Shown here in pieces: positions 1 to 39,963 of a stretch of DNA of 39,963 nt. The stretch comes from Thermodesulfobacteriota bacterium (GTDB lineage: Bacteria > Desulfobacterota > Desulfobulbia > Desulfobulbales > JBFMBH01): positions 1 through 39,963 of the forward strand of contig JBFMBH010000021.1 of the NCBI GenBank assembly GCA_040755095.1, given 5' to 3'. How positions within the stretch are numbered: position 1 is the first letter of the stretch; every line of letters starts with the position of its first letter. A program made the position numbers and the translations under genes. The notes beneath the pieces are model-generated. The model did not search any database. It saw only the letters and a list, made by a program, of their open reading frames with translations, and had not been told where the DNA came from.

Positions 1-34
1 TGGGTTGTTCGGCGATTCCTGCCGCGGATGGAGC

Positions 35-259
35 TCACAGAGCCCCCTGGAGCTCGTTGATGGTCATTTCACAGTCGCGCAGGATTTGAGCAAGAAGGCC
101 GCGGCCAATGTTCTCACGGCGATGGACAGGAACGACCGTGCACCTGCCATCAGGATGTTGCAGGAAATGATGGCTGCCCTTGACGCGAGCCACCTCAAAA
201 CCGCCCTTGGCTAACGCTCGTATGAGCTGGTGGCCAGTAACAGAAGGAAATGTGCTCAT
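35..259 (-). CDS. hicA: HicA-family mRNA interferase toxin
   Basis: The 74-aa product matches the HicA/YcfA double-stranded-RNA-binding-like fold: an N-terminal helix, then the GSHH segment (residues 28-31) containing the family's catalytic histidine, then HPDGR and a VPVH strand. HicA toxins cleave mRNA and are neutralised by HicB. The start ATG overlaps the stop of the upstream hicB by four bases (ATGA), so the two are translationally coupled in the order antitoxin then toxin. The frame is complete and ends 34 bases from the window edge. Identification rests on the recognisable motif order and on the partner gene; toxicity is inferred. Confidence 0.88.
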   Translation of the reverse strand: MSTFPSVTGHQLIRALAKGGFEVARVKGSHHFLQHPDGRCTVVPVHRRENIGRGLLAQILRDCEMTINELQGAL

Positions 260-462
260 GTATTGAGGGCTACGCGCTGGACGCCTACAAACTCGTTTGT
301 GATCGGCTGTTCCACTTCCAGGCAGAGCGCAATGGCCTCTCTGATTCTTTCCATCAACACATCCAACGACTTCGCCTGAGTATGACAGCCTCGCAGAGCC
401 GGCACCGAGGCAACATAATACCCATCTTCATCTCTTTCTATAATGACATGAAATTCACGCAT
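256..462 (-). CDS. hicB: HicB-family antitoxin
   Basis: This short acidic protein (68 aa from the ATG at 462; an in-frame GTG at 465 is also possible) has the HicB-like partial RNase H fold signature: EFHVIIERDEDGYYVASVP, then GCHTQ, then a helix rich in E and I. A GGAG five bases before the ATG favours 462. There is no room for a C-terminal helix-turn-helix or ribbon-helix-helix domain, so DNA-binding autoregulation is not evident. It lies 34 bp downstream of ileS on the same strand, so read-through from ileS could drive it. It is coupled to hicA by an ATGA overlap. Confidence 0.87.
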   Translation of the reverse strand: MREFHVIIERDEDGYYVASVPALRGCHTQAKSLDVLMERIREAIALCLEVEQPITNEFVGVQRVALNT

Positions 463-496
463 CACTTCTCCGTCCTCCCCATACAGACCAATACCC

Positions 497-3313
497 TCAG
501 CGGACCGCCGCCGCGCCCGCCCAGCTGCCGGTCACCACCGCGGCGCAGCGCTGGCACAGGGCCGGATGCTGGGCCAGGGTGCCGACGCTCTCCGCCCGGG
601 TCCAGCAGCGCTCGCATTTGGCGCCGGCGGCCGGACGCACCGCCACCCGCAGACCGGGAATGGTCTCGCTGGCGAAGGCGGCTTCGCCCTCGCCCAGGCG
701 GGCCGGGGTCAGGGTGGAGACGATGCTGGCCGCTGCCAGGTCCGGCCAGTGCCGGTCCAGGAAGGCGGCCAGCTCCGGCTCCGCCTCCACCAGCACCTCG
801 GCCTCCAGGGAGTGGCCGATGGTCTTCGCGGCCCTGGCCAGCTCGAGAGCGCGGGTGATCTCGCTCCGCACTGCCAGGAGCCGCTCCCAGTCGGCAGCCA
901 GGGCCTCGTCCAGATGCTCCGGCCGCTCGGCCGGGAACAGGGCCACGAAGGGGTTGGCCTCCCGGGCCGGGTCGGCGGGCAGCTGGTCCCAGACCTCGGC
1001 GGCGGTGAAGGACAGGACCGGCGCCATGAGACGCACCAGGCTGTCCAGGATCTCGTGGAGCACGGTCTGGGCGCCCCGGCGGCCCGGCGAGGCAGCCGGA
1101 GAGGTATATAGCCGATCCTTCAGGATGTCGAGATAGAGCGCGCTCATGGTGACGGCGCAGAACTGGTGCAGGGCCTGGTAGACGATGTGGAAGTCGAAGG
1201 CCTGGTAGGCCACCAGCACCCGTCTCTTCACGGTTTCCAGGTGATGGAGGGCCCAGCGGTCCAGGGCGGACAGCTCCTGGTAGGCCACCCGGTCGCGGGC
1301 CGGCTCGAAGTCGTAGAGGTTGCCCAGAAGGAACCGGATGGTGTTCCGGATCTTGCGGTAGGCGTCGGAGAGCCGGGAAAGGATCTCGTCGGAGATCTTG
1401 ATGTCGTCCCGGTAGTCCTCCGCCGACACCCACAGCCGCAGGATCTCGGCCCCGTATTTCCTGATGATCTCCGCCGGGGCGATGACGTTGCCGAGGCTTT
1501 TGGACATCTTCTTTCCCTGGCCATCCACCACGAAGCCGTGGGTGAGCACCCCCCGGTACGGCGGCACCCCGCGGGTGCCGATGGCGGCCAGCAAAGAGGA
1601 GTGGAACCAGCCCCGGTGCTGGTCGCTGCCCTCCAGATAGAGATCCGCCGGCGAGCGCAGCCCGGGCCGCTCCTCCAGGACCGCCGCAAAGCTCACCCCG
1701 GAGTCGAACCAGACGTCGAGGATATCGTCCTCCCGGCGGAAGGAGGCGCTGCCGCACGAGCTGCAGCGGGCGTCCTCGCCCAGAATCGCTGCCGGCGTCA
1801 GGGTGAACCAGATGTCTGCCCCGTGCTCGGCAAAGAGCGCCACGATCCGCTCTGCCACCCCCTGGTCCCGCACCGGGGTGCCGCAGTCGGCGCAGGCGAA
1901 AACCGTGATCGGCACGCCCCAGGCCCGCTGCCGGGACAGGCACCAGTCCGGCCGCGCCTCGATCATGCCGGAGATCCGCTCCATGCCCCACTTGGGGGTC
2001 CAGGTCACGGTTTTGATCGCCGCCAGGGCCCTATCCCGCAGCTGGTCATGCTCCATGGACAGGAACCACTGGGCCGTGGCCCGGAAGAAAACCGGCCTCT
2101 TGCACCGCCAGCAATGGGGGTAGCTGTGGCTGATGGTCGCCTCCGCCGCCAGGGCGCCGGCAGCCGCCAGATCCCGGGTGATGACCGGGTTGGCCTCCCA
2201 GATCAGCTGGCCCTGGTACGGCCCGGCCTCGGCGGTGAAGCGGCCCCGGTCATCCACCGGTGACAGAATGGGCAGATCGTATTTGAGGCCGGACAGGTAG
2301 TCCTCCCGGCCGTGGCCCGGCGCGGTGTGCACGCAGCCGGTACCGGTGTCCTGGGTGACATAGTCCGCCAGGATGATGCGGGAATCCCGGTCCAGGAAAG
2401 GATGGCGGCAGCGCCGGCCGGCCAGGTCAGAGGCGGCCAGCCGGGCCAGGACCGGCGCCGGCTCCCGGCCGCAGGCGGCCAGGGCCGCAAACGCCAGGCC
2501 CTCGGCCACGATCCAGACCTCGTCCCCCACCGCCAGGGCCACATAGGGGAAATCGGGATGGAGGGCCACCGCCAGGTTGCCGGGCAGGGTCCAGGGAGTG
2601 GTGGTCCAGATCACCAGGCTGACCTGGCGGCCGGCCAGCGCCGGGGCCAGCTCCGCCGGATCGCCGATCAGGGGGAATTTCACGTAGATGGAGGGCGAGG
2701 CATGATCGGCGTACTCCACCTCGGCCTCGGCCAGGGCGGTGGTGCAGGAGCTGCACCAGTAGACCGGCTTCTTGGAGCGCACCACGGCGCCGGAAAGCAA
2801 AAAACGGTTGAACTCCCGGGCGATGGCCGCCTCGTAGCCGAAGGTCATGGTGAGGTACGGCTCGTCCCAGTCCCCCAGCACGCCCAGACGCCGGAACTCC
2901 TCCCGCTGGGTGTCGATCCATTTCTCGGCGAAGCGGCGGCAGTGCTGCCGCACCGCCAGCTTGTCCAGCTCTTTCTTCTTCGCCCCCAGCTCCTTGTCCA
3001 CCTGATGCTCGATGGGCAGGCCATGACAGTCCCAGCCGGGCACGTAGGGGCAGTGGAAGCCGGCCATGCGCCGGGACTTCAGGATGATGTCCTTGAGGAC
3101 CTTGTTGAAGGCGGTGCCCATATGGATGTGGCCATTGGCGTACGGCGGGCCATCGTGGAGGACATAGAGCGGCCGGTTGGCCGTGGCCTCCTGAATCCGG
3201 GCGTAGAGGCCTTCCTCCTGCCATCGGGCCAGCTGCCGGGGCTCGTTGGCGGCCAGGCTGGCCTTCATGGGAAAGCTGGTCTGAGGCAGGTTAAGGGTGT
3301 CCCGGTAATCCAT
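497..3313 (-). CDS. ileS: Isoleucyl-tRNA synthetase
   Basis: This class I aminoacyl-tRNA synthetase charges tRNA-Ile in the cytoplasm. The 938-aa product starts MDYRDTLNLPQTSFPMK, the usual IleRS N-terminus. I chose the ATG at 3313, preceded by GGAG, over the longer in-frame opening at 3364. The HIGH signature appears as HMGT at residues 64-67, a familiar IleRS variant. The CP1 editing domain contains TTTPWTLPGN and GTGCVHTAPGHG. KMSKS is at about residue 600 (GKKMSKSLGN). The C-terminus has the four-cysteine zinc module (CERCW ... CQRC). Length and domain order are normal for bacterial IleRS. It is transcribed divergently from cooC. Confidence 0.98.
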   Translation of the reverse strand: MDYRDTLNLPQTSFPMKASLAANEPRQLARWQEEGLYARIQEATANRPLYVLHDGPPYANGHIHMGTAFNKVLKDIILKSRRMAGFHCPYVPGWDCHGLPIEHQVDKELGAKKKELDKLAVRQHCRRFAEKWIDTQREEFRRLGVLGDWDEPYLTMTFGYEAAIAREFNRFLLSGAVVRSKKPVYWCSSCTTALAEAEVEYADHASPSIYVKFPLIGDPAELAPALAGRQVSLVIWTTTPWTLPGNLAVALHPDFPYVALAVGDEVWIVAEGLAFAALAACGREPAPVLARLAASDLAGRRCRHPFLDRDSRIILADYVTQDTGTGCVHTAPGHGREDYLSGLKYDLPILSPVDDRGRFTAEAGPYQGQLIWEANPVITRDLAAAGALAAEATISHSYPHCWRCKRPVFFRATAQWFLSMEHDQLRDRALAAIKTVTWTPKWGMERISGMIEARPDWCLSRQRAWGVPITVFACADCGTPVRDQGVAERIVALFAEHGADIWFTLTPAAILGEDARCSSCGSASFRREDDILDVWFDSGVSFAAVLEERPGLRSPADLYLEGSDQHRGWFHSSLLAAIGTRGVPPYRGVLTHGFVVDGQGKKMSKSLGNVIAPAEIIRKYGAEILRLWVSAEDYRDDIKISDEILSRLSDAYRKIRNTIRFLLGNLYDFEPARDRVAYQELSALDRWALHHLETVKRRVLVAYQAFDFHIVYQALHQFCAVTMSALYLDILKDRLYTSPAASPGRRGAQTVLHEILDSLVRLMAPVLSFTAAEVWDQLPADPAREANPFVALFPAERPEHLDEALAADWERLLAVRSEITRALELARAAKTIGHSLEAEVLVEAEPELAAFLDRHWPDLAAASIVSTLTPARLGEGEAAFASETIPGLRVAVRPAAGAKCERCWTRAESVGTLAQHPALCQRCAAVVTGSWAGAAAVR

Positions 3314-3520
3314 AGGATGCGGTCTCCGTGCAGGGCGAGGAGGATCGATGCCGGCGCAAGCCACTGCCCTCTCCTCCCCAAATCGGGAAGCAGGTCAGAA
3401 AGTGGCCGGCGATGACTCCGGTGGCGTCGGCGGGAAAAACGGATGAAGGCGACGGCGGCCGCATCCGCGAAGATCGGCCGCAGAGCGGCCGCGGGCGGTG
3501 CAGGCCCGTCCGATTTCGGC

Positions 3521-3526
3521 TACAAT
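3521..3526 (+). promoter_or_regulatory. Possible -10 element upstream of cooC
   Basis: TACAAT lies 45 bases before the cooC start in the 257-bp divergent region between ileS and cooC. No convincing -35 hexamer is visible at the proper distance, so this is only a weak sigma-70 candidate. The cooC ribosome binding site (AAGGAG, about 3560-3565) is clear. Confidence 0.25.
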
Positions 3527-3570
3527 ACCAACCCGCATGCAACTTGCAAGACTAAAGTGAAGGAGCTCCC

Positions 3571-4338
3571 ATGACCAGGATCATCGCCTTGGCGGGCAAG
3601 GGCGGCACCGGCAAGACCACCACGGCCGCCCTGCTCATCAACTATCTGAAGCACCGCCGGCTGACCCCGGTCCTGGCCGTGGATGCCGACGCCAATGCCA
3701 ACCTCAACGAGCTTCTGGGCTTGACGGTGGACCTGACGGTGGGGGAGATCCGCCAGGGGGTCAAGGGCGAGATGCCGCCCAGCATGACCCGGGACCAGTA
3801 CATGGAGATGCAGCTCCACCAGGCCCTGGTGGAGGCAACCGGCTTTGACCTTCTGGTCATGGGCCGGCCGGACGGCCCGGGCTGCTACTGCGCCGCCAAC
3901 TCGTTCCTGGCGGCGGCCATGGACAGCCTGGCCGGCAACTACCGCTTCCTTCTGGTGGACAACGAGGCGGGCATGGAGCACTTAAGCCGCATGAACCTCA
4001 GGCGGATCGACCTCCTTCTCGTGGTCTCCGACGCCTCGGCCCGGGGCATCCAGGCTGCCAGCCGCATCGCCGGCCTCACCGTGCCCCTGGGTGTGTCCCT
4101 GGGCCGCCAGGCCCTCATCGTCAACCGCGCCCCGGAGCCGGTGCCGCCGGCCCTGGCCGAACGGGTGGCTGCCGCCGAGGCCGCCGGCCTGCCCCTGGCC
4201 GGCTACCTGCCGGAGGATGACACCCTGGCCGAAACAGAGATCCGGGGCGGGTCCTATCTGGACCTCACCCCGGATCTGCCCATTCTGGCCCGGGCCTTCG
4301 CCCTCTTCGACCAGCTTATCGGCCCCCTGGCTGCCTGA
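3571..4338 (+). CDS. cooC: CooC-type nickel-insertion ATPase (CODH maturation)
   Basis: This 255-aa P-loop ATPase belongs to the SIMIBI MinD/ParA group. It has a deviant Walker A motif GKGGTGKTT (residues 9-17, signature lysine at 10) and a Walker B-like FLLVDNEAG (about 127-134). It also has the CxC pair GCYC (Cys105, Cys107) that in CooC proteins binds metal at the dimer interface. CooC proteins use ATP to help insert nickel into the carbon monoxide dehydrogenase C-cluster. No CODH (cooS/acsA) gene lies in this window, so the client is elsewhere or beyond the left part of the locus. AAGGAG precedes the ATG. A generic MinD-like role is the alternative, but the CxC motif argues for CooC. Confidence 0.85.
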   Translation: MTRIIALAGKGGTGKTTTAALLINYLKHRRLTPVLAVDADANANLNELLGLTVDLTVGEIRQGVKGEMPPSMTRDQYMEMQLHQALVEATGFDLLVMGRPDGPGCYCAANSFLAAAMDSLAGNYRFLLVDNEAGMEHLSRMNLRRIDLLLVVSDASARGIQAASRIAGLTVPLGVSLGRQALIVNRAPEPVPPALAERVAAAEAAGLPLAGYLPEDDTLAETEIRGGSYLDLTPDLPILARAFALFDQLIGPLAA

Positions 4339-4401
4339 GGCTGCTCGTGGATCTGCCGGATATAACAGCCAGATTGCACTGAAGGCATGGAGGAGGTTGC
4401 T

Positions 4402-4671
4402 ATGGCCGTAAGTGAGGCGCAAATAGAACGGGCGATAGCACTCTCAAAGGCTTACGGAGTATCCCGTTTGATTCTTTTTGGTAGCGCTGCGGAATCCCCT
4501 GAAACCGCACAGGATCTCGATCTTGCTTGCGACGGCATTGCTGGGTGGCGAATCTTCGAGCTTGGCGCACAAATCGAGGACGAATTGGGAACCTCCGTTG
4601 ACCTTATTCCCTTGCGACCGTCGACACCCTTCACAAGGATTGTGGAGCGGAAAGGGAAAGTGCTGATATGA
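4402..4671 (+). CDS. mntA: MntA-like minimal nucleotidyltransferase antitoxin
   Basis: The 89-aa product is a minimal nucleotidyltransferase: FGSAAESPETAQDLDLA gives the Gly27-Ser28 pair and the acidic pair Asp38-x-Asp40, and a third acidic residue is Asp67 in SVDLIPL. In HepT/MntA systems this enzyme transfers AMP to a tyrosine of the HEPN toxin and so inactivates it. I chose the ATG at 4402 over the in-frame ATG at 4387 because GGAGG sits just before 4402. The stop overlaps the start of the HEPN gene by ATGA. The gene and its partner look less GC-rich than the flanking cooC and ileS, which suggests horizontal acquisition. Confidence 0.85.
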   Translation: MAVSEAQIERAIALSKAYGVSRLILFGSAAESPETAQDLDLACDGIAGWRIFELGAQIEDELGTSVDLIPLRPSTPFTRIVERKGKVLI

Positions 4672-5150
4672 CTTGGGCGGACTTGGCCGAGGAAATCGCC
4701 ATTGAGCTCGAGTTGATGCAAGTGACGATTCAGGAGCTTTCGGACTTGGCTGAGGACGCCGGCGACAGAGAGCCGTCGATTCGGGACAGAACCGCGGCAG
4801 CGGCATTTCTTGCTCAGTTCTACAACGGTGTCGAGAACATCCTGAAACGTACCAGTCGATTCCATGGCGTCCCATTGCCGACAGGAGAAACATGGCACGC
4901 AGAGCTTCTCAAGCGGTTTTCGGCACCTGGTTATGCCAACCTGCCGATTCTTCTGGATCACGAGTTGCTCATAAAGCTGTCAGGGTACAGAAAGTTCAGA
5001 CATGTGGTTCATCACGGCTACGGATTTCAGATCGAGTGGTCGCGGTTGCACGAAGGCATCCTTCATGTTTCATGGGTATTCCAGAAGCTGAAAGACGCCG
5101 CAGAGCGGTTCCTGAAGGAGGCCAGGCCACAAGTCGAGGAGAGGATGTAG
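4668..5150 (+). CDS. hepT: HepT-like HEPN ribonuclease toxin
   Basis: The 160-aa, mostly helical protein carries the HEPN RNase motif R-x4-H-x-Y exactly (Arg111, His116, Tyr118, within RHVVHHGY). Arg and His form the metal-independent RNase site. The tyrosine is the position that MntA AMPylates in characterised HepT/MntA pairs. It is coupled to the nucleotidyltransferase by an ATGA overlap, the expected two-gene toxin-antitoxin layout with the antitoxin first. It is somewhat longer than the compact HepT proteins, with an extra N-terminal helix pair. Assignment as toxin is by family and context; RNA targets cannot be read from the sequence. Confidence 0.85.
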   Translation: MTWADLAEEIAIELELMQVTIQELSDLAEDAGDREPSIRDRTAAAAFLAQFYNGVENILKRTSRFHGVPLPTGETWHAELLKRFSAPGYANLPILLDHELLIKLSGYRKFRHVVHHGYGFQIEWSRLHEGILHVSWVFQKLKDAAERFLKEARPQVEERM

Positions 5151-5172
5151 AACCACGGCTGTATTTCAGGGC

Positions 5173-5751
5173 TCCTTACGGTCCCGGCGGTGGCCCGGCG
5201 GGTGGTGGGCACTGGAAGCCGAAGACAAAGCCATCCCCAAAGATGAGCTTCTGATCGCCGTTCGTGCCTTCCCTCTCCGCAAAGGCCGCCTCCACGAAGC
5301 CGGCGGTGTCGATCACCCCGAAGAAGCGGGGGGTGCCGCTGGTCAGAATGGCACTGGCACCAAAATCCACCGGGCGGCCGTCCAGCACGATGCTGACCTT
5401 GGCGGGCGGCGAGTTGGTCAGGACGAAGCCGCCGGCTGCATAGAGCAGGCCGATCCCCCGGCCCCGGAAGCAGTCCCCGCACAGGCCGGGACGGCTGCAG
5501 AGCGGCGGCCCGAAGGCGCCATGAGGCACGGCAAAAAGGCCCCAGCTGCCGGCCACCGCTGCCCCGCGGCCGGTGGTGATGGCGCCACCGGGTAACAGGA
5601 CGACCAGATCACCCCCTGGCTGGTCATGGCCGGCGCGGTGACAAAGGACCCGCCCGACCGGACCTGCTGCCAGGGCACAGCGTCCTCGAACCCTTCCTGG
5701 ACCACGAAGTAGCCATGCTGAGCCAGGGCGGCCAGGAACTGCGCCTGGTCG
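5173..5751. repeat. Direct repeat copy 1 (mature part of small secreted protein gene)
   Basis: This 579-bp segment is almost identical to 16889-17468. I see one single-base deletion (a C missing near 5587-5589) and two substitutions, near 5688 and 5715. Similarity stops three bases beyond the shared stop codon at one end and at the signal-peptide junction at the other. Both copies have the same orientation and flank the 11.1-kb segment that carries the NHL and cytochrome genes. Confidence 0.95.
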
Positions 5752-5837
5752 CCAATACTGGCACGCCCTGCCCGGGCATCCGATGCGGCTCCAGCCAATC
5801 CAGTCAACGCGATAGCAGCCACGACGCTCGCCCGCAC
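5176..5837 (-). pseudogene. Frameshifted copy of the small secreted protein gene (intact copy at 16892-17554)
   Basis: From residue 30 on, this copy would encode the same mature protein as 16892-17554, but it lacks one C near 5587. That shifts the frame after SQGVIWSSCYP and ends translation about 170 bases later. The original reading frame resumes intact to the shared stop at 5176. Upstream of 5751 the DNA is only about 63% identical to the other copy, yet it still encodes a matching 30-residue signal-peptide-like segment starting at a GTG (5837), aligned to MKKSLVAIVG. A GGAGG sits only one base before that GTG, too close for efficient initiation. Both defects point to a non-functional gene. 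Confidence 0.85.
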
Positions 5838-5924
5838 CCCTCCGTTATGAAGGCAGTTCACATAAGACCCGTCGCTCGCCACCAGACTTCTCTTGTTCTT
5901 CCGGTGCCCGTTTCTTAGCCTGAG

Positions 5925-5930
5925 ATTATA
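5925..5930 (-). promoter_or_regulatory. Possible -10 box upstream of the pseudogene copy
   Basis: A perfect TATAAT reads on the minus strand 88 bases before the GTG at 5837, in the 260-bp divergent region between the pseudogene and the NHL gene. No good -35 hexamer is visible upstream (5946-5955), so only the -10 is supported. Confidence 0.25.
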
Positions 5931-6097
5931 CACCGGATTGTCTCCATTCCTGCCGCTCACGACTGCCTCCCCACGGACGTTTGCGGTGGCCGTCCACCGG
6001 CGCGGCTTTCTGCCGGGCTGATGGATTGGCCGATGCCAGAAGCTGTCGTGGCCACGCACCTTCCATGTTGCTCCTTCTTCACCAGCGAGACCTCTCC

Positions 6098-8728
6098 ATG
6101 AAGAACGGCATCCGCACCCCTCTTCTTCTTGTGCTCTTCGTTGTCATCCAATCCTGCCTCACCACCAGTGCCCTGGCCGGTGTCGAGCCATCCCACACCT
6201 GGGTTGGCGAGGTGACGGCTGAGCGTCCTACGGCGCTTGCCCTGGATGCCGCGGAGAACCTCTACGTGGTGGAGACCGGCCGCAACCGGCTCCAAATCGT
6301 CGGGACCGATGGCAGGACAATTGGCCTGCTCACCGGGCTCGACCGCCCGGTGAGCGTCGCTGTGGACAGCCGGGGGCGGATCTACGTCGGGAACAATGGC
6401 CGGGGAAATGTCGAGGTCTACAACCGGGATCTCCAGCTGCTCCACAAGCTCGGGGCGGGCGATCAGGAGCTTGCCCGGCCCGCGGGTCTGGGAGTGACCA
6501 CGGAGGGCAAGGTGTATGTGGCTGACGGACTCGCCAACACCGTCAAGGTGTATGACGCGGGCGGAGCCCAGCTCTTTTCATTCGGGGAGCCGGGCGGCGG
6601 GGAGGGGCAGCTGCACACCCCCACGGCGCTGGCGATCGACGAGGGCAATGGCCGGGTGCTGGTGGCGGATCTGCCGGTACGGACTTCGAGGAAGGGCTCC
6701 TATGAAGCCGCGCGGGTGCAGGCTTTCGATCTGGCGGGCCGTTTTCTGCAGGTCGTCGGCGACTTCGGGGTGGGTGAAGGCAGCCTCATCAAGCCCTTGG
6801 GGCTCGCCGTGGACGGCGCCGGCAGGATCCTGGTGGCTGACGCGTATGAAAACGTGGTTCAGGTGTTCGATCATGCCGGAGTCCACCAGGAGACCCTCTA
6901 CGACGGGGAGCGGCCGTTGCGCACCGCACTGGGCGTGGCCTACGGTCTGGAAACGGAACGGCTTTTCGTGGCCTCGCACAAGGGCACGGGGGTTGCTGTG
7001 TTCGGCCTGCCCGAGACCCATACGATCGCGGTGGAGACGGCAGCGGGAGGCACGATCTCACCGTTCGGGCTGCTCGAGGTGTTCCACGGGATGAGCCAGG
7101 AATTCAGGATCTCGCCTGATCCTGGCTACGCGATCTCGCAGGTGCTGGTGGACAGCGTCGGGGTGGGGCCGGTGGCCAGCTATACCCTGACCAAAGTCGT
7201 CGCGGATCACACCATCGCTGCCCGGTTCGAGCCGAAGATCTACGCAATCCAGGCTGCGGCCACCGGCGGCGGGACGATCTCGCCGGCCGGGTCGGTTGAG
7301 ATCGGCCATGGCGGGCGGGTGGTCTTTTCGGTGCAGGCCGCGGACGACCACCATGTGGCGCAAGTGCTGGTGGACGGTGCGGATGTGGGACCGGTCTCGG
7401 AATACGAATTTTCCGCGGTCGACAGAGGACACACCATCGAGGCGGTCTTTGCGCCGAGCCTCGGCCACACGATTGCCGCCACGGCCGGAGTGCACGGCAC
7501 GATCAGCCCGACGGGTGCGGTGCGTGTGCCCTACGGCGAAGAACAGGCCTTCACCATCAGCCCTGATACAGGGTACACGATCGCTGCCGTGTTGGTGGAC
7601 GGCAGGGCCGTCGGTGCTCCAGCGTCCTATACGTTTCCTTTCGTGACCGCCGATCATACGATTGAGGCGACTTTTGCCGAGAGTCCCGTGGAGTATCGGC
7701 TTGCGGTGGAGATCGTGGGCCGCGGCAGCGTCCAGGGCGCTCTCGCCGGTATCGCGTGCCCCGAGGACTGCAGCGAGGAGTACCGGGCAGGCACCGAGGT
7801 AAGCCTGGTGGCCGTGCCGGCGGACGGCTGGCGGCTTGTCGGCTGGGGCGAGGCCTGCGCAGGCGACGCTGCCATGTGTACCGTGACCATGGAGGGTACA
7901 AGAGCAGTGACCGCTCGCTTCCTGCCGGCAACGGCTATCGAAGATTTCGAGCGTGGCGACCTTGCGAAGCTCCCGTGGCTGACCGGCGGGACAGGGGCCT
8001 GGGCGATCGAAGAGGAGGTCACCCGCGGCGGCCGTTATGCGGTGGCGGCGCCCCTGGATCTCGGAGCTGGGGAATCAAGCTTCCTGGAGGTGACCCTCGA
8101 GGTGGAGAGCGCGGGCGAGCTCTCCTTCTGGCACCGGGAATCGACGGCCGCAGACCAGGATTACCTGCGACTCCTGATCGACGGCGAGGAGCACGGGAAC
8201 TGGTCCGGGGAGGACTCCTGGAGCCGGGCGGATGTCGCCGTCGCACCGGGCCGCCACACCCTGCGCTGGGAGTATGTGCGAGGCGCGGGCGCGGCGGCAG
8301 GTGCCAACACGGTATGGCTGGATGATATCGCCTTCCCGGCCTTCGCTCACCCGGTGTACCCGGTGGCAGACCTGAAGGCCAACTGCCAGGACGGGCCGCT
8401 GGTCCTGCGTCGCGGCGAGCGACTGCAGGTCTCGGCAGGGCTCGCCGCCGGCGGACGAGCCGGCGAGAACGCCGACTGGTTTGTGGAGCTTCGGGCGCAC
8501 CGGGGCTGGTATGCCTATAACCTCTTCAAAGGGAGCTGGCGCCAAGGGTTCGGACTCTCCTGGCTGGGTGCGCTATCGGTCGAGACGGCGGCCCACGACA
8601 CCATCCTCGAGACAGCGGGTCTGCCCCCCGGCCTGTATGGCTTCTATTTCCTGGTGGATACCACCATGAACGGGAAGCTCGACCAGCCGTTCTCTTACGA
8701 CTGCGTGTGGGTCAGCATTGAGGAGTAG
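6098..8728 (+). CDS. Secreted NHL-repeat beta-propeller protein with bacterial repeat modules
   Basis: This 876-aa exported protein has a signal peptide (MKNGIRTPLLLVLFVV ... ALA, about residues 1-27). Residues about 30-307 hold six NHL-type blades (for example LARPAGLGVTTEGKVYVADG). Three tandem repeats of about 72 aa follow (307-528), each with GTISP, a PDxGYxI segment, VLVDG and ADHTI. A fourth, diverged repeat has paired cysteines (531-611). Next come a beta-sandwich like carbohydrate-binding or MAM modules (613-750, starting DFERGDL) and an unrecognised C-terminal domain. The start is the ATG at 6098, directly before the signal peptide; its ribosome site is weak. It probably acts at the cell surface as a binding scaffold. 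It precedes the giant cytochrome gene by 180 bp and may be co-transcribed with it. No catalytic residues are recognised. Confidence 0.82.
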   Translation: MKNGIRTPLLLVLFVVIQSCLTTSALAGVEPSHTWVGEVTAERPTALALDAAENLYVVETGRNRLQIVGTDGRTIGLLTGLDRPVSVAVDSRGRIYVGNNGRGNVEVYNRDLQLLHKLGAGDQELARPAGLGVTTEGKVYVADGLANTVKVYDAGGAQLFSFGEPGGGEGQLHTPTALAIDEGNGRVLVADLPVRTSRKGSYEAARVQAFDLAGRFLQVVGDFGVGEGSLIKPLGLAVDGAGRILVADAYENVVQVFDHAGVHQETLYDGERPLRTALGVAYGLETERLFVASHKGTGVAVFGLPETHTIAVETAAGGTISPFGLLEVFHGMSQEFRISPDPGYAISQVLVDSVGVGPVASYTLTKVVADHTIAARFEPKIYAIQAAATGGGTISPAGSVEIGHGGRVVFSVQAADDHHVAQVLVDGADVGPVSEYEFSAVDRGHTIEAVFAPSLGHTIAATAGVHGTISPTGAVRVPYGEEQAFTISPDTGYTIAAVLVDGRAVGAPASYTFPFVTADHTIEATFAESPVEYRLAVEIVGRGSVQGALAGIACPEDCSEEYRAGTEVSLVAVPADGWRLVGWGEACAGDAAMCTVTMEGTRAVTARFLPATAIEDFERGDLAKLPWLTGGTGAWAIEEEVTRGGRYAVAAPLDLGAGESSFLEVTLEVESAGELSFWHRESTAADQDYLRLLIDGEEHGNWSGEDSWSRADVAVAPGRHTLRWEYVRGAGAAAGANTVWLDDIAFPAFAHPVYPVADLKANCQDGPLVLRRGERLQVSAGLAAGGRAGENADWFVELRAHRGWYAYNLFKGSWRQGFGLSWLGALSVETAAHDTILETAGLPPGLYGFYFLVDTTMNGKLDQPFSYDCVWVSIEE

Positions 8729-8908
8729 CCACGGGATCGCAGAAGGTCAGGTTGAAAGGTTTCGGCCATCAGGCGTCCCGGGCTGTGGAGCCCGGAGCGG
8801 CTCAACCGGAATGGTGTCATCCGGCCACCGTGCTGCCGGTCGGGTCTCTTGTCGGGTGAGCGGAGCGAACCCCGGCGAGCGCGATTTCGCCAAGGGAGGA
8901 AGGCGATC

Positions 8909-11900
8909 ATGAAGAGCCTGGGGAGGATGTGGGGGTGGGGGTGGGGGTGGGCTCTTTGCGCTTCCTTCTTCCTTGTCCATCCGGCCGCCGCCGACCAGAA
9001 CGGTGTCGATTACCCGCATTGCAGTCTGACCAATGCCACCTGCGACGCCTGTCACTACATGGTCACCGACAATCCGCCACCGGCCTGGATTGCAGCCGAT
9101 GCGCCTTACGATGCCCTCTGCGAGGTCTGCCACAACGATCTCCTGCGGACGACGCTTGAAACCCATTCGAGTGCGACCACCAGCGACCAGTATGGCACCT
9201 GGTCGATCGAGTGCCGGACCTGTCACTGGCCACACCATCAGAAGCAGCTCCGCACATACGGAGAGGCGAGCTACGTGCTCACCGGGACGGCGAGCGGGGT
9301 GACCTCCTCGCCGCCGGATGACCAGCACCAGTACGGATTCGGCACCCTGACTATGACCGGCGCCGGCTGGGCGAACGATCAATGGAACGGCTACATCCTC
9401 GTCCCCAATACGAGCCAGCTTTCCTACAGCTACCGAATCACCAGCACCAGCGCCGACACCCTGACCGTGGAGCCGGCTATTGATCTTGCCAAGGTCTCGA
9501 TCGGCGATCCCTTTGCCGTCTACTACGGCAAGCTCATCAAGAGCACCCTGCCGACACCGAACAGCGGCAACAAGACGGTGCGCTTCTTCCGGAAGACGGG
9601 CGCCAACTCCTATGCCGACGGCGATACGGTCTACGACGGCGTCTGTGAGGTCTGCCACACCCGCACCAGCCACTACCGCAACGATGGCTCCGCGACCGAG
9701 CAGAACCACGAAAATCTGGGCGGCAAGTCCGGCACCAATTGCATCGACTGCCATTCCCACACCAACGGCTTCAGCCACGGCGGGGCGGGTGGCACGGGCT
9801 GCGAGGCGTGCCACGGCCATGACCTGGCCTTCGAATTCAGCCCCGGGCAATACAGCCAGGGCCGGGGGACGTTCCAGAGTCACTCCACCCATACGGAAGA
9901 TGACGCCGACGACCTCAAGGGGCCTCACCTCGGCTGTGACGGCTGCCACGACACCAACTCCTTTCCGAGCTTCAAGTCGGGAGTCGACGGGAACGGCGAT
10001 GGAAGCTTCAGTCTCGCAGAAACCGACGTCTGCGACCCCTGCCATAGCCCGGGCGGCACCTATGACGGGGTCAGCGACGGGGTCTTCGGTGCCAAGGAGA
10101 TCTGGGCCAGCGGCGCCTATGTCGCAACCGACGACAGCACCCTCAGGAGCGGCAAAGACAGGTGGTGCGCCTCCTGCCACGATGAGGCACCCGCGATCAT
10201 CGGGGGGGTATCCGCGCCCAACGTTACCGGCGACGAGGACGGCACGTACACCTACGGCACCGGCTGGGGCTACTACAAGACGGGCCACGGCCTGACTGAT
10301 GCGTCAACCTATCCCTCCAGCGGAGGCCTGGTCTACGGCGCCGGCAAGGGATGCTCCGACTGCCATGACTATGCAGGCGCGCACATTGATGGGGATGCCC
10401 GAACCTATAGCGCAGGAAGCGACAACTACCAGGCCGGCTACCGTCTGAAGAGCATCGACGGCGCCGAGCCCATGTATATTCCCCGGCCCCAGAACGTCGA
10501 CAACCATGATCCGGGCCATTACCGGCTCTGCTTCTCCTGCCATGACTCCAACCGGTACCTCTTGAAAACCCCCAATCCGGTAACCACCAGCTTCCGGGAC
10601 GACCTCGATATCGGCCCCTGGGATGGCGGCACAGCGCCGATCAATATTCATGAATACCATCTTTCATTCAACACCCTCGATTTCGATTCCGACTGGGACG
10701 GCTCCCTGGACAGCGAAATCGCCTGCGTCAACTGCCATAACGTGCACGGCTCCACCCAGCTCTCCATGATTCGCGACGGCGAGCTGGTGGGCCGGGAGCC
10801 CGGCATGCAGATGTACTACGACAGCGTCCTCATCGCCCCGACTTACCAAGCGGGCTCGGTGCCAGGCCCGGCCACCACCCTCGACAACAGCACCGGCACC
10901 CTCTTCTGGGGGCCAAGCCCGGGCAATCTCTGCCAGCACTGCCACGGCGGCGACTGGGTGAAGTACTACCGTACCCCGCCCGCCCCCCCGGCGGCGCCAT
11001 CCCTCGCCTGGACCAGCGAAGCGGATTATCTTGCCGACGGCGTCCATCCGGACAGCGGCCAGGGCGGCGATTACTTCACCTTCCGCATCGAGTACACCGA
11101 TGCCAACTCCCAGCCGCCGCGGCTCATTCAGGTCTGGGTGGATGCCAACGACAACGGCACTTATGAGGCGAGCGAGAAGCACGATCTCCACGAGGTCGAT
11201 TCCGGCGATGTCGATGTTTCGGACGGCAAGCTCTTCCGGACCATTCTGGGCCTGGATCTGGCCGGCGACGGCACGATCAGCTACCGTTTCCACGCCTCGG
11301 ACGGCAAGTTCGACGCCACGAACGGCGCCGCCACAGGCAATCCCCTCGACGACACCGCCAATACTGTCGCCCTGACCAATAATGCCCCGGTCCTCTCCTG
11401 GACCGGCGAGGACGGCTATATTGCCGACGGCGTCAACCCCGGCGCGGCGGTGGCCGGCTCGACCTTCACCTTCCGGGTCAAGTACGCCGATGCGGACAAT
11501 GACCCGCCCGCCACCATGCAGGTCTGGGTGGACCGGGACGACGACGGCACCGCGGCGGGCGACGAGGCCACCGAGCTCGTCAGCCTGGAGGCGGCGGACA
11601 GCGATGGCGATTACACCGACGGCAAGCTCTATACCAAGGACGTTCCTATTGCCGCAGCGGGTGACAATTCTTTGCAATACCGCTTCGTTGCCTCGGACGG
11701 CACCGATTCGGCCACCGGCATACCGACCGGCAGCCGGAGCCTCACCGTCACCACCGCCAATGCGGCACCGCTTCTCTCCTGGACCGGGGAGAACGGCTAT
11801 ATCCGGGACGGCGTGGAGCCGGATGCCGGCGCTCCTGGCGCCACCTTCACCTTCCGGGTGCGCTATCTCGATGCCGACAACAATCCTCCTTCTGCCGTCC

Positions 11901-14900
11901 AGCTCTTGATCGATAAAAACGATGACGGCGATTATCTCGATAGCGGCGAGCTGCTCGACCTGACTGCTGCCGACAGCGACAGCGACTATAGCGACGGCCG
12001 GGTCTATTCCGGGGCCGTGGTTCTTGCAAGCGCCGGGGACGGGATCCTCGACTACCGCTTCCAGGCCGCAGACGGCGCGGCCCAGGCCACCGGTGATCCG
12101 ACCGAGAGCAATATGGTCACCGTGCTCATCGGCGCCAAGAAGGTCTCCTGCCCGGGAGTGGGCGACTACGACTACACCTCCATCCAGGCGGCCATCGACA
12201 ATTCCTTCGACGGCGACCTCATCCTCGTGGCAGACGGCACCTGCACGGAGACCATCACGGTCAACAACAAGGACCTCACCATCGTGTCGGTGAACGGCGC
12301 CGGCGCCACCACCATCGACGGCAACAGCGCCGCAACCGTGGTGACCCTTGCCAACGGCGCTGACACCATCCTGGACGGCTTCACCATTACCGGCGGCAAC
12401 CGGGCCTCGGGATACGGCTCCGGGATCGTGATCAGCAGCTCTTCCCCGGTGATCAGGAACTCGATCGTCATCGGCAATTATTCCCAGAGGGCCACGGCCG
12501 TCTATGCTTCCGGCAGCGGCTCCTTCGTCACGATCTCCGGCTGCACGGTGGACAGCAACACCTCCTCCCTGGAAGGCCCGGGCATTTATCTGGCGAGCGG
12601 CGTCTCCGCCGCGATCGTCGATACCACCTTCAGCAACAACTCCACGCCCAACGGCCACGGCGGCGGCCTCTACATGACCACCGGCGCCAATGCCTCTTTG
12701 ACCGTCTCGGGCTCCACCTTCAGCAACAACGATGTTTCCACCTTCGGCGGCGGCCTCTATGTGGCGGGCTCCGCCGGCACGGTGACGGTGAGCATCGAGG
12801 ACACCGTCTTCGACAGCGGCAACAGCGCCCAGCGGGGCGGGGCCATGTATATCGCGGACAGCGGCGCCACCCTGTCGCTCGCCATCTCCGACTCTACCGT
12901 CTCCGGCAATTCCGCCAGCCTGGAAGGAGGCGCTCTCTTTGTGAGCGGTGCCGATTCCGTCGTCATCGAGGGCTCCACCATTGCCGGCAATTCGTCGACG
13001 GACGCCGGCGGCCTCAAGGTCAGCAGCGCCGGCTCTCTGACGGTGACCGATACGAGCATCCGCGACAATACGGCTTCAGGCTCCGTCGGCGGCGGCATGG
13101 TGCTCTCCGGCGCCACCGCTCTCTTCGACGGATGCGCGATCACGGGAAACATGGCCGGAGGGCGAGGCGGCGGCGGTTATGTTTACACCGCCTCGCCCAC
13201 CTTCAGGAACTGCATCGTCTCCGGCAACAAGGCCACCGGCTTCGAGGGCGGCGGTCTTGTCTTCGACGGTGCGGGTGTTGCGGCGAGCATCGTCAACTCG
13301 ACCTTCAGCGGCAACAAGGCAGGGACCACCGGCGGAGCCATCGGCAATCGGAACAGCGCTTCGATCACGGTGAAGAATTCCATCCTTTACGGCGACGGCG
13401 GCGGTGTCGGCAGCTCGGAGATTTTCGGAGCCGTTTCCGCCTCGTACTCGCTCATCGGTCAGTATGGCTACGGCGGCGGCAACAATCTCAATACCAAGCC
13501 ATACTTCATCGATCCGCAGTCCTACGAGTCGGCACCCACCTCGAGCGGCGACTATCATGTGCAGCTGAGCTCGCCGGCTATCGATGCGGGTACCTCCGAC
13601 GGCGCTCCTGGCGACGATTTCGACGGCGACCTCCGGCCGCTCGGGGCCGGCATCGACATGGGGGCCGACGAAAAGGTCACGAAGGCCAACAACGCCCCGA
13701 CGCTCGCCTGGACCGGCGAGACCGGTTTCGCGGCCGACGGCGTCGATCCGGACCTGGGCACCTCCGGCGGCAGCTACGTATTCCGGGTCAGCTACGCCGA
13801 TGCCGACGACGATGCCCCCTCCTCTGTCCAGGTCTGGATCGACAGGAACGATGACGGCGATTTCCTGGATGGCGGCGAGAAGATCGACCTCGCCCCGGTG
13901 GACGGCGGCGATACGGTTTTCACCGACGGTCGGCTCTACACCGCAACCGTGCCCCTTGCGTATTCCGGTGACGGGGTCCTGCAATATCGTTTTTATGCCG
14001 CGGACGGCACTACAGCCGCTACCGGCAGTCCGACCTCCGGCAAGAGCGTCGTGGTCAACACCGTTCCGACCCTGACCTGGCTGGGCAGCGGCGACTATGC
14101 CTCCGACGGCGTCCATCCGGACAGCGGCGCCAGTGGCACGACCTTCGATTTCCGAGCCCGCTATGCCGATGCCGATAACAACGGCCCGACCACCATCCAG
14201 ATATGGGTGGATGCCAACGACGACGGCGATTACCTCGATGCCGGCGAAAAACTGACCATGACCCAGCTTGATGCCGGCGATACCGTGTATTCCGACGGCA
14301 AGGATTATACAAAGACCGTCAGCCTGGGCTATGCCGGCGATGGTGAGCTGACTTACCGGTTCTATGCCTCGGACGGCTCCGCGGCCACCGGCACCCCCGC
14401 CTCCACGGGCGGTACGGTCACGGTCACCAACTCGGTGCCGGTCCTCTCCTGGCTCGGCAACGGCGGCTACATCAGCGACGGGGTCGACCCGAACGGCGGC
14501 TTGAGCGGGGCGAACAGCTTCGAATTCAGAATCCGCTACACCGATGGCGACAACCAGGCCCCGTCCTCTGTCCAGGTCTGGATCGACGAAAACGACAGCG
14601 GCTCCTACGAGCCTGGGGAAAAACATGATATGACCGCCCTGGTGCCGGGCGACACCACCTTCTCGGACGGCAAGGATTACACCTATACCGCCACCGGCCT
14701 TACCCGGGTGAGCGACGACGATCTGGGCTACCGCTTCGCGGCCAGCGACGGCATTGCCGCGGCCACCGGCACCCCGGCCACCGTTGACCGGCAGGTGGGG
14801 ATCTTTGCCGCCAACCAGGCCCCGGATCTGGACTGGACCGGGGAGGCGGGCTACACCGCGGACGGCGTCGCTCCGGATTCGGGGGTGGAGGGCGACACAT

Positions 14901-16726
14901 TCACTTTCCGGGTCAAGTACACCGATCCGGAAAACACCGCACCCACCCTGATCCAGGTCTGGGTGGATCTCGACGACGATGCGGTTGAGGACCCGGCCGA
15001 GCTGACCGCTCTCGATCCGGCGGATGCCGGCGATACCACCTATGACGACGGCAAGCTTTATAGCGCCGCCATCGTCATCTCTTCGGTGACCAACCCGACA
15101 ACCACATACAAATTCAAAGCCGAGGATGGAGATGCTTCTCCCCTGGCTGCCACCGGCAACGCCACGGCCGAGCAGACAGTAATGGTGACCGGCGCGATCA
15201 CCGTCTGCCCGGCAGGGCCTCCGGCCTGTGACTACAACAGCATCAACAACGCCATCGGCGCTGTTTCGTCCGGGGCCTTCATCCTGGTCAAGGACGGCAC
15301 CTACAGCGAATATGTCAACTATTCCGGCAAGAACATCGCCATCGTTTCGCAAAATGGCGCCGGCTCCACCATCCTCCAGGGCGGGACCTCAGTCAATGCC
15401 TGGGATCCGGGGCTCCCGGTCGTCACCTTCAATAGCGGCGAGACGGCGAGCGCCGTCCTCGACGGCTTCACCATCGACAACCAGGAAGAACGCTCCGGCA
15501 CCAGGGGCATCGTGATATCCGGGGCCACGCCGACCATCAAGAACTGCGTGATCAAAGGCAACCGCACCCCCGGCTCTGCGTACGGGGCCGGCGTCTATGT
15601 CAACAACTCGGCTCCGACCTTTGAAAACTGTACGATCAAGCAGAATTACACCATCAATCGAGCAGGGGCCGGTATGTACATCACCGGTGCGGCCGGCGGC
15701 GCTACCCTGACCGGCTGCACCATCGGCGGCGCGAGCGCCGCCGACCAGAACTTCAGCGAGAACGGCCAGGGAGGCGGCATCTATTTCTCGGGGTCGACCA
15801 CCGGGCTGCTGACCCTCGACCATACCGCCATCACATACAACAAGAGCGCTTCGGAAGGCGCCGGACTCTATCTGAGCGGCATCACCCGGACGACGGTGAT
15901 TGCCAACAGCTCTTCGATCAGCAACAACACCCAGACCGGCGACGGATACGGGGGGGGCATCTATGCCAGCAGTGCGCCAATGTCGATATCCGACAGCACC
16001 ATCAGCAACAACTCGACCGGGGTGAACCGGGGAGGCGGCGGCCTTTACCTGGCAAGCACCTCGGCGACCATAACCGGCTCCACCATCAATTCCAACACCA
16101 CCGGCGGCTATGGCGGGGGAGGGATCCATATCGGCGGCACCACCCCTTCTCTGGTCCTCTCCAGGAGCAATATCCGAGGCAACAGCGCCCTCAGCGGCGG
16201 GGACGGCGGCGGCATCAAGGTCGCCTCGGGAACAGCGACCATTACCAACTGCATCATTGCCGGCAACCGGGTCTCGGACGTTTGGAACTATGGCGGCGGC
16301 ATCCAGAGCAGCGGCACCCTGTATCTCGACTTCAGCACCGTGGCCGACAACTACGCCCATTACGGCGGCGGCCTGGACATCGCCGGCGGCACGGCGAAGG
16401 CGTACAACAGCATCGTCTGGGGCAACGCTGCCTCGGGCGGCAACATCGAGTACCGGGGCGCCGTGACCTTCCACCTGACCGAGACCGCAGGCGATACCTC
16501 CTTCGTCAGCCGGAGCACGGCGAGCTCGTCCACCGCCACCACTGGCGGCGATTACCACCTGCAGGCCAACTCCAACTGCATCGATTCCGGCGACGGTTTG
16601 ATCCATGACGATACCCCCGGCGCACCGGCGGTCGACTTGGATGGCAACGTCAGGCCGACCGATATTGCCGGCAAGGGTGACGGTACCGACGATTACGACA
16701 AGGGGGCTTACGAATATGTGCCTTGA
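8909..16726 (+). CDS. Giant secreted 13-haem cytochrome c with calcium-loop repeats and two beta-helices
   Basis: The 2605-aa protein starts with a signal peptide ending near HPAAA; the ATG at 8909 has GGAGG upstream and is preferred to the in-frame 8849. Thirteen CxxCH sites begin at residues 45, 71, 102, 246, 278, 298, 343, 375, 420, 482, 541, 606 and 675. Each can bind c-type haem covalently. Residues about 697-1072 hold three repeats of about 125 aa (LSWTGExGYxxDGVxPD, then an EF-hand-like DxNDDGDYLDxGE loop). A right-handed beta-helix follows (about 1077-1590, Pmp/pectate-lyase-like GGG and SGN turns), then four more repeats (1597-2090) and a second beta-helix to the end. Both helices close with the DxDGxxRP motif seen in choice-of-anchor Q proteins. 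It is probably extracellular or outer-surface, moving electrons while attached to a long adhesin-like stalk. The redox partner is unknown. Confidence 0.9.
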   Translation: MKSLGRMWGWGWGWALCASFFLVHPAAADQNGVDYPHCSLTNATCDACHYMVTDNPPPAWIAADAPYDALCEVCHNDLLRTTLETHSSATTSDQYGTWSIECRTCHWPHHQKQLRTYGEASYVLTGTASGVTSSPPDDQHQYGFGTLTMTGAGWANDQWNGYILVPNTSQLSYSYRITSTSADTLTVEPAIDLAKVSIGDPFAVYYGKLIKSTLPTPNSGNKTVRFFRKTGANSYADGDTVYDGVCEVCHTRTSHYRNDGSATEQNHENLGGKSGTNCIDCHSHTNGFSHGGAGGTGCEACHGHDLAFEFSPGQYSQGRGTFQSHSTHTEDDADDLKGPHLGCDGCHDTNSFPSFKSGVDGNGDGSFSLAETDVCDPCHSPGGTYDGVSDGVFGAKEIWASGAYVATDDSTLRSGKDRWCASCHDEAPAIIGGVSAPNVTGDEDGTYTYGTGWGYYKTGHGLTDASTYPSSGGLVYGAGKGCSDCHDYAGAHIDGDARTYSAGSDNYQAGYRLKSIDGAEPMYIPRPQNVDNHDPGHYRLCFSCHDSNRYLLKTPNPVTTSFRDDLDIGPWDGGTAPINIHEYHLSFNTLDFDSDWDGSLDSEIACVNCHNVHGSTQLSMIRDGELVGREPGMQMYYDSVLIAPTYQAGSVPGPATTLDNSTGTLFWGPSPGNLCQHCHGGDWVKYYRTPPAPPAAPSLAWTSEADYLADGVHPDSGQGGDYFTFRIEYTDANSQPPRLIQVWVDANDNGTYEASEKHDLHEVDSGDVDVSDGKLFRTILGLDLAGDGTISYRFHASDGKFDATNGAATGNPLDDTANTVALTNNAPVLSWTGEDGYIADGVNPGAAVAGSTFTFRVKYADADNDPPATMQVWVDRDDDGTAAGDEATELVSLEAADSDGDYTDGKLYTKDVPIAAAGDNSLQYRFVASDGTDSATGIPTGSRSLTVTTANAAPLLSWTGENGYIRDGVEPDAGAPGATFTFRVRYLDADNNPPSAVQLLIDKNDDGDYLDSGELLDLTAADSDSDYSDGRVYSGAVVLASAGDGILDYRFQAADGAAQATGDPTESNMVTVLIGAKKVSCPGVGDYDYTSIQAAIDNSFDGDLILVADGTCTETITVNNKDLTIVSVNGAGATTIDGNSAATVVTLANGADTILDGFTITGGNRASGYGSGIVISSSSPVIRNSIVIGNYSQRATAVYASGSGSFVTISGCTVDSNTSSLEGPGIYLASGVSAAIVDTTFSNNSTPNGHGGGLYMTTGANASLTVSGSTFSNNDVSTFGGGLYVAGSAGTVTVSIEDTVFDSGNSAQRGGAMYIADSGATLSLAISDSTVSGNSASLEGGALFVSGADSVVIEGSTIAGNSSTDAGGLKVSSAGSLTVTDTSIRDNTASGSVGGGMVLSGATALFDGCAITGNMAGGRGGGGYVYTASPTFRNCIVSGNKATGFEGGGLVFDGAGVAASIVNSTFSGNKAGTTGGAIGNRNSASITVKNSILYGDGGGVGSSEIFGAVSASYSLIGQYGYGGGNNLNTKPYFIDPQSYESAPTSSGDYHVQLSSPAIDAGTSDGAPGDDFDGDLRPLGAGIDMGADEKVTKANNAPTLAWTGETGFAADGVDPDLGTSGGSYVFRVSYADADDDAPSSVQVWIDRNDDGDFLDGGEKIDLAPVDGGDTVFTDGRLYTATVPLAYSGDGVLQYRFYAADGTTAATGSPTSGKSVVVNTVPTLTWLGSGDYASDGVHPDSGASGTTFDFRARYADADNNGPTTIQIWVDANDDGDYLDAGEKLTMTQLDAGDTVYSDGKDYTKTVSLGYAGDGELTYRFYASDGSAATGTPASTGGTVTVTNSVPVLSWLGNGGYISDGVDPNGGLSGANSFEFRIRYTDGDNQAPSSVQVWIDENDSGSYEPGEKHDMTALVPGDTTFSDGKDYTYTATGLTRVSDDDLGYRFAASDGIAAATGTPATVDRQVGIFAANQAPDLDWTGEAGYTADGVAPDSGVEGDTFTFRVKYTDPENTAPTLIQVWVDLDDDAVEDPAELTALDPADAGDTTYDDGKLYSAAIVISSVTNPTTTYKFKAEDGDASPLAATGNATAEQTVMVTGAITVCPAGPPACDYNSINNAIGAVSSGAFILVKDGTYSEYVNYSGKNIAIVSQNGAGSTILQGGTSVNAWDPGLPVVTFNSGETASAVLDGFTIDNQEERSGTRGIVISGATPTIKNCVIKGNRTPGSAYGAGVYVNNSAPTFENCTIKQNYTINRAGAGMYITGAAGGATLTGCTIGGASAADQNFSENGQGGGIYFSGSTTGLLTLDHTAITYNKSASEGAGLYLSGITRTTVIANSSSISNNTQTGDGYGGGIYASSAPMSISDSTISNNSTGVNRGGGGLYLASTSATITGSTINSNTTGGYGGGGIHIGGTTPSLVLSRSNIRGNSALSGGDGGGIKVASGTATITNCIIAGNRVSDVWNYGGGIQSSGTLYLDFSTVADNYAHYGGGLDIAGGTAKAYNSIVWGNAASGGNIEYRGAVTFHLTETAGDTSFVSRSTASSSTATTGGDYHLQANSNCIDSGDGLIHDDTPGAPAVDLDGNVRPTDIAGKGDGTDDYDKGAYEYVP
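8930..8951 (+). repeat. (TGGGGG)n tract inside the cytochrome signal peptide, G-quadruplex-capable
   Basis: Three G5 runs and one G3 run are separated by single T residues, 21 bases after the start codon of the giant cytochrome gene. They encode WGWGWGW in the signal peptide. The 6-base period keeps the frame when whole units change, but slippage inside a G run would frameshift the gene. The mRNA could fold into a G-quadruplex next to the translation start. Confidence 0.85.
10999..12127 (+). repeat. Coding tandem repeats 1-3 of the giant cytochrome
   Basis: Three protein repeats with a DNA period of about 380-390 bp start near 11004, 11393 and 11773 (LAWTSE, LSWTGE, LSWTGE). Each carries one acidic calcium-like loop (DANDNGTYEASE, DRDDDGTAAGDE, DKNDDGDYLDSGE) and a late YRFxASDG strand. 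Confidence 0.85.
13690..15180 (+). repeat. Coding tandem repeats 4-7 of the giant cytochrome
   Basis: Four further units of the same 125-aa repeat start near 13702, 14070, 14443 and 14827 and separate the two beta-helices. Acidic loops are DRNDDGDFLDGGE, DANDDGDYLDAGE, DENDSGSYEPGE and the degenerate DLDDDAVEDPAE. The period is about 370-385 bp. Confidence 0.85.
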
Positions 16727-16805
16727 CCGCCCCCACGCCTATGGAGCGACCTCGCCGGCACGCGGTGCATGGGCAAACGAAGACTCGACGTTGGGAGCGC
16801 CGGAT

Positions 16806-16838
16806 CGGGGCCTCGGCCCTGGCAGCCGGCTGGCCCCG
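16806..16838. terminator. Weak candidate hairpin between convergent genes
   Basis: CGGGGCC (16806-16812) pairs with GGCCCCG (16832-16838) around a loop that can itself fold. It lies in the 165-bp gap between the convergent ends of the cytochrome gene (16726) and the small secreted protein gene (16892). There is no T run on either strand, so intrinsic termination is doubtful. Confidence 0.2.
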
Positions 16839-16888
16839 GGAGGAGAGCGGCTATCGCCGGCGGCCGGAAGCCAGGTGAGGTAGGCGAG

Positions 16889-17468
16889 TCCTTACGGTCC
16901 CGGCGGTGGCCCGGCGGGTGGTGGGCACTGGAAGCCGAAGACAAAGCCATCCCCAAAGATGAGCTTCTGATCGCCGTTCGTGCCTTCCCTCTCCGCAAAG
17001 GCCGCCTCCACGAAGCCGGCGGTGTCGATCACCCCGAAGAAGCGGGGGGTGCCGCTGGTCAGAATGGCACTGGCACCAAAATCCACCGGGCGGCCGTCCA
17101 GCACGATGCTGACCTTGGCGGGCGGCGAGTTGGTCAGGACGAAGCCGCCGGCTGCATAGAGCAGGCCGATCCCCCGGCCCCGGAAGCAGTCCCCGCACAG
17201 GCCGGGACGGCTGCAGAGCGGCGGCCCGAAGGCGCCATGAGGCACGGCAAAAAGGCCCCAGCTGCCGGCCACCGCTGCCCCGCGGCCGGTGGTGATGGCG
17301 CCACCCGGGTAACAGGACGACCAGATCACCCCCTGGCTGGTCATGGCCGGCGCGGTGACAAAGGACCCGCCCGACCGGACCTGCTGCCAGGGCACGGCGT
17401 CCTCGAACCCTTCCTGGACCACGAAGTAGCCGTGCTGAGCCAGGGCGGCCAGGAACTGCGCCTGGTCG
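16889..17468. repeat. Direct repeat copy 2 (mature part of small secreted protein gene)
   Basis: The partner of 5173-5751, 580 bp long, with the frame intact. The shared tract covers the coding region from about residue 30 to the stop plus three bases. Outside it the flanks differ, except for diverged signal-peptide coding DNA on the high-coordinate side. Confidence 0.95.
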
Positions 17469-17554
17469 GTGTAGGTGGCCCGCCCTGCTCCGGCCTCCGG
17501 CGCCAGGACGGCCAACCCGATACAACCCACGATTGCCACCAGGCTCTTCTTCAT
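16892..17554 (-). CDS. Small secreted beta-sandwich protein (intact copy)
   Basis: This 220-aa protein has a clear signal peptide (MKKSLVAIVGCIGLAVLAPEAGA) and a strong AAGGAGG ribosome site. The mature part (TDQAQFLAAL, GFEDAVPW, TSQGVIWSSC, GSWGLFAVPHG, then FFGVID and GDGFVFGF near the end) resembles the beta-sandwich of PEP-CTERM-type surface proteins, but it ends without a PEP-CTERM anchor. A cysteine cluster, CSRPGLCGDC, may form disulfides or bind something. It is the last gene of the minus-strand copper/cytochrome cluster, 50 bp behind the cytochrome c/substrate-binding gene. The function is unknown. A near-identical but frameshifted copy is at 5176-5837. Confidence 0.8.
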   Translation of the reverse strand: MKKSLVAIVGCIGLAVLAPEAGAGRATYTDQAQFLAALAQHGYFVVQEGFEDAVPWQQVRSGGSFVTAPAMTSQGVIWSSCYPGGAITTGRGAAVAGSWGLFAVPHGAFGPPLCSRPGLCGDCFRGRGIGLLYAAGGFVLTNSPPAKVSIVLDGRPVDFGASAILTSGTPRFFGVIDTAGFVEAAFAEREGTNGDQKLIFGDGFVFGFQCPPPAGPPPGP

Positions 17555-17604
17555 GCACAGGCCTCCTTGTGCGCCGCAGCAGGGACTGGTCGCTGCCCGC
17601 GGCT

Positions 17605-19317
17605 TCAGTAGGTGATCCAGTCGCTGGCCCGCACCAGCTGCGGGGGGGAGCCGGCGGCCAGCCGAACGATGTAGCAGCCCTTGGACGCATAGCGCTGGCC
17701 GGGTCCGAAGCTCAACCGGGGGTAGACCGCGATGGTGGCGGTCTGATCCACCATCATGTCGATGCCTTCCAGGAAATAGTCCCGGTAGAAGTCGCTGCGC
17801 ATGCAGCCCACGGCCTCCGCCAGGATCCCGCCCAGGAAATACATCCTGGCCTGGATGACCGGGCTCATGGGGGGAATCTTGCGCACCTTGAGCCAGTTCG
17901 CCACCGCCATGGCCTTGCGGCCCCGATCCGCCGGCAGCTCGTAGGGATAGGTGATGAGAAGAGCGGGCCACACCGCTGGGGGGACGGCGGAGAAGTCCTC
18001 TCCAGCCAGGCCGCCGGACACCAGCACCTGCACCGGGGATCCGGCCGCGCCTGCGAGGACGCCCAGGCCGGCCAGGTCATCCCGGCCCAGCCAGTAGAGC
18101 ACCTGCTGCGGCCGCTCCTGCCGGCTGAGCAGGCGCTCCAGGGCCGGGGCCGCCGGCTCGGCGGCACCGAGGATCACCCTCTCCGGCGCCGGCCGGCCGA
18201 CCTCCTGCCACGCCGCCTCGAAGCCAGCGGCGGTCCGCTCCCCGTCTGCCCCCTGCCGGTAGATCTGGACCACCTGCACCCCCTCGCCCTGGTCCCGGAT
18301 GAGATGCCGCGCCGCGGCCTCGCCCTCCTGGTAGAAGCCCTTGGAAAAGTACAGGGTGTACCAGTCCGTCTTCGTGATCTTCGGCCGCTCGGTCAGGGGA
18401 AAGAGGCACGGGATTCTCCTCCGCTCGCAAAACTCGTGGATCGGTGCCCAGTCCCCGGCCGCCATGCCGCCCAGGAGGGCAAAGACCGGCCGGGCCTCAT
18501 CGTAGGCCGCCAGCTGCTGCGGCCAGGTGGCCGGCTCGCCGGAAAGCTCCCAGACGTCGAGGCTATAGAGGCGGAAGGAGGCGTTGTGCTCGCTCATGAA
18601 GAAGGGGCCCTTATCGGCCAGCTCGCCCTGATGCCGGGACTGGCGGTTGTGGTCCGCCACCAGGGCCTGGAGCACCGCCAGCATCGCCTCCCGCTCCGCC
18701 GGCGGCACGCCCTCCGTGACCACGGTGGCGAAGCGCAGGGTGGTGTCATCCACCCCGGGCGCCGGCTCGGAGGAGAGGGTCTTGAGGTACTCCAGGAGGT
18801 AGCCCATATCCCGCTGGCCGAGCAGATACCGGGGCATGACCGGATTGAGCTCCCGGCCGGTTGGGTGGGCGCCCAGCTCGATGGCCTCGGCCAGGGTCTC
18901 CAGGGTGTAGGCCGGCCGATGATCGGCGACCCGGTACTGGGGCGGCAGAGCCTGGCGGCCGCTCACCCGCGCCGCTTCGTCCTCGGGCTGCCGCCAGGCG
19001 CCGGTCCGGCGCCACGGCCGGAAGAGGTCCAGGCCGTTGGTGCGCGGGGTGATGACCGTGCCTTCCAGGGAGCCCAGACCGGAGCGCTGATGGCAATGGA
19101 CGCAGGTGAACATCCGGCCATCCACCGGGATGTCTTCCTGAACCACCGCCATGACCGGCTCGCCGCTGGGCAGCACCCCCTGCCGGTAGATCATCTCGCC
19201 GTATCTGGCGGCCATCTCGGCGGTGACGCTCCGCAAGGGCGCCGCCTCGTCGGCCCAGGAGGCCACCTGGGTAGCGATGGCCAGGAGCACGCCCACAAGG
19301 ATCGCGATGCGCTTCAT
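17605..19317 (-). CDS. Cytochrome c / type I periplasmic substrate-binding protein fusion
   Basis: The 570-aa product has a signal peptide (MKRIAILVGVLLAIATQVASWA). An N-terminal class I cytochrome c domain follows, with a single haem site CVHCH (Cys72-His76) and a later MPRYL methionine as possible axial ligand. From about residue 205 comes a periplasmic binding-protein fold of the branched-chain amino acid receptor type (FFMSEHNASF, RPVFALLGGMAAGD, CLFPLTERP, VQVVQIYRQGADG). No permease or ABC ATPase genes are adjacent, so uptake is unlikely; redox-linked sensing or binding in the periplasm is an inference. It lies 39 bp downstream of the SCO gene, a pairing I recall from other genomes. The start at 19317 has AAAGGA upstream. 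Confidence 0.87.
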   Translation of the reverse strand: MKRIAILVGVLLAIATQVASWADEAAPLRSVTAEMAARYGEMIYRQGVLPSGEPVMAVVQEDIPVDGRMFTCVHCHQRSGLGSLEGTVITPRTNGLDLFRPWRRTGAWRQPEDEAARVSGRQALPPQYRVADHRPAYTLETLAEAIELGAHPTGRELNPVMPRYLLGQRDMGYLLEYLKTLSSEPAPGVDDTTLRFATVVTEGVPPAEREAMLAVLQALVADHNRQSRHQGELADKGPFFMSEHNASFRLYSLDVWELSGEPATWPQQLAAYDEARPVFALLGGMAAGDWAPIHEFCERRRIPCLFPLTERPKITKTDWYTLYFSKGFYQEGEAAARHLIRDQGEGVQVVQIYRQGADGERTAAGFEAAWQEVGRPAPERVILGAAEPAAPALERLLSRQERPQQVLYWLGRDDLAGLGVLAGAAGSPVQVLVSGGLAGEDFSAVPPAVWPALLITYPYELPADRGRKAMAVANWLKVRKIPPMSPVIQARMYFLGGILAEAVGCMRSDFYRDYFLEGIDMMVDQTATIAVYPRLSFGPGQRYASKGCYIVRLAAGSPPQLVRASDWITY

Positions 19318-19356
19318 GTCGAGTCCTTTCCTGGATGAGGCCGGGTGCCCTGCCGG

Positions 19357-19941
19357 TCACTGGCCCATGAGGGCCTGGTACTCCTTCATAAGCTCGGCCG
19401 TGCTGATGAGGCCATGGATCCGAACCCAGCCCTCATCCCCTGGCTTACGGAGAAAGGTGATCGGGTAGTGGCTCATCTTGTTGATGACATAGGCATCGAA
19501 GGCCCGCATCACCTTGTCGATGTCCTCCCGGCTGCCGGTGAAAAAGTCCCAGCCTGGCTTGGCGCCGTAACGGCCCAGGTATTCGGCCATGACCTCCGGG
19601 GTATCGTGCTCGGGATCGATGGAGATGCTGACCAGCCGCACCGCCTGGGCCCCGCCGTTGATCCTCCGCTGCATGTTGACGAAGCCGGCGGACAGCACGG
19701 GACAGATGGTGGTGCAGGTGCCGTAGATGAAATCGAGCAGCACCGGCTTGTCGGAGCTGAGGATGAAGTCCCGCAGGTTGACCCGGCGCCGGTCCTGGGT
19801 GATGAGCGTCACGTCCGGAATCGAGTACCGCTCCTCGCTGCGCTTGTAGCGCGCCTCTTGCGCCCCGTGCACAGACAACGGCGGCACCAGGATGGACAGC
19901 AGCAGGAATCCCCCCACGAGCCGCATCATCGTCGCTGGCAT
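19357..19941 (-). CDS. SCO1/SenC-family copper chaperone or thiol-redox protein
   Basis: This 194-aa thioredoxin-fold protein is anchored or exported by an N-terminal hydrophobic segment (about residues 6-26). It has the SCO copper site: GTCTTICP (Cys76, Cys80) and a downstream histidine, most likely His158 in SHYPITFL. SCO proteins deliver copper to, or reduce the cysteines of, cuproprotein sites outside the cytoplasm. The ATG at 19941 has AGGGAGG upstream and is preferred over the in-frame opening at 19998, which overlaps the protease gene. No cytochrome oxidase genes are nearby. The three cupredoxin proteins encoded upstream in the same cluster are the natural clients. Confidence 0.92.
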   Translation of the reverse strand: MPATMMRLVGGFLLLSILVPPLSVHGAQEARYKRSEERYSIPDVTLITQDRRRVNLRDFILSSDKPVLLDFIYGTCTTICPVLSAGFVNMQRRINGGAQAVRLVSISIDPEHDTPEVMAEYLGRYGAKPGWDFFTGSREDIDKVMRAFDAYVINKMSHYPITFLRKPGDEGWVRIHGLISTAELMKEYQALMGQ

Positions 19942-19961
19942 AGAAGCCTCCCTTGCTCTAT

Positions 19962-21776
19962 TTACTCGCCAACCAGGCGCACCCCGCTTTCCACCCATCC
20001 CTCGGCCCCGGCCACCATGACCGACACCGGACGCGCCCCCAGCTTGCCGGCCAGACCGGTCAGAGCCCGCTGCCAGCGGCCCCGGGCCGCATTCCAGCTC
20101 ATGGCCCGCTCCAGGGCGCGGCCGTTGTCCAGGAAGACCAGCAGCCGCAGGCCGGCCTCGTCCGCCCGCTCACTCTCGGCCAGCACCGCCAGCCGATCGG
20201 AGGCTGCCTCGTAGTCCGCCCGGAGCACCTCGATGGTGAGATCAAAGCCGTTGCAGTCCTGATCGATGCCATCCCGCCGGATCTCCGCGGCACCGGGGTG
20301 GACCGCCGCATCCCGATCGTCACAATCAAGGCTGGCGGGATGACCGTCCAGGTCCTGATCCGCTGGACGGGGCGCGCCGCCGGCCAAAAGATCATAGGCG
20401 GCGGCCACATCCAGGAGGCCGTAGCCATAGCCCTGATCCGGGCCTGGCGGGCCCAGGTCCTGGGCGGTCTTCAGCAGGATGGCCTCCAGCGTGGCCATGG
20501 CCAGGCTGGGCAGGGCGCTGCGCAGGAGGGCCAGGCCGCCGGCCAGGTGCGGGGCGGCAAAGGAGGTGCCATGGACCTCCACATAGGCGTCCGGGATGAG
20601 GCCGCCGAAGGTGAGGTCGGTGGTAAGAACGCCGGCCCCTGGCGCCACCAGCCGGGGCTGGATGGAGCTGCCACAGGCCGCTGGCCCCCGGCTGCTGGCC
20701 AGGTCCAGCACCAGATCCTGGTCCACGGCGCCCACGGCGGTGCTGCCGGGATTGTCCGCCGGGCTGCGGATGCTGCCGGCCAGGGGACCGTCGTTGCCGG
20801 CGGCAAAGACCACCGCGATATCCGCGGCCCGCAACGCCCGGATGTCCGGCTCGAATTCCATGCTGCATGGGCCAAAGGCGGCCGTCAACCCCCAGGAGTT
20901 GTTGACGATATCCGGCGCGTCATCAGTCTCGGCATCGCCATCCGGATCCAGCGTCCACTGGAAGGCAGCGTGGATGGCGCTCAGGAAGGCCAGGCCCGCG
21001 TTGTTGAAGATCTTGGCCGCCATCCACTGGGCGCCCGGCGCCATGCCGATGGCCTGGCCACTGGCATCGCCACCGGCGATGAGTCCCATGACCTGGGTGC
21101 CGTGGCCGATGAGGTCGCGGGGCAACGGGTTCTCACCGTAGGGGTCGAGCCAGCTGTTGGTCCCGCCTCGCCATCGGGCGGCCAGATCGGGGTGGAAGCG
21201 GTCGACGCCGCTGTCCAGGGTCGCCACCACCACCCCCTGGCCGAAGAAGCCCTGCTGCCACAGCCAGGGGGCGCCCACCGCCGCCAGGTTCCAGCCTGCG
21301 CCCCCCCCGGTGTCTGGAACCGGAGCCGGCGTCGGCGTCGGCAGGCTCTGGTCCAGACGCACGGCGCCAACCCCGGGCAGCTGCGCCAGGTCGTCCACCA
21401 TGGCCGCGGGAACCGCGGCGGCCAGGCTGTTGATGATCCACAGCCCGCGGGCTTCGGCCACCTTGCTGGCTGCCAGAAGGCGCCGTACCCCGGCCTGATC
21501 GGAAGCGGCCTTGTCGCGCAGCGCCTTGATGAGCCGAGCCCGGCGCCGGCGGCGGTCCTCCTGAACGTTGAACAGGGACAAGTCCACCTGGCCGGCCATG
21601 GTGACGATGACCGGCACCGTGGTGCCCGGCGCCACCCGGGCGATAGCTGCTGCCAGCGGCGGGTCGATCCGGGCCGCTGGCCGGCCGGCCAGGGCGGCCG
21701 GTGGCAGGAGCAGGCCGAAGGCCAGGGCGAAGAAGGCCAGCGGCGCTCCGGCAAAGGTGGCGCGGGAACGTTTCAT
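19962..21776 (-). CDS. Secreted subtilisin-family (S8) serine protease with MopE-like calcium motif
   Basis: The 604-aa preproprotein has a signal peptide ending near PPAALA (residue 30) and an inhibitor-like propeptide (about 36-145). The peptidase S8 domain contains the complete catalytic triad: Asp188 (TLDSG), His225 (GHGT) and Ser405 (GTSFAAP), with oxyanion Asn328 (AAGND). Residues 474-510 form a MopE-type metal-binding motif (DLDGH, DCDDRD, PGAAE, DGIDQDCNG) that usually binds calcium; MopE itself binds copper. It is probably a surface or periplasmic protease that matures the neighbouring secreted proteins; the substrate is inferred only from context. It is tightly packed between the lipoprotein gene (9 bp) and the SCO gene (20 bp), with AGGAGG before the ATG. 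Confidence 0.92.
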   Translation of the reverse strand: MKRSRATFAGAPLAFFALAFGLLLPPAALAGRPAARIDPPLAAAIARVAPGTTVPVIVTMAGQVDLSLFNVQEDRRRRRARLIKALRDKAASDQAGVRRLLAASKVAEARGLWIINSLAAAVPAAMVDDLAQLPGVGAVRLDQSLPTPTPAPVPDTGGGAGWNLAAVGAPWLWQQGFFGQGVVVATLDSGVDRFHPDLAARWRGGTNSWLDPYGENPLPRDLIGHGTQVMGLIAGGDASGQAIGMAPGAQWMAAKIFNNAGLAFLSAIHAAFQWTLDPDGDAETDDAPDIVNNSWGLTAAFGPCSMEFEPDIRALRAADIAVVFAAGNDGPLAGSIRSPADNPGSTAVGAVDQDLVLDLASSRGPAACGSSIQPRLVAPGAGVLTTDLTFGGLIPDAYVEVHGTSFAAPHLAGGLALLRSALPSLAMATLEAILLKTAQDLGPPGPDQGYGYGLLDVAAAYDLLAGGAPRPADQDLDGHPASLDCDDRDAAVHPGAAEIRRDGIDQDCNGFDLTIEVLRADYEAASDRLAVLAESERADEAGLRLLVFLDNGRALERAMSWNAARGRWQRALTGLAGKLGARPVSVMVAGAEGWVESGVRLVGE

Positions 21777-21785
21777 GCCGGCCTC

Positions 21786-22337
21786 CTACTCCACGGACAG
21801 ATGCTCCAGGCGGAAGTCGCCGATGACCACGGTGACCGGATCGCCTGCCTTGATCAGCCGGTACGGGTTCGAGAACATGACAAAGTAGACCCGATCGGCT
21901 TCCGGCTGGCCGCCGCGGGTGGTTTGCCGCAGGGGGCCCACCTTGGGGGAGCTGGGCACCCCGACCACGGTGCCCCGCTTCTCGTCGGTCAAGGAGGCGG
22001 TGAATTCGCGATCCAGAAGAGGGGCGGCCTTGTCCGGCTCGAGAACGCGGAACCGGAAATCGAGCACGTTGCCGGCCCCGGACAGCCGGAGGCTTTCGAT
22101 CTTCACCCCCCACCGGGCGGCCAGCCGGTCCTCCCAGCCTTCCTGGTCCGCCGCCAGGGCCGCCCCGGACGCCTGGCTGGCCACCAGCGGCGGCGCGGCC
22201 TGGTCCAGACTGGCGCTGCAGCCGGCAACCAGAAGGGCCGCCGCCCCCAGCCACCACAACGAGCCGGCCAGCAGCCTTCGCCACCGGCCGGTCCACTCTC
22301 CAAGAAGAAGCTCGATGACTCGGCTCTGTTGTCCCAC
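21786..22337 (-). CDS. Predicted lipoprotein of unknown function
   Basis: The 183-aa protein starts at a GTG (22337) with GAGGG nearby. After a short charged stretch it has a hydrophobic segment ending in a lipobox, LLVAGC, so it is probably acylated and membrane-anchored. The mature part (LDFRFRVLEPDKAAPLLDR, VGPLRQTTRGG, RVYFVMFSNP, VTVVIGDFRLEHLSVE) looks like a small beta-domain that I cannot name. It lies between the cupredoxin genes and the protease gene, 9 bp from the latter, and is presumably part of the same surface copper-protein system. Confidence 0.75.
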   Translation of the reverse strand: MGQQSRVIELLLGEWTGRWRRLLAGSLWWLGAAALLVAGCSASLDQAAPPLVASQASGAALAADQEGWEDRLAARWGVKIESLRLSGAGNVLDFRFRVLEPDKAAPLLDREFTASLTDEKRGTVVGVPSSPKVGPLRQTTRGGQPEADRVYFVMFSNPYRLIKAGDPVTVVIGDFRLEHLSVE

Positions 22338-22381
22338 GGCACCCTCGGATGGCCGCGCAGGCGGCCCGCAAAGACAACCCG

Positions 22382-22483
22382 CAGAATATCCAACAGGGCG
22401 GGACCGGCGATGGACGTTTCAGATCAGTTCTGCCGGTCCTTTTGGCGGTTGGACATTCCGTGCTCGATATTCGACATTCGGTC
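22382..22483. repeat. Intergenic heptamer-periodic repeat with inverted ends
   Basis: In the 191-bp gap between the lipoprotein and cupredoxin genes, 22449-22483 reads as five consecutive 7-mers: TTGGACA, TTCCGTG, CTCGATA, TTCGACA, TTCGGTC. About 55 bases away, 22382-22394 is an inverted relative of the first two units (11 of 13 bases match). It looks like a dispersed intergenic repeat; no function can be assigned. Confidence 0.5.
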
Positions 22484-22487
22484 GGGG

Positions 22488-22513
22488 CCTGGCCGCACCC
22501 TTGTGCGGCCAGG
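22488..22513 (-). terminator. GC-rich hairpin after the cupredoxin genes
   Basis: CCTGGCCGCA and TGCGGCCAGG form a perfect 10-bp stem with a 6-base loop, beginning 15 bases after the stop of the 22529-24811 gene. No U run follows, so it could be a weak or Rho-assisted terminator, or an mRNA 3'-end stabiliser that splits the cluster into two units. Confidence 0.5.
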
Positions 22514-22528
22514 CGTTTGGGTTTGGCG

Positions 22529-24811
22529 TCAGGGCACCACCGATACCCGCACCGTGGCCCGCTGCGAGGTCAGCGGCGCCACCGGGTCGTGATCGGTGAG
22601 CACGTATTTGAAGACATCCGAGCCCACGAAGGTGGTGGCCGGGGTGTAGCGCACCGTGCCGTCACCACGGTAGACGGCCTGGCCGCCCTTCTTGGTGATC
22701 TTGACCGGGTAGAGCACGCCGTCGGTGCCCTTCTCGGTCACGATCTGTCCGCCGGCATCCCGGAGAGGCAGGCCGAGGACGCTGGCCGTGACGTTGGCGG
22801 CCACGACCGGCTGGCCATCGTCGGTGTCGTTGGCCAGGATGTTGATCAGGACCGGCGCGGCCACCGTGGTCAGGGCATAGTCGTCCCCCACCACCGGCGC
22901 ACTGTTCGAAAAGCCTTGCACCGTGAGCAGGAAGGAATCCTCCACAAAGGCAGCCACCGGATCGGTGGCCCGCACGGCGATGGGGTACGGGGAGGCGGCC
23001 GCGTCGGCAGCGGTGAGGATACCGCTGATCAGGCCGGTAGCGGCATCGATTGCCAGCCCGCTGCCCGCCGGTGGTCCGGTCATGGAGAAGAACAGGGCCT
23101 GCCCTTCCGGATCGGCGAAGGAGGCGGCAACGCTCTTCTCGAGCCAGGCCCCTTCACTGCCCTGGGCATCTGCCAGGGGCGCGACCACCACCGGGGCATC
23201 GTTGCCCGGGGTGATGGTGATGATGACCGTGGCCGGCTGGCTTACCGCCTGCACCCGGTTGTTGTTGCTGTTCACGGCCACGGCCCGGTAGGAGAAGCTG
23301 TCCACCACCGTTTCACTGCCATCGTGGGTGTAGGTGAAGCCGCCGTCCGCAGCCAGGGCGACGGTGCCGCTGGAGGGGCCGGACGCCAGCTGCGCCACCA
23401 GCACGGTGGCGCTGGCCCACCAGCCGCCCCGGCTGTCGTTGGCCAGCACCCCGGCAGCAGGAACGATCACCTGCGCCCCCTCGCCGGCGGCAAAGGCGTC
23501 CCCTGCGGCCACCGGCGGCGCTGTGTACTCCACCGGCCGGGTATCCGAGCCACCACGGTCGGAATTGACGGTCACGGTGCCCGGATTGCCGCCCACGCCG
23601 GGCACATACTCCCGGTACTTGAAGTTGGGGTTGTTGGGAAACTTGTCCATAACCGCGCCGCCGTGGTCGGGCAGGGTCAGGATCGCGTCCGGGGCGGCCG
23701 TGGAGTTGGCCCACACCCGGAGCTCATCGGTGGCCACATCATAGCGGGTCCGGAGGATGGTGACCGAGTCGGTGGGCGGAGCGCCAGCGACGCTCAGAAC
23801 GGACAGCAGGCCGCCGGTGGCACCGGTGCTGTTGGTCAGGCTCAGCATCCGGTCATACACCGGATAATCGCCGGTGGCCGTTGGCACGAAGATGGCGTCC
23901 CGGGTGCCGCTGGCCGGCAGGAGCAGGGAATAGGCCTCCTGGGGAAAGGGATACGGGCTGCCGTTTTCGGCCACCAGCTGCAGATGGCCGCCCTGCAGCA
24001 GGGGCACGTGGTTGAGGAGCCCCATGTTGAAGAAGCGGATGAGGGTGCGGCCGCCGGCAAAGCCCGCCGCCAGCGGGGCGGTGCCGGCCTGCTGCGGCTC
24101 GCCGTTGACCAGGAAATAGCCCGGCCGGTAGTCGATGGTGCTGGTCATGGGCGGGGTGCCGTAGGTGCCATTCGCCACCGCCTCGTGCAGGGCCGGGTCG
24201 ATCTCGCTGTAGAAAAGGCTCACCTGGGCATCGTAGGGCACACCCGGGTAGATCTCCCCCGGCGCCGCGTCCTTGACCGCACTGCCATAAAGACCCATCT
24301 GCACCTGGACCTGGGGATGGGTGCCGCTGTGGTAGACGAAGCTGCCCGGCCGGAAGGGCTGCGCCAGGCTGCCAAAGGTGTAGGTGACGACGCCGGCGCC
24401 GTTTTCCGGGGTCTCCTGGGTGAAGGAATGCACCCGCCGGCGGCCCTGGTCGTCGGTGAAGAAGACCGGCGTCATGGCCGCCGTCTGGCCGGGAATGACG
24501 ATGGAGACCGGCTCCGCTGCCAGCTCATTGCGCAGGTGGATGTTGAGCACCGGGTCGCCGGGGGCTACCGACAGCAGCGGACCCGGGACAGCGGGCTGCC
24601 CGGTGCCGCAGCCGTTGGCAAGGTCGTTGTCGTCGTCGCTGGCAAACCCCCACATGGTGATGGAAACGCTGTCCGGCATGGCGTTGACGAATTCCTGGGC
24701 GCACAGGTAGTAGTCGGCGGCCAGGGCCGGGGTGGCGGCCAAGGCCAGCGACCATGCCGCGGCCAACAGGCCCAGGCGCCGCGCTGCGCTGACAATCCTT
24801 TTCTGTCTCAT
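22529..24811 (-). CDS. Cupredoxin-like protein with degenerate copper sites and Ig-like C-terminal domains
   Basis: The 760-aa exported protein has a signal peptide ending TPALAA. The N-terminal half (about residues 32-370) follows the multicopper-oxidase type 3 cupredoxin layout (PGPLLSVAPGD, HSGTHPQVQVQMGLYG, then FFNMGLLNHVPL). It lacks the HxH, HCH and HPxHxHG copper motifs, so it probably holds little or no catalytic copper. The C-terminal half has three Ig/cadherin-like units: VAAGD...GVLANDS, then a He_PIG-like unit (LADAQGSEGAW...GLISGILTAAD), then VGDDYALTT...ILANDTDDG. It may be a structural or partner subunit to the two cupredoxin proteins encoded just upstream. AGGAGG precedes the ATG. 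It is spaced 24 bp from the preceding gene. Confidence 0.82.
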   Translation of the reverse strand: MRQKRIVSAARRLGLLAAAWSLALAATPALAADYYLCAQEFVNAMPDSVSITMWGFASDDDNDLANGCGTGQPAVPGPLLSVAPGDPVLNIHLRNELAAEPVSIVIPGQTAAMTPVFFTDDQGRRRVHSFTQETPENGAGVVTYTFGSLAQPFRPGSFVYHSGTHPQVQVQMGLYGSAVKDAAPGEIYPGVPYDAQVSLFYSEIDPALHEAVANGTYGTPPMTSTIDYRPGYFLVNGEPQQAGTAPLAAGFAGGRTLIRFFNMGLLNHVPLLQGGHLQLVAENGSPYPFPQEAYSLLLPASGTRDAIFVPTATGDYPVYDRMLSLTNSTGATGGLLSVLSVAGAPPTDSVTILRTRYDVATDELRVWANSTAAPDAILTLPDHGGAVMDKFPNNPNFKYREYVPGVGGNPGTVTVNSDRGGSDTRPVEYTAPPVAAGDAFAAGEGAQVIVPAAGVLANDSRGGWWASATVLVAQLASGPSSGTVALAADGGFTYTHDGSETVVDSFSYRAVAVNSNNNRVQAVSQPATVIITITPGNDAPVVVAPLADAQGSEGAWLEKSVAASFADPEGQALFFSMTGPPAGSGLAIDAATGLISGILTAADAAASPYPIAVRATDPVAAFVEDSFLLTVQGFSNSAPVVGDDYALTTVAAPVLINILANDTDDGQPVVAANVTASVLGLPLRDAGGQIVTEKGTDGVLYPVKITKKGGQAVYRGDGTVRYTPATTFVGSDVFKYVLTDHDPVAPLTSQRATVRVSVVP

Positions 24812-24835
24812 TCTGTCCTCCTTTTCGCAACCTCG

Positions 24836-26194
24836 TCAGGGAACCGGCACGTTCGGGGGCAGGATGTACAGGATGGTCAGCATGCCGCCCGGAAAGATGT
24901 TGTTGTTGGTCAGCTCCTTCTCGGTGTGGGAGTGCCACATGAAGTTGAAGGCGCCGAAGGGGTTGAGACCACCCTCCCCGGGCGGCAGGCCCCCCAGTTG
25001 GCCCAGGTAGGGGCTGCCGCTCCACCAGGCCCCGAAGGTCACGTCCTGCTTCTCCGGCAGCAGCACCGGAATGGGCTTGTCGTGATCCGGGCAGTACTCG
25101 TGGGTGGTGTCGTCGTAGCAGGCCTCGCCGGTGCCGTCGTCGCGCCCGTCGTTGTTGGCGTCCGGACAGGTGACCGAGCTGCAGGTGTGGGCCAGGGCAG
25201 GATCTGTCAGGGAGCTGCCGTAGATGTCCCAGCCCATGTCCTTGCCGGTCCACTGGAAGATGGCGTCCACCGTCTGGCCGGGAATGCTGAGGATGGTAAA
25301 CCCTTCGGTGCCGAGATCCGGACCACTGCCCGGGGTGCTGGCCAGCATCCGGCCGTCCCGGGCGATGATCCGGGCGTGGTTACCGTGGTGGTGGAGGGGA
25401 TGGATCTCCCGGCCCAGGTTCACCACCCGCATGAGCAGCCGCTCGCCCGGGTGCATCATGGGCAGGCAGTTGTAGGGCTGGGTCGGCAGCCAGGCGGCGC
25501 CCGCCGGCGACAGATCGTCCGGCGCCGTCCGGCCGTTGATGAGCCAGTAGACGGGACGGTGCGCGGTGTTGTCGATCAATTGTTGGACCCCGAAGGCCAC
25601 GTAGTCGTGAACCGTGGGATCAATCCCGGTGAGCAGGAAGAGATACTCGTGGTCGAAGCGGGTGTCGGGATGGTTGTACGCCTGCTTCGGGCTTGTGGCC
25701 GGCCGCACGACGATGACCCCGAAGAGGCCCATTTCCAGCTGCAGCTCCGGATGGGAGCCGCTCTGGTAGATGTAGGTCCCCGGCTGGCTGGCGGTGAAGG
25801 TGTAGGCGACGCTGCCGCCCACCGGCGCCTCGACGGCCAGGGGGCCCGGCGCTCCGCCCGTGGCCACCACCCCGGTCTGGCCGGGAAACACCAGGGACAC
25901 CGGCTCGTCCAGGGTGTTGTGCAAGGTGATGGTGACCGTGTCGCCCTGGTTGAGGATGAGCGTCGGCCCCGGATACTGGGCCCGGCCGCCATCCAGGGCA
26001 TAGCCCCAGAAGAGGTAGCTGCCGCCCTCGGCGGTGCTCAGGTAGTCGGCCCGGGCCGTGAAGGTGAACTGGGGATTGGGGCTGGCGCCGGTCACCCCGT
26101 CGATGGCGGCTGTTGCCTCGGCCAGAAGGCCGAAGAGGAGCGCCACCGCCAGGATGGTGCCGTGTCGTGCGACTCCTGCGCAAACATGTCTCAT
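24836..26194 (-). CDS. Multicopper oxidase-like protein carrying motifs III and IV
   Basis: The 452-aa exported protein has a signal peptide (about residues 1-30). Its first cupredoxin domain contains YQSGSHPELQLEMGLFG in place of an HCH motif. The later domain has HPLHHHGNH (His265-His273), the classical motif III that ligates type 1 and trinuclear copper. It also has a terminal FMWHSHTEKELTNNN...FPGGM (His421, His423, Met438), equivalent to motif IV with serine replacing the type 1 cysteine. Motifs I and II are missing here but present in the gene immediately upstream (12 bp apart). A cysteine-containing Asp/Asn-rich loop (about 338-372) could bind calcium or copper. It is probably secreted and copper-loaded with help from the SCO protein. 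Confidence 0.87.
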   Translation of the reverse strand: MRHVCAGVARHGTILAVALLFGLLAEATAAIDGVTGASPNPQFTFTARADYLSTAEGGSYLFWGYALDGGRAQYPGPTLILNQGDTVTITLHNTLDEPVSLVFPGQTGVVATGGAPGPLAVEAPVGGSVAYTFTASQPGTYIYQSGSHPELQLEMGLFGVIVVRPATSPKQAYNHPDTRFDHEYLFLLTGIDPTVHDYVAFGVQQLIDNTAHRPVYWLINGRTAPDDLSPAGAAWLPTQPYNCLPMMHPGERLLMRVVNLGREIHPLHHHGNHARIIARDGRMLASTPGSGPDLGTEGFTILSIPGQTVDAIFQWTGKDMGWDIYGSSLTDPALAHTCSSVTCPDANNDGRDDGTGEACYDDTTHEYCPDHDKPIPVLLPEKQDVTFGAWWSGSPYLGQLGGLPPGEGGLNPFGAFNFMWHSHTEKELTNNNIFPGGMLTILYILPPNVPVP

Positions 26195-26206
26195 GGCCGG
26201 GCCTCC

Positions 26207-27463
26207 TCAGTTGTTGACGACGATCTCGGTCATCATGCCGCCGTAATCGTCCTTGTTGTTGCTGAGATACTGATAATTGGTCGCGTAGAGAAAATAGGTG
26301 CCGGCTGCCACCTGGGCGGTATCCAGGATGACGTCAAACGTTTCGCCGCCGCCCATGGTGACGGACGTGGTCTCGTAGGAGAGGTCGGTGCCGTCAGCCG
26401 CCCGCAGGAGCTTGGCGTCCTTGCCCACCACCCGCATGGGGATGCCCAGGACCGACACGGTGTTGACGGTGGTAACCGCAACGTTGGACATCCGGAGCAG
26501 GATCCGCTGCCCCCTGGTGGCGGTGATGGCCGCGGACACCGGCTGCACCGAGTGGTCTGCCGGCAGGCCGGTCTCGGGAGGCGGCGGCAGGAGCGGCCCC
26601 GGGTTGACGGTATCCGGATAGCCGCGGCCGTTGATCATGAAGAAGGTGTCCCGCATGTCCGCAAAGGGCAGAGGCTGGACAGCGATGTGCTGGTCATGGA
26701 AGTTCTGATCAAACCCGACCAGCTGGATCGGCACCTCCACGTCGTAGAAGGTCGAGCCGTCGCCGTCGTTGTAGGCGTACTTGAAGCCGGTCTTGTGGAT
26801 GAAGCCGTTCAGATTGGTGCCGCTGGGCAGACGGTTCTGCCGGGGGGTGACGTAGAGGTTGCCGATCATGCCCATCTGCATATGCTCGGTGGCCTCCACG
26901 TGGCAGTGGTACAGGTAGGTGCCGGGGTCCACGATCTGGTAGTAGTAGGTGAGGCTCGCCCCCATGTTGATGGTCATGCCGCTTTCCGGCAGGCCGTCGA
27001 AGACGTTGGCGGTCTGCGGAAAGCCGTGGTAGTGCACGGAATGGGGGTCGAAGAGATCCGGCCGCATGGGCATGCCGACGTTGGTCAGGGTGAGGTAGTA
27101 CTCGGTGCCCTCCTCCTGAACGATGGTGGGCCCGGTCCACTCGGAGGCCAGCCGGCCGGCGGCCAGGGCCTCTGCCTCGGGAATGCCGGTGAGATCGGAG
27201 AAGCCGAACATGTACTGCAGGGTACCGTCGCCCATGTGGACGAAGCCGTCGCCGGCCCCCAGGTGCTTGCAGCCCACGTCCTGCCGGTATTCGGGGTTGG
27301 GCTGGCCGGCGTTGGGATAGCCGGCCGGGATGATCGGGTCCGGGATGGCGTCGCCGTCCACATCACCGGGACACTGGACAAGAACCGCAGCCCAGGATGG
27401 CACGGCAGCGGCCAGGAACAGGAGGGCTGCTGCCGCCGTCCTTTTGGATCGTCTCGTTGTCAT
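26207..27463 (-). CDS. Multicopper oxidase-like protein carrying HYH and HCH motifs
   Basis: The 418-aa exported protein has a signal peptide ending VPSWA. After a Cys/Asp-rich N-terminal segment it has a cupredoxin domain with HYHG (His144, His146), corresponding to multicopper-oxidase motif I. It also has YHCHVEATEHMQMGM (His186, Cys187, His188, His194, Met199), with the cysteine, histidine and methionine expected for a type 1 copper plus a trinuclear-site HxH. The rest forms one or two further cupredoxin domains without HPxHxHG. It may pair with the next gene's product to make a complete oxidase; the substrate (metal ion, phenol or other) is unknown. The start at 27463 has AAGGAGG upstream. 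Confidence 0.88.
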   Translation of the reverse strand: MTTRRSKRTAAAALLFLAAAVPSWAAVLVQCPGDVDGDAIPDPIIPAGYPNAGQPNPEYRQDVGCKHLGAGDGFVHMGDGTLQYMFGFSDLTGIPEAEALAAGRLASEWTGPTIVQEEGTEYYLTLTNVGMPMRPDLFDPHSVHYHGFPQTANVFDGLPESGMTINMGASLTYYYQIVDPGTYLYHCHVEATEHMQMGMIGNLYVTPRQNRLPSGTNLNGFIHKTGFKYAYNDGDGSTFYDVEVPIQLVGFDQNFHDQHIAVQPLPFADMRDTFFMINGRGYPDTVNPGPLLPPPPETGLPADHSVQPVSAAITATRGQRILLRMSNVAVTTVNTVSVLGIPMRVVGKDAKLLRAADGTDLSYETTSVTMGGGETFDVILDTAQVAAGTYFLYATNYQYLSNNKDDYGGMMTEIVVNN

Positions 27464-27483
27464 ATGCTGCCTCCTTGGTCAGA

Positions 27484-27515
27484 GGCCGCCTGCCGCAGGG
27501 TGCCGGCAGGCGGCC
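27484..27515 (-). terminator. Intercistronic 12-bp perfect stem-loop
   Basis: GGCCGCCTGCCG (27484-27495) and CGGCAGGCGGCC (27504-27515) form a perfect 12-bp stem with an 8-base loop. It lies in the 68-bp gap between the giant SdrD-like gene and the first cupredoxin gene. No U run follows and the next ribosome site is just downstream. It is more likely an attenuator or RNA-processing and stability element, setting the ratio of the two products, than a full terminator. Confidence 0.6.
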
Positions 27516-27531
27516 GCGCTGGCTTGCCGTT

Positions 27532-30500
27532 TCAGGGTTGGACCTCGTCGGCACCGATGTCGGCCAGGCCGGAGACGCCGTCTGGCCGGGGCTGGCCGTC
27601 GAAGTCGTCGGCCAGGGCGGCGATGCTGTTGACCCGGGCCGTGTCCGCCGCGTTGATCGCCGGCGAGGCCGGGCCGATGTGGTAGTCGCCGGCCAGGGTC
27701 AGGGGGCCGTAGCGGACGTCGATGAAGTTGCCGCCCTCGTCAGCCGCCGCCGAGGTGAGGATGTTCACGGTCGTCTCCGGCATCTGGATGGTCAGCCGCC
27801 GGCCGATGTTGACATACTCGGCCAGGAACATGGGGTTGAGGCCGTCCCGCACCTCGTCCAGGTTGCCCAGACTGGGGCTGCTGTTACCGGTCTTGTCGGT
27901 CAGGAAGCAGTTCCTGGGGTTGAGCCGGCCTGTGGTGCCCAGGATCCCGAGATCCCAGTACTGGGCGCCGGAGCCGTCCGGCTGGATCTGGGGGACCAGC
28001 TGGAAGGGCGGCGTATTGGGGTCGTTGTCCTGCACCGTCTGCCAGGAGAAGGAGCGGTTATGGAAGATGATGTTGTTCATGAGAGCTGGCCGGGAGAAGT
28101 CCAGGGTCCACCGGGTCGGGAGGCCCGGATCCGGCACCCCGGTCAGGGTGATGTGCTGGCGGGAGACCACACCCGCCGGCTGGGGAATGGTGAGGTTGGG
28201 ATCGTTGGGTGAAAAGGCAGCGCCCACCGTGGCGGTGCTGTCGTTGTTGGCGATGGTGTTGTTGAGGATGTCCACATAGAGGGCATCCTGGATGGAGAGA
28301 CCGCCGGCCGCGTAGCCAGCCACGTTGTTGACGATGATGTTGTCGTAGAGCTGGCCGCGATACCAGCTTGCCGGCCGGGTGGGGGCGGCCGCCACGTCGG
28401 TGCCGTTGACAAAGGCCAGGGCGATGCCGCCGCCGTCACCGGCGCCGGCGTTGTTGCCCTGGATGCGGTTGGCCTCCACCAGGAAGCTGCCGGCGCCATC
28501 GGACAGGGAGCCGGGGCCGGCCAGGCCCGGCTTGCCGCCGATGAAGAGGCCACCGCCGTTGACGGTGGTGCCCTGGTTGAAGTTCTGGTTGAAGGCGATG
28601 GTGTTGCGGGCGATGACGCCGCCGTCGCTTAAGCCCAGGTGGCCGATGCCGCCGCCGTCACCGTTGGAGAAGTTGCCGCAGACGAAGTTCTCGGTGACCC
28701 GGTAGCCGGTGGTGCCGGTGTAGAGGGAGATGCCGCCGCCGGCGCCGTTCATGCCCCCGTTCATGGTGATGAGGTTGTGGTGCGCCGTAAGGTTGTCGTT
28801 GTCGCTGTCGCTGTGGATCAGGACGCCGTTCACCTCGGTGGTGAGGGTCGGATGGCCAACCCGGAGGCCGCCGCCATAGACGCCGTAGTTGCCGGTCAGG
28901 CGGGTGTTGCTGATCTCCAGATCCTTGGCATAGCCATTGACGGTGATGCCGCCGCCGGAATCGCTGCCGGTGACGGTGAGGCCATCGATGCGGGCGCGGG
29001 GATCCGGGCCGAAGTTGCCGGTGTCCTTGCCAACCACCAGGATGCCGGCATCCTCGGTGGGGAACATCAGGGGCTCGTTGTCGGCCTGGTTGACAGCGCC
29101 GACCTCCTGGCCGGGGACGATGGAGATGAGGTTGGCGGCCTGGAGGAAGGTGATCTTGTCCCGCCAGGCCTGGGTCTTCTCCGCCGGCACCTTGCGGGCG
29201 TTGATGGTGGTGCCCAGGGCGCCCCAGCCTTGCAGCTGCACCGGCTGCCACATGATCACCAGCTCGTCGTAGCTGCCCGGGGCGACCAGGATGAGGTCCC
29301 CTGGCTGGGCGTTGTCGATGGCATCCTGCAAGGGATGGGCACCGGCCGCGAGGCTGGGGCTGACATGGTGCACGCCCCGGGGGCTGATGTCGCCCACCGT
29401 GACGGTGACGCCGATGGGTGAGGTTGCACCGGCGCTGCTCGTGACCAGGAGCTGGCCGGTTGCCGTCCCGTCCGGGATGGTGGCCCGGATGAGATCTGTC
29501 GTCCACTGGCTGATGACCAGCGGCGTGCCGCCGATGGTGACCGAGCCTGCCAGATCCCCGAACCGGTAGTCCCGCTGCACCGTGGCCCCGGCGAGGGGAC
29601 TGGCCGGATCCGGCACCTGCATGAGACCCGCGGAGCGGATGGCGATGGTGTCGCCCACTGCCGCGTACGGGCCGCCGCCCGGGTTGAGCACGCTGCCTTC
29701 GGCGGTGACCTCGGCCACCCAGGGGGTGGCGTCCGGCAGGGCGCAGTCCAGATGCTCGCCCGGGCCGGCAAAGGCCGCCACCGGCAGCACCGGGGTATCG
29801 AGATAGGTGGTGGCACCGGGCATGTACTGGAAGGTGTAGCAGAACTGGCTGTAGTGCGGGTTGAAGTGCGGATCCAGCACCGTCTGCGGCACGTTGGGGT
29901 TGTCCACCGGGTGGTAGGCCGGGTTGGCGACCGGGCCGGCGTCGTTCATGCATGCAGTGAGCATGTTGGGCGACACGCCGGAGGGCATGGGCAGGTTGAC
30001 CGAGTAGGTGGAGGGCAGCACGGCGTTGAACTTGCCCCACTCGTCGGCGTAGACCCGGGTGATCTCCCGGCCGGTCCAGTCCCGGAAGGAGACCGGCAGC
30101 CAGGGTGGCGCATACTTCTCGCCGAAGTTCGGCGAGTTGGGATCGAACTCGTTCGAAAGGTCGTTCAGGATGCCCCCCACCACGTGGGCCGCGATGGGCA
30201 CGTCAGTGAAGAGGAAGAAGTCGGCCGCGGCATTCTGCCGGGCCGCCAGGCGCACCTGGCGCCGGTCGCACAACGGCCGCTCGTCCCCGGAGCCGGGGAC
30301 CTGGTCGCCGGCAAAGGGCGCGGCGCTTGCTGCCGGATCCGCTCCTGGCAGAAGGGGCAGATGGCCGTCGCTGTTGGCGGTGGCAAAGCTCAGGTACGGG
30401 GGCACATCCCGGAGGTCGCCGGCGCAGACCGCCGGCAGCAGGAGGAGGCTGGGGGTGTACTCGTCGCCGAAGTCGACGTTCTTGTCCTCCTCCTTGACGA

Positions 30501-32862
30501 GCTTGAACCCCGGCGGCGGCACTGTTTCGACGATGTAGACGCCGGGGGCCAAGGGATCGCCGTCCAGGCCGAAGGCATAGCCGCCATCGAAGACGCCGCC
30601 CCGCAGCTGGTTGAAATTCCGGAGGCCGTCGAAGCAGTCCTTGGGCTGGCCGTCGAAGACAAAGGTGTCACCCTGGCAGCCGGTAGGCACCGCATCGTCC
30701 CAGCTGTCGGTCACCGTGGTGCGCAGGGCGTCGCCCAGATCGAAGACGCTGTTGCCGTTGCGGTCCAGGTCTTCCGCCTGGGGAAACCGCCGGCCGGTCC
30801 GGTGGAACGGGTAGTTGTCCACGTCCGCCAGCTCGATGGTGCCGCTGCCGCTCACATCATCGATCTGGCCGTTCATGTCGGCATCCTGGTAGAGGTTGAC
30901 CTGGACCCGGGGGATGCCCGGCTCCCAGGGCTCGCCCACCGCATTGCGGGGGTCCTCCTCGGCCCGGGTGGTGGCGTAGAAGACGATACCGGTGATGCCG
31001 CCGTTCTCGGTACCGGTGTAGGCGGCCTTGCCGAACTCCATGACACTGGTCTGGCCCAGGAAGCCCTGGAAGGCCTGGGTGAGGACCGGCCCCTGCTCGG
31101 TGCGGGAGAGGTTGTCGCCGGTGTTGGGGTTGATCCGCGGTGCCCCCACCCCGGCGCAGCCGTCGGTGCCGGCCGCCACGTCCTCGGCGGTGCAGGTCTG
31201 GGGCTGGGGGTTCAGGGCCTGGCCCAGGGCCACCGGGCCGCCGGCGTCCACGGTGAAGGTGGCACCGGTGGCCTTGAGGTTGGTGAAGCTCACCTCGCCC
31301 ACCAGCCAGTGGAAGAAGGGGAAGACCTCTTCGAAGGGTGCCGCGCCCTCGCCATCGATGGGCATAGACTGGTAGATGCGGCCGTCCCGCCAGCGGAGAT
31401 TGACCGCCGCCTGATCGGCGCCCAGGTTGCCCTCGTTGGCGTCGTGGAACCCGTCCTGATCCGTATCAAAGAAGACCGAGGTCTCGAGCTTGGCGAACCA
31501 GTTGAACACCGGCACCTCGCCCAGGTCGCAGTCGCCGTCGAAGGTGTTGCAGGTGCCGTCGGCCTTGACCGTCACCCCCAGGGTGGCGATGACGATGTCC
31601 AGGTTGTCGTCAAAGACCACCAGCTGGTAGCTGCCGGGCGGCATGTTGTTGATGGCAAAGCCGCTGTTGGCGTCGCAGGCCCCGGAATAGATCGCCTGGC
31701 CGCCGGCCGCGCCCTGGTTGATGCCGATGCGGCAGGCCGACATGGGGTCGCCGTTGTAGAAGGTATAGTCCGGCGGTCGCGACAGATGGTCGTTGACCAC
31801 CTGGCCCGCCAGGGTCGTGCCCGGGGCGCCGGGGGTGACCAGGGGCAGGCCGTTGGGGTCCAGGCAGTTGGGATCGGTGGGGTTGGCAAAGCAGTCGAAG
31901 GCCTTGACAAAGCCCACGAACACGTGGTGGCCGGGGGGGCCGAGCTCCTGGAAGAAGGACGGCTCGTTGGCCTTCACCCAGGCATCGATGACCGGCGTGC
32001 CCTCGATGGTCGATGTCTGGATCCAGCCCTGGCCGGCAGGCGGGGATACGACGATGCCGTACTTGCCAGGGGCCAGGTTCTTGACCACCAGCACCCCGCC
32101 GGCATTGGGATAAAGGCTGCCGTCGGCGACGGTGCCGTCCTCCCGCAGGAAGCGGCCATCGGCGTCCGTCATGGCCGTGCCGTCGGCGTTGTAGCCGGTG
32201 CCCAAAGGGTTGCCGAAGGCATCCTGCCGCACCGGACCGCCCGCCATCCCGTACTGGCCGCCGGGCTCCTCCAGGATCACGGAAAAGGGATGGGCCGGGC
32301 CGCCCAGGCCCCGCTCGACGGGCAGATCCGGGGCGCCGTTCAGGGAGTAGTTGTCCTCGAAGAGAAAGATCGAGATCTGGGCGGTGGGAATCGGGTGGGA
32401 ATGGACGACCACCTGCACCGACTCGCTCTGCAGCCCGGTCTCGTCGATCACGACCGGCGCCCCGCTCATGGCGTGACCGGCGTGGGGCAGGACAGAGACG
32501 AAATAGCGCCTGGGGCTTGCGGCAGTGCCCGGCACGTTGTTGATGACGACGCTGGAGCCGGTGGCGCTGCCGGTCAGGCCCTGGCCGGTGCCGGCCCGGG
32601 CCAGCGGGATGTTGCTCTTGTGAAAGCCCAGGGCCAGGCTGTTGGGATCCCGGACCCCCGGGGTGGAGGAATAGGTGACGTCCTCCTGCAGCAGCCACTT
32701 GAAGCCGGAGACCGGGCTGCCGTTCTCGTCCACGACATCAAGCCGGAAACGGGCCGCTTCCGCGCTGGCGGACCAGCACCAGGCAGCGACTGCGGTCAAG
32801 AGCAAAACCCAGCCCCTGCCCGGTGCCCCGTTCACGGCCTTCCTCATCTTTCTTTTTCTCAT
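27532..32862 (-). CDS. Giant secreted SdrD-like / IPT / beta-helix surface protein
   Basis: The 1776-aa protein starts at 32862 (AGGAG upstream); an open frame continues to 33066 but lacks export features. A signal peptide ends near SASAEA. Residues about 30-1000 are serial beta-sandwich modules of the SdrD B / carboxypeptidase-regulatory kind (FRLDVVDENGSPVSG, LETSVFFDTDQDGFHDANEG, GVYIVETVPPPGF). They include calcium-loop sequences such as DADMNGQIDD and DLDRNGNSVFDLGD. Residues about 1045-1155 look like an IPT/TIG domain. About 1160-1776 is a right-handed beta-helix ending in DDFDGQPRPD...DIGADEVQP, the choice-of-anchor Q-type closing motif also found in the giant cytochrome. No LPXTG or PEP-CTERM anchor is seen. 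It is the first gene of the copper-protein cluster and is probably a surface scaffold. Confidence 0.87.
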   Translation of the reverse strand: MRKRKMRKAVNGAPGRGWVLLLTAVAAWCWSASAEAARFRLDVVDENGSPVSGFKWLLQEDVTYSSTPGVRDPNSLALGFHKSNIPLARAGTGQGLTGSATGSSVVINNVPGTAASPRRYFVSVLPHAGHAMSGAPVVIDETGLQSESVQVVVHSHPIPTAQISIFLFEDNYSLNGAPDLPVERGLGGPAHPFSVILEEPGGQYGMAGGPVRQDAFGNPLGTGYNADGTAMTDADGRFLREDGTVADGSLYPNAGGVLVVKNLAPGKYGIVVSPPAGQGWIQTSTIEGTPVIDAWVKANEPSFFQELGPPGHHVFVGFVKAFDCFANPTDPNCLDPNGLPLVTPGAPGTTLAGQVVNDHLSRPPDYTFYNGDPMSACRIGINQGAAGGQAIYSGACDANSGFAINNMPPGSYQLVVFDDNLDIVIATLGVTVKADGTCNTFDGDCDLGEVPVFNWFAKLETSVFFDTDQDGFHDANEGNLGADQAAVNLRWRDGRIYQSMPIDGEGAAPFEEVFPFFHWLVGEVSFTNLKATGATFTVDAGGPVALGQALNPQPQTCTAEDVAAGTDGCAGVGAPRINPNTGDNLSRTEQGPVLTQAFQGFLGQTSVMEFGKAAYTGTENGGITGIVFYATTRAEEDPRNAVGEPWEPGIPRVQVNLYQDADMNGQIDDVSGSGTIELADVDNYPFHRTGRRFPQAEDLDRNGNSVFDLGDALRTTVTDSWDDAVPTGCQGDTFVFDGQPKDCFDGLRNFNQLRGGVFDGGYAFGLDGDPLAPGVYIVETVPPPGFKLVKEEDKNVDFGDEYTPSLLLLPAVCAGDLRDVPPYLSFATANSDGHLPLLPGADPAASAAPFAGDQVPGSGDERPLCDRRQVRLAARQNAAADFFLFTDVPIAAHVVGGILNDLSNEFDPNSPNFGEKYAPPWLPVSFRDWTGREITRVYADEWGKFNAVLPSTYSVNLPMPSGVSPNMLTACMNDAGPVANPAYHPVDNPNVPQTVLDPHFNPHYSQFCYTFQYMPGATTYLDTPVLPVAAFAGPGEHLDCALPDATPWVAEVTAEGSVLNPGGGPYAAVGDTIAIRSAGLMQVPDPASPLAGATVQRDYRFGDLAGSVTIGGTPLVISQWTTDLIRATIPDGTATGQLLVTSSAGATSPIGVTVTVGDISPRGVHHVSPSLAAGAHPLQDAIDNAQPGDLILVAPGSYDELVIMWQPVQLQGWGALGTTINARKVPAEKTQAWRDKITFLQAANLISIVPGQEVGAVNQADNEPLMFPTEDAGILVVGKDTGNFGPDPRARIDGLTVTGSDSGGGITVNGYAKDLEISNTRLTGNYGVYGGGLRVGHPTLTTEVNGVLIHSDSDNDNLTAHHNLITMNGGMNGAGGGISLYTGTTGYRVTENFVCGNFSNGDGGGIGHLGLSDGGVIARNTIAFNQNFNQGTTVNGGGLFIGGKPGLAGPGSLSDGAGSFLVEANRIQGNNAGAGDGGGIALAFVNGTDVAAAPTRPASWYRGQLYDNIIVNNVAGYAAGGLSIQDALYVDILNNTIANNDSTATVGAAFSPNDPNLTIPQPAGVVSRQHITLTGVPDPGLPTRWTLDFSRPALMNNIIFHNRSFSWQTVQDNDPNTPPFQLVPQIQPDGSGAQYWDLGILGTTGRLNPRNCFLTDKTGNSSPSLGNLDEVRDGLNPMFLAEYVNIGRRLTIQMPETTVNILTSAAADEGGNFIDVRYGPLTLAGDYHIGPASPAINAADTARVNSIAALADDFDGQPRPDGVSGLADIGADEVQP

Positions 32863-33070
32863 GGCATCTCTCCTTTTCCAGGTGGTTGTTGCCGCGGCCC
32901 CCGGGGCGCATCCCAGGCACCACCTCCCCGCCATTGTGCTCGTCTGCCTTGGCACAGCACCTCGCCAACGGCCGGCCGCCTGGCCGGCCTGTCGACCCCC
33001 GTGCCGTGCCCGCACCGGTATCGCCTTGCCGCGAGATCCGTTCGCTGGACAAGGAACCGGTATCAAAGCT

Positions 33071-33090
33071 CAAAGCACAAGCCGTGCCAT
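33071..33090 (-). promoter_or_regulatory. Sigma-54 (-24/-12) promoter candidate for the copper-protein operon
   Basis: On the minus strand the sequence reads TGGCACGGCTTGTGCTTTG. The GG (33088-33087) and GC (33076-33075) are separated by exactly 10 bases, and the TGGCAC block is perfect against the consensus TGGCAC-N5-TTGC. The predicted start site would be near 33063, about 200 bases before the ATG at 32862. A matching sigma-54 activator is not encoded in the window. Confidence 0.6.
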
Positions 33091-33299
33091 GGCCGGGCCA
33101 TGTTACAGAAAACAACACCACAACAAACAGTTAGCAGGAATGACCGGGAGGGCCTGACGCCGGCAGGAGAGGATGGCAGGTGGAGGGGGGCTGAGCCACG
33201 GCAGCCGGCCAGGAGGGGGCCATGCCCGGATGGCTTACTGCCGCAATGATCATGCAGAGGGACTGTGAGCCGGCTTCCCGGAAGGCCGCGTCCCTTCGG

Positions 33300-33316
33300 G
33301 CAGGAACCATTCCTGC
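33300..33316. promoter_or_regulatory. Palindrome, possible activator site
   Basis: GCAGGAA-CCA-TTCCTGC is a perfect 7-bp dyad with a 3-base centre, about 240 bp upstream of the predicted sigma-54 start site and 184 bp below the end of flgE. Position and symmetry would suit an enhancer-binding protein site, but it could also be an RNA hairpin. Confidence 0.35.
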
Positions 33317-33410
33317 GCGGCAGGACACGGCCAGGGCCTGGGGGCAGGTTTATAGAGTGGTAAGCGTTGGGCGCACCGCAGGGAATCGCACCCGGAACGG
33401 CACCTCAACT

Positions 33411-33440
33411 GTAGGGGCAGCCACGGGGGGCTGCCCCTAC
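33411..33440. repeat. Palindromic intergenic repeat with GTAGGGGCAG ends
   Basis: GTAGGGGCAGCC and GGCTGCCCCTAC are perfect 12-base arms around a 6-base centre, 60 bp downstream of the flgE stop. Palindromes beginning GTAGGGGC are dispersed intergenic elements in many bacterial genomes. It may also act as a 3' stabiliser or weak terminator for the flagellar operon, though no T run is present. Confidence 0.7.
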
Positions 33441-33499
33441 GACACGGACGCGGGACCGGGAGGCGTGTTGCCGTTATGGCTCGCCGGCATCAGCGGTGT

Positions 33500-36334
33500 C
33501 TACCGCTTGAGCTGGATGAGCTCGGTGATCATCTCGTCGGTGGTGGTGATCACCCGGGCGTTGGCCTGAAAGCCGCGCTGGACGGTGATCATCCGCACGA
33601 ACTCGGCGCCCAGGTCGACGTTGGACTGCTCCAGGGAGTTGGGGGAGATGGAGCCCAGGCCGTTCTCCCCTGGCGGGCCCTCGGTGGGCGGCCCGGACTC
33701 GGTGGTCTCGATGAAGGTGTTGCCGCCCTGCTTGAAGAGGCCGGCAATATTGTTGAAGGAGGCCAGGGTGACCTGGGCCTTCTTGAGCACCTGGCCGTTG
33801 GAGTAGTGGCCGGTAATGACGCCCTTGGTATCCACGGACACCGACTGCAGGAAGCCGGCGGCAAAGCCGTCCTGGTCCTGGAAGATGGTGGTGGAGGAAT
33901 TGGCGAACTGGGTGGTGGTCAGGGCCGCGCTCTCGAAGGAGGTGTAGACCACATCCCCCTGGCGGCTGCCGTCCTCGTAGCCGATGTCCGCCAGGATGGT
34001 GGCAAAGTCCAAGCCGTCGGCGCCGAAGATCTGGGACAGGGCGGGATCCCCGCCCGGCGCAGCCCCCGGGCCCAGCCCCGAAGCATTCTGGTACGTGATG
34101 GAGCCGATGGCCAGCTGGCTGGATCGGGTCGCGGTGTCCGCCACCCGGTCGGTGAGCACCAGCCGGCCGGCCTGATCGATCTCGGCATTGCAGTTAAAAA
34201 TCTCTTCTACCCGGTCCAGGAGGTCCTGCACGGTCTGGGTGGAGGCGTTGACCACAATGAAGCTCTCGGCATTCACCGGCGTGCCATCGCCCATGGTACC
34301 GGTGAAGATGATCTGGTCGCCGTCCCGGAGCGAGAGGCTATTGACATCGTAGACCTCGCTGAGCTGGGTGATGGGGGTGATCACCGGCGGCGCCCCGGAG
34401 TTGGTGCTGAAGGCCTGGCCCCGGGAGAAGATCTTCTGTTTGGAGGTGGTGATGTTGATGTCGGTGTCCACCGAGTTCTGGAGGCTGAAATCGCCGAAGG
34501 GGCTGGAGGTGCCACCGCCACTGATGTCTGTAAACACCAGGCTGACGGCAAGATTGCCGCTGTTGGTTTCGTCAATGATCCGGATCTGACCATTGCTGTC
34601 CAAGACGGTGGTGACGCCGGCGGCGCTGCCGTCCACAGCGCCATCGGCATAAAGATCGGCCAGCCAGTCCAGGAGGTCCTGGATGGTGGTATCGTTGGTG
34701 CCGTCGGCGTCATTGTCCAGCCCCACCGTGAAGGTGTCGGTCACGGGGTTGCCGTCGATGGCGGTGCCCGTAAAGGCAAAGGTGTCATTCGCCTCTACCG
34801 GAGAATTGGTGCTGTCCCGCATGTCGGTGAGCAGGGTGGTGGCGGTGGTGATGGGGGTGGTGCCGTTCAGGGTGGCGCCGCTGTCGCTGATGGACCAGTT
34901 GCCGGTCACTGTCCGCCGGCTGCCGAAGGGCGTGGCATCGTTGGCGGTTATGGTGGCAAAGGAGGTGACGTACATGCCGGAGTCGCCACCGGTGGCGTCG
35001 GCGATCCGCAAACGCCCCTGGGTGTCGATGGAGGAGATGCAGCCGAAGGTGTTGTCGATCTGGGTCAGGAAGTCGGACACCTTTGTGCTGGCATCCACGA
35101 CATAGACCAGAGGGGTGACCTGCAAGCCATCCCGGTCGTAGCCTTCCAATATGAAGGTGTCGCCCTGGCGCATGCGGTTGCCGTTCCGATCGTAGACCGA
35201 GCCCCACAAGGTCTCCTCGGTGAGATAGGTGGTGCCGTTGGAGTCGGCGAAGCCGCCGCCGTCCGAGACCAGGATCTGGGCTTGCGCGGTGGCCGAGCCG
35301 CTGAAGGTGGCGCCGAAGGACAGCTCCACGGACAGATTGTCATCAGCGCCGGTGAAGTTGGCTGGGAACTGGAAATAGCTGTCCGAGGCGGCGAGGGCGA
35401 CGCGGTTGTCATTGAGGGCCGGGTCCACCACCGCGTCCGCCGGCACGTTGTAGGCAGCGATGGTGTCGATGTCGCCGGAGGTGGTGAAGTCGATCACGCC
35501 ATAGAGGAGGGCGCCGGCGCCCTTGTGCAGGACATAGTCCAGCTCGGTGGCGCCGTCGAAGATGACGCTTTCCTCGGCGGTGAGCTGGCGATGGTCCTCG
35601 CTGGGCTCGCAGGTGACCAGGAACTCCCACTGGTTGTCCTCGGTGGTGCGATCGAAGTAGATGGTGAGGTCGTGGCTGTCGCCCTGCTCGTCGTAGACCT
35701 TGATGGCGCTGGTGTACTCGTAGTTGGTGGGGTCAATGGGCGGGGTTGGCGAGGCGGCGGCGGCCCGGCGGCCGTCCCAGGCGTCGAACAGCCGGATCTC
35801 GTTGTCCTCGTTGTTGAGCCGGGCATCCAGATTGACGATCACCTCCACGGCGTCGGTGGCCACCGGCTGGGTGCTCTTGCCGATGGTGATGTCGTCCCGG
35901 GTGCCGGACCGCTGCTCGGTGGTGGAATCGATGGCCCAGCCCTGGATAAAGTAGCCGGAGGAGTTGATGAGGTTGCCCTCGGCATCGAAGCGGAACTCGC
36001 CGGCCCGGCTGAACACCAGGTTGTCGGCGCTGCCCGGCTCCCGGAGGATGAAGAAGCCCTGGCCGCCGATGCCCATGTCGGTGGGCTGGGAGGAGGTCTC
36101 GAAGGAGCCCTGGGAGAAGAGGCCGTCGATGGTGGACAGGGTCACGCCGCGGCCCACCTGGGAGGCGCCGCTGGCCGTGGCCACCGTCTGGGCGAGGACG
36201 TCCTGGAAGGTGGAGCGGCTGCTCTTGAAGGCCACGGTGTTGACGTTGGCAACGTTGTCACCGATCACGCTCATGGCCTCGCCCATGACGTTGAGACCGC
36301 TGATGCTGCTGTACAGGGAGCTGGTGATGGCCAT
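33500..36334 (-). CDS. flgE: Flagellar hook protein FlgE, extended
   Basis: FlgE polymerises into the hook joining rod and filament. The N-terminal rod-type motif is typical (SSLYSSISGLNVMGEAMSV, then NVANVNTVAFKSS), as is the C-terminal helix (RMITVQRGFQANARVITTTD). The protein has 944 aa, more than double the enterobacterial hook protein. Much of the extra length is between about residues 385 and 745. There, three related modules repeat the pattern GDxFxFxG...DGxPV...FxV...DLLDxI...IDxxGRLxIxD (starting near 35180, 34810 and 34345). GGAGG precedes the ATG at 36334. It is the third gene of a fliK-flgD-flgE operon. Confidence 0.95.
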   Translation of the reverse strand: MAITSSLYSSISGLNVMGEAMSVIGDNVANVNTVAFKSSRSTFQDVLAQTVATASGASQVGRGVTLSTIDGLFSQGSFETSSQPTDMGIGGQGFFILREPGSADNLVFSRAGEFRFDAEGNLINSSGYFIQGWAIDSTTEQRSGTRDDITIGKSTQPVATDAVEVIVNLDARLNNEDNEIRLFDAWDGRRAAAASPTPPIDPTNYEYTSAIKVYDEQGDSHDLTIYFDRTTEDNQWEFLVTCEPSEDHRQLTAEESVIFDGATELDYVLHKGAGALLYGVIDFTTSGDIDTIAAYNVPADAVVDPALNDNRVALAASDSYFQFPANFTGADDNLSVELSFGATFSGSATAQAQILVSDGGGFADSNGTTYLTEETLWGSVYDRNGNRMRQGDTFILEGYDRDGLQVTPLVYVVDASTKVSDFLTQIDNTFGCISSIDTQGRLRIADATGGDSGMYVTSFATITANDATPFGSRRTVTGNWSISDSGATLNGTTPITTATTLLTDMRDSTNSPVEANDTFAFTGTAIDGNPVTDTFTVGLDNDADGTNDTTIQDLLDWLADLYADGAVDGSAAGVTTVLDSNGQIRIIDETNSGNLAVSLVFTDISGGGTSSPFGDFSLQNSVDTDINITTSKQKIFSRGQAFSTNSGAPPVITPITQLSEVYDVNSLSLRDGDQIIFTGTMGDGTPVNAESFIVVNASTQTVQDLLDRVEEIFNCNAEIDQAGRLVLTDRVADTATRSSQLAIGSITYQNASGLGPGAAPGGDPALSQIFGADGLDFATILADIGYEDGSRQGDVVYTSFESAALTTTQFANSSTTIFQDQDGFAAGFLQSVSVDTKGVITGHYSNGQVLKKAQVTLASFNNIAGLFKQGGNTFIETTESGPPTEGPPGENGLGSISPNSLEQSNVDLGAEFVRMITVQRGFQANARVITTTDEMITELIQLKR

Positions 36335-36365
36335 GGCTTACCTCCGCACGAGGGCTTGGGGAGAA

Positions 36366-36401
36366 ATGGGAGTGATGGGAATACTGGGATGCATGGGATT
36401 G
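36366..36401. repeat. 9-nt periodic repeat between flgD and flgE
   Basis: Four consecutive 9-mers, ATGGGAGTG, ATGGGAATA, CTGGGATGC and ATGGGATTG, lie in the 84-bp gap between flgD and flgE. They share the unit seen upstream of fliK (ATGGGAGTC at 39821-39838). Confidence 0.7.
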
Positions 36402-36418
36402 ATGAAAGACCGTGCCGG

Positions 36419-37078
36419 TCACATAACCTTGATGATCTCGCTGGCAGCCAGGGGGATGGCGCCGTCCACCGTCAGGCGCGCCCCGTCCTCCGCGAATTCC
36501 AGGCCGGTCACCCGGCCGGTGATGCTGGCTTGCGCTGCCACCGGCAGGCCAACGCCGTCTCTGGCCTGCACCTGATACGTGTAGGGGCCATCCGGCAGCT
36601 CCCGGCCTGCGCCGTCCTTGCCATCCCAGGCCAGCTGGTGCCGGCCGGCGGGGAGCGGCCCCAGATCCAGGGAGCGGACCATGCCGCCGGCAGCGTCCCG
36701 GATCTCCACCACGCACGAATCCGTCCCCTCCTCCAGGATGATCTCCGTGGGCTGGACCTCGCCCTGGTAGACGGCCAGAAGGCTGCCTTCCGCCTGCACG
36801 GTGGCGTCCAGGAGGGAGAGGAGCTGCAGGTTGTTCTGGGAGGTCTGGTAGGTCTTGAGGTCTTTCAAGGTCCGGTCGATGCTCTGCAGGGACTCGATGT
36901 TGGTGAAGTTGGCCATCTGCGCCGCCATCTCGTAAGTGTCCATGGGCTTCAAGGGATCCTGGTACTGGATCTGGGCGATGAAGAGCTTCAGGAAATCCTG
37001 CTGCCCCAGGACCTGCTTGCGGCTAGTGCCGGAGCTTGAGCTGGCAGCGGTGGTGGTGGCGGCGTTGCTGATGTTCAT
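36419..37078 (-). CDS. flgD: Flagellar hook assembly (capping) protein FlgD
   Basis: FlgD caps the growing hook and promotes FlgE assembly. The 219-aa product has the conserved N-terminal region (GQQDFLKLFIAQIQYQDPLKPM, residues about 25-46). The FlgD Ig-like/Tudor-like core follows (VVEIRDAAGGMVRSLDLG, then HQLAWDGKDGAGRELPDGPYTY). Length is normal. GAGGAG lies 8 bases before the ATG, and the gene starts 21 bp after fliK ends. Confidence 0.96.
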   Translation of the reverse strand: MNISNAATTTAASSSSGTSRKQVLGQQDFLKLFIAQIQYQDPLKPMDTYEMAAQMANFTNIESLQSIDRTLKDLKTYQTSQNNLQLLSLLDATVQAEGSLLAVYQGEVQPTEIILEEGTDSCVVEIRDAAGGMVRSLDLGPLPAGRHQLAWDGKDGAGRELPDGPYTYQVQARDGVGLPVAAQASITGRVTGLEFAEDGARLTVDGAIPLAASEIIKVM

Positions 37079-37099
37079 GGCGCTCTCCTCGTCCGGCGG

Positions 37100-39643
37100 C
37101 TAGACCAGAACCGAGATGGCCCCGGACTTCTGGCCATAGGGTCGCAAAGGTTGGGGCGGGACCGGCTCCGCGGCAGCGGCCCGGGCGCGGCCGGCCCGCT
37201 TCGGCCGGCGGCCGGGCAGCCTGTCGCCGGCCGCCTTGCCCTGGTCCTGGCTGACGAAGGCGGTGCACTCGTCCAGCACCAGGCCCTGCTGGGCGAGATG
37301 CTCCTTGAACTGGCCCAGGCTGGCGTCGATGATCTCTTTCACCCGGGTGCTCTCGAGGCCGAAGGCGATGCGGACATGGTCGTCCTGCACCGCGACGTCG
37401 ATGCGCACCTCCCCCAGCTCCGCCGGCACCAGCTTCAGGACCAGCCGGTGCTCCTGGCCGTGGATGGCCCGGGCCAGACCGCTTCTGATCTGCTCGGCCA
37501 CCCGCTCCACCTGGGCCAGGGCCAAGGCGGTGCGGGGCGTGGCCGGCCGGGCCGCCTCGGCCGCTGGACCGGGCTGGGGCTCCGGGCTTGCCGGCTGGGC
37601 CGGGGCCTCGCCACTGTCCACGGCCACGGCGGTGGGGGCGGCCGGCCGCGGCCGAGGCTCGATGGCGGGATCGGCAGAGTCTTGCAGAATCGCGGCCGGC
37701 TGGTCGGCTGCTGCCGCAGCGGTCGCAGGTGGCAGGGACTTGCCTTGGGCTGGCGGAGGGGTGGGGCTGTCCGGGGGCGTCCCTGCCGCCGGCACCGGCG
37801 CGGTGGCGGGTCCCGGCTGGCCCGGAGGCGCGGTGGCGGAACGCTGGGCCGACTCGCCGGTGGCCAGCTCCTGGACCGTGTCGAGGACCGCCTGCCGGGT
37901 CTCCTGCACCAGGGGCCGCCAACTGGGGGCCAGGGGATCGAGCTCGGTGCCGGCAGCCAGCACCGCCAGATCCGCCACCACGGCCTGGGGATCGGCCTGG
38001 GGCCGGACGCTGTCCGCCGCGGCCAGGGCCGAGCGCACCAGGGCGTCCAGCCGGGTGCCGTCCAGGGCCATAGGCTCGCCGGTCACGGTCTCCGGCATGA
38101 GCAGCCGGCCTTGACCGGCGGGCATGCCCAGGCGCTCCAGGACCTCCACCAGGGCCGCCGTCTCGCCCCGGCTGAGGGTCAAGGGGGCTGGGCCGGCCGT
38201 CTCCGGGGCACCGGGCTGGGGCGGCAGTGCCGGATCCGCGGCCGGCTGCTCTCGCCTGGCCACCTCGGCCAGAAGCGGTGCCAGGCCCCGGCTCCAGCGC
38301 AGGAGGTCCACATGGCCGTCCCCCAGGCTGGCCTCCTGGGCCAGCTCGGCCAGGGCCGGCGCCTCGACCCCCAGCCGCTGCAGGATGCCTTCCAGAAGGG
38401 GCAGCTCGGCCTCCAGTCCCAGCACCGGCCGCTCCGGCCCATGGACGGCCAGGGCCTGCCGCAGTCCGGCCAAAAGCTTCGCCACCGGCAGGCGGCCGCC
38501 CGCCGCGGTCAGCCGGGCGGCCAGGGCCTGGGCCGCGGCGGCGGGCAGCCCGGCATCCTGGGCCAGCTGCGTCACCAGGGCCTGGTCCTGGATCTTCACG
38601 GTCCAGACCCCGGGACTTGGCTGGGCGGCGTCCAGCTGCTGCACAAACTGCCCGACGATGGCATCCACCAGGCCGCTGCCGGCAAGGGCCGCCGCGGGGA
38701 GCGCGGCCGGCGGCGGGGTTTCAGCCGCTGCCGCCGGGAGGGGGGCCGGGGCCGCGGCGCCCTGCTCCGGGCTGCCGGGCGTCACCCCCACCAGGCTGGG
38801 CAGGTCGACCCCGCTGCCAGCGGCTTGCGCCTGGGGCGGCAGCAGCCGGGCGGTGAGGGCCAGGAGCGGCTCTGCCAGCGGGCTGCCGGCCGGCAGCCGC
38901 GCGGCCAGCTGTTGCAGCGCCACCTGCCGTTGCGCCAGCCCGAGGCCCCAGGCCGCGCCGTCGCCGGCCGCCGCGGCCTGACCGGGGGGCAGCAGCCAGT
39001 CGGCCTCGCCGGCCAGAAGCTGCTCCCGGAAATGGGCCACCAGGTCGGCCATCTCGTCGCTGAGCCCGGCCAGAAAGCCGGGAACAGCCGGCTGGCCAGG
39101 TGTCGCCTTGCTCTTCGAGGAGCCAGCGGCCGGGACGGTGGCGGTGGTCTCGGCCGCCACGGCCGCAGATCCCGGCTCGGATCCTGAAACGGTTGCGGCG
39201 ACACCGGGCTGGCCCTGGCGCTCCTGCTCCGGAAGCCCCGGGGGAAGCCAGGCCGGGAGCGCCGGCGTCCCAGGGGCCGCGGGATCGGCCGGCTCGGCCC
39301 CCGGCAGGGCTGACCGGATGGTCCCGGCCGCCGCGGCTCCGGCGGCCAACGCCTCCGGCAGCACCGCTGGCAGCACCGGGCCCCCGGCCAGAGCGGCGGC
39401 CAGGGCCGCCTGCTCCGGGTCCGGGCTCGGCCCCTCGTCTCCTTCCTGGGGCCAGGCGGCACCGGCCGGCGCCTCTTCCTGGCCTCCGGTGCCGGCGGCC
39501 AGGCCGCCGCCCTCCCCTGCCGCCGGCAACAGGCCTTGCAGCACCGCCGCAAAAGAGCTGCCGCCCGGGTCAGGGGCCGGATTCTGGCCCGGCTCGGCCG
39601 CCGGCAGCGTCATGAGAAACAGGGAAAGGCTTGAGGTCTCCAC
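37100..39643 (-). CDS. fliK: Flagellar hook-length control protein FliK
   Basis: FliK is exported and acts as a molecular ruler, switching the flagellar secretion apparatus from hook to filament substrates. The 847-aa product is Ala/Pro/Gly-rich with low-complexity linkers. Its C-terminal Flg_hook domain is clear (GQEHRLVLKLVPAELGEVRI, followed by DDHVRIAFGLES and LGQFKEHLAQQGL). I chose the GTG at 39643, preceded by TAAGGAG, over the in-frame opening at 39928, whose first 95 codons only translate intergenic repeats. It is about twice the length of the enterobacterial protein, which parallels the enlarged FlgE. It is the first gene of the fliK-flgD-flgE set within this window. Confidence 0.9.
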   Translation of the reverse strand: METSSLSLFLMTLPAAEPGQNPAPDPGGSSFAAVLQGLLPAAGEGGGLAAGTGGQEEAPAGAAWPQEGDEGPSPDPEQAALAAALAGGPVLPAVLPEALAAGAAAAGTIRSALPGAEPADPAAPGTPALPAWLPPGLPEQERQGQPGVAATVSGSEPGSAAVAAETTATVPAAGSSKSKATPGQPAVPGFLAGLSDEMADLVAHFREQLLAGEADWLLPPGQAAAAGDGAAWGLGLAQRQVALQQLAARLPAGSPLAEPLLALTARLLPPQAQAAGSGVDLPSLVGVTPGSPEQGAAAPAPLPAAAAETPPPAALPAAALAGSGLVDAIVGQFVQQLDAAQPSPGVWTVKIQDQALVTQLAQDAGLPAAAAQALAARLTAAGGRLPVAKLLAGLRQALAVHGPERPVLGLEAELPLLEGILQRLGVEAPALAELAQEASLGDGHVDLLRWSRGLAPLLAEVARREQPAADPALPPQPGAPETAGPAPLTLSRGETAALVEVLERLGMPAGQGRLLMPETVTGEPMALDGTRLDALVRSALAAADSVRPQADPQAVVADLAVLAAGTELDPLAPSWRPLVQETRQAVLDTVQELATGESAQRSATAPPGQPGPATAPVPAAGTPPDSPTPPPAQGKSLPPATAAAAADQPAAILQDSADPAIEPRPRPAAPTAVAVDSGEAPAQPASPEPQPGPAAEAARPATPRTALALAQVERVAEQIRSGLARAIHGQEHRLVLKLVPAELGEVRIDVAVQDDHVRIAFGLESTRVKEIIDASLGQFKEHLAQQGLVLDECTAFVSQDQGKAAGDRLPGRRPKRAGRARAAAAEPVPPQPLRPYGQKSGAISVLV

Positions 39644-39734
39644 GCCAGGCTCCTTACGGGGGAATTGGCCAGCAGCAGGGGCTGCCGGCCTTTGCCCCCC
39701 TCCGAAGCAAGGGGCATGCCAGCCAGGATTGCGC

Positions 39735-39780
39735 GGGGCGCAGCCGAATGGGTGAAACGCCGGAAGTCCGCTCTGGTGGC
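39735..39780. repeat. 46-bp direct repeat, copy 1
   Basis: Begins GGGGCGCAGCCGAATGG and ends CCGCTCTGGTGGC. About 39 of 46 bases match copy 2 at 39861-39906, 126 bp away. Confidence 0.8.
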
Positions 39781-39782
39781 TT

Positions 39783-39852
39783 CCCATAAGTCCTAGAGGT
39801 CCCATAAGTCCCATGGATCCATGGGAGTCATGGGAGTCATAGGACCTGTGGG
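39783..39852. repeat. Large imperfect inverted repeat of 9-nt units
   Basis: Two arms of about 35 bases meet at a perfect 18-bp palindrome, TCCCATGGATCCATGGGA (39809-39826). Each arm is made of 9-mers: CCCATAAGT, CCTAGAGGT, CCCATAAGT on one side and ATGGGAGTC, ATGGGAGTC, ATAGGACCT on the other. It could extrude as a cruciform or fold as RNA. Confidence 0.8.
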
Positions 39853-39860
39853 TTGCCATG

Positions 39861-39906
39861 GGGGCGCACCCGAATGGATAGAACGCCGAAAACCCGCTCT
39901 GGTGGC
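39861..39906. repeat. 46-bp direct repeat, copy 2
   Basis: Partner of 39735-39780, beginning GGGGCGCACCCGAATGG. Together the copies bracket the 9-mer inverted repeat. Confidence 0.8.
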
Positions 39907-39963
39907 CAATGTTTCTTGAAGACCACAAGGCGCCAAAAGACGACGGCGGCCCCGTGCCAGGTG

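Follow-up and report, generated by a model that had tools for sequence, protein, structure and literature searches.

A recurrent giant multihaem cytochrome with a duplicated Ig-like/beta-helix stalk from a Desulfobulbales-type genome, a candidate electrical adhesin

The locus

The window, that is, the whole stretch of 39,963 nucleotides of contig JBFMBH010000021.1 that was analysed, belongs to a Desulfobulbales-type genome (G000) of 4.52 Mb, which is 99.8% complete and in which dsrA is present. The cable bacteria, too, belong to the order Desulfobulbales. Positions 8909-16726 of the plus strand form a single intact frame of 2605 codons without interruption, encoding a giant multihaem cytochrome of 2605 aa with an apo mass of about 265 kDa and a mature pI of about 4.2. 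The ribosome-binding site GGGAGGAAGG lies immediately 5' of the gene, and the protein starts with a Sec-type signal peptide without a lipobox (MKSLGRM...HPAAA-DQ, read from the sequence; 8909-8995, plus strand). The coordinates and length given in the initial annotation, as well as its 13 CxxCH motifs at residues 45-679, proved to be exact. The frame has the best codon-usage score in the window, being itself within the training set. The overlapping minus-strand ORFs (8747-10288, 10664-12658, 13076-15352 and 15389-16606) were dismissed as shadow frames of G+C-rich DNA because they contain no CxxCH and have poor codon scores.

The gene located 180 bp upstream on the same strand (6098-8728) encodes an NHL beta-propeller protein, which has InlB-type repeats and likewise starts with a signal peptide. 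Between this gene and a ParA-like gene, a nucleotidyltransferase/HepT-like (HepT/MNT) toxin-antitoxin pair is found at 4366-5150 (plus strand), about where other operons carry an OmcS-like gene. Downstream, a minus-strand cluster (17605-33066) codes for a periplasmic-binding-like protein, SCO1, a subtilase with a MopE Cu motif, a cadherin-like protein, two multicopper oxidases and a 1844-aa SdrD-like protein. With 944 aa, the flagellar hook protein FlgE encoded at 33500-36334 (minus strand) is about double its normal length, and its gene adjoins FlgD and a FliK frame of very high G+C content.

The haem core

The haem core comprises residues 30-696 (8996-10996, plus strand) and, as judged from the sequence and an alignment, combines 13 CxxCH motifs with 15 conserved non-motif histidines. 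The CxxCH motifs are located at residues 45, 71, 102, 246, 278, 298, 343, 375, 420, 482, 541, 606 and 675. A chance origin of these sites is ruled out, as only 0.0115 are expected from composition, the maximum in shuffled sequences was 1 (n=2000) and the remaining five frames contain none. We aligned the core with 32 sequences, whose identity to the window copy is 42-61%. CxxCH 1-12 are kept in practically all aligned rows covering them, and CxxCH 13 in 22 of 26 relatives. The non-motif histidines at positions 37, 86, 109, 255, 267, 284, 290, 304, 325, 328, 460, 492, 581, 584 and 613 are kept in at least 80%, so that their number would suffice to give each of the 13 haems bis-His ligation. Going by the 13 sites, the spare histidines and the Sec signal, the protein is a multihaem c-type cytochrome, which is predicted to bind haem at these positions.

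Between residues 45 and 679 there are about 49 residues per haem, a density that resembles wire cytochromes. Haems 3 and 4 are separated by a 144-residue gap, inside which lies a small non-haem beta subdomain (residues ~119-209; 9263-9535, plus strand). This subdomain is the sole well-predicted part of the AlphaFold core model, which was built without haems and is of low confidence (pLDDT 53.6, pTM 0.42). Two extra EF-like loops are located within the haem part, at residues 360 and 593. A PDB sequence search with the core, including the core profile, gave no credible match, and OmcS was not among the matches; a PDB fold search with the low-confidence model gave no match below E 0.001 and was given no weight. 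We also found no full-length homology of the window gene to OmcS (6ef8). The haem-12 motif CHNVHGSxxLAM resembles the CHRAHGS and CHNPH modules of OmcS and OmcE over 27-41 columns, of which the likeness to OmcS makes up a motif of 27; as this is short, the idea that the core is a distant OmcS or OmcE was rejected.

The stalk

The core is followed by a stalk in the order three Ig-like repeats, helix, four Ig-like repeats, helix, all encoded on the plus strand. Repeats 1-3 (residues 697-1080; 10997-12148), which were found by repeat analysis and carry Ca-type loops, are followed by a right-handed beta-helix that was recognised by Pfam and has a choice-of-anchor Q motif at its end (residues 1081-1592; 12149-13684). 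Repeats 4-7 (residues 1597-2096; 13697-15196; repeat analysis and AlphaFold) lead into the second right-handed beta-helix (residues 2099-2605; 15203-16723; Pfam, AlphaFold and PDB fold matches). The repeats are about 125 aa long and begin at residues 697, 827, 954, 1597, 1720, 1844 and 1972. The initial annotation had counted seven Ca-loop repeats; the seven repeats are there, but the Ca loops are slightly fewer, with five canonical ones (DxNDDG/DxDDDG-type), a variant in the sixth repeat (DENDSG) and a degenerate one in the seventh (DLDDDA). The two beta-helices that it had described are confirmed by the match to PF13229 Beta_helix (7e-36; 123.7 bits against a cut-off of 25.9), the AlphaFold model and the PDB fold matches. 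The model of residues 1844-2605 has a pLDDT of 82.4 and a pTM of 0.70, and the best PDB fold matches of the tail are a multi-modular xanthanase, KIR Ig domains, pectin methylesterase, tailspikes, AlgE4 and RbmB. Pfam also matched GEVED in the protein (2.6e-6).

Ig repeats 1-3 with helix 1 align with Ig repeats 5-7 with helix 2 at 36% identity over 925 columns, and the stalk is therefore the product of an internal duplication. The form before this duplication may be represented by shorter relatives (L080, L077, L079, L186 and L190), which are about 1500 aa long and have one unit of three Ig repeats and a helix. Based on domain sizes (seven Ig domains of ~4 nm each and two helices of ~10 nm each), the stalk could be 30-50 nm long. 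Sequence, fold prediction and conservation all support the combination of a haem part with a long adhesin-like stalk.

A recurrent family with exchangeable heads

The fusion had been called unusual in the initial annotation, which proposed a search for proteins with the same order of domains. The full architecture (the core with two helices and five or more Ig repeats) was found at at least 11 further loci, so that the protein belongs to a recurrent family, and cytochrome/beta-helix fusions of ANME archaea have been published (PMC9012536). Within the order, these loci are C5 of the same genome, two loci in G013 and one each in G024, G251, G035, G018 and G256; bins of other phyla contribute Nitrospirota L072, Gammaproteobacteria L081 and Myxococcota L084. 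The core profile matches 45 of the 258 genomes of the order (E <= 1e-30). In the core tree, the window copy pairs with RIFOXYD12_FULL_57_12 (100/99) and phyla are intermixed elsewhere, a pattern of sequence relatedness that hints at lateral transfer. The core is absent from PLSDB, and a plasmid origin was therefore dropped. On a 34-kb contig of a Nitrospirae bin (JACRQA010000104.1; L072 / L076), at least four core giants with different tails are arranged in tandem. At L149 (G029:C238), core and stalk are split over two frames, probably due to a frameshift or an assembly error.

The genome of the window codes for eight core-bearing giants, which have the haem core in common and differ in their tails. 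The window protein and C5 carry twin beta-helices, C33a a Kelch-type propeller, C25 a lectin-like LamG domain and C1b, which has 35 haems, bacterial Ig domains (Big_9). A 5814-aa giant (G000:C1, L145:55-17499, plus strand) has 33 haems and, behind them, a stretch of about 4100 residues in which Pfam matches nothing. C1a and C33b, with 26 and 25 haems, respectively, have no such tail, and the genes directly after them encode separate proteins of >2300 and 2733 aa that are rich in LamG, Ig and DUF2341. A protein that binds surfaces would be expected to have just such a constant core, which would carry electrons, combined with changing heads of largely sugar-binding type. The same genome also contains a 1901-aa frame with 59 CxxCH, or about one haem per 27 residues (G000:C17; L036:560-6265, minus strand).

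Linkage to NHL and wire-type cytochrome genes

An NHL gene is located directly upstream of all eight giants of the genome, in the same orientation, and the NHL family is also found immediately 5' of core cytochromes at many loci in other phyla. The order OmcS-like gene, NHL gene and giant recurs at nine loci in six genomes and four families: C5, C1b and the 5814-aa locus of the same genome, two loci in G013, one each in G251 and G239, one in G024 that is cut by the contig end and one in G256 with a short core cytochrome in between. By its sequence, the hexahaem neighbour at these nine loci, of which the window is not one, is an OmcS homologue with six CxxCH: its profile matches OmcS with an E value of 8.5e-18, columns 29-356 aligning with OmcS 9-357, and the motif CxxCHTMHNS is present in five of seven aligned copies and CxxCHTIHNS in one, the seventh being cut off there. 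At the loci of relatives in Gammaproteobacteria (L100), Geobacter (L140) and a Nitrospirae bin (L102), the nearby gene instead encodes a homologue of 7tfs (E 3e-24 to 4e-19), which is labelled 'Cytochrome c' and which we take to be the OmcE filament.

OmcS-like genes occur in 37 of the 45 core-bearing genomes of the order versus 36 of the 213 core-less ones (Fisher p 6e-17, uncorrected for kinship and cytochrome richness), with a profile that was built from linked members. The genome of the window has thirteen OmcS-like hexahaem genes, of which only about four are beside core giants. No OmcS-like gene lies within 8 kb of the window copy, no OmcE-type gene was found in its genome, and a search with PF11854, the only porin family searched, revealed no MtrB-type porin there. 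The full-architecture relatives L081, L084 and L148 are without NHL and OmcS-like neighbours.

Possible function

We cautiously favour the reading that the giant is a secreted, surface-exposed electrical adhesin, in which the core passes electrons and the exchangeable head binds a surface. The genes of its relatives adjoin genes for homologues of known conducting wires, and this points to a conductive component with adhesive properties. In such a protein, the partner of the haem core in electron exchange would be a filament of OmcS-like cytochromes or else a conduit in the outer membrane, and the Ca-binding Ig repeats would keep the stalk extended. The beta-helices, which have the fold of sugar-binding and tailspike proteins, could attach to polysaccharide, to a mineral or to a partner cell, and contact and electron flow would thereby come together at one spot. 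The NHL propeller might aid export, folding or docking of the giant, and the same core with Kelch, LamG lectin or bacterial Ig heads might be aimed at other surfaces. Whereas sequence features, conservation and gene order are observed directly, we infer each of these properties, namely haem binding, export, conduction, stiffening by Ca, surface binding and contact with an OmcS-like wire. The initially suggested protein that would both conduct electrons and reach or bind a surface gains support from the exchangeable heads of a common haem core and from the linkage to OmcS/OmcE-type genes, with electron transfer and binding as its predicted properties. We count against the electrical adhesin that the window copy has no OmcS-like gene within 8 kb, that some full-architecture relatives lack both the NHL and the OmcS-like neighbour, that the core model is too poor to trace a continuous haem chain and that a search of the genome with PF11854 found no MtrB-type porin.

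A narrower form of this explanation, which we consider doubtful, is that the giant is a nanowire accessory, which would serve OmcS-like filaments specifically as their tip, cap or base and would be made and exported along with these filaments and the NHL protein. The nine loci in four families, the OmcE-type neighbours in other phyla, the higher frequency of OmcS-like genes in core-bearing genomes and the likeness of the haem-12 motif to OmcS/OmcE modules all point in this direction. However, the window copy and several others have no adjoining wire gene, the co-occurrence may reflect kinship or general cytochrome richness and was scored with a profile made from linked members, and the motif likeness is short. 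It is likewise with reserve, and as a rather unlikely possibility, that we suggest a tip or receptor for OmcS/OmcE-type nanowires that would consist of a conserved haem plug with adhesin heads that can be exchanged and would share its export with an NHL propeller.

Still less probable, in our view, is a plain adhesin or matrix protein, whose haems would serve as an electron store (capacitor) or a local redox site and not as a conduit. The non-haem stalk makes up three quarters of the protein, a conduit partner is absent at the window locus and the low-confidence core model cannot show a haem chain; yet the haem spacing is like that of wire cytochromes, the haem sites and ligands of the core are strongly conserved and the giants are repeatedly linked to wire-type genes. 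That the beta-helices are catalytic and the protein is a carbohydrate-active enzyme tethered to a cytochrome is very improbable, for although the closest folds of the tail include pectin methylesterase, AlgE4 and a polysaccharide lyase, Pfam matched no catalytic family, just generic PF13229 and anchor-Q motifs, and paralogues have lectin-like or Kelch domains in place of the helices.

According to PMC12307469, it is still an open question what anchors cytochrome nanowires, what ends them and what aims them. The recurrent trio of OmcS-like cytochrome, NHL propeller and exchangeable-head cytochrome provides named, testable candidates for these roles. If the tip or receptor reading were true, the bacterium could select what it wires itself to, be it a surface, a mineral or a partner cell, and sulfur-cycling Desulfobulbales would gain a molecular means of choosing electrical partners.

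Comparison with known systems

A literature search of incomplete coverage found no earlier bacterial haem/beta-helix fusion and no prior description of a duplicated Ig/beta-helix cytochrome, of exchangeable heads or of the OmcS-like/NHL/giant trio. Cytochrome/beta-helix fusions are known in ANME archaea, and the giant is therefore no new category. ANME MHC type C is a large multihaem cytochrome fused to a right-handed, pectin-lyase-like beta-helix, for which recognition of the partner cell was proposed (Chadwick et al. 2022, PMC9012536). Compared by description only, both proteins unite a large multihaem cytochrome with such a helix. In the archaeal protein the helix is N-terminal, whereas in the giant it is C-terminal, duplicated and mixed with Ig repeats, and the large ANME proteins have 20-80 haems (PMC9012536) versus 13 in the window protein. 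OetF of syntrophic sulfate reducers, a cytochrome of a probable extracellular electron-transfer conduit (PMC10553843), is by its description also a cytochrome with adhesion-type domains, but these are fibronectin domains, it is part of the Oet conduit and a beta-helix is not mentioned.

NHL genes beside multihaem cytochrome genes, as at the giant loci, are described for UetHI (PMC10734462), DFE_0451/0463 (PMC9769857) and G. ferrihydriticus (PMC12016550); unlike the giant loci, the accessible portions of these papers mention no beta-helix-stalk cytochrome. The core of the giant itself has no overall homology to OmcS and shares with it the 27-column motif only. Two publications (PMC12977616, PMC13194489) describe for Geobacter OmcS a companion operon, osc, that takes part in folding, secretion and morphology. 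There, hexahaem genes of the OmcS type adjoin genes for helpers and for large cytochromes, an arrangement comparable to that of the OmcS-like, NHL and giant genes at the nine loci described here.
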